DNA of 64,000 nt from Labilibacter marinus (lineage in GTDB: Bacteria > Bacteroidota > Bacteroidia > Bacteroidales > Marinilabiliaceae), in NCBI RefSeq assembly GCF_001659685.2, contig NZ_LXYE02000049.1:1-64000 (forward strand). Reading direction: 5' to 3'. Shown piece by piece: positions 1 through 64,000 of the stretch. The translations under genes and the position numbers were made by a program. The notes under the pieces were generated by a model that was not told the DNA's origin, did no database searches, and saw only the letters and a program-made list of their open reading frames with translations. The stretch's first letter is position 1, and each line of letters starts with the position of its first letter.

Positions 1-27
1 ATGTGTCAGTTTGAAAGAACGCAAGAT

Positions 28-807
28 ATGAACATAGAGAGTATTAAAAAATTGCTAGAAGAAAAATGGGAAATTAATCCATTTGATTTTTGGATACCGC
101 TATCTGGAAAAGTCTTAGCCAATACTTGCTATTTTGACACAAAAGATTTTGAAAAATATTTTTCATTTAAGAATCTGAATTCAATTATTAATGAGAAACT
201 TGATGGTGAATTAGTTGAATTAAATGAAACCAAAGAAATTAAAATTTACCCAACGTTAGAATTGCAAAGTTTTCCTGGACTAGATACTTTTTATACAAAC
301 GAAAATGTAGACTGGATTATTTACATTACTCATGAAAGCACAATTGCATTTGCTGGATTTGACCTAATTGGAAAAATAAAAGATCAATGGTTGGATTATA
401 AGAAATATATAAATCCTTGGACTAATGATTATTTTGAAAAGGAGATTGTAAAAAAAAGAGCGAAAGTATGGGAAGCTATATCAAAGTTTTATCTGGACAC
501 AGAATTGCAGGATGTTGATTACAAAAACATCTCTTCAGTTTTCATAGACTCAGGCTTCTCAGTTAAAGAATTAATGGAAATTGACAAGTTCGAAGTATTT
601 CCTACTCTGCAAAACAATCTGAATAGTACAACTGGAGAATGGAGTGGTTTTAACAAAGAATTGCTAATAGCAAATTGCTTACAGAATTATTATAAAAAAG
701 ACAGTTTCATATTTAGACTTACAGTTGGATTGAAAAACAAGCTCTTTTTTAATATGAGAAAGATTCATTGGGAATTAATAAATAAACATATAAAAACCAA
801 CACATAA
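28..807 (+). CDS. Hypothetical protein, cassette-like
   Basis: I do not recognise a named family with confidence. The 259-residue product has no signal peptide or membrane segment and looks like a soluble, acidic/aromatic cytoplasmic protein. The segment around residues 145-215 (WEAISKFYLDTELQDVD, then an aromatic-rich GEWSGF) resembles small uncharacterised proteins that tend to occur alone in gene-cassette-like settings. I start at the ATG at 28 because the protein from there (MNIESIKKLL) begins as a normal amphipathic helix. The frame is open back to base 1, also ATG, and could continue outside the window. The stop is followed directly by a GC-richer palindromic junction, as expected for a mobile cassette. 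Function unknown. Confidence 0.6.
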   Translation: MNIESIKKLLEEKWEINPFDFWIPLSGKVLANTCYFDTKDFEKYFSFKNLNSIINEKLDGELVELNETKEIKIYPTLELQSFPGLDTFYTNENVDWIIYITHESTIAFAGFDLIGKIKDQWLDYKKYINPWTNDYFEKEIVKKRAKVWEAISKFYLDTELQDVDYKNISSVFIDSGFSVKELMEIDKFEVFPTLQNNLNSTTGEWSGFNKELLIANCLQNYYKKDSFIFRLTVGLKNKLFFNMRKIHWELINKHIKTNT

Positions 808-960
808 CAAAGTGCCATATTGCATAGCGGGGTTTGGTGGTTTGCCAGCCGCGGCTCTCGCATCTCGTTCAGTCCTATCGGACATGAACGCGCTCCGAAA
901 TCCGCAACGCAACATGCACCAACCGTTGTATGCAAGGCAGGATGAGCAACTTGATTAGAA
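808..960. repeat. attC-like imperfect palindrome after first gene
   Basis: Right after the stop codon a GC-richer block begins with AACAAAGTGCC. It contains TTGCATAGCGG near 826-836 and the imperfect complement CCGTTGTATGCAA near 922-934, with GTTTGGTGG facing CACCAACC just inside. The arms flank a loop of about 70 nt rich in CG dinucleotides, unlike the AT-rich surroundings. Two distant arms, a variable loop and a position directly after a stop codon resemble integron attC sites, but no integrase is in the window and the canonical core sites are not exact. I therefore call it only attC-like. Confidence 0.45.
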
Positions 961-1076
961 CTAATTGAATTGAAATTTGAAAAACCAGATAGAAAATATT
1001 GGCTCATTGATTGAAGGTTGGTGCAAGGAAAAATTAGTTTTTGCCCGCCCGCTTCTGCCTTTCGGGACAGTTGGGG

Positions 1077-1148
1077 AAGCCAACGCACATTGCACACATT
1101 TGCAAATCGCACTGGCTGACCCGCAAACCGAAATTTGCAAAAGAGTGC
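1077..1148 (+). repeat. Stem-loop repeat, copy 1
   Basis: The perfect 9-bp stem TTTGCAAAT (1099-1107) / ATTTGCAAA (1133-1141) encloses a 25-nt loop containing CGCAC, CTGAC and CGCAA. The element starts with AAGCCA and ends AAAAGAG-TGC. A diverged second copy lies at 3172-3247. The stem lies only about 40 nt upstream of the phosphatase start codon, so it could also affect translation of that gene. Confidence 0.6.
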
Positions 1149-1179
1149 AATCTTTACCATCGCTCAAAACACTGCTAAT

Positions 1180-1839
1180 ATGAAACGTCTCTTTGCTATA
1201 GGTGATATTCATGGATGTTTTGATTCTCTGCTAGAATTAGTTGAAAATCAGATTCAACTTGATAAAAATGATAAGCTTGTTTTGTTGGGTGATTACATTG
1301 ACCGAGGTAATAAGAGTAAAGAGGTTATAGATTACATTATTGACCTACAAGAGAAAGATTTTGATATAATTTCACTCATTGGGAATCATGAAATGCTACT
1401 TTTAGAAACTCTTGAGGATGAAAAGAATAAATCTAAATGGATTCAAAATGGTGCAGCGGAGACTTTAAAAAGCTTTGAGATTAAATCAATAAAAGAGATT
1501 TCCCAAAAATATTTAGATTTCTTTAAAAGTCTACAGAACTATTATTCATTTGAAGAATTCTTGTTTGTTCATGCAGGATTTAATGATAAAGTAGTTAATC
1601 CATTTCAGGATACTTATTCGATGATATGGAAAAGTCAAGCTACGTATTCTAATCCCCTACTTTCTGATAAGATTATCGTTCACGGACATAGACCAATTAC
1701 AATAAAGCATTGCAAGAAACAGCTTGATGAGAATGCACAAGTAATAAACATTGACACAGGATGCGTTTACAAGGAAAAGGTTGGTTATGGAAAATTAACT
1801 GCAATTGAATTGTATTCAAAAATGCTATTCTCCATATAA
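1180..1839 (+). CDS. PPP-family serine/threonine phosphatase-like metallophosphoesterase
   Basis: Calcineurin-like phosphoesterase of the bacterial PPP type (PrpA/PrpB or diadenosine tetraphosphatase-like), about 219 residues, the usual length for this family. The metal-binding motifs are all present in order: GDIHG near residue 8, GDYIDRG near 40, GNHE near 71, FVHAG near 130 and HGHRP near 165. It should dephosphorylate phosphoproteins or small phosphate esters in the cytoplasm using two metal ions. I chose the ATG at 1180 (MKRLFAIGDIHG) because family members start a few residues before GDIHG. A TTG at 1135 in the same frame would place the stem-loop repeat inside the coding region. It stands alone between repeat elements, consistent with a mobile cassette gene. 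Its substrate cannot be read from sequence. Confidence 0.85.
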   Translation: MKRLFAIGDIHGCFDSLLELVENQIQLDKNDKLVLLGDYIDRGNKSKEVIDYIIDLQEKDFDIISLIGNHEMLLLETLEDEKNKSKWIQNGAAETLKSFEIKSIKEISQKYLDFFKSLQNYYSFEEFLFVHAGFNDKVVNPFQDTYSMIWKSQATYSNPLLSDKIIVHGHRPITIKHCKKQLDENAQVINIDTGCVYKEKVGYGKLTAIELYSKMLFSI

Positions 1840-1861
1840 TTTTATATATTTGATTATTCTT

Positions 1862-1880
1862 AATTCGCGAATCGCGAATT
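1862..1880. promoter_or_regulatory. Operator-like palindrome upstream of the HTH gene
   Basis: The inverted repeat AATTCGCG / CGCGAATT has a 3-nt spacer, and TCGCGA occurs twice inside it. It ends 13 nt before the ATG of a helix-turn-helix protein. CGCG is rare in this AT-rich DNA, so the site stands out. The position suits autoregulation by the downstream protein; binding is inferred. Confidence 0.45.
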
Positions 1881-1893
1881 GAAAACAAGCAAT

Positions 1894-2415
1894 ATGAAAA
1901 AGCATAATGGGATGCGCCCCCAAGACATAGTGGTTTTATTAAAAATTATTGCGTTAAAGCATGATAATTGGTATAACTCTGATTTAGCACAATCACTAAA
2001 AATTAGTCCATCTGAGATATCAGAAGTGTTGAATAGGTGTAAAATCGCAGGCTTAATAGATTCAAAAAAACGAAAGGTCAATATTAATTCCTTTATAGAA
2101 TTTCTAAGCTATGGATTAAGGTATGTTTTTCCAACACAGCCAAGCGCAATTGTAAAGGGAATACCTACTGCACATTCAGCATCACCAATTAAAGAGCATA
2201 TTTCTAGTGGTTCAGACATTTATGTGTGGTCAAGTGCTAAAGGAACTCATAGAGGACAAGCTATAGAACCTCTTTTTAAATCAATACCTCAGATAGTTCA
2301 AGAAGATAAATTATTCTATGAACTATTAGTTATTGTCGATACTATACGTGTAGGAAGAGTGAGAGAGATAAAGATTGCCAAAGAAGAACTTGAAAAACGA
2401 TTAAAGCATGCCTAG
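1894..2415 (+). CDS. Winged helix-turn-helix regulator paired with nucleotidyltransferase
   Basis: A 173-residue protein with an N-terminal helix-turn-helix around residues 25-55 (NSDLAQSLKISPSEISEVLN). A middle region follows that I do not recognise (FPTQPSAIVKGIPTAHSA), then a charged helical C-terminus. No membrane segment. Its last codons overlap the next gene by 8 nt, so the two are translationally coupled. An HTH protein tied to a nucleotidyltransferase resembles the type IV AbiEi/AbiEii arrangement, and such pairs are also found inside type I restriction loci, which fits the hsdS remnant that follows. It probably represses its own operon through the palindrome just upstream. Start: ATG at 1894; an in-frame TTG at 1879 falls inside that palindrome and is unlikely. 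Confidence 0.65.
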   Translation: MKKHNGMRPQDIVVLLKIIALKHDNWYNSDLAQSLKISPSEISEVLNRCKIAGLIDSKKRKVNINSFIEFLSYGLRYVFPTQPSAIVKGIPTAHSASPIKEHISSGSDIYVWSSAKGTHRGQAIEPLFKSIPQIVQEDKLFYELLVIVDTIRVGRVREIKIAKEELEKRLKHA

Positions 2416-3100
2416 TACAAATATTGAAATGCTACAAACAGTAGCTAATGGTTTAGGTGATTTAAAAGAAGATATGGTATTTGTAGGTGGTGCCGTTGCT
2501 GAATTGTATGCAAGCAATCCCGACATATCCGAAATAAGACCGACTCTCGATGTGGATTGTGTAATTGAATTACGTTCAAAAACAGCACATATAAAATTAG
2601 AAGAGGACTTGAGAGCTTTGGGTTTTGCAAACGACACATCAAAAGGAGCTCCAATTTGCAGATGGGTTTATCAGGATATTATGGTAGATGTAATGCCATC
2701 TGATTCCGATATATTGGGATTTAGTAATCTATGGTACGATGAAGGTATTGAAAACAAGATTTCAAAAACACTTCCGAATGGAACTGAGGTATTCGTATTT
2801 CCACCAGAATATTATTTAGCAGCAAAGTTTGAAGCTCATAAAGGGCGTGGTGGAAATGATTTAAGACAAAGCCATGATTTTGAAGATATCATTTACATAT
2901 TAGATAATTGCTCTGATATTCTTGATAATATTTCAAACACAAATGAATCTGTGAAAGCATATTTAAAAGAGGAATGCACCAAACTATTGGAAAATGAAGG
3001 ACTAACGGAGGGCATTGAAAGTGCTTTACCTTACGGCTCAGAGGAAGAAGCTACTGAAATTATTATAGAATTAATCCAAAGTATTGCAGATATTGAATAA
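2408..3100 (+). CDS. Nucleotidyltransferase-fold protein, AbiEii/MenT-like
   Basis: A 230-residue protein of the minimal nucleotidyltransferase fold. VFVGGAVAELY (about residues 22-32) supplies the GG helix motif, TLDVDCVIEL (about 47-56) the Asp-x-Asp metal pair, and IMVDVMPSD (about 86-94) the third acidic strand. A helical C-terminal half follows. Families of this kind transfer nucleotides to tRNA or protein and act as toxins in type IV toxin-antitoxin or abortive-infection modules, but housekeeping-like relatives exist. It overlaps the HTH gene by 8 nt and shares one base (TAATG) with the hsdS remnant, so all three were one operon. No catalytic residue is obviously missing. The toxin role is inferred from context. 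Confidence 0.65.
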   Translation: MPSTNIEMLQTVANGLGDLKEDMVFVGGAVAELYASNPDISEIRPTLDVDCVIELRSKTAHIKLEEDLRALGFANDTSKGAPICRWVYQDIMVDVMPSDSDILGFSNLWYDEGIENKISKTLPNGTEVFVFPPEYYLAAKFEAHKGRGGNDLRQSHDFEDIIYILDNCSDILDNISNTNESVKAYLKEECTKLLENEGLTEGIESALPYGSEEEATEIIIELIQSIADIE

Positions 3101-3171
3101 TGGAGAAAGGTAAACAAACATATAAATTACCTAAGGGATGGATTGAGGTTGAAATAGAAGATATTTCTCTT
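3100..3171 (+). pseudogene. hsdS: Truncated hsdS (type I restriction specificity subunit) N-terminus
   Basis: The first 24 codons read MEKGKQTYKLPKGWIEVEIE and continue DISL. The LPKGW-x-x-V/E-x-x-x-DI pattern is the standard opening of HsdS target-recognition subunits. Similarity stops at codon 24, exactly where the second copy of the stem-loop repeat begins (AAGCCA at 3172). The remaining 350 or more residues of a specificity subunit are gone, and hsdM and hsdR are not in the window. The start codon overlaps the nucleotidyltransferase stop by one base. I read it as the cut end of a type I restriction operon, joined to a repeat. Confidence 0.6.
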
Positions 3172-3247
3172 AAGCCAGCCCACACAGTCAAGCACATTTG
3201 CAATTCGCACAAGCCGACACGCAACCAAAAATTGCAAAAGAGCTTGC
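3172..3247 (+). repeat. Stem-loop repeat, copy 2
   Basis: Diverged copy of the 1077-1148 element. The stem is TTTGCAATT (3197-3205) / AATTGCAAA (3230-3238) with a 24-nt loop. Relative to copy 1, one base has changed in each arm so that pairing is kept, which supports selection on the folded form. Conserved bits outside the stem are AAGCCA, CGCAC, GAC-CGCAA and AAAAGAG. Confidence 0.6.
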
Positions 3248-3536
3248 CTGATTGCCACCGCTTTTTTGCCAACCCTAAAAACTATTTTTTTCGGAAACAG
3301 CAGTGCTTTGATTGAGCGGATTTTGGATTGTAGTAAATTGGTAACTGATTGACAATGAATAAAGCCCAGCATACAACAATAAATAAAAGGCATAGGGCGG
3401 AAAGTGCTATATTTGAGTTTAATACATTTAATAAAAATTGTAACGGTTTGATAGGTCTGTGTTCCAAAGTGCCCTACGACCTCATATTCATATACGTTAA
3501 CAGCCATTGTGAGAAGTACTTCATATCAAAGTAAAA
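3248..3536. repeat. Cassette junction with attC-like arms
   Basis: No credible gene. It holds a 22-nt block at 3375-3396, beginning AACAATAAATAAAAGG, that recurs exactly at 47197-47218, and arms GCATAGGGC (about 3390) / GCCCTACG (about 3472) that pair with one mismatch across about 75 nt. Same type of junction as at 808-960. Confidence 0.4.
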
Positions 3537-4055
3537 ATGGAACAGGTTGACTTAAATAAGAGTCTTTTAAAAAGTAGGTTGATTTATAAGAATAAAAACT
3601 TTACGATTTTGGATATTTCCTCTTTTGCGATTTTACTAGTGATTATTGGGTTTGTCTTTTCATTAAAGTTATTTGAGAACAATTTGATTAAGTTTATAAT
3701 AACATTGACATTGGTTGCTTTATTAAGTTCAGTTTTATCCGTTTTAAAATGGAATTATACTATGAGACTTGAAAAAATTAGTACAGCCAAAACTAAAAAG
3801 GAAAACAGACAAATAATAGAGAAATTCATAGAAATAAAAGGATTCGAATACAGGTACCATAATGATAATCATATCCAAAGTTTTCGTAGAAACAGGACTA
3901 ATTGGTTTGGAATGGAATTAAACTTTATAATAAAAAACAATGAAATCTATTTTAATACTTATTATTGGGATTCAAAGTTTACATTGCCTTCATTTAGAAG
4001 AATTAAAAAATATATTAAAGAAATAAATGAACTAAAAAATGCCAGCGAGCAATAA
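3537..4055 (+). CDS. Small two-helix membrane protein, hypothetical
   Basis: The 172-residue product has two strong hydrophobic segments at about residues 27-47 (ISSFAILLVIIGFVFSLKLF) and 52-70, joined by a short loop. A basic cytoplasmic tail of about 100 residues follows, with an aromatic, beta-rich stretch (WFGMELNFIIKNNEIYFNTY). I do not recognise the family. The hydrophobic hairpin plus soluble tail is seen in membrane anchors of many kinds, including possible sensors. It stands alone, flanked by cassette-like junctions, so it may be a passenger gene. The ATG at 3537 is preceded by TAAAA, typical of starts in this phylum. Confidence 0.65.
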   Translation: MEQVDLNKSLLKSRLIYKNKNFTILDISSFAILLVIIGFVFSLKLFENNLIKFIITLTLVALLSSVLSVLKWNYTMRLEKISTAKTKKENRQIIEKFIEIKGFEYRYHNDNHIQSFRRNRTNWFGMELNFIIKNNEIYFNTYYWDSKFTLPSFRRIKKYIKEINELKNASEQ

Positions 4056-4429
4056 ATAGAACTATGAGTGGTCGGCACGACCCAGCGATGAGTTCCGGTT
4101 GAACTCTATCCCGGATTGTCTATGCACTTATCGAAGGTTATATGTGTTTTAGCATTAAATTTGAGAAGTATTCATTTATCCAATTATAGTATTAAGCCTA
4201 TTGATCATTGATTTATTGTCATTTAGATTAAAAAAAAGACGTCAAAACTTACAAATAGGCGTGCACTATTGCATTCTCCATTTTCATGAAGTTACCTTGA
4301 GTTAATTTAAGATTATTGCATAAGCATGTAAAGTAATGATGGCATATGCTGTGTAGTCGATCTACTCCGAGGTATTGTTTTAATCACGCGCATCTTCTAA
4401 AATAGACATAGTTGAAATAGTTTTATTGC
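4056..4429. other. Gene-free interval
   Basis: No reading frame of note. The first 100 bases (GTCGGCACGACC and CGGTTGAACTCTATCCCGG) are GC-richer and look like another cassette junction. The remainder is AT-rich and I see no clear terminator. Confidence 0.4.
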
Positions 4430-6673
4430 TTATATGCTTTTATCTACATTGAATTTAATATTCTGTTTTTTATGACCGATTGTAATTTGTATAATATATA
4501 AGCCATCTTCCAGTTCGGAAGTATTTATACCATAGAAGTTAATAACATTCCCACTTTTAAGTTTGTTGCCAGCCGTATTGTAAATATCATACTTAGCTGG
4601 GGCATGTAAATTATTAATGTATAATACCGAATTAGCAGGGTTAGGATATACATTTACTTGTGTATCCATATTCTGATTAACCGCAGAGGTTTCTGCTTCC
4701 TTAAAAGATATCCAATTTAAATTGAATAAGTAACCGCCACTGCCTGTAAATTCTAAAAATATATCATGTACGCCGCTAATGTTATTTATGGTGTTTGTTA
4801 GGGTGACCCAGGTTTGCCATCCGTTTGTATTTGAAATAGGAATAGTGCATACAGGAGAACCTCCTCTTGAGTCGATATATAAACTAATGTTACCTCCACT
4901 TGCATCAGATGCAACGCGAACACTTATTTCACTAACACCCACTCCAAAATCAATCTGACTAAACTTGATATAATCATCGTTTTCAATATAGCCTATGTTT
5001 TGCCCACCTTCATTACAGTTCTCTGCTTTAATGCCTGATTGAACATCAAAATCTTCAGCTTCAATCGTTGATGTTGCAAGACGCAATGGAGGGCTATAGT
5101 TACAAATAGCCACAATCTCGTCTCCGTTTTCTATATCAGTGATCTCATCTACAGCTGCACCATTTAGCTGCCAACCTACAAATTCATGATTCACCAAAGT
5201 TTCAATGGTGAAATTATAGGATTCAGAAGCTGAGAATGGCAATGTTTTAGTCATGTTTGATTCATCACAAACTACTGAATTATTCATTTTTATTATCCCA
5301 TTACCTGTACCGTTTTTTGAAATAATAATTGAATTTTGTTTTACAAATTGAACCCAATTCAATACCATGATATTATCACTTCCTTTAAAAACACATACTA
5401 AATTATTGATGCCTGTTGGTTGCGTATTAATACTAGCAGATAGGGTTTGCCAACTTGATAATCCACCAGTATTAGGTACATCAATAGTGCTTAATAGCTG
5501 TCCCGAGTTTGAGCCCAGCCTTATCTCTATCTGTCCTCCAGAAGTATTGCTGGCTGCTCGCACTAAAACTTTAGAATAGTTTTCAGATGCAAAATCTACA
5601 TCATTATACTTTATCCAACCATTGTTTCTTATTTGTTCTGTTTTAAACCCAGCAGGCTCATTGTCGCTTAAAACATTAACCTCTACATTACTCTTGTCCG
5701 AATACCTGTCCACCTGAATATTTTCCCAGGCTTTTCTTATGCCTATGCCGCGCAGTGTGGGGGTAACCTTTTGTATACTGCCATCTGCATTAAAAAACAA
5801 CTTGTCAGCACACATAGATCGTAATGTTTTGTCGCTTGATAAATCTTCATGATGGTAAAAAATGTACCATTGGTTTTGGTATTCAACAATGGAGTGGTGG
5901 TTGGTCCAGCAGTCGGTCCAACGGTCCATAATTGTACCTTTCTGTGTAAAAGGGCCTAAAGGATTATCACCTGTAGCGTAATAAATCTCTTCAGTACCAT
6001 GAAGATCCACAGGATAGGTGAAATAATAGGTTCCATTACGTTTAAACATAAAAGAACCTTCCTTGTATTGTGTTTGTAGAGAAGTAACGGTAATAGGGTT
6101 CATGTCTGGCGTAATCATATCCTCTTTCATACGCATCACCTTTAAATTTTCTCCTCCTCCAAAGTATAAATATGGCGTACCATCATCGTCAATAAACATA
6201 CATGGGTCTATGCCATTGGCATGCTCTATAGGTTGTTGTACTGGAATATACGGACCTACGGGATCATCTGCAACAGCAACACCAATTTTAAAATCGCCTG
6301 GAAAATAGAAGTAATATTTACCATTCTTTGTATTACAATCTGGCGCCCACATGGCATATGAATCATTATCCACCCAATCTACATCCTTTTGGTCGAGGAT
6401 GACACCATGATCTGTATAATTGATTAAATCGGTGGTAGAAAATACGTGATAATCTCCCATCATAAAACCATTTTTACCAGAAAGGCCATCGGACTCCTGA
6501 ATATCATGAGAGGGGTAAATGTAGAGGACGTTATTAAAAACACGGGCAGTTGGGTCGGCTGTATATATATGGGTCACCAGAGGATTATCTGCCAATACAT
6601 AATTACTTGAAAAGATAAGAGAAATAAATAGTAATCTACTCCAATTTTTAATAGAATATGCGATACTTTTCAT
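4430..6673 (-). CDS. Secreted GH43 glycoside hydrolase with two CBM6-like modules and T9SS C-terminal domain
   Basis: Five-bladed propeller enzyme of family GH43 (arabinofuranosidase, xylosidase or galactosidase type), 747 residues. A signal peptide covers residues 1-28. Catalytic residues fit the family: Asp40 in TADPTARVF (base), Asp156 in GIDPCMF (pKa modulator) and Glu205 in YKEGSFMF (acid). After the catalytic domain (30-315) come a CBM6-like domain (about 325-447), a small InlB-repeat-like domain (about 448-528, VGWQLNG), a second CBM6 (about 532-655, starting TIEAEDFD) and a type IX secretion sorting domain (about 665-747, VNVYPNPANSVLYI). It should be exported by T9SS and anchored or released at the surface. 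It lies downstream of the membrane-bound regulator on the same strand, with a 299-bp gap. Substrate is not predictable beyond GH43. Confidence 0.88.
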   Translation of the reverse strand: MKSIAYSIKNWSRLLFISLIFSSNYVLADNPLVTHIYTADPTARVFNNVLYIYPSHDIQESDGLSGKNGFMMGDYHVFSTTDLINYTDHGVILDQKDVDWVDNDSYAMWAPDCNTKNGKYYFYFPGDFKIGVAVADDPVGPYIPVQQPIEHANGIDPCMFIDDDGTPYLYFGGGENLKVMRMKEDMITPDMNPITVTSLQTQYKEGSFMFKRNGTYYFTYPVDLHGTEEIYYATGDNPLGPFTQKGTIMDRWTDCWTNHHSIVEYQNQWYIFYHHEDLSSDKTLRSMCADKLFFNADGSIQKVTPTLRGIGIRKAWENIQVDRYSDKSNVEVNVLSDNEPAGFKTEQIRNNGWIKYNDVDFASENYSKVLVRAASNTSGGQIEIRLGSNSGQLLSTIDVPNTGGLSSWQTLSASINTQPTGINNLVCVFKGSDNIMVLNWVQFVKQNSIIISKNGTGNGIIKMNNSVVCDESNMTKTLPFSASESYNFTIETLVNHEFVGWQLNGAAVDEITDIENGDEIVAICNYSPPLRLATSTIEAEDFDVQSGIKAENCNEGGQNIGYIENDDYIKFSQIDFGVGVSEISVRVASDASGGNISLYIDSRGGSPVCTIPISNTNGWQTWVTLTNTINNISGVHDIFLEFTGSGGYLFNLNWISFKEAETSAVNQNMDTQVNVYPNPANSVLYINNLHAPAKYDIYNTAGNKLKSGNVINFYGINTSELEDGLYIIQITIGHKKQNIKFNVDKSI

Positions 6674-6875
6674 TAGAAAAATTATTTAAAAACGAAGGCG
6701 TAAGTAAATAAAATTAATACGACTATAAGAGTTCATTTTGTCCGCTATTTAGGGTATATATTATCGCACAGTAGGAATATTCAAGCCTTGCCTGAACTAG
6801 AAAAGAAATATCGACACACTATCTTTGGAGCAAATACTTCATACTTGCTAATGTTATGGAATTGATCCACGTTAA

Positions 6876-6923
6876 GGCTTTTTTCAAATGTTACAGTTTG
6901 ATGTGTTCAAACTACAAAAAGCC
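6876..6923. repeat. Nested palindrome between regulator and GH43
   Basis: Outer arms GGCTTTTT (6876-6883) / AAAAAGCC (6916-6923) enclose a second hairpin AGTTTGA (6895-6901) / TCAAACT (6907-6913) with a 5-nt loop. It sits in the 299-bp gap between two minus-strand genes and could terminate the regulator transcript or serve as an operator for the GH43 gene. No T-tract follows on the minus strand, so a simple intrinsic terminator is not well supported. Confidence 0.35.
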
Positions 6924-6972
6924 ATCAGATAAATTACACAAGGTTCCGTTAAATTATGAGGTATGATTTTTT

Positions 6973-8148
6973 CTAATCTAATACTTCAATCTCTATGAGT
7001 TCGCAACTAACATCGTTTCTATGTATTCCCTTAACCTTAAACAGGGCATTGAAATGGTTAGAATTAGAAGGTAGTTGTTGGTAAAAAGCTTTGAGCCACT
7101 TTTTGTTGGTGAAATTTTTGAGCGTGGCAATAACCCCTATGTCGTTGTTTGAAATAAAATATAAGGTGCTTTTATCCTTATTTAAGGAATGATAAGATAC
7201 CATAGCATATTCTACAGTATTGTTGGTATTAAAGGAAGTATTGTATTTTTTTTCGATACCATTCTTCGCATACTTAAACCCATCACCAAAAGTACTAAAT
7301 ACCTTACTATCTTTTAGAAACAGTGATTTAGAAACATTCATGGTTTTATACTGGCCCACAAAGATAATGTTGTGACTTTGATTGTCTTCATATTTTAATT
7401 TACTTTCAAATTGAAGCTTAAAATCGCTATTATTCGTATAAAACCAATGGCTTAACATCTTTATAGTAATTGGAGCCATTTTTGACATCATGGTGTAGTC
7501 GGCTGGTTTAATTAGAATATCAGGGTTTTCCTGCGTGTAGTTAATAAACTCGTTGTGACTATTGATTTTAGGATAAGTAACGCCATACATTTTGTCATCC
7601 CACACTTTACCAAAAACCATAAACTGGTCAGAAACAATAACCATATTTTCGGCCTGATTTTTAAAGTAATTTTCCCAGATAGGGCTTGGTTTAGAAATGA
7701 AGAATTTAGTAGATACAATGGCTATTACTGAAATTAGCAAAACTCCAACAAAGAGCTTTATATGTTTTACTGGAATAGTTATGGTTTCTGATTGGCTCTT
7801 TTTTAGTTTTTTATGTTTGCTAGGCGATATAAAACTGACATGATAACTTCCTTTTTCGATATGAAATATAATGGCTTCGTTTGTTTCTACTTCATCATAG
7901 TATAAGTGTAATTTACCACGTAATTTATGCATGTACGAACGAACTGTGCTATTGCTCTTATTAATAGAATAGTCAATCCCATACAGTTCGCTGCCAATTT
8001 TTATCTCATTTAAGTCTTCCTTATCAAGCGTTTTAATAACTAAGTATTTCAGTAATTCAATTAGAGCAGGAGAATTCATAAAAAGCTTATGAGTACAAAT
8101 ATGATTTAATGCCTCCTCAATATTCTTATTTTCCATCACCTTATTCAT
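6973..8148 (-). CDS. Membrane-tethered winged-helix regulator with extracytoplasmic sensor domain
   Basis: A 391-residue one-component regulator of ToxR/CadC-like topology. The N-terminal DNA-binding domain (about residues 45-108) carries the pattern IGSELYGIDYSINKSNSTVR, then a basic recognition helix (SYMHKLRGKLHLYY) and a wing ending KGSYHVSFI, as in OmpR-type C-terminal winged helices. A single membrane helix lies at about 130-151, and a 240-residue extracytoplasmic domain of unknown family follows. I start at the ATG at 8148, not the upstream 8202, because a -7 promoter box sits at 8154-8161, inside the longer version. It lies between the GH43 gene and the divergent GH29-GH20-NagB genes and probably senses a glycan outside and controls one or both sets. 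The sensed ligand is unknown. Confidence 0.68.
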   Translation of the reverse strand: MNKVMENKNIEEALNHICTHKLFMNSPALIELLKYLVIKTLDKEDLNEIKIGSELYGIDYSINKSNSTVRSYMHKLRGKLHLYYDEVETNEAIIFHIEKGSYHVSFISPSKHKKLKKSQSETITIPVKHIKLFVGVLLISVIAIVSTKFFISKPSPIWENYFKNQAENMVIVSDQFMVFGKVWDDKMYGVTYPKINSHNEFINYTQENPDILIKPADYTMMSKMAPITIKMLSHWFYTNNSDFKLQFESKLKYEDNQSHNIIFVGQYKTMNVSKSLFLKDSKVFSTFGDGFKYAKNGIEKKYNTSFNTNNTVEYAMVSYHSLNKDKSTLYFISNNDIGVIATLKNFTNKKWLKAFYQQLPSNSNHFNALFKVKGIHRNDVSCELIEIEVLD

Positions 8149-8153
8149 AGTCA

Positions 8154-8161
8154 CAAAAATA
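8154..8161 (-). promoter_or_regulatory. -7 promoter box, leaderless geometry
   Basis: The minus strand reads TATTTTTG-TGACT-ATG, an exact match to the Bacteroidota TAnnTTTG box 5 nt before the start codon. No clear -33 TTTG was found. The position implies a transcript starting at or next to the ATG. Confidence 0.42.
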
Positions 8162-8361
8162 AGAGAAATATCAATATAAATTAGTTTACTTGTTATAATC
8201 ATTACCTTATATGATAGGTTCAGATAATGTGTGTGTTACGCACTTGTTTTAACAGTTAATAGAACGTTGCAATAGCCGTTTTATAACACGAAACTATAGT
8301 TGTTTTTTGATACGCCACATTAGATACCATACTATTGTGTAAAACATTAAAAGCGGTAAAA

Positions 8362-9849
8362 ATGAAGCATGTTCTATTCATCTACCTCGTTTTATTAATG
8401 ACGAATGGTTTATTGGCACAAAAAAAAATATACAAAGAAAACTGGGAATCTCTTTCAGTACACAACGAATCACCAGAGTGGTTTTCTGATGCTAAACTGG
8501 GTATTTATTTCCATTGGGGTGTTATATCCGTGCCTGCATTTAGAACAGAATGGTATCCGTATTTTATGTACAGAGATACAAAAGAAAGAAAACATCACAT
8601 TCAAACTTACGGAGAATTATCTAAGTTCAACTATCACGATTTTATTCCAATGTTCAAAGCTGAGAAGTTTGATGCGGACGAATGGGCACAACTATTTAAA
8701 GATGCAGGAGCTAAGTTTGCAGGCCCCTGTGCACAACACCACGATGGTTTTGCTATGTGGGATAGTGAAGTAAATCCTTGGAATGCTGCTGATAAAGGTC
8801 CCCAGAAAGACATCACAGGATATTTGGAGAAAGCGATTAAAGGTAACGATATGAAATTCATAACAACCTTTCATCACGCCCGTAATTTACAACGTCATGG
8901 AGGTGATACTGCAAAGTTTGCTACCTACCATAGTCACTTTGCTCATGTTCCAGGAACCGCAACAGCATCAACAGACCCTGAGCTGGCTAAACTATACGGA
9001 AATATGCCCGCTGATGAGTTTCATGAGTATTGGTTTGCCCAAATAAAAGAAGTAATAGACCAATATTCACCTGATATTGTTTGGTTTGATGTTTGGCTTA
9101 AGCTCATACCGGTAGAGTATCGCAAAAAATTTGCTGCATACTATTTAAATGCAGCAAAAAAAACGAATCAAGATGTGGTAATTGCCTATAAACAAGCTGC
9201 TATTCCTAAAACCGTTGGGGTGCTCGATATCGAACAAGGAGGCAAAAAAGATTTATCTGAAACGGTGTGGTTAACCGATGTAACCCTAACCCACAAATCA
9301 TGGAGCCATGTGGAGGGCGACAGTTATTACTCACCTGAACTTCTTATAAGAAACTTTATAGATGTTTGGAGCAAGAACGGTGTGGTTCTTTTAAATATAG
9401 CGCCACGAGCAGATGGTGTTATAAATAAGGAGCAACGCGATATTTTAATTCGCATTGGGCAATGGATGAAAAAAAATAGTGAAGCAGTATATGAAACTCG
9501 CCCATTTACCACCAATGGTTTTGGATATGCTAAAGCTGTCGATGGTACACATGGCGGGCAATCGATTAGGGTTCAGTATACCCCAAATGATGGTCGCTTT
9601 ATGGTGTCAAAAGATGGGAAGAATTTATATCTGTTTTTACTCGGCAAACCAAAACCTGGTACCGAGATTAAAATAAAAAAACTTGGCAAGCATTTATATT
9701 ATCCCGATGAAGGATTAAGTAAGATCACACACCTAGGTTCAAATGCAGATGTTAAATGGCATTTTGAGGACAGGCATTTTGTATTAACTATTCCGGATGC
9801 CGAAATGGATGATATTGCCAACGTATTTCGCATGACACTTAACAAATAA
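8362..9849 (+). CDS. Alpha-L-fucosidase, family GH29
   Basis: Retaining alpha-L-fucosidase of 495 residues, the usual GH29 length. A signal peptide spans residues 1-19 (cleavage near LLAQ), so it acts in the periplasm or beyond. Family landmarks are FHWGVISVPAF near residue 50, QHHDGFAMWDS near 125-134, FHHAR near 170 and the nucleophile Asp243 in SPDIVWFDVW. A C-terminal beta-sandwich starts near residue 385. Start is ATG 8362; an in-frame TTG at 8335 would spoil the signal peptide. It is first of a three-gene run with 10-nt and 1-nt gaps to the GH20 and NagB-like genes, pointing to stepwise removal of fucose and then N-acetylhexosamine from a fucosylated glycan. Linkage specificity is not readable. 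Confidence 0.9.
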   Translation: MKHVLFIYLVLLMTNGLLAQKKIYKENWESLSVHNESPEWFSDAKLGIYFHWGVISVPAFRTEWYPYFMYRDTKERKHHIQTYGELSKFNYHDFIPMFKAEKFDADEWAQLFKDAGAKFAGPCAQHHDGFAMWDSEVNPWNAADKGPQKDITGYLEKAIKGNDMKFITTFHHARNLQRHGGDTAKFATYHSHFAHVPGTATASTDPELAKLYGNMPADEFHEYWFAQIKEVIDQYSPDIVWFDVWLKLIPVEYRKKFAAYYLNAAKKTNQDVVIAYKQAAIPKTVGVLDIEQGGKKDLSETVWLTDVTLTHKSWSHVEGDSYYSPELLIRNFIDVWSKNGVVLLNIAPRADGVINKEQRDILIRIGQWMKKNSEAVYETRPFTTNGFGYAKAVDGTHGGQSIRVQYTPNDGRFMVSKDGKNLYLFLLGKPKPGTEIKIKKLGKHLYYPDEGLSKITHLGSNADVKWHFEDRHFVLTIPDAEMDDIANVFRMTLNK

Positions 9850-9859
9850 AGAGGTAAAA

Positions 9860-11401
9860 ATGAAAATAGTATTCATAGTACTTAGTGTGCTTATCTTATT
9901 GGTTTCATGTGATAACACAACGAAAATAAAGGATGAAGCAAACGATGTTTCAATTCTTCCACAACCAAAGCATCTTCAAGTAGCGCAAAAAAAAGTTGTA
10001 TTATCAACGGATAGTAAATTCTATTCACCTCATGCCGAGGTATATCCTCTGCTAGAATTACTATCTTCAGAAATTGAGTTGGTCACAGGGATTGGTTTGG
10101 CAACAACAACGTCAAAAAATAATGAAGCTGATATTGTTTTTAAAATGGACACTTCATTAATGCGCTCAGAATACCACATTGATATTAACGAAATAGTTAT
10201 GGTTTCAGGAGGAAGCTATACCGCTCTGGTTTATGCCAAAAATACCTTGTTGCATATGGTCAAGATGAGTGAAAACTCAGTGGTATTCCCAATCGTAGAA
10301 ATAAGGGATAGTCCGGATGCAGCATATCGGGGTTTAATGATTGATTTAGCTAGGAAATGGCACGATGTAGGCACAATCAAAAAAATAATTAATCTGGCTG
10401 CTTATTATAAAATCGGATTTCTACAATTGCATTTTACCGATAATCAATCTTATACGCTTCCTTCAAAAAAGTACCCTAAGTTATCTACCGCCGAAAAACA
10501 TTATAGTTATGCAGAATTGGAGGAACTTGAAGCTTACTCACAATTAAGAGGAGTCACCATCATTCCTGAAATTGATGTACCAGGTCATTCTAAACAGTTT
10601 ACTAAAAAGTATGGGGAGATATTTGCCATAGAAAGCGATGAGAACAACCCATCGATTGTTAATATGGGTAAAGAAGAAGTTTATGAAGCGCTTGATGTTC
10701 TTATAGGTGAAACTCTATCGGTCTTTAAGTCTACACCTTATTTTCATATAGGAGGTGACGAAGCTAAGTTTAATGGCCTTATGGACGACCCAGATGTTCG
10801 GAAATATATGGTGAAAAATAAATTGGATATAGATGTTCATGAATTATTTAATCACTTTATAAACAGGATGAATTCCATAGTAAAAAAATATAATAAACAA
10901 ATGTGCGTGTGGGAAGGATTCGGACCTGATGCAAATATTGAAATTTCTAAAGATATTATTGTATTTCCATTTGAAACAAATCGTTATCTTCCAACTGAAT
11001 TAATAAACGATGGTTATACGCTTGTTAATGTGTCGTGGAAACCTCTTTATGTGGTTAATGAAAAGAAATGGGAACCAAAGACTATTTATGACTGGAATAT
11101 GTGGCGCTGGGAAAACTGGTGGGATAAGGCTCCGTCCTTCGAACCCATTCAAGCCTCTAAATCAGATTTAGTTATAGGTGCTCAAATGTGTGCATGGGAA
11201 CAGGCGCAGGAGGATGAAATTCCAAGCCTAAGAAAACGTCTTCCAGCCTTTGTTGAGAGAATCTGGAATACAGAAGAGAAAATATCCTATGATGAGCTAA
11301 TGAAAAGAATGCTTTTCTTAGATAAGCGCCTTTCCATTCTTATTAATGATGATAGACAGGACACCTTATTGATAGGGCATAACTATGAAAAAATAAAATA
11401 G
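9860..11401 (+). CDS. Beta-N-acetylhexosaminidase lipoprotein, family GH20
   Basis: A 513-residue exo-beta-N-acetylhexosaminidase. The N-terminus MKIVFIVLSVLILLVSC is a lipoprotein signal with the lipid-bearing Cys17. Residues about 30-150 form the GH20 N-terminal domain, starting SILPQPKHLQ. The catalytic barrel follows, with RGLMIDLARKWHD near 157, IPEIDVPGHS near 235 and the substrate-assisted catalytic pair Asp300-Glu301 in HIGGDEAKFNG. The barrel aromatics expected to wrap the acetamido group are present (WEGF and WRWENWW regions). Membrane-anchored, periplasmic or surface. It lies 10 nt after the fucosidase and 1 nt before the NagB-like gene, so it probably frees GlcNAc or GalNAc after defucosylation. 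Confidence 0.9.
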   Translation: MKIVFIVLSVLILLVSCDNTTKIKDEANDVSILPQPKHLQVAQKKVVLSTDSKFYSPHAEVYPLLELLSSEIELVTGIGLATTTSKNNEADIVFKMDTSLMRSEYHIDINEIVMVSGGSYTALVYAKNTLLHMVKMSENSVVFPIVEIRDSPDAAYRGLMIDLARKWHDVGTIKKIINLAAYYKIGFLQLHFTDNQSYTLPSKKYPKLSTAEKHYSYAELEELEAYSQLRGVTIIPEIDVPGHSKQFTKKYGEIFAIESDENNPSIVNMGKEEVYEALDVLIGETLSVFKSTPYFHIGGDEAKFNGLMDDPDVRKYMVKNKLDIDVHELFNHFINRMNSIVKKYNKQMCVWEGFGPDANIEISKDIIVFPFETNRYLPTELINDGYTLVNVSWKPLYVVNEKKWEPKTIYDWNMWRWENWWDKAPSFEPIQASKSDLVIGAQMCAWEQAQEDEIPSLRKRLPAFVERIWNTEEKISYDELMKRMLFLDKRLSILINDDRQDTLLIGHNYEKIK

Positions 11402-11402
11402 A

Positions 11403-13721
11403 ATGATAAATAACGGTTTCTCCGAAGTCGAGAAAGTATATATTCAAAAGGCAGGAATTGAAAAAAATTCCACCGCTATACCATACATTACAGTGGATAA
11501 TTTTCCTCAGTTGGGAATGTTTGCTGCATTGAGGTTTTTGGAGTGGGTTGCTGAAAATCCTGAAGGCGTAACTAGTTTGCCTACGGGTAAAACACCAGAG
11601 TATTTTATACGTTGGACGCAATTTTTGTTGGAGAACTGGAATAATGCAAACGGAAAGAAAATAAGAGAGGAGAATGGCTTAAAGGTGGAAAAGAAGCCCG
11701 ATTTGAGCAAATTGCATTTTATTCAAATCGATGAGTTTTACCCGATAAGTTCGAATCAAAAAAATAGCTTCTACCATTATGTCAATGAATATTACATCAA
11801 AGGATTTGGCTTAAGCATAGATAATGCATTACTCATCAATTGTGATGAGATAGCGTTGGCAGAAGGAAAGACTTTTGCGGAGGTATTTCCTGATAGTATT
11901 GTAGACCTTTCGTTGCGCTATAGAGAAGCCAAAACAAAGCAAGAGAAAGAACAGCAGCAGTCCATTTTTATGATTGATGACTGGTGTGTGAATTATGAGC
12001 GTCAAATCCGGGAAAAAGGAGGAATAGGCTTTTTTCTTGGAGGAATAGGCCCTGATGGTCACATTGCTTTTAATACCCGTGGCTCTGACCATTTTTCAAC
12101 TACTCGCCTGACTAAAACTAACTTTGAAACACAAGCACAAGCTGCTGGTGATTTAGGAGGCATTGAGGTGTCCAAAAATCGTTTGGTTATAACCATCGGT
12201 TTGGGGTCAATTACCTACAATAAGGATGCTGTCGCGTTGATATTTGCTGCAGGAGAAGCCAAAGCACCTGTAGTTAAAAATGCTTTGGAGAGTAAACCGT
12301 CTGTTTTGTATCCTGCCACGGCACTACAAAATCTGCCCAACAGTAGGTTTTATATTACAAAAAGTTCGAGTGTTAAACTGAACGACAGTATTGAAGCTTA
12401 TTATAGAACAGGGGAGTGGACACAAGAAAAAACAGAAAGAGCCATTATTGACTTGTGTAAACGAATGAATAAGTATGGTCCAAAATTGGAGCTTTCTGAT
12501 TTAAAATTAGATATGTATTGTCGTTTGATACCTAACTTATCAATAGATACTGTACAAGAAGTTATTGAATCGGTTCAGGCCAAAATATACAAAGGCTTAA
12601 AGCCAGAAAAGAATCAGGTTTTCTATCATACAGGTCCACATCACGATGATATTCAATTGGGAATTCAGCCACATGTAAACAGAACGTTGAGGGAGACATC
12701 CAATAAGTCCATCTTTTCAGTACTTACCTCTGGCTTTACAGCAGTAACCAATGGTTTTGTTATAGATATTCTTAATTCTACAAAAAAGCTTTTAAATCAG
12801 GGTAGGATTCAAATGATTGAATATGCTGACTTTTATGAATCGGGTTATCTATTTAAATGGGATAAAGATGTTTATCATTTCTTGTTGAATGTAGCATCTG
12901 AAGAACCATTGGAAAAAGTGAGAGGACTTTGTCATAGGGTGGTTAGGGCTACTGTGCAAATATGGGAGGTAAAGGATAGTGAGCACTTAAGAAATACCAT
13001 CAACGCCATTCTTTCCAATATTAGAGATAGCTACGACGGACAAAAAAATCCACCTAACATACAGAAGTTAAAAGGAATGATTCGTGAGTTTGAGGAAGAG
13101 TTGGTTTGGGCTCATTCGGGTGTTCAGGTTAAAAACGTTCGACACCTTCGTTTGGGTTTTTATACAGGCGATATTTTTACTGAGCAACCCAACAGAGAGC
13201 GTGATGTGGCTCCTATTCTTGAAGAATTTAGAAAAGAAAAGCCAAGTGTCATTAGTTTGGCTTTAGATCCAGAGGGGAGTGGTCCTGATACTCATTATAA
13301 AGTACTACAGGCTATAGCCGAAGCTATTCGGGCTTGGAGCAAAGAAGAGGATTTGAGTCATTTGAGAATTTGGGGTTATAGGAATGTATGGTTTAAGTTT
13401 GCTCCTTCTGATGTTAATGTAATGGTGCCAGTTAGTTTGAATGCCATGGATGTTTTGGACAAATCATTTAGCGATTGTTACCTGAGTCAAGTAAATGCTT
13501 CATTTCCAAGTTACGAACTGGATGGAAAGTTTAGCACCTTAGCAAAAAATATATGGGTAGAACAACTAGATAATATTCAGTACCTCTTAGGAAAAGAGTT
13601 CTTTTATACCAATGCAAATCAAAGCATAAGAGCTAGTCATGGTTTAATTTTCTTTAAAGAAATGAATGTACAAGAGTTTCTGTTGCATGCTCGTGAACTG
13701 GAAAAATCAATGGAAGGGTAA
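11403..13721 (+). CDS. Glucosamine-6-phosphate deaminase-like (NagB) / PIG-L (LmbE) fusion protein
   Basis: A 772-residue cytoplasmic fusion. Residues about 30-325 are a NagB/6-phosphogluconolactonase domain with PTGKTPEYF near 60, QIDEFYP near 108 and the ring-opening motif LGGIGPDGHIAFN near 212-224 (His220). Residues about 400-770 match the PIG-L/LmbE deacetylase fold, beginning FYHTGPHHDDIQLG near 407-420 with the His-x-x-Asp-Asp metal motif. The two activities would deacetylate an amino sugar and deaminate glucosamine-6-phosphate, feeding GlcNAc from the neighbouring GH20 into glycolysis. The architecture is known in Bacteroidota, where some members are described only as NagB-like; activity of either half is not proven. 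No NagA or GlcNAc kinase is nearby. A hairpin with a T-run overlaps its stop. Confidence 0.82.
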   Translation: MINNGFSEVEKVYIQKAGIEKNSTAIPYITVDNFPQLGMFAALRFLEWVAENPEGVTSLPTGKTPEYFIRWTQFLLENWNNANGKKIREENGLKVEKKPDLSKLHFIQIDEFYPISSNQKNSFYHYVNEYYIKGFGLSIDNALLINCDEIALAEGKTFAEVFPDSIVDLSLRYREAKTKQEKEQQQSIFMIDDWCVNYERQIREKGGIGFFLGGIGPDGHIAFNTRGSDHFSTTRLTKTNFETQAQAAGDLGGIEVSKNRLVITIGLGSITYNKDAVALIFAAGEAKAPVVKNALESKPSVLYPATALQNLPNSRFYITKSSSVKLNDSIEAYYRTGEWTQEKTERAIIDLCKRMNKYGPKLELSDLKLDMYCRLIPNLSIDTVQEVIESVQAKIYKGLKPEKNQVFYHTGPHHDDIQLGIQPHVNRTLRETSNKSIFSVLTSGFTAVTNGFVIDILNSTKKLLNQGRIQMIEYADFYESGYLFKWDKDVYHFLLNVASEEPLEKVRGLCHRVVRATVQIWEVKDSEHLRNTINAILSNIRDSYDGQKNPPNIQKLKGMIREFEEELVWAHSGVQVKNVRHLRLGFYTGDIFTEQPNRERDVAPILEEFRKEKPSVISLALDPEGSGPDTHYKVLQAIAEAIRAWSKEEDLSHLRIWGYRNVWFKFAPSDVNVMVPVSLNAMDVLDKSFSDCYLSQVNASFPSYELDGKFSTLAKNIWVEQLDNIQYLLGKEFFYTNANQSIRASHGLIFFKEMNVQEFLLHARELEKSMEG

Positions 13722-13735
13722 GCTTCCCTGTTTTT
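13712..13735 (+). terminator. Possible intrinsic terminator
   Basis: The hairpin GGAAG / CTTCC with loop GGTAAG spans the stop codon of the NagB-like gene and is followed by CTG and five T. The stem is short (5 bp), so strength is uncertain, but its place at the end of the glycan operon suits a terminator. Confidence 0.4.
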
Positions 13736-13806
13736 AGTGCAGATTTAAAAAATAAATTATCTTAAATTTAATCTCATAAACGCATAGAATCAATATAAAC
13801 TTATAA

Positions 13807-14358
13807 ATGTCAACAGATATTCTAACTCATATACCTGATTTACTAACTAAGCCTCGTAAATTTTTTGCTGAAAATATATTAGGTAAAGAATTAGGCTTAA
13901 GAGATTTATGTTTATTGTGCCTATTGATGTTCCCAACACTTACAATTTTTCATTTGATAGAAAGTAAAACTATATCTAGACTTCAATTTGGTGTAGGTAT
14001 TATAGCATATACAGCTTCGTTCTTAATTGGAACTATTCTATCATTTGTATTTCGAACATATTTCATTACTGCTTTACTTAACAAACTTGGATACAAATTA
14101 GATTATAAAAAGGTGGGAATGGTGGTAGGGGTTGCAATGTTACCAGTTATTGTAATGTTAGTTGTTCAGCTACTTATTCAATCTAATAATTATAATTTCT
14201 TGGTAGTTTATATTGCTAAAATCTGGAGCCTAACTATTATTTTTATTGGAATACATTCTATTTCTAAAGTTCGAATTTCAAAAGCGATTGTAGTGGTTGT
14301 AACATTATTAGGATTTGAAATAATGTTTAAATGTGCAATTGCAGGATTTGGAATATGA
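13807..14358 (+). CDS. Polytopic membrane protein, Yip1-like
   Basis: A 183-residue inner-membrane protein with about five hydrophobic helices (residues about 35-52, 60-85, 100-123, 133-150 and 158-178). The N-terminal segment DLLTKPRKFFAENI, an amphipathic stretch with P-x-x-FF before the first helix, is characteristic of bacterial Yip1-domain proteins. Their function is not defined. It follows the glycan operon after 85 bp and probably has its own transcript. Its stop overlaps the start of a 33-codon frame (ATGA), so a small partner may be coupled to it. Confidence 0.6.
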   Translation: MSTDILTHIPDLLTKPRKFFAENILGKELGLRDLCLLCLLMFPTLTIFHLIESKTISRLQFGVGIIAYTASFLIGTILSFVFRTYFITALLNKLGYKLDYKKVGMVVGVAMLPVIVMLVVQLLIQSNNYNFLVVYIAKIWSLTIIFIGIHSISKVRISKAIVVVVTLLGFEIMFKCAIAGFGI

Positions 14359-14456
14359 CCACCTCGCATAATGATAAAGAAATTGATATTGACGATATTA
14401 CTTATGTTGGATTTGATACCAGCTATGAGAATGAGTTGATTAAAAATATTTTATAA
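14355..14456 (+). CDS. Possible 33-residue acidic peptide, coupled to upstream membrane protein
   Basis: The ATG overlaps the TGA of the membrane-protein gene in the ATGA arrangement typical of translational coupling. The peptide (MTTSHNDKEIDIDDITYVGF...) is acidic, soluble and ends in LIKNIL. It has no recognised family and could be a true small subunit or the first piece of a lost gene. Only the overlap supports it. Confidence 0.3.
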   Translation: MTTSHNDKEIDIDDITYVGFDTSYENELIKNIL

Positions 14457-15130
14457 CAATAAATATTCCTAAATTGGGGGGAATTGGTAAATTTTGAACA
14501 GTAAAGCATTTAATATACAAACTGGCGGTTTGATAGTGAAGTGCCTTAAAATTCTGCATAGCGTATTTTAGAATTGTCTACAAATTATTATCTTATTTTT
14601 TGCCTAATTTCCTCCTTGATACTAACAGCTCATTTTATAATTACTATTTGCCTTTGCTCAGTCCCTGCTTGAAACAGCATTGCAGTTAGTTCATAAAAGT
14701 TACACCTGTTATTCGCAACTATAAGGCAAAGCGTTTGTGTACATTTTGCGAACAGCTTGCGAAGAAGTGCGAAGTCGCCCCGAAGCTTTTGCGAAGCGGT
14801 CCCGAAGAAAAGTCACACAAAATGCGAAAAACAAGCAAAAGTGGAATGAAAATAGCCATTTTTGGTCCTAAAGTGGGATCAAAACCCTCATTTTGGCCTA
14901 AAAAGTGGAATATAGGGGTGTTTTAGGCTAGTTTTGTGTTCTTTTTTTAATGTCTAAAAATGCAATCTATTGCTATGTATATAGTTACAGGTGTGAAAAG
15001 TTACAGTAATATTACTGTAACTTATTTTGCGAATGACTTTCTGTACATTCGTTTATATAAATCCAACAGATATGATAATAAATGGGGAAGATAGGAAACA
15101 GATGGGTGCTCTTATTGCCTGATTTTTGAA
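14457..15130. repeat. Gene-free interval with phased repeats and possible structured RNA
   Basis: No credible protein. From about 14746 to 14812 the motif GCGAA(G) or CCGAA(G) recurs six times at 10-11 nt spacing. A pair of similar blocks follows, TTTTGGTCCTAAAGTGG (about 14859) and TTTTGGCCTAAAAAGTGG (about 14892). ACACAAAA near 14813 can pair with TTTTGTGT near 14932, just before a run of seven T. GTTACACCTGT near 14699 faces ACAGGTGT near 14988. Together these suggest a folded noncoding RNA or a decayed repeat element. I do not recognise a known RNA family. Confidence 0.4.
14998..15023. promoter_or_regulatory. 26-bp perfect palindrome
   Basis: Perfect uninterrupted inverted repeat of 13 bp per arm, centred between 15010 and 15011, with arm AAGTTACAGTAAT. 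With no loop it is more likely a protein-binding site for a dimer or a cruciform than a terminator. It lies about 410 bp before the mapped iorA promoter and 110 bp before a small frame. Confidence 0.45.
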
Positions 15131-15271
15131 ATGAGTGAAAATAATCAGCTGATCAGTTTTGTAAGATGTATATTTACTATAGCAAAAAGAGTAAGGTTGT
15201 TTTCTGATCATTTATTTAATGAAGACAGTTATATATTCAACACCATTTCAGATGTTTTAAAAGAATGTTAA
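15131..15271 (+). CDS. Possible 46-residue small protein upstream of iorA
   Basis: The frame starts ATGAGTGAAAATAATCAG and encodes a small mixed-charge helical peptide (MSENNQLISFVRCIFTIAKR then VRLFSDHLF...) ending KEC. No family is recognised and no coupling to a neighbour is seen. It may be a chance frame in AT-rich DNA. Confidence 0.2.
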   Translation: MSENNQLISFVRCIFTIAKRVRLFSDHLFNEDSYIFNTISDVLKEC

Positions 15272-15409
15272 CGCAAAAGAAGATATTTCTATTCTCGTTA
15301 TAAAATGTTAGATTGTATTTTTAAATGTCTATCAGCACAGTGACTTTATAAAAACTTAATGATTTACGCATAATAATACCGTTGATTTTTAATTAAAGTG
15401 CTATCCGAA

Positions 15410-15440
15410 TTTGTTGCAGACTATAATTTATCTATTTTTG
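15410..15440 (+). promoter_or_regulatory. Promoter of the ior operon
   Basis: TTTG at 15410-15413, a 19-nt spacer and TATTTTTG at 15433-15440 match the Bacteroidota -33/-7 consensus exactly. The start codon of iorA lies 39 nt downstream, giving a leader of about 30 nt. Confidence 0.65.
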
Positions 15441-15479
15441 GCGATTGTTACAAAACATTGATATAAGTCATCTTTTAAT

Positions 15480-17285
15480 ATGAAGACAGGAAATGAGTTT
15501 ACCGCAGTAAAAATGATGAATGGTAACGAAGCCGTTGCCAGAGGAGCGTTTGAAGCAGGTGTGAAAGTTGCTGCCGGATTTCCGGGTACTCCTTCCACGG
15601 AGGTAATGGATTATACGCAACATAAATATCCAGAAATCTATTGTGAATGGTCGACTAACGAGAAAGTGGGTTTAGAAGTAGCTATTGGCGCTTCATTCGC
15701 TGGTTATCGGAGTCTGGCCATAATGAAAACGGTGGGTTTACACGTAGCTGCTGATGCTTTAGGAGGTGCTGCAGGTAGTCAGATAAATGGTGGATTGGTA
15801 TTGGTTGTAGGTGATGATGTGGGTCGTATTGCAGGTGATGATTATAACGATGTTCGCCATTATGGGAATATGTTTAATATTCCGGTATTGGAGCCAAGTG
15901 ACAGTCAGGAGGCCAAAGATCTTATGGTTAAGGCATTCGAAATTAGCGAAGAATATAGTACTCCAGTTATCTTAAAAATTACATCTGTAATATGTAAAAC
16001 AACTAGTAAAGTTGAATATGACGAAGACTATACTTATCAAGTCAAATGCAGAGAAATATATCCAGTAAGTTTCAGTAAGGTTATAATGACAACCATTATG
16101 ACTAAAGCTAAAGGTTCTGAACATCCAAAGTTGACCAAATGCTTTAATGACTTTACGGCTAATATGAAGCGCTTAGCTCAGAATAGCAATGACTTTGATA
16201 TGAATAGGCTAGAGCTTAACGATAAAAAGATTGGTGTTATAACTGCAGGTACGCCATACTACTACGTTAAGGAAGTATTACCTGAAGCTTCGGTTTTAAA
16301 ACTGGGATTGGTTATGCCACTTCCAGAAAAGATGATTAAAGAGTTGGCCGAACATGTAGATGAACTCTATGTAATTGAAGATGGCCATGATCTTCTGGAA
16401 AAGAACATCAAGGATTTAGGAGTTTCAGTAATTGGAAAAGAACTATTTCCTAAGTTTCCTGATATGATGCGTTTTACACCAGATGTTATTGAGGAAAAAC
16501 TTGTTCCTAATGCACCTAAAAGAACGCCGATAGAAGGAGTTCCTTTCAGACTTCCGGTAAGTTGTGCGGGTTGTTCTCACCTTTTTATTTCGCAAATTTT
16601 AAGAAAACATAAAATAAAGGCTGCTGCCGATGTTACCTGTGGTTTAATCGGTTGTTTTCCTCATATGGAGTCCTATTCTTTACAAAAATGTATGGGTTCC
16701 AGTATTGCCTTGGCTCATGGATACAACATAGCTAAGGATCACAAGGAAAACTTTGTGGCTATGATTGGCGATGGTGGTTTTTGGGCAACAGGAATCAATG
16801 GATTGATGAACCTGATATTCAATGACAGTAAATCAACCGTAATTATTGTTGATAACAGCTGTCTTGCTATGACGGGGGGACAGAATGTAGCCTCTAGTGA
16901 GTTTGGGTTTAATTACAAACCTGAAAACAAACTGGATATTGCTACGGTATGCGAAGCCATTGGTGTTAAAGATATTGTTACTGTTGATGCTTACGAGTTT
17001 GATGATTTAGAGAAATCCATCCTTAATGCGGTAAGTGCAGAAACCAATTCTGTAGTCATTGTTAAAAAACCATGTGTTACAAAATTCAAACTTCCTAAAG
17101 AAACACCAAGTTACATTGACCAAGACAAATGTGTTAAATGCAGAAAGTGTATAGATGTTGGATGTTTAGCTATTGAGAGTAAAAAAGCAGAGGATGGATC
17201 GGTTGAGATAGTTATTAACCAAGATATATGTACGGGCTGTAGGCTATGTTCTACTGCATGTAAGTTTGAAGCTATAAAATCATAA
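15480..17285 (+). CDS. iorA: Indolepyruvate ferredoxin oxidoreductase, alpha subunit
   Basis: The 601-residue large subunit of the arylpyruvate:ferredoxin oxidoreductase, which converts indolepyruvate or phenylpyruvate plus CoA to the arylacetyl-CoA, CO2 and reduced ferredoxin. The N-terminal pyrimidine-binding domain carries FPGTPSTEVMDY near 34-46. The C-terminal thiamine diphosphate domain has IGDGGFWATGINGLMN near 430. Two ferredoxin-type clusters close the protein: Cys551, 554, 557, 562 and Cys584, 587, 590, 594. Cytoplasmic, oxygen-sensitive, active as a dimer of IorA-IorB. It is 2 nt from iorB and heads an operon that continues with two unusual genes. In anaerobic Bacteroidota it may run in reverse for aromatic amino acid synthesis or forward in fermentation of aromatic amino acids. 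Confidence 0.93.
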   Translation: MKTGNEFTAVKMMNGNEAVARGAFEAGVKVAAGFPGTPSTEVMDYTQHKYPEIYCEWSTNEKVGLEVAIGASFAGYRSLAIMKTVGLHVAADALGGAAGSQINGGLVLVVGDDVGRIAGDDYNDVRHYGNMFNIPVLEPSDSQEAKDLMVKAFEISEEYSTPVILKITSVICKTTSKVEYDEDYTYQVKCREIYPVSFSKVIMTTIMTKAKGSEHPKLTKCFNDFTANMKRLAQNSNDFDMNRLELNDKKIGVITAGTPYYYVKEVLPEASVLKLGLVMPLPEKMIKELAEHVDELYVIEDGHDLLEKNIKDLGVSVIGKELFPKFPDMMRFTPDVIEEKLVPNAPKRTPIEGVPFRLPVSCAGCSHLFISQILRKHKIKAAADVTCGLIGCFPHMESYSLQKCMGSSIALAHGYNIAKDHKENFVAMIGDGGFWATGINGLMNLIFNDSKSTVIIVDNSCLAMTGGQNVASSEFGFNYKPENKLDIATVCEAIGVKDIVTVDAYEFDDLEKSILNAVSAETNSVVIVKKPCVTKFKLPKETPSYIDQDKCVKCRKCIDVGCLAIESKKAEDGSVEIVINQDICTGCRLCSTACKFEAIKS

Positions 17286-17287
17286 AA

Positions 17288-17899
17288 ATGCAGGACACAG
17301 GAAAAAATATTATAATTGCTGGAGTAGGAGGACAAGGTATTCTGCTTTTCAGTAACCTCTTAAGTAAGTTTTATATGAAACTTGGGTACGAGTTAAAAAT
17401 ATCTGATGTGATTGGCCTAGGTCAGCGTGGCGGGGGTGTTGAAAGTCATTTTAGGTATTCAGATAAACCTGTGCTGTCGCCGTTTATTAAAGCGGGAGAT
17501 GTGGATTACGTCATATCTTTTGAGCAAACGGAAACGCTTAGACATTTGCATGGCTTAAAAGAAGATGGCGTGGTTTTTTCAAGTACTTATGAATTAACTT
17601 CTACCAGTGTAAACACCAGACTTCAAAAAGATTTGCCTGAGTCTAAAACAGAGATGATAAAACGCTCAGAGAACGAAACATTTATTGTAGATCCTGAAGT
17701 ACATAAAAGTCCTGATTTTAATATCAACAAAATGATGAATGTTGTTATGCTTGGTTATTACGCTGAGTTCAGGGGCTATTCTCATGAAGAGATGATTCAA
17801 ATTGTAAGAGAAAGTGTTCCTGAAAAGTTTGTTGAAGGAAATATAATAGCATACAAAAAAGGAACAGAGATTGCTAACGCTGAACTTGCATCCAGATAG
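17288..17899 (+). CDS. iorB: Indolepyruvate ferredoxin oxidoreductase, beta subunit
   Basis: The 203-residue gamma-type (2-oxoacid:acceptor oxidoreductase, catalytic domain III) subunit that pairs with IorA. It has the family signature IIIAGVGGQGILLFSNLL near residues 8-25, then DVIGLGQRGGGVESHFRYS near 42-60 and a strand-rich core. It provides part of the CoA- and 2-oxoacid-binding site. Its ATG follows the iorA stop after 2 nt, in the order iorA-iorB seen in most genomes. Length is normal for the family. 33 nt separate it from the duplicated-domain protein, so all are likely one transcript. Confidence 0.92.
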   Translation: MQDTGKNIIIAGVGGQGILLFSNLLSKFYMKLGYELKISDVIGLGQRGGGVESHFRYSDKPVLSPFIKAGDVDYVISFEQTETLRHLHGLKEDGVVFSSTYELTSTSVNTRLQKDLPESKTEMIKRSENETFIVDPEVHKSPDFNINKMMNVVMLGYYAEFRGYSHEEMIQIVRESVPEKFVEGNIIAYKKGTEIANAELASR

Positions 17900-17932
17900 T
17901 CATCAATCAATAATAGTTAAGTTGTAAGAGAA

Positions 17933-18787
17933 ATGATCATGGAATTACCTAAAGGTGTTGTATTACTGGATAGTTTAGGTGATTTACAAGCTAACAATAC
18001 AAATCCAATTCTGGTCTGCGGATCTCATTGCGGAGGTAATAGGGATTTGGCCAAGCACGTAAATAACTGCCATGTAAAAGTGGTTTTTTTGAACAATGCG
18101 GGAGTAGGAAAAAATCAAGCAGGAATCAGAGGTCTTACCCATTATGAGGCTGAGGATATTCTGGCTTGCTCTGTTAGTCACAATAGTGCTGAGATCGGCA
18201 TTTCTCGTGATACCTGGCAAAGTGGAATCATCAGTCACGCTACACCTCAAGCTAAAGCTGCAGGAATTAAAATCGGTGATTCTGTAAAAGAGGCCGTTAT
18301 CAAAATAGCCCAAATTGTTGAGCTCATTCCATCTACACAAAACGATAGGAGAATAGATTCTTATTCAGAGAGCGAAGCAAAGGATAACAAGGCAGACTTA
18401 AAAAAACAGACTCAAACTCAAATAGACGGAATAGATGTTACAGTTACAGATAGCATCACTTTTTTAAATGAGAGTAATGCTGATGATATTGTTGTGTGTG
18501 GATCACATGGCGGTTTAAGTGCAGGACATTATGCCCAGAAGCGTAAGGTTAAAGCTGTATTTTTTAATGATGCAGGAATCGGTAAAAATAGTGCAGGTAT
18601 AAAAAGCCTTGAATCATTAACCGATGCAGGAATCCTAGCATGTACTGTTGACTGCATGAGTGCAGAGATTTTTAATGGGCAAGATGTACTTACTAATGGC
18701 ATAATTTCTGTTTGTAATCAAATAGCTAAAGACAGAAACATCAAAGAAAAAATGACGGTGATAGAAGCAGTTAAATTGATACTCTAA
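17933..18787 (+). CDS. Uncharacterised protein made of two copies of one domain
   Basis: A 284-residue cytoplasmic protein with two homologous halves (about 8-125 and 168-284) joined by a polar linker. Paired motifs are LVCGSHCGG at 28-35 with VVCGSHGGL at 187-195; LNNAGVGKNQAGI at 53-65 with FNDAGIGKNSAGI at 211-223; ACSVSHNSAEIG with ACTVDCMSAEIF; and SGIISH with NGIISV. The glycine-rich GSH-x-G loop and the N-x-AG-x-GK-N loop look like ligand or phosphate sites, but I do not recognise a named family or fold. The first half has an extra Cys in its loop, and the second ends its motif in Val rather than His, so the halves may have diverged in role. Between iorB and the MEKHLA gene it may act on or sense an arylacetyl compound. 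Function is unknown. Confidence 0.6.
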   Translation: MIMELPKGVVLLDSLGDLQANNTNPILVCGSHCGGNRDLAKHVNNCHVKVVFLNNAGVGKNQAGIRGLTHYEAEDILACSVSHNSAEIGISRDTWQSGIISHATPQAKAAGIKIGDSVKEAVIKIAQIVELIPSTQNDRRIDSYSESEAKDNKADLKKQTQTQIDGIDVTVTDSITFLNESNADDIVVCGSHGGLSAGHYAQKRKVKAVFFNDAGIGKNSAGIKSLESLTDAGILACTVDCMSAEIFNGQDVLTNGIISVCNQIAKDRNIKEKMTVIEAVKLIL

Positions 18788-18789
18788 TA

Positions 18790-19266
18790 ATGAACAAGAC
18801 TGGTTTATCGAATAGTGAAAATAGTTACCTAAAAGAATATATTCATCTAATCACCAGTAGCCTGAAAAAGTTGGCTAATATTGAGATAGTTGACTTTTCA
18901 TTGAGCATAGAAGAACAAGCCAAACAAGTTTTCAATTCCGATTACGTACTCTTAGCTCATAATGGTTCAAACGATCCCACATTTAACTACGCAAATCAAA
19001 AAGCACTTAGTCTCTTTGAAATGACTTGGGATGAGTTTACCAATATGCCATCTAAGTATTCTGCAGAAAGTGATGAGAGAGCTACAAGAGAACAATTTTT
19101 AGCTGAGGTTGCCGAGAAAGGATTTTCAAAAAACTATTCTGGTATTAGAATATCTAAAACAGGTAAAAGATTTGAAATAAGGAATGTAATCCTTTGGAAT
19201 GTATATGATTCAGAGGGAAATAGAATTGGTCAAGCAGCTATGTTCGATAAATATGAATATTTGTAA
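18790..19266 (+). CDS. MEKHLA-domain (PAS-like) protein
   Basis: A 158-residue protein that is almost entirely a MEKHLA domain, a PAS-related small-molecule sensor fold known from plant HD-ZIP III factors and scattered bacteria. Diagnostic stretches are LLAHNGSNDPTFNYANQKAL (about residues 55-74), SLFEMTWDEFTNMPSKYSAE (75-94), the RISKTGKRFEIRNVILWNVYD segment (about 123-143) and GQAAMFDKYEYL at the C-terminus. It has no DNA-binding or kinase part, so any signal must pass to a partner protein. It begins 2 nt after the duplicated-domain gene and is the last gene of the ior operon. A ligand such as an aromatic acid or flavin is possible but not shown. Confidence 0.8.
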   Translation: MNKTGLSNSENSYLKEYIHLITSSLKKLANIEIVDFSLSIEEQAKQVFNSDYVLLAHNGSNDPTFNYANQKALSLFEMTWDEFTNMPSKYSAESDERATREQFLAEVAEKGFSKNYSGIRISKTGKRFEIRNVILWNVYDSEGNRIGQAAMFDKYEYL

Positions 19267-19366
19267 ACTCGCTTACATTATCGAGAAATGACTTGCTAAT
19301 ATACCATGTTGCTTTTGAGGTTTTATTGGTTTAAACAAAAGAATAAAATTAGCCTAAAGGATAAAA

Positions 19367-20386
19367 ATGAATAATTACCTTTGGCCAGCATTTAATAACC
19401 GATATCACGGTTATAAGCCTCAAATACTTAAGCAATATATGCCTACCAACAAATACATTTATTCTTTTACCTACGACCTTACGGAAGGTGATTTATGCAA
19501 ACTCGAATCGAAGTATATCTTTAATGAGGAAGAAAAGGATAAACTACTTTTATCAACTATAAAGGTAGAACCATCTAGTAGTGCCTTTATAAAAAGTCGC
19601 TTGGATGTTATGGAGGCTTCGGAGGATTATGCTGAACTGATTGTTAAAATCAAAAATGAAAATATACATATTGAAGGTTTTAAAGTAGAATATGTGGTGT
19701 TACATGGCGATACTACAGAATATCCTGTGCGATTAACAAAACTTAAAGACATTGGTTTCAGCATTGAAGGTACGCCCGATTATTATAAACCTACCGTAAC
19801 CTATGGTTTATGTTACTTGGCGGGAGTTTGGTATTTTGGCATTTTAAATAAGGACGAATTCGATTGGCTTAAGCACAAAGAAAAACCTTGTTCTTATAGT
19901 AACTCCATCAATATAAATATAGCTAAGGCATTGATCAATATTGCTGCAGAAAGGGATAAAGAGAGAACTTTGTTGGATGCCTGTTGCGGGGTAGGTACCA
20001 TCATGTTAGAAGCTTGTTTTGCTGGAGTAGATATTGAAGGTTGCGATATTAATGCAAAAATATGTAGGCATGTACGTAAGAATTTAGCTCATTTTAATTA
20101 TTCCGCTGAGGTTTATAATTCTGATATCAAAGATATCAGTAAAAATTACGATGCGGCTATAATTGATTTACCTTACAATCATTTTAGCTATGCCCATGAT
20201 GATAGTATTGCTCATATTATTGAATCTACGGCTCATATTAGCAAGCGTTTGGTAATAGTTTCAATAGTAGATATTGAAGAACAAATAAGCCATGCTGGGT
20301 TGACCTTACTGGATAGTTGTAGTATCAAAAAAAGCGGCAAGGCAAAGTTTACCCGTAAAATATGGGTTTGCGAGAAGCATGTTTAA
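19367..20386 (+). CDS. TRM11-family SAM-dependent RNA methyltransferase
   Basis: A 339-residue methyltransferase of the UPF0020/TRM11 group. The N-terminal half (1-180) is likely a THUMP-like or substrate-binding region. The catalytic half has SAM motif I LLDACCGVGTIMLEA near residues 202-216, the acidic residue GCDIN near 226, and motif IV IDLPYN near 264-269, the (D/N)-x-PY signature of enzymes that methylate the exocyclic amine of guanine. The likely substrate is a guanosine in tRNA or rRNA. It lies 100 bp after the MEKHLA gene and faces the efflux operon, so it is probably an independent gene. Exact position of modification cannot be given. Confidence 0.75.
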   Translation: MNNYLWPAFNNRYHGYKPQILKQYMPTNKYIYSFTYDLTEGDLCKLESKYIFNEEEKDKLLLSTIKVEPSSSAFIKSRLDVMEASEDYAELIVKIKNENIHIEGFKVEYVVLHGDTTEYPVRLTKLKDIGFSIEGTPDYYKPTVTYGLCYLAGVWYFGILNKDEFDWLKHKEKPCSYSNSININIAKALINIAAERDKERTLLDACCGVGTIMLEACFAGVDIEGCDINAKICRHVRKNLAHFNYSAEVYNSDIKDISKNYDAAIIDLPYNHFSYAHDDSIAHIIESTAHISKRLVIVSIVDIEEQISHAGLTLLDSCSIKKSGKAKFTRKIWVCEKHV

Positions 20387-20459
20387 TTAATACTTTGTTT
20401 GAGTATACAGTACCATAAGCCTTTTAAAATATTTTCTCTTGCAGAAGATGAAAGGTAAT

Positions 20460-21662
20460 TTACAATTCCACTTTTAATAACTCAATGTAGGCTAATTTAT
20501 AAGAACGTTCTCTTTCTTGTAATTCATCCTCAATTTGATGATATGCCTCTAGTTGATTAAAATATTCCAACACAGAAATATATCCCTCTTCTAAAGATGA
20601 TGAGAGCTGACTTTCTATTTCTTCTTCACGAAAGCTATTCTTTAATAACTGCAGGATTTGTTTATTCTCGACTATTTCCTGATAAAGCTTTTCAAAATGC
20701 AGTTCTGCCAAAATACGTTTGTCTGCTTCGTAACTCTGTGCAAATGCTTTATTAGCTTTGGCTTGTTTTACAGTGTTTTTATTTTCCCATAAAGGAATAG
20801 ACATACCTAACGCTACTCCATTCATAGCTATTGATTGGTTCTCATCTCTTCGGTAACCTATAGAGAACTTAGGCCAAGATTGTGCTTTTGCCAAGCCTAT
20901 ATTTTTATCGCTGATCAGATACATAAATATGGCTTCATTTACACCTGTATTTTGCTCTACCCATTTAGATTTTAATGATGCTTTATTTAAAGAATCATCT
21001 TTAAATACCATATTTTTTGAAGAGATAAGCTGCATAACTCCTTCTTGTTTATCAACATCTCCAATGTAATAGGCTAATTCTTTTTTCGCATTAATGAGCT
21101 CTGTATGGTATTTATTGACTTTGCTTTGCAGAATGCTAGCTTCCATGTTAGCCTTAGTTAATTCTATACCAGAAATATCTCCAAGTTTAAACTTTTCTTG
21201 CATATGCATTTTAATGTTTGATATACGAGAAGATCTTTCTTGATGTATGTTAAACATGTTTTTACAGTAAGTAAAATATACCAGCTTACTATAGGCCTTA
21301 CATACTACATCACGCTTAAAAAAACGTAATGAGGTTTCAAGTTGATCTTGTTCTAATTTTGAGATGTGACGTTTATTGGAGTATACAGTAGGAAAGTCTA
21401 GCTCTTGGGTAATTTCAATTTCTTGATTAAAACTATCTCCGTTATTGGTTCTGCTGATTCTGGCTTCGGGATTTTGCGGGTTTAAGTTTACTCTTGCTAC
21501 TAGTTTATCAGCTTCAATTTTCTCTTTATAAGCATTAAGGGTAGAGCTGTTGTTCTCGACTAAATCTATAAAGTCCTGATTAAAGGGTAATTCTTGAGCT
21601 TGACTATACATGTAATTTACACCGAGTATAAATATGGTTGTTATTTTTACTATATATCGCAT
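20460..21662 (-). CDS. TolC-family outer membrane factor of metal efflux system
   Basis: A 400-residue outer-membrane efflux protein with a signal peptide (residues 1-22, cleavage near YSQA). Two long coiled-coil halves carry TolC/OEP repeats: LEARISRT-like start near 65, LGDISGIELTKANMEASILQ near 180 and EEGYISVLEYFNQLEAYHQI near 358. Each half gives the helical tunnel and beta-barrel strands. It is the last gene of the operon, 62 nt after the RND pump, and should form the outer channel of the tripartite system. Slightly shorter than E. coli TolC/CusC, as usual for CzcC-type proteins. It has no lipoprotein cysteine. Confidence 0.85.
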   Translation of the reverse strand: MRYIVKITTIFILGVNYMYSQAQELPFNQDFIDLVENNSSTLNAYKEKIEADKLVARVNLNPQNPEARISRTNNGDSFNQEIEITQELDFPTVYSNKRHISKLEQDQLETSLRFFKRDVVCKAYSKLVYFTYCKNMFNIHQERSSRISNIKMHMQEKFKLGDISGIELTKANMEASILQSKVNKYHTELINAKKELAYYIGDVDKQEGVMQLISSKNMVFKDDSLNKASLKSKWVEQNTGVNEAIFMYLISDKNIGLAKAQSWPKFSIGYRRDENQSIAMNGVALGMSIPLWENKNTVKQAKANKAFAQSYEADKRILAELHFEKLYQEIVENKQILQLLKNSFREEEIESQLSSSLEEGYISVLEYFNQLEAYHQIEDELQERERSYKLAYIELLKVEL

Positions 21663-21724
21663 ATTTTATGTTTTATATTAAGGTATAATGAATCTTATAG
21701 GGTTACTTTGGCGTGGATAGTAGA

Positions 21725-24700
21725 TTATCTATCCATTCGTTTTTCTCGTATCATAAATATGATAGGTAGTACAAATAAGTTAAGCAGGGTAGAACTTAGT
21801 AAACCTCCTAAAATTACAATAGCCATTGGACTTTGAATTTCGTTTCCTGCAGCATCAGAGGCTAAAGCCATAGGGATTAAAGCTAAAGCAGCGGTTAATG
21901 CTGTCATTAAAATTGGTATTAATCTATCACTGGAACCTTTTATAATTATATCATAATAATCAAGACCTTTTTCCTTTAAAGTATTATATCTAGAAACTAA
22001 TAAAATACCATTCCGAGTGGCTATACCAAACAAGGTAATAAACCCTATGATGGCTGGAATGTTAAGTTCTCCAAAAGTCATCCAAATAGCCATAACACCA
22101 CCTATTAATGCCAAGGGAAGATTCAATAATATAATGGCTGTTGTTGTAGTGTTTCTAAACTCCTGATACAAGAGCAAAAAAATAATAAGTAAGGCAAATA
22201 TGGAGGCTATCCAAAGTGTTCTGGAAGCTTTTTCTTCACTTTTAAACTGACCTCCATATTCAATAAAGTATCCGTCAGGTATATTTACTTTAGATGCAAT
22301 TTTACTTTGAATGTCTAATACCACGCTGTGCACATCTCGCTCAGCTACATTGGCAGATACCACCAACTTGCGCCTAACATTTTCGCGGTTAATTACATTT
22401 GGACCAGATGATGATTTTACCTCTGCGACATAACGTAAAGGAACAGATTTTCCTGAAGCAGTAAATATCCGTGCATTTTTTATCTGCTCCATATTGTTTC
22501 TAAAAGATTTCTTAAAACGAACTTGCAAATCAAACATTCGTTCCTTTTCAAATACCGATGCAACAATATTTCCACCAAAGCCAGTTTCAATAAAGTTATT
22601 AAACTCGTTCATACTTATGCCATAACTATTTAAATTATGCTCTTTAGGTATGATTTTAATTTGAGAAACATTTACCTGCTGCTCGACGGCTATATCAACA
22701 GCTCCTTCTACGTCTGAAATAGATTTTTTTATTTCTTCTCCTAAAACATGTAGTTTCTCCACCTCAGGGCCGAAAAGTTTAATGGCAATAACTGCTCTTG
22801 TGCCTGACATCATATGGTTGATACGATGAGTAAGGGGCTGTCCTAATTCATAAACGATGCCAGGAATTGTATTTAACCTACTTCGTACTTCATTTAAAAA
22901 TGTCTCTTTATTCTTGTCACCTAACTGGTATGGCATATCAAACTCCATAGTATTTAAACCTGCTGAATGTTCTGCTAACTCAGCTCTTCCTAATCGCCCT
23001 TCAACGCTTCCTATTTCCTGAATAGACATGAGTACCCGTTCTACTTCGCGCATGGTTCTTTTGGCCTCAGGATATGATATGTCAGGCAAAGTTGTGACTA
23101 CAATAGTAAAACTACCTTCATTAAACTCTGGTAGGAAACTACGTCCAAATTGACCTAGTATTATCATAGAAACCAGGAAAATGAATGCCACAGATATTAA
23201 AATGACCTTTTTAAGATGCATGGCCTTTTCTAAAATTGTACGATAGAACTGTATTAGCTTTCTTTCTACAAAACTTCCATTGGCATGTTTCTTTAGTAAG
23301 CGTTTATTGGTTAATAGATACACCTCTAAAACATTAGTTAATGTCATGGCAACCACTAAAGAAGCAAAGAGAGAAATTACGTAGGTAAATCCCAAAGGCT
23401 TAAGCATTCTGCCTTCCATTCCGCTTAGAAAAAACAAAGGAATAAAAGCTGCCATAATGATGAGGGTGGCATTTACAATGGATGAACGAATTTCTAAAGA
23501 AGCATTGTATATCACTTTTATCTGACTTTGTTGCTCCTTTTCAGGTTTTTGGGCATTCTCTCTCAGTCGTTTATATACATTTTCTAAATCAACAATGGCA
23601 TCATCAACCAAAGAACCAATTGCTATGGCCATACCTCCTAATACCATGGTGTTAATGCCTAGTCCCATTAGTTTTAAGGTAATTACAGTAATTAGTAAGG
23701 AAACGGGAATAGAAATAAGAGAAATAATGGTTACCCTAAAATTCATTAAAAATATGAAGAGTATAATAGCCACAAAAATACCTCCTTCGAATAAAGCATC
23801 ACCCACATTGCCTACAGCACTTTTTATAAAACTAGCTTGTTTAAATATATCGCGATGAATAGTTATATGACTTGGTAAATTTGCTTGAATATCGTCTAGT
23901 GTAGCATCAATTTTCTCTGTTAAATCAAGGGTATTCGTTTTAGGTTGTTTGGTTACTAACATTACAACAGCATCAAGGGTTTCGTAACTAGCGCCTCCAA
24001 TGGTAGGAGCCGAAGCAATAGTTACCTCAGCTACATGATTGAGGCAGATAGGTTTACCGTTGGTTGTTTTGACTATTCTATTGCCTAATTTCTTCACATC
24101 GGATGTGCGTGCCATACCTCGAATAACATATCTGTTCCCATGTGCTTCAATAAAACTTCCAGATACATTCTTGTTTCCTTCGCTTAATATTTCAAGTAAT
24201 TCACCAATACCAACATCGTAATACGCCATTTTATGTGGATCAATATTGACCTGGTACTGCTTTTTTTCTTCACTATAGGTACTTACTTGAGCTACTCCTT
24301 CTATTGCTAGTAGTCTGTTTCGTATATTCCAGTCTGCTAATGAGCGTAATTCCATATTCGAAATAGAATCGGAGCTTAATGCTAAAATATAAATTTCACC
24401 CATGATAGATGATTGTGGCATTAAAGTAGGTTTACTAACACCATTGGGCATTCGGTCTGATACCATTTGCAGTTTCTCGCTTACAATTTGTCGGGCATTA
24501 TATATATCCATATCCCAATCAAATTCTACCCAAACTAGAGAAAAGCCTTGAGCGGATGATGAACGTACTCTTCTTATTCCTGTAGAACCATTAACCATGG
24601 TTTCTATCGGAAACGAAATTAAACGTTCTACCTCTTCGGGTGCCATACCTCGCGCTTCCGTCATAACAACTACAGTTGGTGCGGTTAAATCAGGAAATAC

Positions 24701-24811
24701 ATCTGTATCCATGTTGGCGGCAGTATACACACCTCCTATAGAGACGAGGATGGCTAAAACCAATATGAATAACTTATTATTTAAAGAAAACTTGATTATA
24801 TTTTTTACCAT
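21725..24811 (-). CDS. Heavy-metal efflux RND pump (CusA/CzcA family)
   Basis: A 1028-residue inner-membrane proton antiporter of the HME-RND family with 12 membrane helices and two large periplasmic loops. The N-terminus MVKNIIKFSLNNKLF and DVFPDLTAPTVVVMTEA are typical. The fourth transmembrane helix reads GSLVDDAIVDLENVYKRL, placing Asp and Glu residues in the proton relay. Pairs of Met are visible in the porter domain but I cannot assign copper/silver versus zinc/cobalt/cadmium from sequence alone. Full length, no frameshift. It pumps periplasmic or cytoplasmic metal through the adaptor at 24882 and the TolC protein at 20460. The histidine-rich first gene of the operon argues for a divalent or monovalent soft-metal substrate. 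Confidence 0.9.
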   Translation of the reverse strand: MVKNIIKFSLNNKLFILVLAILVSIGGVYTAANMDTDVFPDLTAPTVVVMTEARGMAPEEVERLISFPIETMVNGSTGIRRVRSSSAQGFSLVWVEFDWDMDIYNARQIVSEKLQMVSDRMPNGVSKPTLMPQSSIMGEIYILALSSDSISNMELRSLADWNIRNRLLAIEGVAQVSTYSEEKKQYQVNIDPHKMAYYDVGIGELLEILSEGNKNVSGSFIEAHGNRYVIRGMARTSDVKKLGNRIVKTTNGKPICLNHVAEVTIASAPTIGGASYETLDAVVMLVTKQPKTNTLDLTEKIDATLDDIQANLPSHITIHRDIFKQASFIKSAVGNVGDALFEGGIFVAIILFIFLMNFRVTIISLISIPVSLLITVITLKLMGLGINTMVLGGMAIAIGSLVDDAIVDLENVYKRLRENAQKPEKEQQSQIKVIYNASLEIRSSIVNATLIIMAAFIPLFFLSGMEGRMLKPLGFTYVISLFASLVVAMTLTNVLEVYLLTNKRLLKKHANGSFVERKLIQFYRTILEKAMHLKKVILISVAFIFLVSMIILGQFGRSFLPEFNEGSFTIVVTTLPDISYPEAKRTMREVERVLMSIQEIGSVEGRLGRAELAEHSAGLNTMEFDMPYQLGDKNKETFLNEVRSRLNTIPGIVYELGQPLTHRINHMMSGTRAVIAIKLFGPEVEKLHVLGEEIKKSISDVEGAVDIAVEQQVNVSQIKIIPKEHNLNSYGISMNEFNNFIETGFGGNIVASVFEKERMFDLQVRFKKSFRNNMEQIKNARIFTASGKSVPLRYVAEVKSSSGPNVINRENVRRKLVVSANVAERDVHSVVLDIQSKIASKVNIPDGYFIEYGGQFKSEEKASRTLWIASIFALLIIFLLLYQEFRNTTTTAIILLNLPLALIGGVMAIWMTFGELNIPAIIGFITLFGIATRNGILLVSRYNTLKEKGLDYYDIIIKGSSDRLIPILMTALTAALALIPMALASDAAGNEIQSPMAIVILGGLLSSTLLNLFVLPIIFMIREKRMDR

Positions 24812-24881
24812 GACTTTGTCTTAATAAATCTGCGAAGGCTATATAGGGCAATAACCTTCATACCAAAAAGTGCTTATTAAT

Positions 24882-26387
24882 CTAGTGCGTATGTTCAGGA
24901 ATATCGCTACTTAATGCTGCTTGTTTAACTCGGTAAGCTCCTCTGGTTACAACAACTTCACCTTCTGTAAGACCGGATAAAACAATTACATCTTGACCAT
25001 TATCATCGCCAATAGTCACTTCCCTTTTTGTATAATTTTCACCTTCTAGTTCAACAAACACCCAATAGCTTCCTTCCTTTTCAATTAAGCTTGAAATAGG
25101 GATGACCATTTCTTTTTTGTTGCCTATATTTTTGCATTTAATACTGACAGAAGCATAGGAATTAGGAATGATTTTATGGTGGCTAGGGAGATTAAAATAG
25201 TAAGGAATATATGGTGAACTTGTAGCCGCTTTCTGATTGCTTTTAAGTGGAACGCCTCCTAACTCTAAAACAGACAGTACCTCTTCTTCTTCGAGATATT
25301 CAGGTATAAAATTGGCATCTGTTACTTGTGCAAGTTTATTGAACTCATGTTTCGGAAAATCAACCTTTAGTAGGTATGATTCTCCCACATTTATTTGAGC
25401 GATAACTTCTCCTTTTTGTATGTAAGTGCCATTTATTGCTTTTATCTCAGAAATATAGCCCTCTCTCGGGCTCAATATATTTGTAATTCCAGGTTGATCG
25501 TTTGCCACATATTTTCCGTCGTTATTAAAGTAACCGTAAACTTCCATTTTAGCCTTGGCTTGTTCATAAATGGCTTTTATTCTATGGTACTCTTTTCGCG
25601 AAATAGTTTGTTTTTGAACAAGCTGTGAGGCCATAATAAAATTAGCTTCAGCATCTATAAAGATAGCGTACGCAGTCTTGTATGAAAGTTCACGGCTATT
25701 CTCCATATTTTTGCCATTAATTATACCTAGTGACTGCCCTTTTAAGTAACGCTTCCCGAGTAATACTTCATTTCTGAGTTTTAAGATTCCATCACTTTGC
25801 GCAACAATGGCAATTTTATTATCAACGGAAGAGAGAAGTTCTCCAGATGTGTGGATGACATCTTCAAAAGGTTTCTTTTTTATTTGAATTACACCAAATT
25901 CACCTCCCCAGGCTTGTTCTTTTAAAAAAACAATATCAGGTTCAATTACTGTGTTTACCTCATGAATAGATTCATGTGTACTGGTAAAAATTCGAGAGTC
26001 TTTAAAACTAAATGCATATGAGAGTTGGTTATATTTTAAAACCACCATTAAATTACCAGAGGAAGTGGTTTGTGGAGTAAAGTTTAAAACGAAAATTCCA
26101 TTTCTCAATACCTTGTCTGATTGCTCAATTAATATATCATTAAAATAAAGCTCTACTGTTGCATTTGATATGGGTTTATATTGATCTATGGATGTAAAAT
26201 GACATATGAATCGGGAATTCTGACCCAGAACGAGCGAAGTGTATTCTGCAAATATCTCCACCTTATTGATAATCTGACTAAACTTAATAGTTGGAATTTC
26301 TTCACTATGTTGATGATTGTGTTGAGCACCTAAACTAATTGTTTTAAGCAATACTATTAAAAGGAAAATATATTTAAGTTGTAGCAT
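24882..26387 (-). CDS. Periplasmic adaptor of metal RND efflux system (CusB/CzcB-like)
   Basis: A 501-residue membrane-fusion protein with a signal peptide (cleavage near SLGAQ). An N-terminal extension of about 140 residues contains HNHQHSEE and an immunoglobulin-like region (VELYFNDILIEQ), followed by barrel-sandwich and hairpin domains (GELLSSVDNKIAIVAQSDG; ILSPREGYISEIKAINGTYI) and a membrane-proximal end (VVVTRGAYRVKQAALSSDI) finishing in PEHTH. Histidines at both ends suggest metal contact. It links the pump (21725) and channel (20460), and is second in the operon. The long N-terminal domain is a feature of some Bacteroidota CzcB proteins. Confidence 0.85.
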   Translation of the reverse strand: MLQLKYIFLLIVLLKTISLGAQHNHQHSEEIPTIKFSQIINKVEIFAEYTSLVLGQNSRFICHFTSIDQYKPISNATVELYFNDILIEQSDKVLRNGIFVLNFTPQTTSSGNLMVVLKYNQLSYAFSFKDSRIFTSTHESIHEVNTVIEPDIVFLKEQAWGGEFGVIQIKKKPFEDVIHTSGELLSSVDNKIAIVAQSDGILKLRNEVLLGKRYLKGQSLGIINGKNMENSRELSYKTAYAIFIDAEANFIMASQLVQKQTISRKEYHRIKAIYEQAKAKMEVYGYFNNDGKYVANDQPGITNILSPREGYISEIKAINGTYIQKGEVIAQINVGESYLLKVDFPKHEFNKLAQVTDANFIPEYLEEEEVLSVLELGGVPLKSNQKAATSSPYIPYYFNLPSHHKIIPNSYASVSIKCKNIGNKKEMVIPISSLIEKEGSYWVFVELEGENYTKREVTIGDDNGQDVIVLSGLTEGEVVVTRGAYRVKQAALSSDIPEHTH

Positions 26388-26564
26388 ATTGTTGTAAATT
26401 GTAATATTTCAGAACCTAATATTTAGCCTATAAGGAGGGCATGTAACATTATTCTAATGATAGAATTGTTATAGCTACCTTATGGTTAAAACGGTTTTGT
26501 ACTGAGATTAAATTCAGTAATTATGGATGATTATAGTATACCCAGAAGTTGGTATACAAAGCTC

Positions 26565-26990
26565 TTATGCTACTATAGGAGGTCCACGAAGAGTTTGGAC
26601 AGATTTATCCCAAGCAATTAATTGAATTAAGTATTCAATACATAAGAATACCTCTTTCTCACGACAAATAGCACCACCCTCGGCAAACCCGCCAAATACA
26701 TCGAAGCAGTCAAATGTTGTTTTTACATCCGAAAGTACAGTTTCGTATTGATGATATTCGTGTTTGTGGCTTTCATGACAATGATTACCATATTCTCGTT
26801 GGTGATGTTCAGAGCCTTCATGTTGATGATGGTCTGGCTCATGATGATGATGATCATCATCTTGCAATAGAGTATGAACTAACTCATCTACAAATTGTGT
26901 GTGATGATGGTGCGGGATAGCATTATGGGCAAATACCGCAAGGTAAATGCCTAATAACATAAATGCCATATGCTTCCGTACATTCTTCAT
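26565..26990 (-). CDS. Histidine-rich exported protein heading the metal efflux operon
   Basis: A 141-residue protein with a hydrophobic N-terminal segment (residues 8-22) acting as signal or anchor. A 50-residue core follows in which about a third of residues are His, in runs such as HHHH and DDDHHHH with acidic and Glu/Gln spacers, then four Cys in a C-terminal part (DCFDVFGGFAEGGAICRE; FLCIEYLI) ending LRGPPIVA. 21 His in all. It should bind soft or borderline metals in the periplasm. It comes first in the efflux operon, where a CusF-like chaperone would be expected, so it may deliver metal to the adaptor or buffer or sense it. I do not recognise a named family. A -7 promoter box lies 5 nt before its ATG. 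Confidence 0.75.
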   Translation of the reverse strand: MKNVRKHMAFMLLGIYLAVFAHNAIPHHHHTQFVDELVHTLLQDDDHHHHEPDHHQHEGSEHHQREYGNHCHESHKHEYHQYETVLSDVKTTFDCFDVFGGFAEGGAICREKEVFLCIEYLIQLIAWDKSVQTLRGPPIVA

Positions 26991-26995
26991 CGATA

Positions 26996-27003
26996 CAAAA
27001 ATA
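26996..27003 (-). promoter_or_regulatory. -7 promoter box of the metal efflux operon, leaderless geometry
   Basis: The minus strand reads TATTTTTG-TATCG-ATG. The box is an exact TAnnTTTG match 5 nt before the start codon. No TTTG at the right distance upstream was seen, which fits a promoter dependent on an activator. Confidence 0.42.
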
Positions 27004-27095
27004 GTAATAAAAAAGATGAGATGCAGTTAATGATATTCTAATAAGTGAAAAATACCAACATATTGGGATAGTGAAAAATGAGTTCAGAAAACCTA

Positions 27096-28046
27096 TTAAG
27101 TTAGATAATAACGACTCAACTCTTCTACTCTCTTTTGTATAATAAGCTTTAATTCAGGAGGAGATATAATTTGCACTTTGTTTTCCATGCTAAGTAACCA
27201 TTTGGCAAAAAGCTCGATGTCAGAATGTGCAAATGTCATGTGTATCCATTCTCCTTCTTTAATTTCCTCTGTAAGCCCAAACCAATACTTGGTAGACCCA
27301 GCTTGTTCTATAAGGCTTTCATGTAATTTGAGTTCAATGGTATATAGGCTATTTTCTTTAGCCATTCTATCGAAATATTCAGTTAATGAGAGATGACCTT
27401 TTTCGTCATAATTTTCATCTAGCATGTTAACCGATTCCAATCGATCTAATCTAAAATCGCGGTAATCATTGCGTAATCTACAATAGGCTATTAAATGCCA
27501 TTTCATATCGTAATTACACAAACTGATGGGTTCAACAATGCGTGTGGTGCACTGCTTGTTATAGTTAGCGGTGTATGTAATTTCAAGCACTTGCCTATTG
27601 GCTAAGGCAGTTTGAATATCAAATAAAAAAAGGTTTTCCTTTTTACCACCTACTGGATCATTATTAAAAACCGCAATTTTATTATTCAGTTTATCTAGAT
27701 GTTCCTTTTCGCTGTGTTTTAATACCGATTTAACCTTAAATAAAGCGCTTTCAAAGGCATTACTTACCTTCGTGTCCGATAGTTTACCTACCAGCTTCTC
27801 AGCCAATAAAAACGCACTTGCTTCTTCAATGGTAAACATAACAGGCGGTAGATGAAATTCGGAACTTAAGAAATAACCAACGCCAGCTTCAGCACCAATG
27901 GGTATACCTGCTTCTTCTAGGGCACGAATGTCACGGTATACTGTTCTTAGGCTAATTTCAAACCTATCGGCTATTTCTTGTGCTTTTACTATTTTTTTGC
28001 TCTGCAATTGTATTAAAATTGCACTAAGTCGGTCAATGCGGTTCAC
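27096..28046 (-). CDS. WYL-domain transcriptional regulator (YafY-like)
   Basis: A 316-residue regulator with an N-terminal DeoR/HTH_11 winged helix (MNRIDRLSAILIQLQSKKIV, then QEIADRFEISLRTVYRDIRA near 22-42) and a WYL ligand-binding domain near 140-225 (ITYTANYNKQ, then KWHLIAYCRLRNDYRDFRLD). A WCX-like C-terminal part follows. WYL proteins bind nucleic acid or small ligands and often control stress or metabolic genes. The preceding gene on the same strand (DUF3795) ends 2 nt away, so the two are co-transcribed. Targets unknown. Confidence 0.88.
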   Translation of the reverse strand: MNRIDRLSAILIQLQSKKIVKAQEIADRFEISLRTVYRDIRALEEAGIPIGAEAGVGYFLSSEFHLPPVMFTIEEASAFLLAEKLVGKLSDTKVSNAFESALFKVKSVLKHSEKEHLDKLNNKIAVFNNDPVGGKKENLFLFDIQTALANRQVLEITYTANYNKQCTTRIVEPISLCNYDMKWHLIAYCRLRNDYRDFRLDRLESVNMLDENYDEKGHLSLTEYFDRMAKENSLYTIELKLHESLIEQAGSTKYWFGLTEEIKEGEWIHMTFAHSDIELFAKWLLSMENKVQIISPPELKLIIQKRVEELSRYYLT

Positions 28047-28048
28047 AA

Positions 28049-28411
28049 TTAAATGGTTTGTCGTTTTTTAATAGACATTAGCCCTAAACTACACATTTTC
28101 TCCGAATACAGCTGCTCTCCATTTGCTGCAATATATTTTAGGCTTGCCAATCTATCTGTTCTAAATACAAACTCGAATACTTTGCCGATAGGATTGTTCA
28201 ACTTTTTGCAAGCTTCTATGCCTTCCATATTACATTGCGAACAATTGCTGAGTTTATTATCGAGATTACAATCTCTAATTGTACACCAGGTTGCTTTGGT
28301 ATTTTCATTACATCCAGGGCACTTACCCTTTAAATATTTTCGGCATGTTCCACAATACAAGCCACAAAAAGCAACTAGTTTTGGATCTTGAACGGATCTT
28401 AATTTTGTCAT
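28049..28411 (-). CDS. DUF3795 cysteine-rich protein
   Basis: A 120-residue protein with the cysteine pattern of DUF3795: FCGLYCGTCRKYLKGKCPGC (residues 15-34), then WCTIRDC, NCSQCNMEGIEAC and a final Cys near 107. The Cys pairs suggest bound zinc or an iron-sulfur centre; no activity is established for the family. It is followed after 2 nt by the WYL regulator. Such proteins frequently travel with small regulators and GyrI-like proteins in Bacteroidota and Clostridia, as here. Confidence 0.8.
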   Translation of the reverse strand: MTKLRSVQDPKLVAFCGLYCGTCRKYLKGKCPGCNENTKATWCTIRDCNLDNKLSNCSQCNMEGIEACKKLNNPIGKVFEFVFRTDRLASLKYIAANGEQLYSEKMCSLGLMSIKKRQTI

Positions 28412-28577
28412 GGGAGTGGGTTTTTATAAAGTTGGATTCTTTTCTAAACCTTAGCTCAGAAAAGAATCCTTCAATGGCTATTTAATGTCAATAAAAACTA
28501 CGAATCTTCCTAAGTGCTTGAATCGAAAGCTTTACGGTCAAGAGCATCACGAAGAAATTAGATTTTTGGGGCAAGCA

Positions 28578-29030
28578 CTATTTTACTTCAATCTGAATTT
28601 CAGTTACACACTTGTTCTGATCTTCAAAATCGCAATTGTGATATACCTCGCGTACATTACCTGTATAGGCTTTGCCTTGTTTTTCCAGTTCGCCAAATAG
28701 TTTAGGATAGACTTCAACGAAATCGCTCCATGGTCCATTATGCGTATGTGCTTCGCATGAAAAATCTTGCAGTTCTTTGTAGCTAATAAACTCGGTATCC
28801 GTTCCTTTTTTATCCACGGGGATACAAACTTCCAGGGTGAATTCAGCATCCATGCTGCCATTGCAATCAATATAGTTCCAGATTTGTGGAGCTACAGGCG
28901 AAATGTTTTGTTTTTCTATCCCTTCTTTCACTTTGTTTGGAATAACTCCAACAGCTTCGTAAATTTTAGATAATGTAGTTTTTAGCGAATGAGATGCAAC
29001 CAGTGTCTTTTCAATTTTCTTTGTTTCCAT
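28578..29030 (-). CDS. GyrI-like small-molecule-binding domain protein
   Basis: A 150-residue stand-alone GyrI/AraC effector-binding-like domain. The C-terminal part carries the typical order: AHTHNGPWSDFVEVYPKLFG (a glycine-containing helix start near residues 94-113), LEKQGKAYTGNVREVY and a final TEIQIEVK strand. No DNA-binding domain is attached, so it may bind or hydrolyse a small cationic or aromatic compound, as some GyrI-like proteins do. It lies upstream of the DUF3795/WYL pair on the same strand, 166 bp away. Confidence 0.75.
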   Translation of the reverse strand: METKKIEKTLVASHSLKTTLSKIYEAVGVIPNKVKEGIEKQNISPVAPQIWNYIDCNGSMDAEFTLEVCIPVDKKGTDTEFISYKELQDFSCEAHTHNGPWSDFVEVYPKLFGELEKQGKAYTGNVREVYHNCDFEDQNKCVTEIQIEVK

Positions 29031-29162
29031 TTTGATTAAGTTTTATTAATGTAATACAAAGAAAAAGCATAGCTGTGACAACAGTATGTCAGTAGTTTTT
29101 TGAAAGGAATATTTTTTTGGAAATAATCTAATGCCTAATAAGTAAAATCAAAAGATGATTAT

Positions 29163-32100
29163 TTAAGAAAGGTACTTATGAAGCACATTATAAAGGGTTT
29201 CGGGTAAGATGGGTTTAGATACATAGTCGTTAAAGCCAGCCTCTTTAATCTTCTTTTTATCCTCTGGTCGGGCATAGGCTGTTTGGGCAATAATGACTTG
29301 ATCTTTACAAACGGAACGAATTTTCTCTAGCGCCTTATAGCCATTTAAATTAGGCATTCTAATATCCATCAATACCACATCAAATTGTTTACATTGTTCC
29401 AAACTACTCACTGCCATATCGCCATCTGAGGCGTGTTTTAACTGAACTTCCGACTTTTGCAAAACCTCTTTTAAATATGTGTAATTGGTTTGCTCATCTT
29501 CAACCACTAATATCTTTTTATCCGACCAATTGACGTTTTCAATATGTTTTAGCTCTTCTACTAGTTTTTTATGATTACCATTTTCAGACACCTTTAAAGG
29601 AAGGGTTAATTCAAATATAGAACCTACATTTTGTTCGGACTGAACGGTTAGATCTCCACCAAGCATTTTGGCCAAACGTTTGCTTATGGTTAGGCCTAAA
29701 CCAATACCTCTTTTTGCATTAAACTGATCTCTATCGAGTTTTACAAACTGATTAAAAATAACCTTCAGCTGTTCTTCGTTCATACCAAGCCCAGTATCCT
29801 GAACGTAAAATTTAATTTGATCTGTCTCTATTTTACTACCTAATGTAATGCTGCCTTTTTCGGTGAATTTAAGCGCATTACTAATTAAATTAACCAGTAT
29901 CTGACGTATTCTAAATTCATCCGATATTAATTGAATATCCGCACTCGAAATCTCATTCTTCTTAATAATGTCAAGCTTTTCATTTTCATTTCTCAAGGAG
30001 AAGGATGAATATACTTCATCGAGCAAGCGACCAACACTAAATGGATTGATAGCTATTTTAAGTTGGTCGGCTTCTATTTGCGAGAAGTCTAAAATATCTT
30101 CAATCAGATGAAGTAAGGCATTGGAGTTTGAAACAATAATTCGAGTAAATTTACTTCTTTCTTCAGGACTTAAACCATCATCTTCCAAGAGAACGGAAAA
30201 CCCAATAATAGCATTCATCGGTGTTCTAATTTCATGCGACATATTAGCCAAGAAGTATGATTTAAGACGATCAGAATTTTCTGCTTTTTCCTTGGCTTTA
30301 ATCAATTCTTCGGTTCTTTCATCAACTAAAACCTCAAGCTTGGTTTTATGGGTTTGTAGAAGTTCGCTTTGCGTTACCAACTCTTCTCGTTGCTCAATGA
30401 GTTTGGCATTTTGTCGTTCAATGGTTTTGGTGCGATTTTTCACTTTAGTTTCCAGGTGATCGTTGATGACTCTAACTCTAGCTAAGCGCCACTTGACAAT
30501 GGCATAAATAGTAAGAATTAAACCACATATCACGAGGGCTAAGAACCATGTTTCAAGCCAATACGGTTTTGCAATAACAACGTTAACTTTAACACCTTCT
30601 TCATTCCATACACCATCGTTGTTACTTGCCATCACATGAAAGGAGTAATTACCTGATGTAATATTATTATAGCTTGCTTTTTTAGCCTTAGTTTGTATGT
30701 ATTTTACGGTTTTATCAAAACCTAAAAGGCTGTATTTGAATTTGGTTTCAGTTGGAAAAGTATGGTTGGTGGCGTAATATTTAAACTCAAGCCTGTTTTC
30801 GTTCCATTTTAAATAAATATCTTCATTGCCACAGGGTTTGTTAATGCTTTTAACCAAAACGCCATCTTCATCATAAATATGAATGGCTTGCAGGTATACT
30901 TTGGGTTTGTACTTGTTTTGCTTAATACGGTTTGGATGAAATACATCAACCCCTTTATCACCACCAAAATAAAAAATCCCCTTTTTGGTTTGAAAGGCAG
31001 ATTGCCTGAAGAAGTGGCTATTTAATAAACCATCTGCTTGGCGATAAGTAAACAAAGAATTCGTACTGCGATTAATTTGATTTAGTCCGTTTGATGTAGA
31101 AACCCATACGTCACCTTTCTCGGAGCATAACATGGCATATATTTCATTGGATGTAAGGCCTGATTCTGTATCGTAATTTTCTATTACTTCCAACTTCTTA
31201 TTGTATAAGAGTATCCCTATACTACTGGTTCCTACCCAATAGTTTTCATCCTGATCTATTTGAACCGACAACAAGTCTCTTCTTTTGATAAGATGTTCTG
31301 AAAAGTCAAATTTTTCCTCATTCCATTTATGCAATCCATCCTGACCTAAGAAGTACACATTTGAGGTATACTTATCCTTAAATACATAATTATAACCATG
31401 ATGATTACGTAAATCACAGGTTCTCTTATATAATTCGTTACCTTTTTTGTCAAGCAGTAAAATATGCCCTTCTACGTACGTTATCCACAACCTATCTTTA
31501 TCATCTACATGAATAGACCACAATGCATTATTAGCGATGCCAATATTTAGATTGGCTTGAATATTTACCGGTTCAAACTTGCCTTTTTTATGGATATACT
31601 TGTCGATATGATCTTTCCAACCAAGTATAAATATATTTCCTTCACTATCTTCACTGATGGATCTAACAGTATTAGAGGATAGGTTTGAATTTCTAGAGGT
31701 AAATACCTTTATTTGACCAGTCTTTCCATCCATTAAATTTACGCCGCCACCATCTGTACCAATCCATATATCACCTCTTGAATCCTCATGAAAGCAACTA
31801 GCCATACCTGCAGATAAGTAATAGTTGATAGTAGGATAATAAATGGTAGGCGACTTTTCTATTTTGAAGAAGCGGTTTTCTTTGGGGTTATAATAATTAA
31901 CACCGCCACGCGAAGTTCCAACCCAAAGAATCCTTTCTTTATCAATGGTAAATGATAAAATTCCATCTGAAGATAATTCGCCACTATTCCGGTGTTTATT
32001 ACTTACATACGAGAATCGTTTGGTCTTTTTATTAAAAATATTTAAACCTCCCTGATCCGTGGCTATAAAAATATTTTCATCGTCATATTCCAACAGTTGC

Positions 32101-32906
32101 TTTATATCATCTTCAAATAAACCTTTACCATTATCATTCTCTTTATAATGGGTGTGCTTATTACTTTCGGGTTGAATAGATGAAAAGCCAAACTCGTTAG
32201 TGGCCAACCATATGTTCCCTTCTACATCAATTAATAAGCATTTAATGTTAGTTGCTTTATCGCCTAGGCCATCGATAGAGTATGCCTTAAATTGAGGTTG
32301 ATCTATTTCGTATTTAATAATTTGATTTGTAAAAGTAGCTAGCCAAATATTTCCGTTAAGATCAATGTCCATTGCACAAAAGTCCATGGTTATATTTTTT
32401 TGTGCCGAATCAATCTGTTTAATCAGAGTGTCTTGTAGTCGATCATACTCAAAAAGGCCTTTGTTGGTAGCTAACCATAATCTATTATTGCTATCTTCAA
32501 TTATGTCGTAAACACAAAACTCCTGTTTATCTATAACTTCGTTTGGCTTACTGTAATATCGTGTAAAGGTCTCGGAATCCTCATCAAAGCGATTTAACCC
32601 ATTACCTGTACCAATCCATAGGGTTCCTTGATGGTCTTCAATAATCTTATAAACTCTGTTTTCCGATAAGGAAGTAGAATCTGAAGGATTGTTACTGAAA
32701 AATTGTGTGGTATTGGTGTCGTATTTTATCAGTCCTTTACGGCTATTCGACATCCAAAGAAAATCATTTTTGTCTCTATAAATATATTCAATCATGCCAA
32801 CTCTTCCTCCTAGGTCGAGTTGTTTAAAAGGGAAGTAGCTGAATTTATTGCTAAATGCGAGGCAATTAAAGAAAAGCAAAAAATACACCAAAAGAGCATT
32901 CTTCAT
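29163..32906 (-). CDS. Hybrid two-component sensor with propeller sensor domain
   Basis: A 1247-residue hybrid histidine kinase. Signal peptide (1-18), periplasmic two-component-regulator propeller (about 20-690; repeats such as [15 protein letters not shown] and [15 protein letters not shown]), Y_Y_Y domain (about 700-775), one membrane helix near 785-805, coiled coil, HisKA with His near 891 in [20 protein letters not shown], an ATPase domain ending [18 protein letters not shown], and a receiver with phosphoacceptor Asp near 1181 in [15 protein letters not shown]. Unlike classic HTCS regulators it has no AraC-type DNA-binding domain, so output must go through a separate protein or the receiver. 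No PUL lies next to it. It has an exact consensus promoter at 32945-32975. Confidence 0.9.
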
Positions 32907-32944
32907 GAAATCACATTTAGCAGTTAATAGAAAAAGTCAGCCAT

Positions 32945-32975
32945 CAAAAATAGAAAAAACGCGATGATTTACAAA
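32945..32975 (-). promoter_or_regulatory. Promoter of the hybrid sensor kinase gene
   Basis: On the minus strand TTTG (32972-32975), a 19-nt spacer and TATTTTTG (32945-32952) match the phylum consensus. The start codon is 38 nt downstream of the box. Confidence 0.62.
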
Positions 32976-33059
32976 TTTTAACATACTAAATATTGGAATA
33001 ACATTCATACCTCATTACTAGGTAAGGTGTTAGTTTTCAATGTAAAAAGTTGCTGTAGG

Positions 33060-34661
33060 CTATGGTAGCTGTGATAAAACCTTATAGTCGTACGAGTATA
33101 TATCCCGACCAAAAACCAGTTGTTTATTTTCAGGGTTTAACCAGCAAGTTAGGTATACTATTTTTATAGGTATTTCCTTTTTTAAATATACCTTTTCGGG
33201 ATAACCTTTTTTAAGGTGGTAACTGATGGGTTTACTTTGCTGATCGACTTTCTTTAGTATTAATTCTGACCACGATAATGCATTTTGTAGTCGAATACAT
33301 CCATGACTATATGCTCTAACTTCTTTATTAAATAATCGCTTTTGTGGAGAGTCGTGCATATAAATGCTGTAGCGATTTTTAAACATAAATTTTACTTGCC
33401 CCAAAGCGTTACCTGGATCGGTATTTTGAAAAACTACATAGGGGAAGTTGTTAGCTGTTAATAAACTGGTATCAAGGCTATCGATTTCTACTTCATCACC
33501 ATTATGCATTAAAAACATATTGCGCTTTTGCAAATAGGAGGAGTCGCGCTTCATCCCTCGAAGAATGGTAGTGGTAGCTATTGATTTAGGAACGGTCCAG
33601 CAGGGGTTAAAAACCAAATAATTTATGTTGGAGCTAAAAACTTGCGTTTTATTTTTAGACTTACCCACTATTACTCTCGAAGATATAAGCAGAGAATCGT
33701 TATGGTATAAGTTGGCTTGTTGAGCAGGAATGTTAACCACAACACCATCCCCTAAAGAAATATCAGACAACCATCTTACTCGTTCTAAATTGACTTTTAT
33801 GGCGTCAATATACCGTTGTTGGTTCCAGTTTAAAAAATAGTAGGTTTGTTTACCAACAATTCCATCTGGGCTTAATCCGTGCTTTTGCTGAAGCTGTTTT
33901 ACCTTATAGCTCAACTCCTGATTAAAATCCATCGTTATACTCGAATCAGGATGAATGTTTAGCAAACGCCGTTTAATAGGTAGTACATAAATATTGGAAT
34001 CTCCTTGTTGTAACAGAAAGTCGGGATTACTTATGGCCTGATAGTTCTGTATGGGGTTTAGTAATATATGTTTTAGCTCCTGAGTTAATGCGTGGTATAG
34101 CTCATGGTTGGGTTGGAAATACGTATTCAGTTCCTCTGTTTTGCCTACTTTTAGTAGGTTTATCCAGATGGAATCATGGGGCAATTGATGAGGTTTTTCA
34201 AAATTCCAACCGGAGTGAAATGATTTAGGGTTTAGTTTAGAATAATGTATATTCGCTCCACACTTTTTAATCGATGTGGATAATAGAATGTCAAGCTCGG
34301 CATATTTTTGGTGATTTAAAGTAGAATCCCAACGTATGTATTTTAAACAACTATAAAGCTTTTGCACATGATAATCATCTGGGTTTAAACCGTGATATAA
34401 ACTGTTTTTAAGCCAGTGAATCCCCTTTTGGATAGTTGAATCACTTTGCCAAAATGGTTTGTAATTATTGCCTTTGTATAAATTTATAAGTGAAGAATCC
34501 GATAAGGACTCAAACTGCTTTTTAATATGATGAGCAATTTCATCTTCAGGAAAAACAAAAGGCTTTTCTTTTACTTCAGGAATTTCAACAACAACCTCTT
34601 TCGACTTGCACGCGAATAGTAATACCAACAGCACCAATAAATATAATCCCCTTTTAAGCAT
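33060..34661 (-). CDS. L,D-transpeptidase lipoprotein (YcbB/LdtD-like)
   Basis: A 533-residue peptidoglycan L,D-transpeptidase that would form 3-3 cross-links or attach proteins in the periplasm. Lipobox LLFAC near residue 18 gives a lipoprotein. An N-terminal scaffold domain, a peptidoglycan-binding repeat (QQKHGLSPDGIVGKQTYYFL, about 270-290) and a YkuD catalytic domain follow, with the active Cys455 in YSHGCIRLQ. The length matches YcbB. I start at ATG 34661 because a consensus promoter lies at 34666-34695; the longer frame begins with TTG inside that promoter. The gene follows ilvA on the same strand after a short gap but has its own promoter. Confidence 0.88.
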   Translation of the reverse strand: MLKRGLYLLVLLVLLFACKSKEVVVEIPEVKEKPFVFPEDEIAHHIKKQFESLSDSSLINLYKGNNYKPFWQSDSTIQKGIHWLKNSLYHGLNPDDYHVQKLYSCLKYIRWDSTLNHQKYAELDILLSTSIKKCGANIHYSKLNPKSFHSGWNFEKPHQLPHDSIWINLLKVGKTEELNTYFQPNHELYHALTQELKHILLNPIQNYQAISNPDFLLQQGDSNIYVLPIKRRLLNIHPDSSITMDFNQELSYKVKQLQQKHGLSPDGIVGKQTYYFLNWNQQRYIDAIKVNLERVRWLSDISLGDGVVVNIPAQQANLYHNDSLLISSRVIVGKSKNKTQVFSSNINYLVFNPCWTVPKSIATTTILRGMKRDSSYLQKRNMFLMHNGDEVEIDSLDTSLLTANNFPYVVFQNTDPGNALGQVKFMFKNRYSIYMHDSPQKRLFNKEVRAYSHGCIRLQNALSWSELILKKVDQQSKPISYHLKKGYPEKVYLKKEIPIKIVYLTCWLNPENKQLVFGRDIYSYDYKVLSQLP

Positions 34662-34665
34662 GGTG

Positions 34666-34695
34666 CAAAAATAGAGAAATAGATATAAAAGCAAA
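34666..34695 (-). promoter_or_regulatory. Consensus promoter with leaderless geometry (L,D-transpeptidase)
   Basis: On the minus strand TTTG (34692-34695), an 18-nt spacer, TATTTTTG (34666-34673), then CACC and ATG. Both boxes match the Bacteroidota consensus. Only 4 nt separate the -7 box from the start codon, so the mRNA should begin at or just before AUG. Confidence 0.65.
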
Positions 34696-34723
34696 GACAG
34701 GATTGGTTTTAGACATACCGTGA

Positions 34724-35986
34724 TTAAATAAGATAGGCGAACAAATCATGGTTTTTATTTACATACTCACCAAAAAAGTTCTTGGCTTTCATGCGCTCTA
34801 ACAAAGGCTCAAAATCGGCTTGATCTTTTAGCTCAATACCCACTAAAGCAGGGCCTTTAGCTCGATTGATCTTCTTGGCATATTCAAACAATACAATATT
34901 ATCATTGGGGCCAAGTATATCGTTTACAAACTCTTTAAGTGCACCTGGTCGCTGTGGGAATCGTACAATAAAATAATGTTTTAAACCACTGTGCAATAGC
35001 GAGCGTTCCTTAATTTCCTCCGTTCGTGTAATATCATTATTACCACCACTGATAACACAAACAACTTTTTTGCCTTTAATCTGATCCTTATATTGTTCTA
35101 GTGCAGCTATAGAAAGTGCACCTGCAGGTTCGGCCACTATGGCTTCGTTGTTATATAACTCCAGGATTTTTGTACATACTTTACCTTCATCCACCAACAA
35201 CATATCATCTAAGGCTTTTTCACAGACCGGAAAAGTCAGTTCACCTACTCGCTGCACAGCCGCTCCATCCACAAATTTGTCTATCTCATCTAAAGTAACT
35301 AACTGACCAGCTTTTATAGATTTATACATGGCTGGCGCTCCAGCAGGCTCAACACCTACTAGTGTTGTATTAGGAGACAACTCTTTTAAATAAGTTCCTA
35401 AGCCAGCAGTTAATCCACCACCGCCTACAGGAATAAAAATAAAATCGGCATCGGGTAAATCTTCATGAATTTCAATTCCAACAGTTCCTTGTCCTTCAAT
35501 CACTTTAGCATCATCAAAAGGAGGGATAAAAGTGAGTTTATTCTCTTCACAGAATTGTAAAGCTTCTGTATTAGCATCATCAAAGGTATCACCAGCCAGA
35601 ACTACTTCAACCCATTCTTTGCCCAGCGTTTTTACGCGCTTAATCTTTTGAGCAGGGGTAGTTGTGGGCATATAAATAATGCCCTTGGCTTGCAGTTTAA
35701 AACAAGATAAAGCTACTCCTTGTGCATGATTTCCAGCACTAGCACATACCACGCCAAGTTGAATCTGATCAATAGGCAAGGAGGCCATTTTATTATATGC
35801 ACCTCTAATTTTATACGAGCGAACTACCTGTTGATCTTCTCTTTTAAAATAAATATCCGCCTCATATTTTTCGGAATATGTGTGGTTATATTCTAACGGT
35901 GTTCTGCGAATGATGCCTTTTAAGCGATCTGCCGCTGCTTTTATATCTTCAATTCTCGGAGAGTATTCCTGTTGCCCTTGTTCCAT
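34724..35986 (-). CDS. ilvA: Threonine ammonia-lyase
   Basis: The 420-residue pyridoxal-phosphate enzyme that converts threonine to 2-oxobutanoate, first step of isoleucine synthesis. The PLP lysine is Lys59 in RSYKIRGAYNK. The glycine-rich phosphate loop is PVGGGGLTAGLG, near residue 186-197. SAGNHAQGVA near 84-93 and a C-terminal ACT-like domain (about 330-420, VRFPQRPGALKEFV) complete the biosynthetic type with one ACT-like domain, which should bind isoleucine for feedback control. No other ilv genes are nearby, and the gene precedes the L,D-transpeptidase on the same strand. Confidence 0.9.
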   Translation of the reverse strand: MEQGQQEYSPRIEDIKAAADRLKGIIRRTPLEYNHTYSEKYEADIYFKREDQQVVRSYKIRGAYNKMASLPIDQIQLGVVCASAGNHAQGVALSCFKLQAKGIIYMPTTTPAQKIKRVKTLGKEWVEVVLAGDTFDDANTEALQFCEENKLTFIPPFDDAKVIEGQGTVGIEIHEDLPDADFIFIPVGGGGLTAGLGTYLKELSPNTTLVGVEPAGAPAMYKSIKAGQLVTLDEIDKFVDGAAVQRVGELTFPVCEKALDDMLLVDEGKVCTKILELYNNEAIVAEPAGALSIAALEQYKDQIKGKKVVCVISGGNNDITRTEEIKERSLLHSGLKHYFIVRFPQRPGALKEFVNDILGPNDNIVLFEYAKKINRAKGPALVGIELKDQADFEPLLERMKAKNFFGEYVNKNHDLFAYLI

Positions 35987-36080
35987 ATACTTTCAATTTT
36001 TCTATTTACCTGTGGCAAATAGCTATTTCATCCTTTTATAAGGTAACAAAATTAGTTCTTTAAAAAGCTTACACAAAGGA

Positions 36081-37436
36081 TTAAGGTTTAGATACTGGAT
36101 TTAACCATTCCGTGTTCTTGACTTGAGTTGCTTTTGCTGCTTTTTGCTTTTGCTTGATCTTTTTACGAATCATATTGAGTTCCGCATTTATCTGATTGGT
36201 ATCTGGTAACATACCTGTTTCATTATCTTTAAACCTACTTTTGTTTATGGCTTCAAATAAAGAAGTTGCGGCTGACGAGCCATAATTTAAAACCAACTCA
36301 TCTACTGAATCAATGTCAATTCCCATCTTATTAGTCCAATTTTTGAGAGCTACTAGAAAAGTGTAGTATTGCTTTTCTTCAACCGCTTTTTTTAGTGATC
36401 GGAATGCATTTATTTCAGATTCTTTATAACGAAGGATTACCTGCTTGAAAGCTATACTAAGGTATTTAAAAAGCAGAATAATAAATAGTAATAACAAGAT
36501 AGCTACAAGCGAATAAATACCCAACTGTTGAGGACTTAATCCAAAAATTTGGAAAGGACCCTCTTCCTCTGCGAGCTCTTCTTCGCTTTCTTTCTGCAAG
36601 GATTGCTTTAAACTTTCTAGCATGTGCAAATCAGGATTAGCTTGCACCATAATTACCATGGAGTCTAAAACTCGATTATAAAAGCGCTTATTAGCGGAAT
36701 TCCAATAAATATATTGAATGGATGGAATGATCACTTCTCCTTCTTTTTCAAAGAGGTAATTGTAGGTTTCTGTTCGCGTAGCAGAAATCGTAGTTTTGGT
36801 TTTATGATTGTTAACGATTGCCCTTCTGGGGTAAATGCTAACTCCATTAATACTATCTAAATGTGTTTCGGGTAAAAACTCAGATAAAGTGGATTCAACG
36901 GAACATGTAATGCTACGTTGCAAAACATCACCCACCTTTATCTGGGTAGGTCTAGCATTCCAGTTCTGGCGTACATTTAATCCTGTTGCCACTAGCCAAT
37001 TATTGGCAGAATAGCCCAATGGAATGCCACGAACATTTACTTTTTTCTCTTTAGTTTTAACTTGTTGTTTAATTCCTTTGTAACCACCTTCCGCAGGAGA
37101 TTCCACTTGGATTAATAAACTTGGGATGGTTATTTCTCCTTCTCGCGTAGGGAATACATTGTAATAAAAGGAGACACCCGCATATTGTTTGCCATTGATG
37201 CGCTTAGAATTACTGACTGATCTAAAGAATACACTCAATGCTCCATCAACATTAATGTTTCCTAAATTAATTCCAGAGGTAAACCATGTTGAAGTGTGCA
37301 CTGATACGGTTAACTCAATAGGCTGGCCAATATATACCTCATTATTATTAACCTTAACATGAGTGATTAATTCTTGCCCAACAGTAAGGTGCTGAATGCA
37401 AGCTAAAACCAAGAGTAGAATAATTTTTCTTACCAT
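36081..37436 (-). CDS. batD: BatD-like protein (oxygen tolerance)
   Basis: A 451-residue BatD-family protein: signal peptide (1-20), two beta-sandwich domains (about 22-265, with LITHVKVNNNEVYIGQPIEL at the start), one membrane helix near 305-328 and a cytoplasmic helical tail. Last gene of the locus, overlapping BatB/C by 7 nt. It probably scaffolds the VWA proteins on the periplasmic side. The family's molecular role remains unsettled; mutants in Bacteroides fragilis were linked to aerotolerance. Confidence 0.85.
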   Translation of the reverse strand: MVRKIILLLVLACIQHLTVGQELITHVKVNNNEVYIGQPIELTVSVHTSTWFTSGINLGNINVDGALSVFFRSVSNSKRINGKQYAGVSFYYNVFPTREGEITIPSLLIQVESPAEGGYKGIKQQVKTKEKKVNVRGIPLGYSANNWLVATGLNVRQNWNARPTQIKVGDVLQRSITCSVESTLSEFLPETHLDSINGVSIYPRRAIVNNHKTKTTISATRTETYNYLFEKEGEVIIPSIQYIYWNSANKRFYNRVLDSMVIMVQANPDLHMLESLKQSLQKESEEELAEEEGPFQIFGLSPQQLGIYSLVAILLLLFIILLFKYLSIAFKQVILRYKESEINAFRSLKKAVEEKQYYTFLVALKNWTNKMGIDIDSVDELVLNYGSSAATSLFEAINKSRFKDNETGMLPDTNQINAELNMIRKKIKQKQKAAKATQVKNTEWLNPVSKP

Positions 37437-39133
37437 TTATTACTGGTTTTATTAACTTCAACAATTCCTTTTTTTACCTGATAATGAAACTTCTTAGTTA
37501 AGAATAAAGCAGGATCATCATCTACCTTACGCATGAGAATATTCTTTGGCATAGCTCCTTGACCGGGTTTAAAGTCATCAGGCAACTCCTCCATCTCTTT
37601 AGCCTTTCTTTGATCTGTTTCTGCCGTTTCTTCTTTACGGCTTTTTTCCATATCCTTTTTAGTGGCTTCCTGTCCACCACCACTTAAATCCTCTGGCGAA
37701 TCATTTCTCTCATTTTTGGCCAAATCCTTCTCTTGTACCATTTCGTTGTTTAACTCCTGATTGCCTAGTTCTTCTCTAGCTACAATAATTTGTTCTACAT
37801 TTTGAGAAGCATTCTTATTATTAGGATCGCGTTCCAGTACTTTTTCAAAGATAGCTTGTGCTTGTTGCAGTTCGCCCATTTGCGCGTAAGTGAGCCCTAA
37901 ATTGTATAAAGCATTTACCGAAGTGTCTTGCTCAAAAGCCGTGCGTGCACTCACAAAGTCACCAGCTTTAAAATAGGCAACACCTTTACGCATGGGGTCG
38001 TTAAATTCGGCAGCAGCGGTATAATATTTTTCAGCATCGTACGCTTGTTGAGCCTGATATTCCTTCGTGTACCACAAATCTTTAAATTCAAAATTAGCTT
38101 TATTTAGCTTGTTATCACCTGAACAAGAGCTTAAACCTACAAGCAGTATTAAACCATTGATTGTCCACCCTCTTCTAAAACTCAATAGGAAGATAAAGGC
38201 CAAAGGAATGACTAACCAATATCCATCATCTTGCCAATTTTCTTCTTGCTTTTCTGTTTCATCTTCAAAAACCAAATCATCACTAATGGCCTTGGCCAAA
38301 TCGTTAACATCACTGGCATCCAAAGTCATTTGTAATATATTTACTCTATCCATTTCAGCAAAACTCTGGAGTTTAGCTTCATCTATAGCTGAATTCTTTT
38401 TAAAGCTAGGAATCACTCCGCCTGTGGGTGTAGCAAAAGGATAAAGGTAGAGTTGCACGTTTCGTTGCCCTAAAAAGATGCTCACTTGCTCCAACGAAAT
38501 ATCCTCTAGATCATCTGTTAATAATAGAATTTTGGCCTGTGCTTTATTGTTACCCAGCAATTTTCCTATTTTATTAAATAAGGCATTAAACTCAGTGCCC
38601 ACAATAGGCATCATTTTAGGTTGTAAGCCATCCAGCTGATCCAATATTATTTTGTAATCTGTAGTAAATGGAATGGCTACATGGCTCGATCCTGCAAAAA
38701 CTAACAAACAGGTTTCCGCTCTTGGGTTAGCTTTTAGCAAGTCCTGAATCTTAAATTTAGCTCGTTCTAATCGGTTGGGAGAAATATCTTTAACCAACAT
38801 ACTTTGCGATAAATCCAGTGCAATAATAAGTTTAGATTCAACCTGTTTGGTAGGGGTTTTAACTTGGTGCCAGGTGGGACCTAAAAAAGATAAAAAGCCC
38901 AAGGTAAACATTAGTACAATGGAGATTCTTATTAATCGTGGTTTCCAGTTAGTACCTTTTTGAATAACATAGGGTTGTAGTTGTTTGCTGATGTTTTTTT
39001 TCCACGCATCAGATGATTTATAGAACAGAAACCCGATAAATATGATGAGCAAAACAATGGTCCCTGCCCATAAATATTCTATGCGTAAGAAATGAAAAGC
39101 TTCCCAATTGATATTTTCAAAGCTTGTTTCCAT
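37430..39133 (-). CDS. batB: BatB-BatC fusion: VWA domain plus TPR
   Basis: A 567-residue protein that joins two proteins often separate in other genomes. Two N-terminal membrane helices lie near 22-40 and 68-86. A VWA domain (about 100-285) follows with a complete MIDAS start, DLSQSM (Asp-x-Ser-x-Ser), then further helices near 305-340. The C-terminal BatC-like region has tetratricopeptide repeats (about 360-450, including ALYNLGLTYAQMGELQQAQA) and a charged tail. The start shares one base with the batA stop. It presumably forms a metal-dependent complex with BatA and MoxR. Confidence 0.87.
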   Translation of the reverse strand: METSFENINWEAFHFLRIEYLWAGTIVLLIIFIGFLFYKSSDAWKKNISKQLQPYVIQKGTNWKPRLIRISIVLMFTLGFLSFLGPTWHQVKTPTKQVESKLIIALDLSQSMLVKDISPNRLERAKFKIQDLLKANPRAETCLLVFAGSSHVAIPFTTDYKIILDQLDGLQPKMMPIVGTEFNALFNKIGKLLGNNKAQAKILLLTDDLEDISLEQVSIFLGQRNVQLYLYPFATPTGGVIPSFKKNSAIDEAKLQSFAEMDRVNILQMTLDASDVNDLAKAISDDLVFEDETEKQEENWQDDGYWLVIPLAFIFLLSFRRGWTINGLILLVGLSSCSGDNKLNKANFEFKDLWYTKEYQAQQAYDAEKYYTAAAEFNDPMRKGVAYFKAGDFVSARTAFEQDTSVNALYNLGLTYAQMGELQQAQAIFEKVLERDPNNKNASQNVEQIIVAREELGNQELNNEMVQEKDLAKNERNDSPEDLSGGGQEATKKDMEKSRKEETAETDQRKAKEMEELPDDFKPGQGAMPKNILMRKVDDDPALFLTKKFHYQVKKGIVEVNKTSNKW

Positions 39134-40122
39134 TAGTTCTGTGTAAATCGTTTAAAAATGACTATTAGATGATTGATGAAAACCATTAATAGAGCCAATG
39201 ACAATGCTGCTCCTAGCGGATAATAATACAGCAATGTTTTAGGTGTATAACTCTCTTCTTCATATTCTATAGGTTGCAGGGTTTCCAGCTCCTCATAAAT
39301 TTGCTCTAATGTTTCAGCATCTTTTGCTCTAAAATATTTTCCTCCCGTTAAATCAGCTATTTCGGTTAAGGTGGTTTCATCCAAATCGGAAGAACTATTA
39401 CCCGGATCACCAATGCCAATGGTGTAAATAATGGTAGAATCTTCCTTAGCCATATTGGCCGCATCTAGTGGTAGTATCTCTGTCCCCCCGTCTACACCAT
39501 CCGTTAAAAGCAACATCACTTTGCTTTCGATGGTATCCCTTTCGAACATATCCATACCTTTTACAATAGCCTTTCCAATGTTGGTCATTTGTCCTGCCAT
39601 GCCCACATCAGCTTCGTCTAGCATGGTTTTTACGGTTTCTAAATCGGTGGTAAACGGAGCCTGAATATATGAGTTGGTAGCAAAAAATATCAACCCCATT
39701 TTATCACTTTCACGCTTCACGATAAAATCCTGCATAATATCCTTTACCGCCTGCCATCGTGTAACACGTTCGCCATCGATATACCAATCGTTGTTGGCCA
39801 TACTAAAAGATAAATCGGCAAGTATTAAAAAGTTTCTGGAGGTTTTTACTTTGCGTTCTGGCTTGCCAACCAACTCAGGCGAAGCGATGGCGGATAATAA
39901 CAATAGCCAGATAATATACATGAGCACAGAAGTCACCCAACTTCTTTTTTTTATATAGGATGATTTACGAGGTTTTTGTTTAGAAACCTGTGCACTCGAA
40001 TTAAAATAAGGATAAATTAAAGCAGAACTGCGATACTTAATGGCAGGTAGCAAGGCAACCAATAAGGGTAGAATAGCTGCAAAAGCCACATAAGGATATG
40101 CAAATTGAAAGTTATCAGGCAT
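39133..40122 (-). CDS. batA: BatA: membrane VWA-domain protein
   Basis: A 329-residue protein with N-terminal helices (about 8-28 and 58-80), a VWA domain (about 95-285) with MIDAS residues ADLSFSM and TDGVDGG, and a C-terminal helix near 300-320. Closely related to BatB in architecture. It overlaps the DUF4381 gene by 8 nt. VWA proteins of this locus are thought to be worked on by the MoxR ATPase. Confidence 0.88.
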   Translation of the reverse strand: MPDNFQFAYPYVAFAAILPLLVALLPAIKYRSSALIYPYFNSSAQVSKQKPRKSSYIKKRSWVTSVLMYIIWLLLLSAIASPELVGKPERKVKTSRNFLILADLSFSMANNDWYIDGERVTRWQAVKDIMQDFIVKRESDKMGLIFFATNSYIQAPFTTDLETVKTMLDEADVGMAGQMTNIGKAIVKGMDMFERDTIESKVMLLLTDGVDGGTEILPLDAANMAKEDSTIIYTIGIGDPGNSSSDLDETTLTEIADLTGGKYFRAKDAETLEQIYEELETLQPIEYEEESYTPKTLLYYYPLGAALSLALLMVFINHLIVIFKRFTQN

Positions 40123-40582
40123 GGCGCTTAATCCAGTTAATACTTGCTTGCGTAAATTCGTTTTTATTAAAGTCTTGCTCTATTTTATTTTTGTATACGG
40201 CACTCATAATTTGTTCTTTGTGCTTGATAAAAAAAGCGTCCTTTAATGAGGCATCTAAAAAATGAAGCCATTCATCCCCTTCTTTGGAAGCCACCATTTT
40301 TCTATCGTAAGTGATTAAGGCGGTTCTTTTTAGTATAAGCATGGTTTGTGCAATTAACTGCCATAAATCTAGGTTGCTTGATAAGGCTATTTTCTGAATA
40401 TTCGTAATGGCATTTCTTCTGTACGCATTACGTTTGTATTGTAGCCATTGCTTATAAAGGAAATAAACTATAGTACAAATCAATATGCCCAACAATATCT
40501 TCCAACCGATTGCATCCATCGTAAATGGAGCGGGGGTGGCCTCTATAATTGGGTTTAATTGAATGTTTTCGCTTTGTACCAT
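40115..40582 (-). CDS. DUF4381 membrane protein of the Bat locus
   Basis: A 155-residue protein with one membrane helix (about 28-46, WKILLGILICTIVYFLYKQW) and a helical cytoplasmic domain. Position between DUF58 and batA and the pattern match DUF4381 proteins, constant members of MoxR/VWA loci. It lies 13 nt downstream of DUF58. Confidence 0.82.
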   Translation of the reverse strand: MVQSENIQLNPIIEATPAPFTMDAIGWKILLGILICTIVYFLYKQWLQYKRNAYRRNAITNIQKIALSSNLDLWQLIAQTMLILKRTALITYDRKMVASKEGDEWLHFLDASLKDAFFIKHKEQIMSAVYKNKIEQDFNKNEFTQASINWIKRHA

Positions 40583-40595
40583 GTATACAGATGCT

Positions 40596-41534
40596 TTACT
40601 GATTATAATGACTAAAGACTTCGAGCAATTGATTTTCGACAGGCTCTGAAGTATTTATTTTAAAGATGCTGATATTGTATTTTTCTAATTCAGACTTAAA
40701 ATGAGCATAATTTTCCGAAAAGGATTCCTTCAAGTTTTCTTTGAGCTTTTTGTTCTTTCCGTTTAAATTAATTTGATGCGTTTTGTCGGTAATGGTAATT
40801 TCCTCAGCAGGAATTTGCTCCTCTAGCTCATCATAAACTTTAATTAAAACTAAATCGTTATGCAGTGCTAGTTGACTTAAATATTGCATTACCGAATGGC
40901 TGTATCTGTAAAAATCGCTGATAATGAACACCACAAAATCATGCGTTACTATATTATTTACTTTGGCTATTACCTCTGTTAAGGATTTCTCAAAATCAAA
41001 GTCCTTATGCTCATAAATGGAATTATTAGCCTCAATTATTTTTTGCAAGAAATAGATAATATTTCTTGGGTCTCTTTTGGGTGTGATGATATCGTAATCG
41101 GAACCGGTATATACTAAACCTCCAATTCTATCACCTCCCTTTTTAATTTTATGGGCTATGATAGAAGCCAGCTCGCCAGCAATAACTGCCTTGGTTTTGT
41201 GTTTAGATCCAAAACCCATGGACGCGGATTGGTCGACAAATACAAAGGCTGGTTTTTCCTTTTCCTCGGTAAAAACCTTGGTATGTGTTTTTCCAGTTTT
41301 AGCTGTTACATTCCAGTCAATATTTCTGATGTCGTCGCCAATGACGTAAGGTCTGGCTTCTTCAAAATCCAAACCTCTGCCTCTTAGTCGTGAAGCATAA
41401 CGGCCCGCCAAAACACTATTCGACTTCTGCTTTCCTGAATCCAGATTAATTACAGAACTCAGCCACTCAAACCTTAAAAGATCTTCAAGACTGAGAAATA
41501 TATTGGGGTTTTTATCTGATTTTTTGGACTTCAT
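40596..41534 (-). CDS. DUF58 protein of the Bat/MoxR locus
   Basis: A 312-residue DUF58 protein without membrane helices. The signature GRYASRLRGRGLDFEEARPY (about 44-63), then IRNIDWNVTAKTGKTH, is followed by a VWA-like domain with FVDQSASMGFG near 98-108. It is 11 nt downstream of moxR, the usual order. Likely a cytosolic partner of the ATPase in assembly of the membrane VWA proteins. Confidence 0.88.
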   Translation of the reverse strand: MKSKKSDKNPNIFLSLEDLLRFEWLSSVINLDSGKQKSNSVLAGRYASRLRGRGLDFEEARPYVIGDDIRNIDWNVTAKTGKTHTKVFTEEKEKPAFVFVDQSASMGFGSKHKTKAVIAGELASIIAHKIKKGGDRIGGLVYTGSDYDIITPKRDPRNIIYFLQKIIEANNSIYEHKDFDFEKSLTEVIAKVNNIVTHDFVVFIISDFYRYSHSVMQYLSQLALHNDLVLIKVYDELEEQIPAEEITITDKTHQINLNGKNKKLKENLKESFSENYAHFKSELEKYNISIFKINTSEPVENQLLEVFSHYNQ

Positions 41535-41545
41535 TTTGGACTGGT

Positions 41546-42520
41546 TTAAGCAACTACGGCAACAGCTTCAATTATTTTATCAATGACCTGATCTGCAGTA
41601 ATACCTTCGGCACGGCCTTTATAACTTATGGCTATACGATGGCGGAGCACATCTTTAATTACACTGTGTATATCTTCTGGAATTACATAATCCCTGTTTT
41701 TCATCCAGGCATGTACGCGGCTACATCTATTAATAGCGATGGTGCCACGCGGGCTCGAACCAAAATCAATCATCAGCGCAAGCTCCTCACTATACCTTTC
41801 GGGATAACGGGTGGCAGAGATTAGGCTAACCATGTACTTTTCTATTTCTTCAGATGTGGTTACTTTGGCAATTTCTTTTCTAGCATCAAAAACAACCTGT
41901 TGTTCAATGATATGTGCTTGCTTTTCCTCATGTTCAGCTGCGGCTTCTTGATTATTCAAACGCATAATCTCCAACTCAGCATCATCATTAGGATAATCGA
42001 TGATAGTGTGAACTAAAAATCGGTCCATCTGCGCTTCAGGAAGGGGATAAGTACCTTCTTGCTCAATGGGGTTTTGCGTGGCCATCACCATAAAAAGTTT
42101 TTCCATTTTATAGGTATTGGCCGAAACGGTTACCTGTCGCTCCTCCATGGCCTCCAGCAAGGCTGACTGCACTTTAGCTGGAGCACGATTTATTTCATCG
42201 GCCAGTATTAGGTTGTTAAAAATAGGCCCTTTCTGAAACACAAACTTTTCGGTTTCGTTGGGCACATATATTTCGGTGCCTGTAATATCAGAAGGAAGTA
42301 AATCTGGTGTGAACTGAATTCGGCTTAAGCCACAATTTAAATTTTTAGACAAAGCCTTGATAGCACGTGTTTTTGCAAGTCCAGGAAGACCTTCGAGCAA
42401 CATATTGCCATCTGCCAATAGCGCTAAAATAATTCTGTCAATGAGTTTGTCTTGCCCTATGATGGACTTAGACATTTGTTCTTTTAATATTGAAATTGAT
42501 TCAAATGGAGTCATACTCAT
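41546..42520 (-). CDS. moxR: MoxR-family AAA+ ATPase
   Basis: A 324-residue ATPase of the MoxR (APE2220/BatR) branch. Walker A GLPGLAKT at residues 44-51, Walker B LILADEINRAP near 104-114, sensor 1 ATQNPIEQEGTYPLPEAQMD near 145-164 and an arginine-finger region. It should work as a chaperone-like remodeller on the adjacent VWA proteins. First of the tight moxR-DUF58-DUF4381-batA-batBC-batD run; a HAD-family gene ends 31 nt upstream on the same strand. Confidence 0.92.
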   Translation of the reverse strand: MSMTPFESISILKEQMSKSIIGQDKLIDRIILALLADGNMLLEGLPGLAKTRAIKALSKNLNCGLSRIQFTPDLLPSDITGTEIYVPNETEKFVFQKGPIFNNLILADEINRAPAKVQSALLEAMEERQVTVSANTYKMEKLFMVMATQNPIEQEGTYPLPEAQMDRFLVHTIIDYPNDDAELEIMRLNNQEAAAEHEEKQAHIIEQQVVFDARKEIAKVTTSEEIEKYMVSLISATRYPERYSEELALMIDFGSSPRGTIAINRCSRVHAWMKNRDYVIPEDIHSVIKDVLRHRIAISYKGRAEGITADQVIDKIIEAVAVVA

Positions 42521-42551
42521 TTGGTTTTTGAAGTATTCTTATACAAATTGC

Positions 42552-43583
42552 TTAATCTAATTCATAAGGAAAAATAACTTTCCAATCTTTCTCCATATCA
42601 ATCACTGTCCAACCATCCTTAATGGCTTGATCTAAACCTTTATCTAATCTTCCAATATGCGAATCTCTATCATAGGCCCATTCGCGAACAGAGTCCGTAT
42701 GATGGAGGTACAAATTAAAGAATTCATAATCATTGGAGGCGGTCCATTGCATCATCTGTAAATCACCATCGGAATTACCCGAAGCAAAAACAGTTTTTTT
42801 ACCAATTATCTTTTGGATATTCAATGGTTTTCCAGCTTTATCATTATTATACTCCAGCTCTGGTAATCGAATAATCTTTGGGTCTCCATCATTGTACTGG
42901 AATTCTGTTACAATTCGGCTTCCTAAAATTTTCTCACTCGGAATGCCATATATTTCTGTTACAATAGCTCTCATAAAATCAACTCCTCCGCCAGAAACGA
43001 TGTAGGTTTGAAAATCATTATCTCTGAGGTAACGAAGTAATTCTAACATAGGTTGATAAACCAATTGATCAAAACGAACGTTTTTTGTTGGATGCATTTC
43101 TGTGGTCACCCATTTTTTTACGATAGCATCAAATTCAACCGTGCTTATTCCTGCATGAGCGGCCATTACAAGTTTAAGCAATCCATCGTGACCTTGTTTG
43201 GCAATTTCGTGCATGTCATTTTCAATAGCCGCCTTGTAAGGCTGTTCTGTTTTCCATTCAGGATGATCGGCAGCTAATTCTTTAATACGGTTTAGCGTAA
43301 AAAACAATTGGAAATAGGCCGGTTGTTCAGCCCAAAGGTTACCATCATTATCAAAGGTTGCAATACGATCTTCAATGGGTATATAATGGTTGCTTTGCTT
43401 ATCAGTAACGCTTGTTACGTAGTCTATAATGGCTTGTTTTGTATCACCATCATTCCACGATGGTAGAGGGTCAGTAACTTTAATTTCTACCACCTTAGTT
43501 TGGGTAGGATTATTTTGGCAAGCGGAAAGCGTAATAAGGCTTACCAAAACAACAATTATAATGGGTAAATATCTTTGGGTCAT
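42552..43583 (-). CDS. HAD-superfamily phosphatase-like lipoprotein
   Basis: A 343-residue exported HAD hydrolase. Lipobox LSAC with Cys22. Motif I is ATFDNDGNLW (Asp78 and Asp80), motif II IVSGGG near 196 and motif III/IV FASGNSDGDLQM near 272. The fold matches SerB-like phosphatases, but the protein is outside the cytoplasm, so it acts on phosphate esters in the periplasm. It lies between the sulfatase and moxR, 31 nt from the latter. A -7-like box (TAGTTTTG, 43612-43619 minus) sits 28 nt before the start. Substrate unknown. Confidence 0.78.
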   Translation of the reverse strand: MTQRYLPIIIVVLVSLITLSACQNNPTQTKVVEIKVTDPLPSWNDGDTKQAIIDYVTSVTDKQSNHYIPIEDRIATFDNDGNLWAEQPAYFQLFFTLNRIKELAADHPEWKTEQPYKAAIENDMHEIAKQGHDGLLKLVMAAHAGISTVEFDAIVKKWVTTEMHPTKNVRFDQLVYQPMLELLRYLRDNDFQTYIVSGGGVDFMRAIVTEIYGIPSEKILGSRIVTEFQYNDGDPKIIRLPELEYNNDKAGKPLNIQKIIGKKTVFASGNSDGDLQMMQWTASNDYEFFNLYLHHTDSVREWAYDRDSHIGRLDKGLDQAIKDGWTVIDMEKDWKVIFPYELD

Positions 43584-43749
43584 ATTTTATAGGGTTTAAA
43601 AAGGAATTGTTCAAAACTAGAATTAGTATAAATGTAAGAGCTAAAGGTAAAAATACACAAAGTTCACTTACTGTTGAAGTACAATAAGCGAACTCTGCAT
43701 AATTTTTATGTGCCTAACCAAAATTACATTCTAGATAAGCGTGTTGTTT

Positions 43750-45258
43750 TTAATTCTGAGGTCGTGATTCAAGTGATTGAACCACTTTGTCGATTCCCAA
43801 AGAACCACCTTTTACAGGAGGAAATTCTTTAAACGTGGATAAAAATTGCCCCACTAACTCTTGTGCTGGTACAAATAACCACATGTTATCACCATACCAT
43901 CGAGTATACATGGCCGACTCCCAAGATACTTCGAAAGGATCAGCTCTTAAATTAATTACCAATGGCCAAGCCGGTGTTTTTCTGTAAGCCTCATTAATTG
44001 ATCCTTCCATAATAGTAAAATGGATTTTCCAATTATTATATCTTAAAGCATTTAAGTTAGCGCCTGCGTCAAAATAAAAGATCTCTTTTCTTGGATGTTC
44101 TTCAGTTGAACCCTTCCAAGCATCCATCATATTATATCCATCTAAGTGTACCTTAAATGTTTTATCGTTTGCTTTGTAACCTGTTAACAGTTTTTCTTTT
44201 ACATCAGGTACACCTGCTGCAGCCAATAAGGTTGGCATCATATCTTCATGCGAATGAATGTTGTTGTTAATGGTTCCTGGTTTAATTACGTCAGGCCATC
44301 TAATTACACAAGGAACACGGAATCCACCTTCCCAAGTACTTCCTTTTTCTCCTGCAAAAGGAGTGGTACCTCCATCAGGCCAGGTAAATTTCTCCGCTCC
44401 ATTATCTGTTGAATACATGATAATGGTATTGTCAATGATTTTTAGTTCTTCTAATTTTGCTAAAACCGTACCAATGGCTTTATCATGTTCTACCATTCCA
44501 TCTGGATAAAGACCAATACCTGTTACGCCTGTACTTTCATCTTTTAGATGCGTCCAAACATGCATACGTGTTGCGCTCAACCAAACAAAGAAAGGCTTGC
44601 CAGCATTGTGTGCATTTTCAATAAATTTAATGGCAGCTGCGGTAAATTCATCATCGGCAGTTTCCATTCTCTTTCTGGTTAATGGACCTGTATCTTCAAC
44701 TTTTCCGTCAGAATAAGAGTGAATAACTCCTCTTGGACCAAATTTCTTATGAAACGCTTCGTCTTTTGGATAATAATAAGTCTCTGGCTCTTCCTCTGCG
44801 TTTAAGTGGTATAGATTACCAAAAAACTCATCAAAACCATGGTTGGTAGGTAAATGCTCATCTCTATCTCCTAAGTGATTTTTACCAAACTGGCCAGAAG
44901 TATATCCTTGCTCTTTTAATAGCTCAGCAATAGTGGGTTGATCGTCCTGTATACCTTGCTTTGCGCCAGGCATACCAATGGTTAATAAACCTGTTCTGAA
45001 AGGGTGCTGACCTAATACAAAAGCGGCTCTACCAGCAGTACACGATTGCTGTGCATACCAATCGGTAAATACCGCACCTTCTTTACCAATACGGTCAATA
45101 TTTGGTGTTTGGTATCCCATCATACCTTGGTTGTTAATACTAATGTTTGAGTATCCTATGTCATCTCCCCAAATAACTAGGATATTGGGTTTCTTAGTTT
45201 TTGCTTGCCCCATACTAACTAAGGCTATAAGTGCAAGCGTTAAAAATGTTGTTTTCAT
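43750..45258 (-). CDS. Secreted type I formylglycine-dependent sulfatase
   Basis: A 502-residue arylsulfatase-type enzyme with a signal peptide (1-19). Metal and active-site motifs: WGDDIGYSNIS near 30-40, QSCTAGRAAFVLGQ with Cys73 expected to be turned into formylglycine (C-x-A-x-R form), GKNHLGD near 125, and STDNGAEKFTWPDGG near 283-297. It removes sulfate esters from sulfated glycans or small molecules, in the periplasm or outside. No sulfatase-maturating enzyme or PUL is adjacent. Specificity is not assignable. Confidence 0.88.
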   Translation of the reverse strand: MKTTFLTLALIALVSMGQAKTKKPNILVIWGDDIGYSNISINNQGMMGYQTPNIDRIGKEGAVFTDWYAQQSCTAGRAAFVLGQHPFRTGLLTIGMPGAKQGIQDDQPTIAELLKEQGYTSGQFGKNHLGDRDEHLPTNHGFDEFFGNLYHLNAEEEPETYYYPKDEAFHKKFGPRGVIHSYSDGKVEDTGPLTRKRMETADDEFTAAAIKFIENAHNAGKPFFVWLSATRMHVWTHLKDESTGVTGIGLYPDGMVEHDKAIGTVLAKLEELKIIDNTIIMYSTDNGAEKFTWPDGGTTPFAGEKGSTWEGGFRVPCVIRWPDVIKPGTINNNIHSHEDMMPTLLAAAGVPDVKEKLLTGYKANDKTFKVHLDGYNMMDAWKGSTEEHPRKEIFYFDAGANLNALRYNNWKIHFTIMEGSINEAYRKTPAWPLVINLRADPFEVSWESAMYTRWYGDNMWLFVPAQELVGQFLSTFKEFPPVKGGSLGIDKVVQSLESRPQN

Positions 45259-45449
45259 TCTTTAAAGTTTAAGTTTAAAATGTATTGATCAATATGTTTA
45301 TAGGTTAAAACAAATATCTGTAATAAAAATGTTAATGTAAATAGCTAGTGTATATTCAATTCAGAATATGTTTAATTGCCTATTAAACTTCATTGATGCA
45401 TTTATTGTTCATTAATACGGTATTGCGTTATGCATCTGATATGCGTTTG

Positions 45450-45497
45450 ATTATATACAACAACTATCCATTTGTATGGACAGTTGTTGTATATAAT
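45450..45497. repeat. Long hairpin, 16-bp perfect stem
   Basis: Arms 45450-45465 (ATTATATACAACAACT) and 45482-45497 are exact complements. After one mismatch, TCCA/TGGA adds four pairs around the loop TTTGTA. It lies about 190 bp upstream of the sulfatase start. Very stable for AT-rich DNA; terminator, cruciform or end of a mobile repeat are all possible. Confidence 0.55.
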
Positions 45498-45654
45498 ATT
45501 CAATTATTAAACTTATAAATTATTGATGTGTAGTAAACCTTTTAGATATGTTGAAGGATGCTGTAATGTAAGGTCTATAGTTTGTATCACACAAACAGAA
45601 GTTGCTTTTTCACCTTTGATAAAGTGCGTTAAGAAAATCGAAAAATGTAACATA

Positions 45655-45694
45655 AAAATCAAAGCTGTTTGAGCGAAGCGAGTTCTTTGATTTT
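45655..45694. repeat. Palindromic element with GAGCGAAGCGAG loop
   Basis: Arms AAAATCAAAG (45655-45664) and CTTTGATTTT (45685-45694) flank a 20-nt loop holding GAGCGAAGCGAG. From memory, similar sequences recur between genes in Bacteroidota, so this is probably a copy of a dispersed intergenic repeat. Confidence 0.5.
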
Positions 45695-46009
45695 AGTCAA
45701 ATGATTTGATTTTTAGCCATTTTATCAGTAGTGGCGGTCTTCTTTGTTTCCTTTCTTCGACTGAAGGAAGAATTGGAGTATAACGTAAATCATGAACTCA
45801 AAAAAATAAGCCTTGTGAGCTAAAGGAAAAGCCTGTCGGCTTGAGACAAAAGAAGTTATTTCAATTGAGAATAGTTTTACGAGATAATGGAGAATTTAAA
45901 ACAGGGGTTGAAGCTATTCAACCCTTGTTTTATTTATTGGTTTTTATCAATTATGGGTTAACTATCTATAATAAGCGCATGGTAAATGTCTGGAAGCTAG
46001 TAGTACAGC

Positions 46010-46180
46010 GGTTTTAGTGGTGTTTTTAATGGTAAATATGACAGGTTGACCGGTTTAACTGGTGTTTCAGTTGGTAAATATGACGGGTTGGCTGGTTTAG
46101 CTTATGTTTTCGTCCGTTAATATGACGGGTTGGCTGGTTTGGGTGACAGGTTGACTGGTTTTGTGTTCGGGTAAATAAAA
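46010..46180 (+). repeat. Degenerate tandem repeat, unit about 42 bp
   Basis: Units begin near 46031 and 46073 (GGTAAATATGAC) with a third shorter copy near 46116 and partial copies at each end. The shared core is TGAC(A/G)GGTTG(A/G)C(T/C)GGTTT. Copies differ by several bases and lack conserved spacers, so not CRISPR. No protein frame runs through. Confidence 0.55.
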
Positions 46181-46444
46181 ACAAAAAAGGCTTATTTAGA
46201 ATATTTATTGATATGAAATAATCTATATGATTAGTAGTGTAAAATACTAAATTGCATGGAGATAATTCCTCAGAGTGGGTGTATTTTGCTCTAGGAATTA
46301 TATGAGCTAAGAGATTTAAATTAAATAATCGAACAATTTAGGTGTGTTATTTATGCCCATAAGGCATGTATTGTACACCTTTAGATAATTTAAAAGAAAA
46401 ATAAACGCACCAAGGTGATTATGCTTGGAAGTTAGCAAAAATAC

Positions 46445-47185
46445 ATGAAGAACAGAGAACAAGCACATTGGACAGAATTAAGATATGATTACTATATTTC
46501 AGGGAGAAGGCTGTTTTTTGATGGTTTGTTTACCTCTGGAATATTACTTCTATCCTATGCAATTGAAGTTGGATTTAAAGCATTGATATCTGAATATAAA
46601 ACCAACGAAATTCAAAAAGGATTTAAAGCCTGCAAGAACTCTCATGATTTATTAGCGTTGAAGAAGTTCATGGATTCATGGGAAATAGGTGAAGAATTAA
46701 CCGTTTCAGAAGATTTTTTAAGGTATATAACATTGAATTTCAATAGATATCCTAAACAAATAACAGAATCGCAAAAAGAATGGGCAAACGAGATTGGTTC
46801 AATGCCAATTGGAATAGATTATTTGATTTATTTTGACAATTTAATTATTCAGATTAATAAGGAAATAATAAGAAAGACAAACAGCGTTGATTGTAATATT
46901 GTGTTAAAAGCATTGAATGATATACAGGGAATTGAAAGTCGAATATTTTTTCATCAGAATATAAATGCAAGAGAATGTATAAATTCAACATTGCAAGCAA
47001 TGACAGGAAGAAACCAAAGTATAGAAATTATTAAAAATGTTCTAAATAACGAAGACTTGATGTTCTATCAGGGTTTTGAAACATTTTTAGCAATTGGTTT
47101 AGGAAACGATGATAAGATAATAGAGCAGTCAAATGCAAATAACTTTAGACTTCCAAACAAGGAAAATAGTGTCTGGAGAAATTAA
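46445..47185 (+). CDS. HEPN-like domain protein, cassette-like
   Basis: A 246-residue cytoplasmic protein whose first 80 residues resemble HEPN-type helical domains: YYISGRRLFFDGLFTSGILL, then SYAIEVGFKALI followed by a K-x-SHDLLALKKF stretch. I do not see the R-x4-6-H RNase motif of active HEPN toxins, so nuclease activity is not supported. The rest is helical and unfamiliar. It stands alone with cassette-like junction DNA behind it (the 22-nt block also found at 3375). No partner nucleotidyltransferase or antitoxin gene is adjacent. Confidence 0.55.
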   Translation: MKNREQAHWTELRYDYYISGRRLFFDGLFTSGILLLSYAIEVGFKALISEYKTNEIQKGFKACKNSHDLLALKKFMDSWEIGEELTVSEDFLRYITLNFNRYPKQITESQKEWANEIGSMPIGIDYLIYFDNLIIQINKEIIRKTNSVDCNIVLKALNDIQGIESRIFFHQNINARECINSTLQAMTGRNQSIEIIKNVLNNEDLMFYQGFETFLAIGLGNDDKIIEQSNANNFRLPNKENSVWRN

Positions 47186-47419
47186 GTACTTTTGCTAACA
47201 ATAAATAAAAGGCATAGGCTGTCGGCATAAATTTGATGGTTTAGCTCTTTGAATGAGTTCGCCGAAACTTTTGCTTCGGCAGTAAAAAGAATAAATTTAT
47301 AACCAAAACAAAAGCTTCGGTCATGTGTAACTATGGTAGTTTGGCTTTTCAAATCATCCCACGAATCTTACATAGTACGTTAAGGTTAATTCAGGCAAGA
47401 AGGGTTATAAATTTAAATA
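47186..47419. repeat. Cassette junction with hairpin
   Basis: Contains the 22-nt block at 47197-47218 shared exactly with 3375-3396, the hairpin GCCGAA / TTCGGC (47261-47280, 8-nt loop), and outer arms ATAAATTT (47227-47234) / AAATTTAT (47293-47300). No gene. Confidence 0.5.
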
Positions 47420-48067
47420 ATGAAGTATTTAAAGTGCATTTTGATAATCATAGTAGTAGTTAGTTGTTCAAAACCATTGGATTATAAAGTTGATAAAGTA
47501 TTTGAATCACTTGTGGATAATGATTATTGTCAAATTGAGTTGTATTTCCCAAAATTAACAACTGCAAAAGGCGATGTTTCTGAATTGAATAAAATTCTTG
47601 AAAAGTATGCGGATTTAGAGTATTATACTCATAGGTGTGATGAAGCTAAAAATGAAAAGACTATAATTAAAGGAGATTTTGAAATAGCACTTTTGAAAGA
47701 CACGATTCTCTCTATTGAATTTTTAACACTAATTGTCCATTTTGGAGGAAATAGAATGGATACAGTTTATCATTCAATAGTGATGAATCCCAATAAAATA
47801 AATGAAAAGGAGTTTTCTTATTTTCAACTGAGTCCTGAATTTATATTTCCCAAATTTGACAGAGGAATACTTAAGCCATATGTTAAGAAATTCAATGAGT
47901 TAAACAATAAGAGTATAAATCTTTTAGCTTATGAAATAGACAGTAATTATAGGATAACTTGGGGAATGACAAAGGATAAGTTCGTAATATATGTTGGAGG
48001 AGAAGGAGAATGCTTTGGGTATGATAAAATTGAAATACCGATGAGTATAATTAATAGTATGCGCTAG
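47420..48067 (+). CDS. Lipoprotein of unknown function, DUF3298-like
   Basis: A 215-residue protein with lipoprotein signal IIIVVVSC (lipid Cys16). The body is a beta-rich domain; the end of it (SNYRITWGMTKDKFVIYVGG, then GYDKIEIPMSII) resembles the RsiV/DUF3298 C-terminal fold that binds small proteins or glycans, but similarity is weak. Anchored in a membrane, facing periplasm or surface. It follows a cassette-type junction. Function unknown. Confidence 0.5.
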   Translation: MKYLKCILIIIVVVSCSKPLDYKVDKVFESLVDNDYCQIELYFPKLTTAKGDVSELNKILEKYADLEYYTHRCDEAKNEKTIIKGDFEIALLKDTILSIEFLTLIVHFGGNRMDTVYHSIVMNPNKINEKEFSYFQLSPEFIFPKFDRGILKPYVKKFNELNNKSINLLAYEIDSNYRITWGMTKDKFVIYVGGEGECFGYDKIEIPMSIINSMR

Positions 48068-48275
48068 TAGATTCGCAAAAAAAGAGAACTTGACCCCTTA
48101 ACCCTTTCCCAGAAACGTGTGCGAAGCTCTTATTTCATGAGTCTCTTATTAATTCGTCAATTTCTATTCTAGCTTAATTGACAAGTTAATGTTCAATGAT
48201 AAAATAGCTTTGGTAGTAACAAGTTATTTCTTTAATGCCAACATCCATTTTGCCTTACAATAATGAATAAACAAT

Positions 48276-48283
48276 TATATTTG
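48276..48283 (+). promoter_or_regulatory. -7 box upstream of the BamA-like gene
   Basis: TATATTTG matches TAnnTTTG, 38 nt before the start codon. The nearest TTTG (48249-48252) is 23 nt upstream, longer than the usual 18-20. Confidence 0.35.
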
Positions 48284-48321
48284 CTTATACATTCGTAATT
48301 TCACCTAACAATTGATCCCGT

Positions 48322-49440
48322 ATGAAATGGAAATCACTTTTCCTTCTTGTTATCACATGTATTAGCCTATCTACTCATGCACAGGATTCAACCGAAGCTA
48401 AGTCGGATTCTGCTAAAAAGGTAAGATATGCAGCTATACCTATTATCAACTACAATAGAAGCCTAGGGTTGGTTGCTGGCGCTATGGGATCGATGTATTA
48501 TAAGATCAATAAAAAAGATACTATTTCGCCATCTTCATCTACTATGCTCATGGGTATTTATACCACCAGTAAAAGTAGTTTTGGTTTGGCCGTTCAACAG
48601 TTATATTTAAATGAAGATAGATGGCGGATTAAAGTAATTGCTGGTACAGGGCAAATATTTTTTCAATATTTTCAGGGTCTGCCAGGCTTTACGGGAGGTT
48701 ATGGCAGTTATAACGATAATGGAATCTGGATTGATTATCAAACCAACATGGTATTCTTTCGCACCGATGTGAAACGACAAATTGTTCCTCATTTTTATGG
48801 TGGATTAGAAGCCACCATCTCCAGAGCTAAAACCGAGTTTGACATTAAAAACCCTATAACGGGAGAAAAGTATACCCAAGAAGCTGACATTAATATGTTG
48901 GGCTACAATCTACTTTATGATAATCGAGACCATGTAAATTATCCAACCCAAGGTTACTTTATACAATTCAGCAATAACTTTATTCGCGAAGGTTTAGGTG
49001 CTTCAAGCGATTATGAAAATTATAAAATGTCCTTCAATTATTTTTGGGATATAAAAAACAATGAAAAATCGATACTGGTACCTCGTGTATTCGCAGATAT
49101 ATCAGCAGGTGATGTGCCTTTTCAAGGAGAAAATACCATTGGAGGCGATGACTTAAGAGGTTACACGCAAGGCAAATATAGAGGCAAACAGATTTATGCG
49201 ATTCAAGCAGAGTTACGCCAGCATCTGTACAAAAAGTTTGGTATGGTTGCTTTTTTAGGAGCCGGTACCGCCACAAATGAATTTTCGGAAATAGGACATT
49301 CTGAATTCCTCCCTAGCGTAGGTGTTGGGGTACGCTATCGTATGATAGAAAAAGAAAAAATTAACGTGGGGATTGATGTTGGAGCAGGAAAGGATGATTG
49401 GAGTTTATCCTTTAGGATTGGAGAAACTTTTGGAAGATAG
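48322..49440 (+). CDS. BamA/TamA-family outer membrane barrel protein
   Basis: A 372-residue protein with a signal peptide (1-20, cleavage near THAQ) and a bacterial surface-antigen (Omp85 C-terminal) barrel. Landmarks are LLYDNRDHVNYPTQGYF near 192-208 and GGDDLRGYTQGKYRGKQIYA near 273-292, the D15-type loop and strand pattern. It has no POTRA domains, so it is probably not the general assembly factor but a reduced homologue of the kind common in Bacteroidota. Cargo unknown. It lies 69 bp upstream of a DUF481 barrel protein with the same orientation. Confidence 0.82.
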   Translation: MKWKSLFLLVITCISLSTHAQDSTEAKSDSAKKVRYAAIPIINYNRSLGLVAGAMGSMYYKINKKDTISPSSSTMLMGIYTTSKSSFGLAVQQLYLNEDRWRIKVIAGTGQIFFQYFQGLPGFTGGYGSYNDNGIWIDYQTNMVFFRTDVKRQIVPHFYGGLEATISRAKTEFDIKNPITGEKYTQEADINMLGYNLLYDNRDHVNYPTQGYFIQFSNNFIREGLGASSDYENYKMSFNYFWDIKNNEKSILVPRVFADISAGDVPFQGENTIGGDDLRGYTQGKYRGKQIYAIQAELRQHLYKKFGMVAFLGAGTATNEFSEIGHSEFLPSVGVGVRYRMIEKEKINVGIDVGAGKDDWSLSFRIGETFGR

Positions 49441-49509
49441 TATCTGATTTAAAATGTTGTTAGATTTGTTAAACCGAAGCCAATAAAAAAGTAATTACTC
49501 ATTCATCTC

Positions 49510-50532
49510 ATGAAATCAATATTACACGCTATACTGCTTATTTTTGCGCTGAGTACTATTCATCATCATGTTCACGCTCAAAAGGATTCTGTACGTTTTT
49601 CTAATGGAGACCTTATTGTTGGCGAAATAAAAACGATGGATAAGGGCGTTCTAACCATGAAAACGGACTATAGTGATAAGGACTTTTTAATTGAGTGGAA
49701 AGAAGTTGCTTGGGTAAAAACACAATCACATTTTCTTATTATGCTTAAGGAAGGCTATCAATATTATAGCACCTTGGTATCAGAAAATGATTCAATTGTT
49801 AAGGCCATTAATAACGAAAATAAGTTTACAACCTTTAAAATACAATCAATAGTATACTTAAACTCATACGATGATGGTTTTAAGGATAGGTTTAGCGCCG
49901 CTATAGATATTGGTATTGATTTGGCAAAAACAAACCAAATGAGAAAACTGACAAGTAGTTTTCAGATGGGTTATAAAACTAACAAGTGGTCTTCTGATAT
50001 ATTGTTTAATACATTACAAAGTGTTCAAGATGATACGGATCCCATACAGCGTAGTGATGGCTCGGCAAACTTTAGATATGTGCTTCCTAAAAATTGGTAT
50101 TGCATAACTACCTTATCTATATTATCAAATACCGAGCAAAAAATAGATATGCGTTATAATATGCAACAAGGTTTTGGTCATTTTTTTACTCGAACAAACA
50201 GCGCTTTTTGGGGAGGTAAAATAGGCGTTAACCGAAATATGGAGAAGTACTCCAATGAACCAGAAGGTAAAAATTCATGGGAGTCATACTTGGGTACAGA
50301 GCTAAATTTGTATGATGTGGGCGACTTGAGCCTAAGTGTTGGGGTTATATCTTATTTTGGATTAACAGAAAAAGGACGTTTCAGGACGGATGCTAATATT
50401 AACTTCAAATATGACTTACCGCTAGATTTCTATGTAAAAATAGGGACTTCAATGAACTTTGATAACCAACCATCAGAAGGTTCAAGTAAGTACGATTACG
50501 TATTTCAAACTGGTTTTGGATGGGAATGGTAA
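49510..50532 (+). CDS. DUF481 outer membrane protein
   Basis: A 340-residue protein: signal peptide (1-23, cleavage near VHAQ), a small N-terminal SH3-like part (RFSNGDLIVGEIKTMDKGVL, about 28-47, then LTMKTDYSDKDFLIEWKEV), and a barrel from about 120 onward typical of DUF481 (YdiY-like), ending in the aromatic TGFGWEW. Function of the family is unknown. It follows the BamA-like gene and precedes the polysaccharide regulator after 244 bp. Confidence 0.8.
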   Translation: MKSILHAILLIFALSTIHHHVHAQKDSVRFSNGDLIVGEIKTMDKGVLTMKTDYSDKDFLIEWKEVAWVKTQSHFLIMLKEGYQYYSTLVSENDSIVKAINNENKFTTFKIQSIVYLNSYDDGFKDRFSAAIDIGIDLAKTNQMRKLTSSFQMGYKTNKWSSDILFNTLQSVQDDTDPIQRSDGSANFRYVLPKNWYCITTLSILSNTEQKIDMRYNMQQGFGHFFTRTNSAFWGGKIGVNRNMEKYSNEPEGKNSWESYLGTELNLYDVGDLSLSVGVISYFGLTEKGRFRTDANINFKYDLPLDFYVKIGTSMNFDNQPSEGSSKYDYVFQTGFGWEW

Positions 50533-50719
50533 AGTGATGTTAATGGATTTAGTTTTTACTATACACCAAGGTAATTGTGTTTAATATTCTTGAAAACAGC
50601 TCCCTACTCATTCTTAAAAATGAGGAGAACTCCGCAGTGCTTTCCCCTCTTGATTTTTAGGCAGGGTGGTATATTATAGATTTGTTTCAATGCATTTCTA
50701 CTGACTATCCAACCTTCCT

Positions 50720-50749
50720 TTTGCAAAAGAAAGTAAAATTGTTAATTTG
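50720..50749 (+). promoter_or_regulatory. Near-consensus promoter of the PUL regulator
   Basis: TTTG (50720-50723), 19-nt spacer, TAATTTG (50743-50749). The -7 box lacks one base of the consensus. The start codon is 28 nt downstream. Confidence 0.4.
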
Positions 50750-50776
50750 TAACTCCGTTCATAAAATCCCGAAACA

Positions 50777-53668
50777 ATGCGTAAGGCACTATATACAATC
50801 CTTTTTATTTTATCCACATTAAGTGTATTTGCACAAATACAAAAAAATGGAATTCCTGAATTAGAATATTTCAATAGGCGACAATATAACGGAGCTACTC
50901 AAAACTGGCAGATAACACAAAGCAATGCAGGTTTTATGTACTTTGCCAATAACGATGGTGTGCTAGAGTTTGATGGCGAAAGATGGAGAATGTATGATGA
51001 GGCTGGCGATTTTATTATTAGAAGTGTAAAAAGTATTGGAGATAGGGTATATGCGGGTTCTTTTGGCGAGATAGGATATTTTAAATACGATTCATTATTC
51101 CGAAATAATTATAAGTCATTATCCAGTTCTGATATAAAAAAGATGGGCGACTTTTGGAATATATATGCCTGGAATGATAAAGTAGTTTTTCATTCGCATA
51201 ATGGTTTATGTATTTTTAAAGATGATGAGTTAGTGAGAATTGTACCTGCAGCTACTCGTTTTTTATCCTGTTATATAGTCAATGGCTTATTTATTATACA
51301 CGATGAAAAGGAAGGTTTAATGGAGCTAAGAGGAGAAGCTGTTTACCCCATTAATGGAGGTAAGGTTTTTTCCGATAAACAGGTAAAATCTGTTTTAGCG
51401 TTATCAGAACGTTCCATTGTTATTGGCACTATGAAGCAGGGCCTTTATAAGTGGGATATGGAAAATATAATAGCTTGGGAAGTTCCTGCAAATTCGCTTT
51501 TAAAACAAGTAAATATCTTTTCTGGAATAAAGTATTTGGATGATTTTCTGGTATATGGAACCATTCAAGGTGGGCTGGTTATCATCTCTAAACGTGGAGA
51601 TATTTATATGCAGATTGATAAAGATAAAGGACTTAAAAATAATACAGTATTAAGTACTTTTTCAGACCAAGAAGGAAATATATGGTGTGGATTAGATAAT
51701 GGTATTGCTCGGGTAAACTTTAATTCTAATGTTACCTTTATTCAGGGATATTATGATATTGGAACAGGATACGTTATCGAAAGTTTTAACGGACAATATT
51801 ATTTTGGAACCAATCAAGCCTTATATAAAATTTCAGAGAAAGTGCTTACCGATCCGCTTAAAAAGCGAGATGATTTCATAAGGATTCCAGGCTCTGAGGG
51901 ACAAGTTTGGAGTATTTATAAGGATGAGGAAAATTTACTTTTCGGTCACGATTTGGGTGCATTTTCATGGGTTAACGAACAAGTAAATCAATTAACGCCA
52001 GATGATATTAATGGGGTATGGAATTTTAAACCTATCCCTAATCATCCTAATTTATTAATTTCTGGAACTTACGAAGGCCTTTGTGTTTTTGAGAAAATAG
52101 ATGGTGTATGGCAGTTTAAGGGTATGGTAGAAGGCTTTAATGAATCTAGTAGATTTTTAGAGTGGGATGATGATGGACAATTATGGATGTCGCACGGATA
52201 TAAAGGATTGTATCGATTAAAATTCAATGAAGATTTTTCAAAAGTACTAAGCCAAAAGGTTTTTAAAAATACCGATGTATCCGATAATAGTTCAAGTCTT
52301 GTATTAACTAAAATTAATGATCAATGTTTGTTTACAAGTAAGGATGGTATCTATTATTTCAATGAGAATAATAATCAGTTTGCCAGATATACTGTGCTAG
52401 ATCAGTTCTTTTATTCTTCTAATTATCCAAACTCTATTAAACAAGATCAATTTAATAATATATGGTATTTTCATGAGGCTAGTGTGGGGGTGTTGCGATA
52501 TCTTGAAGATGGTAGTTATAAAAAGATTGAATACCCATTTTTGGCTTTGGAGCGCAAGCTAGTAAGCGGCTTTGAGTTTGTTTCCATCTTAAATCAAGAC
52601 AATGCCTTTTTTGGTATTGAAGATGGCTTCGCACATTATTCCTCTAACGAAATAAAAAACTACCAAATTCCATTTGATGTTCATATACAGCGTTTTGTAT
52701 GCGAAAATGATTCTGTGGATTATAGCATTATAAGCGTAGACGATTCACCAGAACAAAGTTATGTACCTCATTTTAAGTTTAGGAAAAATGCATTTCAAAT
52801 TACTTATGCTGCTTCATTTATGGAGGGTGTAGACGTGATGTATGCTACAAAACTAGAAGGTTTAGACTCACAATTTTCTGAGTGGAAAACGCAGGATACA
52901 GAATTTTATTCGAACCTTCGTGAGGGAGAATATACCTTAATAGTACGTGCTAAAAATCGCTATGGGGTAGAGGCTAAACCTGTTCAGTTTAAATTTGTTG
53001 TATTACCTCCATGGCATAGGTCTACCAAGGCTAAAGTATTATATGCGGTGCTTTTAATTATAATTGCTTTAGGTCTGTTTTATTTTATTCAAAAACGTGT
53101 TGAGCTAAGTAGGCAAAAGGAAAAACTTAAGCAACAACAGCGTTTTAAAGACAAAGAAGAGCGTTTAAAAAATGCAGCCTTAGAATCGGAAAAAGAATTG
53201 ATTAAAACACGTAATGATAAATTGCGTGGAGAAATGGTTTTTAAAGAGAAAGAACTCGCTAATTCAACCATACACGTTATCCAAAAGAACGAGCTGCTAT
53301 CAGATATTAAGGCTCAGTTAAAAAGAATCATTAAAACTAAAGATCATCATGATGCGGATAAAAAGATGTCTTCTTTAATTCGTAAGATTGATAAGGATAT
53401 TGATAATGAGAATAACTGGGAAGTTTTTGAGATGCACTTTGGACAAGTACATGAGGAGTTCCTGAAAAGATTAGTTGAAAAACATCCTGAACTAACCCAA
53501 AGAGAACAAAAGTTGAGTGCCTATATTAAAATGGGTATGTCTTCAAAAGAAATTGCTTCTTTAATGAATATCACTACTCGGGCGGTTGAAAACAACCGCT
53601 ATAAATTACGCCAAAAGCTTGGTATTGATCAAGGTCATAATTTATCCTCATATATAGCGAAGCTTTAA
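50777..53668 (+). CDS. Propeller/Y_Y_Y sensor-regulator with LuxR-type HTH
   Basis: A 963-residue one-component regulator next to SusC. Signal peptide (1-19); periplasmic propeller domain (about 25-660) with motifs such as GNIWCGLDNGIARVNF; Y_Y_Y domain (about 680-745, EGEYTLIVRAKNRYG); membrane helix near 758-775; long coiled coil (about 775-870, RQKEKLKQQQRFKDKEERLK); and a C-terminal LuxR HTH (about 900-963, LTQREQKLSAYIKMGMSSKE then IASLMNITTRAVENNRYKLR). No kinase or receiver. It should bind an oligosaccharide in the periplasm and activate the downstream locus, like SusR-type proteins. Confidence 0.88.
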   Translation: MRKALYTILFILSTLSVFAQIQKNGIPELEYFNRRQYNGATQNWQITQSNAGFMYFANNDGVLEFDGERWRMYDEAGDFIIRSVKSIGDRVYAGSFGEIGYFKYDSLFRNNYKSLSSSDIKKMGDFWNIYAWNDKVVFHSHNGLCIFKDDELVRIVPAATRFLSCYIVNGLFIIHDEKEGLMELRGEAVYPINGGKVFSDKQVKSVLALSERSIVIGTMKQGLYKWDMENIIAWEVPANSLLKQVNIFSGIKYLDDFLVYGTIQGGLVIISKRGDIYMQIDKDKGLKNNTVLSTFSDQEGNIWCGLDNGIARVNFNSNVTFIQGYYDIGTGYVIESFNGQYYFGTNQALYKISEKVLTDPLKKRDDFIRIPGSEGQVWSIYKDEENLLFGHDLGAFSWVNEQVNQLTPDDINGVWNFKPIPNHPNLLISGTYEGLCVFEKIDGVWQFKGMVEGFNESSRFLEWDDDGQLWMSHGYKGLYRLKFNEDFSKVLSQKVFKNTDVSDNSSSLVLTKINDQCLFTSKDGIYYFNENNNQFARYTVLDQFFYSSNYPNSIKQDQFNNIWYFHEASVGVLRYLEDGSYKKIEYPFLALERKLVSGFEFVSILNQDNAFFGIEDGFAHYSSNEIKNYQIPFDVHIQRFVCENDSVDYSIISVDDSPEQSYVPHFKFRKNAFQITYAASFMEGVDVMYATKLEGLDSQFSEWKTQDTEFYSNLREGEYTLIVRAKNRYGVEAKPVQFKFVVLPPWHRSTKAKVLYAVLLIIIALGLFYFIQKRVELSRQKEKLKQQQRFKDKEERLKNAALESEKELIKTRNDKLRGEMVFKEKELANSTIHVIQKNELLSDIKAQLKRIIKTKDHHDADKKMSSLIRKIDKDIDNENNWEVFEMHFGQVHEEFLKRLVEKHPELTQREQKLSAYIKMGMSSKEIASLMNITTRAVENNRYKLRQKLGIDQGHNLSSYIAKL

Positions 53669-53952
53669 TTAAACGTTATTATCCTCCCTTATTTTAAAGA
53701 GATTAAATGTTAAAAAATGTATAAAATGCATTTTGCCTTGTTATGCCCAATTATGAAGTTTTAAATGTAGTGTAAAAATGGTATTTGTATTTTTTAAAAC
53801 GCAGTAGCATAGACTATTGTATTTTGTAGTGTGAGGTTTATATGAGGTGTAATTGGTGTAAATATGAGTTTTATATGAAGTAATAAATTATCAAACATTA
53901 ACATTTAGCTAGATATTTGCTTTCGAAAGTTAATTCTTAAATCAAAAAGCAA

Positions 53953-56900
53953 ATGAAAAATTTATTAGGAACATTAATCCTGCTACTGTGCTCTACCACC
54001 CTTATATGGTCACAGGATATAACAGTATCAGGTACGGTTACATCCTCAGAGGATGGAATGCCAGTTCCCGGCGTAAGTGTTGTTGTAAAAGGAACAACCA
54101 ACGGAACGATTACTACTATTGATGGTCTTTATTCTCTTAAAGCGAATAAAGGTGAAACATTGATTTTCTCCTTTATTGGAATGGAAATGCAAGAACATGT
54201 CATTGGTGAATCTACTCTTAATGTAATTCTACAAAATGAAATTTCAGATCTTGATGAGGTAATTGTTGTAGGTTATGGTGTTCAGAAAAAAAGTGTGGTA
54301 ACTGCTGCTATTAGTAGTGTAGATGCCGAAGAGCTTGAAAAAGCAACTCCATCACGTATTGAAGATGTACTAAAAGGTCGAGTGTCTGGTGTGCAGATTA
54401 CACAAAGCTCTGGTCAGCCAGGGGCCGATTCTAAAGTACGTATTCGTGGTATTGGTACTGTAAATAACAGTGATCCACTTTATATTGTGGATGGTATGGC
54501 TGTAGACGGTGGTATCAACTATCTAAACCCTTCCGATATTGAGTCAGTAGAGGTGTTGAAGGATGCTGCTTCTGGAGCTATTTATGGGGCACGTGCTGCC
54601 AACGGTGTTATTTTGGTAACCACCAAGTCAGGTAAAAAAGGAAGAGCTACCATCAGTTACGATTTCTCGTACGGCTTCCAAAACCCTTGGACGACCAAAG
54701 ATATGCTTAAGGCAAATGAATACATGACCATCATGAATGAAATGGAATTAAATGATGGTAATGATGCTAGGTATACAGCAGACCAAATTGCAAATGCAGG
54801 TGACGGAACAGATTGGCAGGATGAAGTTTTTAACAAAAATGCACCTGTTCAAAATCATCAAGTTAGCTTAAGCGGCGGAAACGATTTCTCCAACTATTTT
54901 TTATCGTTTGGTTACTTTAATCAAGAAGGTATTGTTGGTGGTGATTACGGTCGTTCAAATTACGAGCGTTACAGCATTCGTTTAAACAATACGTATAATG
55001 TTTTTGAAGAAGACAGAACTTTATTTAAGAATTTTAAGGTTGGTGTAAATGCAGGTTATACCCGTATCTTATCTTCAGGTATCGAAACCAACTCGGAGTT
55101 TGGTTCTATATTAGGTAGTGCTTTGGCATTTGATCCAACAGTTTCTGTTTATGCTGAAGACCCTGATGCTGTTTTAGCAGAATATCCTACAGCAGTTACC
55201 GATAAGGATGGAAGAGTATTTTCATTGCCTCCAGCCGGATTCCAAGAGATTGCTAATCCAGTGGCTATGTTAAATGAGCCTTCGGGATCTCAGGATAACT
55301 CAGATAAAATTGTAGCTACTTTTTGGGGCGAACTAGAGTTAGTTAAAGATCTTAAGTTTAAAACCAGTTACGGTGTTGACCTTGCATTTTGGGGTGGAGA
55401 CGGATATACCTACCCATACTTTTTAGCCAGTCAAGGTAAAGAAGTTACCCGCAGCCATGTATGGTCGAACATGCACAGAGGTTTTACATATCAAATTGAA
55501 AACACCTTACATTATACTAAAACAGTTAACAAAAAACATAACTTCTCTGCCTTGCTAGGTCAGTCTGCAAAAGAATATACCGTGCGCGACTTATCAGGTG
55601 ATGATTATGATTTATTGGAAGAAAATCCAACCAAAGCGGTTATTGATTATGCCATAGCCGACAGAGATGACGAAAGAGTTACCGGAGGAACAGGTGGTTT
55701 TACGTCTAGAACATTAGCTTCTTATTTCGGTCGTTTAGATTATAACTACGACGAGCGTTACATGTTTCAGGCAACCGTTCGTAGAGATGGTTCTTCAAAC
55801 TTTGGACCTAACAACAAATGGGCAGTATTTCCTTCTGTTTCTGCAGGTTGGAATGTAACCAACGAAGCCTTTATGGAAAGTGCACCAAGCTTTATTAGTT
55901 ATATCAAGCTAAGAGGTAGCTGGGGTAAAAATGGTAACGAAAATATTGATGCTTTCTCATATACCAGCTTAATGGATGGCGGACAAAACTATTACTTCGG
56001 TTCTGGCGATTACTCTACTATGCAGTATGGTAGTAATCCATCTCGCATTGCAAATCCTAATGTAAAATGGGAAGAATCAGAACAAATTAATATTGGTGCC
56101 GATTTTAGATTCTTCAGACATGCTCTTTCGTTTGGTGTTGACTATTTTAAAAAGGAAACCAACGGTATGTTAATGGATCAACCAATTCCTCAGTATGTTG
56201 GATTAGGTGCACCTATTGCCAATGCTGGTGACATGGAGAATGAAGGTATAGAAATAGAGATTTCTTATAAAGACAATATTGGAGATTTCAACTACAGCAT
56301 TTCTGCTCAAGCTTCATACATCCAAAATAAGTTAATTAACATGGGTAATGAGTCGGGTGAAAATATTTACGAAACCTCTGGTGCCTCAGGTGTGGGCAGT
56401 TTTGTAAAAGGTGAGAACGGCGAAGTATTCCCTTATTTTTACGGATACAAAACAAACGGAATTTTTCAAACGCAGGCTGATGCCGATGCATACAATACCA
56501 TGTACGGACAATCTGCTGTAGCTGGTGATGTAAGATTTGTAGATTCAAATAATGATGGTGAATTAGACGATTCGGACAGAACAAAAATTGGTAAAGGTAT
56601 GCCAGATTGGACCTATGGTTTCACACTTGCTGCTGATTATAAAAACTTAGATTTTAGCGCCTTTTTCCAAGGTAGTATTGGTAACGATATTTTTGATTTA
56701 TCCCAAAGAGGTGATATCTCAACAATGAATAAACCTTCGTGGAGTTTAGGTCGTTGGACAGGACCGGGTACATCAAATGAGCTACCTCGTGTAACTGCTA
56801 AAAACCCTAATGCCAACTGGCGTTCATCTGATATATATATCAAAGATGGATCGTACTTAAGATTAAAAAATATTCAGTTAGGTTATACACTTCCTAATAG

Positions 56901-57087
56901 TATTTTAAGTCAGAAAATCATTCAACGAATGAGACTATATGTAGCTGCTGAAAACCTACTAACATTTACCAAGTACGATGGTTTTGAGCCAGAAATTGCT
57001 TCTGGCGGTTACACTACCATTGGTGTAGATAAAGGAATTTATCCTCAATCTAAAACCATTTCATTCGGTGCTAACATCACATTTTAA
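53953..57087 (+). CDS. susC: SusC-family TonB-dependent outer membrane transporter
   Basis: A 1044-residue transporter. Signal peptide (1-20); carboxypeptidase-regulatory-like N-terminal domain (about 22-95, VSGTVTSSEDGMPVPGVSVV); TonB box DEVIVVGYG (about 102-110); plug (about 115-225, KVRIRGIGTVNNSDPLYIVD); 22-strand barrel to the C-terminal aromatic ISFGANITF. It imports oligosaccharides of the target glucan, driven by TonB, with the SusD lid. The 284-bp upstream gap holds no exact -7 consensus. The next gene begins 19 nt after the stop. Confidence 0.93.
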   Translation: MKNLLGTLILLLCSTTLIWSQDITVSGTVTSSEDGMPVPGVSVVVKGTTNGTITTIDGLYSLKANKGETLIFSFIGMEMQEHVIGESTLNVILQNEISDLDEVIVVGYGVQKKSVVTAAISSVDAEELEKATPSRIEDVLKGRVSGVQITQSSGQPGADSKVRIRGIGTVNNSDPLYIVDGMAVDGGINYLNPSDIESVEVLKDAASGAIYGARAANGVILVTTKSGKKGRATISYDFSYGFQNPWTTKDMLKANEYMTIMNEMELNDGNDARYTADQIANAGDGTDWQDEVFNKNAPVQNHQVSLSGGNDFSNYFLSFGYFNQEGIVGGDYGRSNYERYSIRLNNTYNVFEEDRTLFKNFKVGVNAGYTRILSSGIETNSEFGSILGSALAFDPTVSVYAEDPDAVLAEYPTAVTDKDGRVFSLPPAGFQEIANPVAMLNEPSGSQDNSDKIVATFWGELELVKDLKFKTSYGVDLAFWGGDGYTYPYFLASQGKEVTRSHVWSNMHRGFTYQIENTLHYTKTVNKKHNFSALLGQSAKEYTVRDLSGDDYDLLEENPTKAVIDYAIADRDDERVTGGTGGFTSRTLASYFGRLDYNYDERYMFQATVRRDGSSNFGPNNKWAVFPSVSAGWNVTNEAFMESAPSFISYIKLRGSWGKNGNENIDAFSYTSLMDGGQNYYFGSGDYSTMQYGSNPSRIANPNVKWEESEQINIGADFRFFRHALSFGVDYFKKETNGMLMDQPIPQYVGLGAPIANAGDMENEGIEIEISYKDNIGDFNYSISAQASYIQNKLINMGNESGENIYETSGASGVGSFVKGENGEVFPYFYGYKTNGIFQTQADADAYNTMYGQSAVAGDVRFVDSNNDGELDDSDRTKIGKGMPDWTYGFTLAADYKNLDFSAFFQGSIGNDIFDLSQRGDISTMNKPSWSLGRWTGPGTSNELPRVTAKNPNANWRSSDIYIKDGSYLRLKNIQLGYTLPNSILSQKIIQRMRLYVAAENLLTFTKYDGFEPEIASGGYTTIGVDKGIYPQSKTISFGANITF

Positions 57088-57106
57088 TTTTATAAAATTC
57101 ACAGTT

Positions 57107-58630
57107 ATGAATAAATATATATTATCAATATTTCTAGTCGCTTTAATGGGTTTTAGCTCGTGTAGTGACGACTTCCTAACCGTTGAGCCTACCGATTCTC
57201 AAGAAGCGGGTGGTGTAGCAACGGAAGGAGCTATCCTATCGAACCTTGGTTCTGCATACAAAATTCTATTGTTTGATAGTTATGCAGACTACAACTATAA
57301 CTCGGTACCATTTATGTCCGATCTTCGTTCGGATGATATTTACAAAGGTGGTGGTGATGCTGGCGACCAGCGAGTACTTTATTTAATGTCGCAGTTTAAT
57401 GTTAATGCCAACGAAACACCATCAGGTTTATGGGGCATTTATTACTCAGGTTTAAGTAGATGTAACAATGTTTTAAATGCTTGTGATAATTCAGTTGGCG
57501 TAAGCGATGAAAGTTTAGCACAGTACAGAGCTGAAGCACGTTTTCTAAGAGCATATTACGTGCATTGGTTATGGAAATTCTGGGGTAATATTCCTTATTT
57601 CGAGGCCGATTTAGATGCGCCATATATGGCTCCGCAATTTACGGCTGATCAAATTTATGCTGAGTTAATTGAAGATGTTGATTTTGCCATTGAAGGCGAC
57701 AAGTTGCCCATGCAAACAACAGCTGCCAATGATGGTAGAGCTACCAAAGCTGCAGCTATGATGTTGAAAGCACGTATTGTAATGTATCAAAAAGACGAAA
57801 GTAAATATGCCGAAGTTTTAAAAGATATGGAAGCGATTTACGGAAGTAGTGAATTTGAATTAGTTGACTTTGCGTCTATTTGGGATAGAGAAGGTGAGTT
57901 TGGTGCAGGTTCAATTTTCGAGGCTAACCAACTTCCTGAAGGGAAAGACTGGGGTGCAGCTTGGAATGGTTTTGGAACAAACCTACCTGCTTTCATTTCT
58001 CCTAACTCACTAAAAGATGCTAGCGATTTATTAAGTGGAGAAGAGTTTTACACTGGCGGATGGGGTTTTGGTCCTGTTCGTACTGAACTACTTTCTATTT
58101 ATGAAGATGGAGATGCCCGATTAGCTGGTTCTATCAATAGTTTTGAAGAGGGAACTTATGTGGCACGTTTTCAAAATACAGGTTACTTTATGGCTAAGTA
58201 TGCTGCTCGCGAAGATTATAACGATGCGCCATACGGACAAGATTTGAACTACGAAAATAACGTACGTATTTTTCGCTATGCTGAGGTATTGTTAAATGCG
58301 GCCGAGCTAATTGCAATCCATGGTCAAACACCAACTACCGACTTAACTGCACAAGTTTGCTTAGATGCCATTAGAGGAAGAGCAGGTGTTCCTTCAATTG
58401 TTGCTTCTGCTACAAATATTAAGTTAGAACGAAGAAGAGAGTTTGTTGGTGAAGGCATGCGTTTTTGGGATATCGTTCGCTGGGGTGATACCGATGTATT
58501 AACCGAGAGTGTTCCTGAATATTCATCAGAAAGAACTTGGAATGACAACTGGAAATATCTTCCTATTCCTCAATCGGAAATTGATAAGACTGAGGGAGAA
58601 TTTAAATTAGTTCAGAACGACGGATACTAG
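57107..58630 (+). CDS. susD: SusD-family surface glycan-binding lipoprotein
   Basis: A 507-residue RagB/SusD protein. Lipobox in LMGFSSCSDDFLTVEP (lipid Cys near 17). The helical TPR-like core includes AEARFLRAYYVHWLWKFWGN (about 137-156) and the C-terminal hallmarks EVLLNAAELI, AQVCLDAIRGRAG and LERRREFVGEGMRFWDIVRW near 441-460. Forms the lid of the SusC channel. Start is ATG 57107, just after the SusC stop; an upstream in-frame start at 57068 lies within SusC. Confidence 0.92.
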   Translation: MNKYILSIFLVALMGFSSCSDDFLTVEPTDSQEAGGVATEGAILSNLGSAYKILLFDSYADYNYNSVPFMSDLRSDDIYKGGGDAGDQRVLYLMSQFNVNANETPSGLWGIYYSGLSRCNNVLNACDNSVGVSDESLAQYRAEARFLRAYYVHWLWKFWGNIPYFEADLDAPYMAPQFTADQIYAELIEDVDFAIEGDKLPMQTTAANDGRATKAAAMMLKARIVMYQKDESKYAEVLKDMEAIYGSSEFELVDFASIWDREGEFGAGSIFEANQLPEGKDWGAAWNGFGTNLPAFISPNSLKDASDLLSGEEFYTGGWGFGPVRTELLSIYEDGDARLAGSINSFEEGTYVARFQNTGYFMAKYAAREDYNDAPYGQDLNYENNVRIFRYAEVLLNAAELIAIHGQTPTTDLTAQVCLDAIRGRAGVPSIVASATNIKLERRREFVGEGMRFWDIVRWGDTDVLTESVPEYSSERTWNDNWKYLPIPQSEIDKTEGEFKLVQNDGY

Positions 58631-58658
58631 TCTATAGCTAACATTAAAAGAAATAAAA

Positions 58659-60149
58659 ATGAAGAATTTTATATATATCATAGTTTTGGCATTTGCGTTT
58701 GGAGCGTGTTCTCCTGATGAGTACAGCATGCCAAAGAATATTACAGCTGACGATGCGCAATGGACTTATGAAAATACAGGTGTGGTTAATGAGTTTAATC
58801 TGATTAATAATACCCCTGGGACTTCTGCAGTTTGGGATATGGGAAATGGCGTATCTGCTAACGGAAATAAAGTAGTTGCGCAATACTCTTTAGCAGGAAC
58901 TTATACCATTAGCTTAACGCTAATATCGCAAGGAGGTACAGTAACCGTTCAAGAAGATATTACTCTTACGGAAGATAACCCAGCATTTCTATCTGGATAT
59001 CCTTACGATCAATTGATTGGTGATGGATCAAAGACATGGGCGGTTGATGGTTATGCCACAGGTGCTTTTGGCTTAGGACCTACCTTGGCTAATCCTACAG
59101 AGTGGCATGCGGATGGACCTGGAGCACGTAAAGGCAAAGGTTTATACGACGATCGTTTTACCTTTTCATTAACTGAAGCAGGATTAACTGTTGAGCAAGT
59201 AACTAACGGTGATGTTTATGCCAACGGCGGTTGGGCTGCCGACCTAGGCGATACCGAAGGAAACCAAGAACCAGATGGTGGTGATTTTATTATGCCTTAT
59301 GATGGTACCACAAGTACTTGCGTGGTGGCAGGAACCACATTATCTACAGGAACTGCATTCTTAGGATATTATGCAGGAGCTATGAATTATGAATTAATTA
59401 CGGTTACGGATGATTTATTAGAAGTAGCTTTCTGGGATACAAATGCCAACTTTTTCTGGTACACTAAATTGGTTCCTGTAGATAAGCTGACGGAAGAGCC
59501 AGAGGCAAAACCGCTTGAAATTATATCTATCACTACATTACTTGATGCATTTGAAGGTAACTCATCATTAACTTGGCTTACTGATCCTGTGGGAAGTTCA
59601 ACCATGTTTAACGCGGAAGCAAAAGATCCTGTTAACAACAAAAATACCGTGGGTAAATTTACAAGAAGTAGCGATGTTTACGGAAACTTTGGAACAAACC
59701 TTACAGGCAAAGCCATTGACTTTGTAAACGGTTCTAAGGTGATGATGAAAGTGTACATCCCAAGTTCAAATGATTATACGCCTTCTGGTGTAGTTGCTGG
59801 AGATTGGATTACGATTCCTGATACAGATGAAGAAAAGATGACACTTGAGTTAAAATTTCAGAATGACGCTTTAGGTGGAAACGCTTGGCAAACTCAAATG
59901 ACACTTAAAACGGATGTGCTTAAAGACTACGAAGATCAGTGGGTAACACTTATATTTGATTTTAGCGAGAAATATGCTGGATCAGCTCATGGAGACAAAG
60001 ATGAGTTAGGTAAGTTCATTATTCAATATGGTGGAGAAGGATGGGCTTATGCCAATAACATAGAAGCTTATTTCGATGACATTCAAGGAATGGAAAATTC
60101 TGTAGCAACAATTAAGTCTGCTAGCAATAATGTTATTGTAATTAAATAA
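58659..60149 (+). CDS. PKD-containing surface lipoprotein, likely glucan-binding (SGBP-like)
   Basis: A 496-residue lipoprotein (FAFGAC lipobox, Cys near 17). The first domain is PKD-like (about 38-105, TSAVWDMGNGVSANGNKVVA). A middle domain holds Trp-rich stretches (DGSKTWAVDGYATGAFGLGP; WHADGPGARKGKGLYDDRFT). The C-terminal domain (about 290-480) looks like a carbohydrate-binding sandwich. No catalytic pattern of a known GH is evident. Position after SusD is where SusE/SGBP-B proteins sit, and a similar PKD domain opens the GH16 at 60406. Likely a laminarin-type glucan-binding protein; inference from context. Confidence 0.7.
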   Translation: MKNFIYIIVLAFAFGACSPDEYSMPKNITADDAQWTYENTGVVNEFNLINNTPGTSAVWDMGNGVSANGNKVVAQYSLAGTYTISLTLISQGGTVTVQEDITLTEDNPAFLSGYPYDQLIGDGSKTWAVDGYATGAFGLGPTLANPTEWHADGPGARKGKGLYDDRFTFSLTEAGLTVEQVTNGDVYANGGWAADLGDTEGNQEPDGGDFIMPYDGTTSTCVVAGTTLSTGTAFLGYYAGAMNYELITVTDDLLEVAFWDTNANFFWYTKLVPVDKLTEEPEAKPLEIISITTLLDAFEGNSSLTWLTDPVGSSTMFNAEAKDPVNNKNTVGKFTRSSDVYGNFGTNLTGKAIDFVNGSKVMMKVYIPSSNDYTPSGVVAGDWITIPDTDEEKMTLELKFQNDALGGNAWQTQMTLKTDVLKDYEDQWVTLIFDFSEKYAGSAHGDKDELGKFIIQYGGEGWAYANNIEAYFDDIQGMENSVATIKSASNNVIVIK

Positions 60150-60227
60150 TTATAAAGAGATGAGCGTGTTTAAAAACCACATAGAATATTTTAGATTCTT
60201 TCAGTTTAAAAGTTTACATCTCTTATA

Positions 60228-60287
60228 AACCCCTAAATTCCCTAAAAAGGACTTAAGCCTCCCGCTTTAGGGAGGTTTGGTGGGGTT
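60228..60287. repeat. Imperfect palindrome (REP-like) inside the PUL
   Basis: Left arm 60228-60246 (AACCCC...TTCCCTAAA) pairs with right arm 60266-60287 (TTTAGGGAGG...GGGGTT) with a few mismatches and a 19-nt loop that also contains CCTCCC. It lies in the 256-bp gap between the binding protein and the GH16, with no gene. Such CCTAAA/TTTAGG repeats look like dispersed intergenic repeats; it might also attenuate transcription. Confidence 0.5.
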
Positions 60288-60405
60288 ACATATAATAAAC
60301 TTATAAATCGTAAGGTTTAATTTTTTCAGATGTCGACTTTAAACACCCTCATCTTATAAACAATCAAATGACAAGCGTTTTTGGAACGGTTCAAATTTTA
60401 ATACA

Positions 60406-61512
60406 ATGCAAATCAAATATTTCAATTTTCTAAAACTATCATTCATTGCATTTATAAGCTTAGGCCTTCATGCCTGCTCAGGTGATGATGAAGCAGTTGA
60501 ATATACTGCTGATTTTACCTATGAGATAGATGGTGAAAATCCAAACCTTGTACATTTTACCAATACTTCGAAAGGAGATTATTTATATCTGCAATGGGAC
60601 TACGGCAAGGATGCTGGTTTAGGGGCAAAAGAGTCTGATAAAACATCGGTTCGCTCTATTAATTATCCCCTTAAGGGAAGCTATGAAGTTACGCTGCTTG
60701 TTTGGGGATCAACCAATAATAGTAGCGATACTAAAACCATAACACAAACCATTGAAATAGCGCAAGATGATCCGGATTACTCAGGTGGCAATTTAATTTG
60801 GTCAGATGAGTTTGAAGGCAGCGCTGTAAACCAAGGGAACTGGACTTTTGAAGAAGGTACAGGCGATAACGGTTGGGGTAATCAAGAATTACAATATTAT
60901 ACAAAGGGAGACAATGTTAGTGTAGCAAATGGTATGTTAAGCATTACCGCAAAAAAAGTGAATGATAATAAAGCTCAAGGCTCATATACATCTACTAGAA
61001 TGATTAGTTGGGGCAAGCAAGAGTTTACCTACGGACGAATTGAAGTGCGTGCAAAATTGCCATCGGGTAAAGGCGTTTGGCCAGCCATTTGGATGTTAGG
61101 TGCCAATTTAAATAGTGTAGGTTGGCCAGCATGTGGCGAAATAGATATTATGGAATATGTGGGCTACCAACCTAATGTAGTTCATGGTACTGTGCATACA
61201 ACATCAGGTTCTGGAGGCAATGGAAATGGAGGCAGTAAAACACTTGAAACGGCAGAAGAAGCTTTCCACATTTACGGATTATTATGGAAGGAAGATGCAC
61301 TTACCTTTTATATCGATTCGCCAGAAAATGTGGTACACACTTATGCGCCTGTTGTAAAAAATGATAGCAACTGGCCATTTAACAAACCTCATTTTTTCAT
61401 ACTCAATATGGCAGTAGGAGGAACATGGGGTGGAGCACAAGGTATTGACAACTCCATATTTCCGCAAACCATGGAGATTGATTATGTGAGAGTTTACGAA
61501 CTGGATAATTAA
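60406..61512 (+). CDS. GH16 endo-beta-glucanase lipoprotein with PKD domain
   Basis: A 368-residue GH16 enzyme. Lipobox LHAC (Cys24), PKD-like domain (about 32-122, including YLQWDYG), and a GH16 jelly roll (about 128-368). The catalytic motif is GEIDIMEYVG: nucleophile Glu245, Asp247 and acid/base Glu250, the E-I-D-I-M-E form typical of beta-1,3(4)-glucanases/laminarinases. VWPAIWML and WGGAQGIDNSIFP are also family marks. Likely on the cell surface, cutting laminarin for SusCD. 36 bp before the second GH16. Confidence 0.92.
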   Translation: MQIKYFNFLKLSFIAFISLGLHACSGDDEAVEYTADFTYEIDGENPNLVHFTNTSKGDYLYLQWDYGKDAGLGAKESDKTSVRSINYPLKGSYEVTLLVWGSTNNSSDTKTITQTIEIAQDDPDYSGGNLIWSDEFEGSAVNQGNWTFEEGTGDNGWGNQELQYYTKGDNVSVANGMLSITAKKVNDNKAQGSYTSTRMISWGKQEFTYGRIEVRAKLPSGKGVWPAIWMLGANLNSVGWPACGEIDIMEYVGYQPNVVHGTVHTTSGSGGNGNGGSKTLETAEEAFHIYGLLWKEDALTFYIDSPENVVHTYAPVVKNDSNWPFNKPHFFILNMAVGGTWGGAQGIDNSIFPQTMEIDYVRVYELDN

Positions 61513-61548
61513 AAAATAGGAATACAAGTTCCTGTAATTTGAAATAAG

Positions 61549-62346
61549 ATGAAGGGGTTTAATATTATATATATAGTTTTTGTTTGCTTGCTCATGGCAA
61601 GTTGTCAAAACAAAGAGGGGTACGAATTAGTGTGGAGTGATGAATTTGAATACGAAGGCCTACCGAATCCTGAAAAATGGGAATATGATACGCTGGGTAA
61701 TGCATGGGCATGGGGTAATAGTGAACTCCAGCATTACACAGCTTATAGAAAAGAAAACGCAATAGTTAAAGATGGTAAATTGCATATTCGTGCTTTAAAA
61801 GAAGAAGGATTTCCAACTCAGTATACATCGGCTCGACTTATGACCAAAGGAAAAGGCGATTGGTTATACGGCCGAATAGAGGTGCGAGCTAAGGTTAGCC
61901 AGGGAACAGGAATATGGCCAGCTATATGGATGCTACCAAGCGAAAATAAATATGGGAATTGGCCTAAAAGCGGTGAGATAGATATTATGGAACACGTTGG
62001 TTACGATCCTGATACTATACATTTTACTGTGCATACTGGAGCCTTTAATGGAATGCATAGAACACAAAAATCGAGTAAAGTATTTTTACCAAAAGCCGAA
62101 AAGGAGTTTTATACCTATACGGTAGATTGGACAGAAAATAAATGCGACTTCTATGTGGATGACCGGAAGGTCTTCACTTTTAAAAAAGAATCTGATAATA
62201 CAGATGAGTGGCCATTTAACCACCCTTATTATCTATTACTCAACGTAGCAGTTGGAGGAACATGGGGAGGTATACATGGCGTTGATAACAGCATATTTCC
62301 TCAAGCCATGGAGGTGGATTATGTAAGAGTTTACCAAAAAAAGTAA
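61549..62346 (+). CDS. GH16 endo-beta-glucanase lipoprotein, second copy
   Basis: A 265-residue GH16 catalytic domain with only a lipobox (LLMASC, Cys19) in front. Catalytic GEIDIMEHVG (Glu143, Asp145, Glu148), plus IWPAIWML and GGIHGVDNSIFPQAMEVDYV. It lacks the PKD domain of its neighbour and is clearly related to it but not a recent copy. Likely works on the same beta-1,3-linked glucan, perhaps in the periplasm or with different chain-length preference. Confidence 0.92.
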   Translation: MKGFNIIYIVFVCLLMASCQNKEGYELVWSDEFEYEGLPNPEKWEYDTLGNAWAWGNSELQHYTAYRKENAIVKDGKLHIRALKEEGFPTQYTSARLMTKGKGDWLYGRIEVRAKVSQGTGIWPAIWMLPSENKYGNWPKSGEIDIMEHVGYDPDTIHFTVHTGAFNGMHRTQKSSKVFLPKAEKEFYTYTVDWTENKCDFYVDDRKVFTFKKESDNTDEWPFNHPYYLLLNVAVGGTWGGIHGVDNSIFPQAMEVDYVRVYQKK

Positions 62347-62808
62347 CGAATCAATTTCGCTGACAAAAGGAGCAATACTGCTGCTTTACAGGAATCTTAC
62401 ACCCTAAACTAAAGTGAAAAAGTATGGCCTCAACCGAGTCTTTTTTAAGATAAAAGGTTTGAGTTATAAAGTTCAAATATCAGGCTTGTGAAGTCATAAA
62501 AATCAAGGAGTATACTTTTTGTAAATGACTGTTTTTATGACAAGCATAATGAAGTAGTTGACTTTATAATCAAACACTAAATAGGCTATTTTGATTAGAC
62601 ATTTAAAGTGTACAAAAAAGTACCATTTACATATACAGTTCATTAAATCATTTTATGGAATCCCTTTATAAGTGATTTATAATAAACCAATAATGTTTTT
62701 AGGATGAAGACATGGTTAAGTATTAAAAACATATGATGGAGAATAGAAATTGGACACCTCCATTTTTATCAGTTCTGATACTTGATACTAATTTTTAAAC
62801 ACAGAAAA
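62347..62808. other. Gene-free interval in the PUL
   Basis: About 460 bp with no frame of note. It contains a 10-bp inverted repeat GTCATAAAAA (62493-62502) / TTTTTATGAC (62532-62541). I found no exact consensus promoter for the next gene. Confidence 0.4.
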
Positions 62809-64000
62809 ATGAAAAGTATTTATTTAGGAAATACGAATCTGAATAACACAGAAAAAGAAGTAAAAGGGGAATTTGTAATTATTGATAATGAGAAGTTTTA
62901 CAAAATCAATAACTATGATAAAATGCCTGACTTTTTTATGAGCATTGTAAGTGATTCCGATCACTGGATGTTTATATCAAGCAATGGGTCATTGTCGGCT
63001 GGTAGAAAAAACAGAGATAATGCTTTGTTTCCTTATTACACCGACGATAAAATTCACGATTACAAAGGAAAAACAGGAAGTAATACCATATTGTTGGTTG
63101 ACCAAGAAGATAAAACTTTATTGTGGCAACCTTTTATCGAAGAGCTAAGTGTATACCAAATAGAACGGAACTTATACAAAAACATTTACGGTAATAAAAT
63201 CATATTTGAAGAAATCAATTATGATCTAGGTATCGCCTTTAAGTATGAGTGGAGCTATACCGAAAAGTTTGGTTTTGTAAAGCAATCTCAGCTTAGTAAT
63301 ATAACGGATAAGCAAATTCAGCTATCGTTTCTAGATGGAATTAAAAATATACTTCCTTATGGAATTGATTTTGATTTTCAGAATACCTACAGTAATTTAT
63401 TAGATGCTTACAAAAAAAATGAACTGTTAGAAAAAACAGGCTTGGGTTTATTTATGCTCAGTTCTATACCTGTTGATAGAGCAGAGCCCAGTGAATCATT
63501 AAAAACAACCACGGTTTGGTCGCATGGTTTAGCGGATAGAAAAATTCTATTATCAGATAAGCAGGTAGCCAATTTTAAAAAGGGTTGTACAGTTGAAACT
63601 GAAATAGATATTAGAGCTGCCAGAGGTGCATATTATTTAAATGCTGAAATTTTACTTAACGGAAAAACTTCGCAGGAGTGGATGATAGTAGCTGAAATTA
63701 ATCAGGATAGTGCTGCTGTAGCAAATTTAAACACCCAGCTGGGAAATATTAATATAGTTGAATCTGTAAAAAATGACATACAGTTAGGAACCGAAAATCT
63801 AATTAAGATTGTTTCTGATGCCGATGGTTTACAGTTAGGAAATGATACTCTTTCATCTGCACGTCATTTTTCAAATACCATGTTTAACGTTATGCGTGGC
63901 GGTATTTTTAATAAAGACTATAAAGTAAATAGTGCCGATTTTAAACTTTATGTAGGTCAAACAAATAAGCAAGTTCTAAATAGAGTATCAGATGCTATCG
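62809..64000 (+). CDS. N-terminal part of a large cytoplasmic protein, perhaps a beta-glucan phosphorylase
   Basis: The frame opens with ATG 62809 (MKSIYLGNTNLNNTEKEVKG) and stays open to the window end, 397 codons. No signal peptide. The sequence is beta-rich (FYKINNYDKMPDFFMSIVSD; SDHWMFISSNGSLSAGRKN; SHGLADRKILLSDKQVANF), which fits an N-terminal beta-sandwich of a large carbohydrate-active enzyme. In a laminarin-type locus a cytosolic clan GH-Q phosphorylase (GH94, GH149 or GH161) would be a sensible product; the arrangement of aromatic SDxxWMF and SAGR segments near residues 51-66 is compatible but not proof. The catalytic region is outside the window, so the assignment is a guess. Confidence 0.5.
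   Translation, partial: MKSIYLGNTNLNNTEKEVKGEFVIIDNEKFYKINNYDKMPDFFMSIVSDSDHWMFISSNGSLSAGRKNRDNALFPYYTDDKIHDYKGKTGSNTILLVDQEDKTLLWQPFIEELSVYQIERNLYKNIYGNKIIFEEINYDLGIAFKYEWSYTEKFGFVKQSQLSNITDKQIQLSFLDGIKNILPYGIDFDFQNTYSNLLDAYKKNELLEKTGLGLFMLSSIPVDRAEPSESLKTTTVWSHGLADRKILLSDKQVANFKKGCTVETEIDIRAARGAYYLNAEILLNGKTSQEWMIVAEINQDSAAVANLNTQLGNINIVESVKNDIQLGTENLIKIVSDADGLQLGNDTLSSARHFSNTMFNVMRGGIFNKDYKVNSADFKLYVGQTNKQVLNRVSDAI

Follow-up and report, generated by a model that had tools for sequence, protein, structure and literature searches.

One of the closest described systems to the locus analysed here is the indolepyruvate:ferredoxin oxidoreductase IorAB, and enzymes of this IOR type are known as complete two-subunit enzymes. 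In a 64,000-nucleotide stretch of the Labilibacter marinus genome (contig NZ_LXYE02000049.1, positions 1 to 64,000; hereafter the window) an iorAB-like pair is followed by two further genes, DUP and a MEKHLA-domain gene. The pair and the first of these, iorA-iorB-DUP, look like a recurrent metabolic unit without a description so far; a search of literature titles and abstract openings found no description of such a unit, and no literature was found on indolepyruvate oxidoreductase operons in Bacteroidales. The MEKHLA literature, among the matches listed and as judged from titles and abstract openings, concerns plants, and mostly HD-ZIP genes.

The four genes lie on the forward strand in the tandem order iorA, iorB, DUP, MEKHLA with gaps of 2, 33 and 2 nt, as the earlier note had described them, and its coordinates, lengths and gaps were all correct. 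The iorA-like gene (15480..17285) encodes a protein of 601 aa with the Pfam domains POR_N, TPP_enzyme_C and Fer4, and the iorB-like gene (17288..17899) a POR (gamma/beta) subunit of 203 aa (PF01558, E 9.8e-28), an arrangement that is the IOR architecture of the 2-oxoacid:ferredoxin oxidoreductase superfamily. DUP (17933..18787, 284 aa) is a two-domain partner protein and the constant neighbour of this iorAB type; its N-terminal half (17945..18331) carries the motif GSHCGG ... NNAGVGK and its C-terminal half (18404..18784) the motif GSHGG ... NDAGIGK, both on the forward strand. The stand-alone MEKHLA-domain gene (18790..19266, 158 aa, PF08670) is a lineage-specific fourth member. An Rfam scan of 13500-20500 gave nothing above the gathering score, and no short repeats were found near the promoter and the iorB-DUP gap.

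By its sequence, IorA is a predicted alpha subunit of a thiamine-diphosphate 2-oxoacid:ferredoxin oxidoreductase with a C-terminal ferredoxin region, and belongs to a divergent subfamily. It scores 469 bits against the IOR_alpha equivalog TIGR03336, below the cut-off of 650.9, and in the window's own genome it is the first match to that model at 468.7 bits, the next reaching 119.4. IorB falls under every IOR-beta equivalog cut-off among the best 25 of 26 families, with 156 bits against a cut-off of 230 for the best of them (NF005325) and 102.1 against 205.8 for TIGR03334. When solved structures were searched by sequence, IorA had two matches at E<=1e-10, both of them alpha subunits from other oxoacid oxidoreductases.

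The linkage between this iorAB and DUP is observed far beyond the window. The genome counts given here are raw and ignore kinship. Among the 39 named loci of the clade of the window DUP, iorB stands before DUP in all 37 that include upstream sequence, the remaining two (L073, L077) beginning inside DUP. Of the 37, only L058, which starts inside iorB, is without iorA, and the other 36 have it. The iorB-DUP gap ranges from 21 to 1146 nt, so that the spacing varies widely while the gene order holds. No neighbour other than iorA, iorB and MEKHLA (7/39) is found in more than two of the 39 loci. Within 61 relatives, the IorA type of the window (>=82% identity) occurs in 12 genomes and DUP in 11 of them, while in the twelfth the IorA match runs to base 6533 of a contig 6535 bases long, whose end cuts the gene; the 24 genomes that have only a 32-36% identical IorA are all without DUP. 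None of the 61 has both IorA types at E<=1e-40. A replacement of one type by the other was considered and rejected: the exclusion has p 0.002 over the 61 genomes but 0.15 within the family. In a sample of the phylum (n=395), both DUP and this IorA type were found in the window's genome only. Trio loci assigned to Kiritimatiellae (L065, L073) and Phycisphaerae (L071) come from metagenome bins and could be mis-binned; among the 116 genomes sampled from L065's class, one has DUP, that of L065 itself. The genome survey found the two extra genes adjoining this iorAB in other genomes too, and the occurrence in this strain only that the earlier note had named as fatal to its proposal was not seen.

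The same note had placed the genes behind one exact consensus promoter. The pattern TTTG-N19-TATTTTTG is indeed present at 15410-15440, 69 nt before iorA (TTG-N19-TATTTTTG at 15411..15440, forward strand), where we take the consensus to be of Bacteroidota type. However, with a spacer of N17-23 the pattern has 6 copies in the window, where chance alone would give 5.5, and the sequence match alone was rejected as evidence. A promoter is supported because the position of a motif before iorA recurs across orthologous loci: TTG-N18-24-TAnnTTTG lies 82-99 nt upstream of iorA in 21 of 33 and is absent there in 12, against a rate of 2.3% in base-shuffled upstream sequence. Such a motif falls inside the iorB-DUP gap in 2 of 23 loci with a gap of at least 85 nt (24 such loci, L066 left out). 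The genes are probably co-transcribed. Generic scans stayed near chance, with 21 sigma-70 promoters against 24.5 expected and 4 terminators against 3.2.

The duplication in DUP that the earlier note had recognised is real, the two halves aligning with 42% identity (E 6e-22). In a tree of the domain halves, built on few columns, N and C halves are mostly apart, but the labels have to switch at least twice, so the tree does not demonstrate one ancient duplication. The full model is a two-lobed α/β protein (pLDDT 90.5), and the C-terminal half modelled alone reaches pLDDT 97.5 and pTM 0.92. Foldseek against the PDB returned no match at E<=0.001 for either the two-domain or the one-domain model; by sequence, no solved structure matched DUP or MEKHLA at E<=1, and DUP profiles gave best E values of only 0.29 and 0.078. 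No named family matched DUP at its cut-off except a marginal hit to Pfam IMS (Y-family polymerase; 25.2 bits against 23.2, found in 37/56 members). This identity was rejected, as the match covers a short stretch that also turns up, at E 0.3-1.5, in comparison with structures of DNA polymerase IV, and we take it as a chance resemblance of a helix-turn segment. DUF1805 (PF08827) scores 27.3 bits on the window DUP against a Pfam cut-off of 29.5, over positions 38-63 of 64 only, and matches at E<=0.01 in 49 of 56 proteins of the DUP family. Sixteen polar positions are conserved in all 20 core proteins of the DUP alignment and in 29 or more of its 36 distant ones, namely D13, S14, S31, H32, N54, K60, S85, D93, S101, D173, S174, S191, H192, D213, T238 and N262. 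No DUP relative was found in viral contigs.

The distant DUP proteins are 28-36% identical over both domains and carry the same GSHGG / NDAGxGK motifs; at this identity, function may not carry over. Their genes lie in catabolic clusters of Pseudomonadota, Latescibacterota, Actinomycetota and haloarchaea and are annotated 'hypothetical protein'. Acetolactate-synthase-like, E1alpha or E1beta genes occur at 27 of 41 distant loci (L080, L082-L121), a raw count in which many loci are near relatives and which therefore represents fewer independent events. In 19 loci an acetolactate-synthase-like match lies within 160 nt of DUP, 14 on the same strand and 5 converging, and the converging pairs therefore do not form one operon. 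In the locus sequence searched, the TPP-enzyme queries had no match at the other 14 loci, nor at any of the seven plasmid loci examined (of 13 plasmid records with a DUP match); the neighbours at the TPP-poor loci belong to scattered catabolic and transport families only. At two Rubrobacter loci a single-domain form of DUP is followed by a RuBisCO-like gene, and two haloarchaeal loci have genes annotated as RuBisCO-like and as four-carbon acid-sugar kinase in the neighbourhood of DUP. IorA, IorB and MEKHLA had no match in the distant locus sequence searched. Since the family accompanies other thiamine-diphosphate enzymes and RuBisCO-like proteins, it is not tied to arylpyruvates.

MEKHLA behaves differently from DUP. 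The window protein matches PF08670 with E 6.5e-50 and 169.2 bits against a cut-off of 23.7, over positions 2-142 of 143, with no other Pfam domain at cut-off and a weak PAS_9 match; we presume it to be PAS-like. Of the 12 genomes with this IorA, 9 contain a strong match, compared with none of the 49 others. MEKHLA lies upstream of iorA in two relatives, so that both gene orders occur. Beyond close relatives, only one of 28 further genomes with this DUP has MEKHLA (E<=1e-10). It thus seems a secondary, later local addition to the trio. The two extra genes are not equal partners: DUP accompanies this IorA wherever the contig permits a test, but MEKHLA was not found in 27 of those 28 genomes.

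The linkage of DUP with iorAB would be equally expected of a subunit with a structural or regulatory role only, and DUP could be non-enzymatic, a stable third subunit or maturation factor whose relatives are subunits of other thiamine-diphosphate enzymes. Its fixed place after iorB, with the promoter motif before iorA and rarely before DUP, agrees with this, as do the three unrelated TPP-enzyme classes found as partners (IOR type, acetolactate-synthase-like, E1alpha/beta). We nevertheless consider it rather unlikely, because DUP relatives stand beside RuBisCO-like genes at loci without a TPP-query match, the two-subunit IOR-type enzymes are not known to need a third member, and the conserved Ser-His, Asp, Lys and Asn look catalytic. 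A neutral hitch-hiking of the genes without any functional tie is barely credible: MEKHLA alone is patchy, lying on other contigs in two relatives, yet the trio order is kept in every testable locus despite variable gaps and otherwise unrelated surroundings.

The cysteines of DUP point to another possibility, that the IOR-linked form is a metal or iron-sulfur protein serving IorAB as an electron-transfer or redox-sensing partner. All eight in the window DUP are conserved across the core, each in 19 or more of the 20 proteins aligned (a chance of 0.0015 where 45% of positions are conserved), and no more than 5 of the 36 distant relatives have any given one of them. Each half also holds one CxxxC pair (C29/C33 and C237/C241). 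On the other hand, CxxC is absent, five of the eight lie in predicted strands and may be core packing only, the core sequences are close to one another, and L080, the first distant row, has nine cysteines without iorAB in the locus sequence searched; such a role is in our view doubtful. Still less probable is the proposal of the earlier note, a sensing, storage or product-handling unit for arylacetyl-CoA or arylacetate made of IorAB, DUP and MEKHLA. The four-gene tandem and the co-occurrence of MEKHLA with this IorA among relatives speak for it, but IorA and IorB both miss the IOR cut-offs, a phenylacetate-CoA ligase (PaaK-like) has no match at E<=1e-60 in the window's genome and only in 2 of the 12 genomes with this IorA, MEKHLA is rare in further DUP genomes, and DUP relatives have other partners. 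An arylpyruvate, arylacetyl-CoA or arylacetate role is thus unsupported, and a storage role found no support either.

We give about an even chance to a composite explanation, in which the trio is the core, DUP is an enzyme acting with IorAB on its oxo-acid or product, and MEKHLA is a recruited sensor. The iorA-iorB-DUP block would be inherited, and probably exchanged between lineages, as one piece, among Bacteroidota that are mostly anaerobes and a handful of further bacteria from sediments. The divergent IorAB most likely uses thiamine diphosphate to decarboxylate a 2-oxoacid of some kind, with electrons passing to ferredoxin and an acyl-CoA as product. DUP would represent a family, so far without a name, whose members have one or two alpha/beta domains and work with enzymes of oxo-acid or enolate chemistry. 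We conjecture that it is itself an enzyme, most likely isomerising, hydrating or hydrolysing the oxo-acid or product of IorAB with the conserved Asp, Ser-His, Asn/Asp, Lys and Asn as putative active site, and that it would so feed or drain IorAB. MEKHLA may be a PAS-like small-molecule sensor recruited to the trio in one host family, its signal and target being likewise conjectural. A bolder version, which we regard as unlikely, would make the family a new enzyme type, possibly of a fold outside the PDB, serving oxo-acid decarboxylating systems (IOR type, acetolactate-synthase-like, E1 type, RuBisCO-like) across bacteria and haloarchaea, and in anaerobes the obligate partner of a new IorAB class with a cysteine-bound metal or Fe-S centre. 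If DUP is an enzyme that acts on the oxo-acid, a subclass of the IOR-type enzymes that annotation would name indolepyruvate oxidoreductases may use another substrate, and a 'hypothetical protein' family of catabolic clusters gains a testable role. Because of its small size, its constant order and the absence of further conserved neighbours, the trio can be moved to a laboratory strain and tested there as a single piece.

Compared with known systems, the DUF1805 structure 1qw2 (TA1206) is among the fold matches of DUP (target TM 0.60 for the full model and 0.44 for one domain, E about 0.3), yet absent from the profile-search matches listed. The MEKHLA gene is full-length and high-scoring like known proteins of PF08670, and differs from them as a stand-alone gene. 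The distant genes of the DUP family differ from the window in their neighbours, which are acetolactate-synthase-like or E1-type TPP enzymes, RuBisCO-like proteins or other catabolic genes. The window IorA shares 32-36% identity with a shorter type of IorA found in related Bacteroidota. With the known indolepyruvate:ferredoxin oxidoreductase (IorAB; TIGR03336 / TIGR03334, PRK06853 series) the locus has in common the domain order and the tandem iorA-iorB, whereas both of its subunits lie under the curated equivalog cut-offs and are constantly paired with DUP.

The four genes iorA (15480-17285), iorB (17288-17899), DUP (17933-18787), whose 284-residue product has two similar halves, and MEKHLA (18790-19266) follow one another on the + strand of the window with gaps of 2, 33 and 2 nt, which agrees with the tandem and spacing given in the earlier note. 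Pfam assigns POR_N, TPP_enzyme_C and two Fer4 stretches to IorA, a POR protein to IorB and a full-length MEKHLA protein to the fourth gene. On the - strand, 20460-24811 encodes an outer-membrane efflux protein and an AcrB-family efflux pump of 1028 aa.

DUP is present in 11 of 61 relatives, counting the window's genome (6.03 Mb, completeness 99.8%), and lies after iorB in all 10 others. In one of them (G024) a 129-aa frame, a HEPN-domain gene (L022:1443-1832, PF05168, E 3.5e-15; loci L022 and L066 come from one genome), separates iorB from DUP, and an additional 44-aa DUP piece is located at a contig end. IorA of the window type (at least 82% identity) occurs in 12 of the 61; the sole genome carrying it without DUP is G002, where the IorA match stops at base 6533 and the contig itself is 6535 bases long. 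Across a phylum sample of 395 genomes both DUP (E<=0.001) and window-type IorA (E<=1e-80) were found solely in the window's genome. Named genomes encode DUP relatives at 225 places, and among the best 80 of these 39 loci (L042-L079, L081) are at least 60% identical, the next one being 34%; at the sequence level they are a clean DUP clade. Ten of the 39 are genomes already among the 61 relatives, and L077 and L081 belong to one bin. With L073 and L077 left out, as they start within DUP, iorB precedes DUP in 37 of 37 clade loci having upstream sequence, and iorA, whole or partial, is found in 36 of these. The spacing, taken between match ends and so including stop codons, is 4-14 nt for iorA-iorB, with one at 95 nt (36 loci), and 21-1146 nt for iorB-DUP (median 123, 37 loci). 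Extra genes beside iorAB thus do occur outside this strain. Since the iorB-DUP order is kept and no recurring neighbour except MEKHLA (7/39, six being the same genomes as the close-relative cases) is found in more than 2 of the 39 loci, several of them on short contigs, the order of the trio iorA-iorB-DUP is constant amid changing surroundings. A functional coupling between window-type IorAB and DUP is almost certain. A second, partial DUP match (L074:11431-11601, 81% identity to residues 227-283) was observed about 2.6 kb downstream of one full gene.

Another IorA type, 32-36% identical, is present in 24 further relatives (E<=1e-40; L134-L151 among its loci) and is the commoner IorA of related Bacteroidota. 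Its alignment stops before residue 545, the start of the ferredoxin region, in 24/24 matches, and the open frame spans 535-566 aa in the 8 of 24 inspected. DUP is absent from all 24 genomes, and none of the 61 contains both types (E<=1e-40).

The candidate promoter TTTG-N19-TATTTTTG (15410-15440) upstream of iorA matches the Bacteroidota consensus. The claim of an exact consensus promoter is supported by position but not by the pattern alone, which occurs 6 times in the window against 5.5 expected, i.e. at chance level; a TTG-N18-24-TAnnTTTG motif recurs 82-99 nt upstream of iorA in 21 of 33 orthologous loci (2.3% in shuffled sequence). Because this motif recurs before iorA and is present in 2 of the 23 longer iorB-DUP gaps, the comparison supports a predicted promoter ahead of iorA with read-through to DUP.

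The proposal that MEKHLA is an iorAB partner holds in part. Of the 11 close genomes with DUP, the window's included, 7 have the gene adjoining the trio, and in two relatives it lies upstream of iorA; strong matches (E<1e-40) are limited to 9 of the 61 relatives, all within the 12 having window-type IorA (Fisher p 1.3e-8 for all 61 and 1.8e-6 when restricted to the family, kinship ignored). Its presence in 1 of 28 further genomes carrying clade DUP (E<=1e-10) counts against MEKHLA as a core part of the unit, and in the phylum sample it was found in 1 of 395, the window's genome only (E<=1e-10); 9 of 12 versus these two counts makes it a rare gene tracking the trio within one host family. Two relatives carry stand-alone copies on separate contigs amid unrelated genes, one in G018 and two in G033 (L166:6861-7343, L167:6342-6818, L168:6595-7083). 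In four more genomes lacking window-type IorA the matches are weak (E 1e-6 to 1e-3), two of them exceeding the Pfam cut-off; they were read as PAS-type regions within larger proteins (frames of 616-809 aa) and left out of the count. From its PAS resemblance, the MEKHLA protein is presumably a sensor. On two Rhizobium plasmids (L040, L041) MEKHLA genes are located beside a carboxy-terminal processing peptidase, about 6 kb or less from PLP-dependent aminotransferase genes.

The arylpyruvate substrate suggested previously finds no support here. IorA reaches 469 bits against the IOR_alpha equivalog (cut-off 650.9) and the best equivalog of IorB gives 156 bits (cut-off 230); a PaaK-like gene (E<=1e-60) has no match in the window's genome and is present in 2 of the 12 genomes with window-type IorA. 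Arylpyruvate is therefore a guess from the gene name, and we infer that a 2-oxoacid would be the safer substrate. No second full IorA was found in the window's genome, the next match being 119 bits.

The halves of DUP align with 42% identity (E 6e-22), confirming the duplicated domain. The sole Pfam match above cut-off, IMS, is marginal and partial and was taken as chance. DUF1805, just under the cut-off for the window protein and matched at E<=0.01 by 49 of 56 family members, is, judging from these profiles, the nearest named family. The predicted models are confident for two domains (pLDDT 90.5, pTM 0.86, the linker, residues 135-155, being of low confidence) and for one (pLDDT 97.5, pTM 0.92; 86 half sequences from 43 proteins). 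A PDB fold search with either model gave nothing at E<=0.001, and the one-domain model shows TM by query length of at most 0.37 among the 50 matches listed; a fold link with 1qw2 is possible. Sixteen polar positions are conserved in 20/20 core and at least 29/36 aligned distant proteins; among those of the first half are D13, S31, H32, N54 and K60, among those of the second D173, S191, H192, D213 and N262. The eight cysteines, four per half with one CxxxC pair each, are all kept in at least 19/20 proteins of the IOR-linked clade (p=0.0015 under random position conservation), and each is found in at most 5/36 distant ones.

The 41 distant loci among the best 80 of 225 (L080, L082-L121) belong to Pseudomonadota, Latescibacterota, Poribacteria, Actinomycetota and others, the 36 proteins aligned being 28-36% identical to window DUP. 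A tblastn search using nine query proteins placed genes of the acetolactate-synthase-like, E1alpha or E1beta type in 27/41, a raw count that includes several near copies; the TPP-enzyme queries had no match in 14/41, nor in 7/7 plasmid loci. Acetolactate-synthase-like genes are present in 25/41, at most 160 nt from DUP in 19 (14 same strand, 5 converging), and the 2 scanned both have all three TPP_enzyme domains. In NCBIfam, single representatives scored 372 bits (acetolactate-synthase-like, under the cut-off of 673), 308 (E1alpha, under 393.85) and 341 (E1beta, over 321). A cluster of DUP-family, acetolactate-synthase-like and E1alpha/E1beta genes recurs in Latescibacterota (L115, L116, L119, L121) and, with an added galactarate-dehydratase-like gene, in Pseudomonadota (L100, L101, L112, L113, L118). 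In Rubrobacter a single-domain homologue of 134 aa (L107:8010-8414, L110:8010-8414) is followed by a RuBisCO-like gene (PF00016), whose frame ends prematurely in L107, and two haloarchaeal plasmids (L033, L035) encode a two-domain DUP upstream of genes annotated as RuBisCO-like and acid-sugar kinase.

Among the titles and abstract openings listed by the literature searches no description of this unit was found; being compact and recurrent, it merits follow-up. The likeliest of several readings, to which we give an even chance, is that DUP would be an accessory enzyme acting on the oxo-acid. Compared across the contexts of the DUP family, oxo-acid or enolate chemistry would be the common element.
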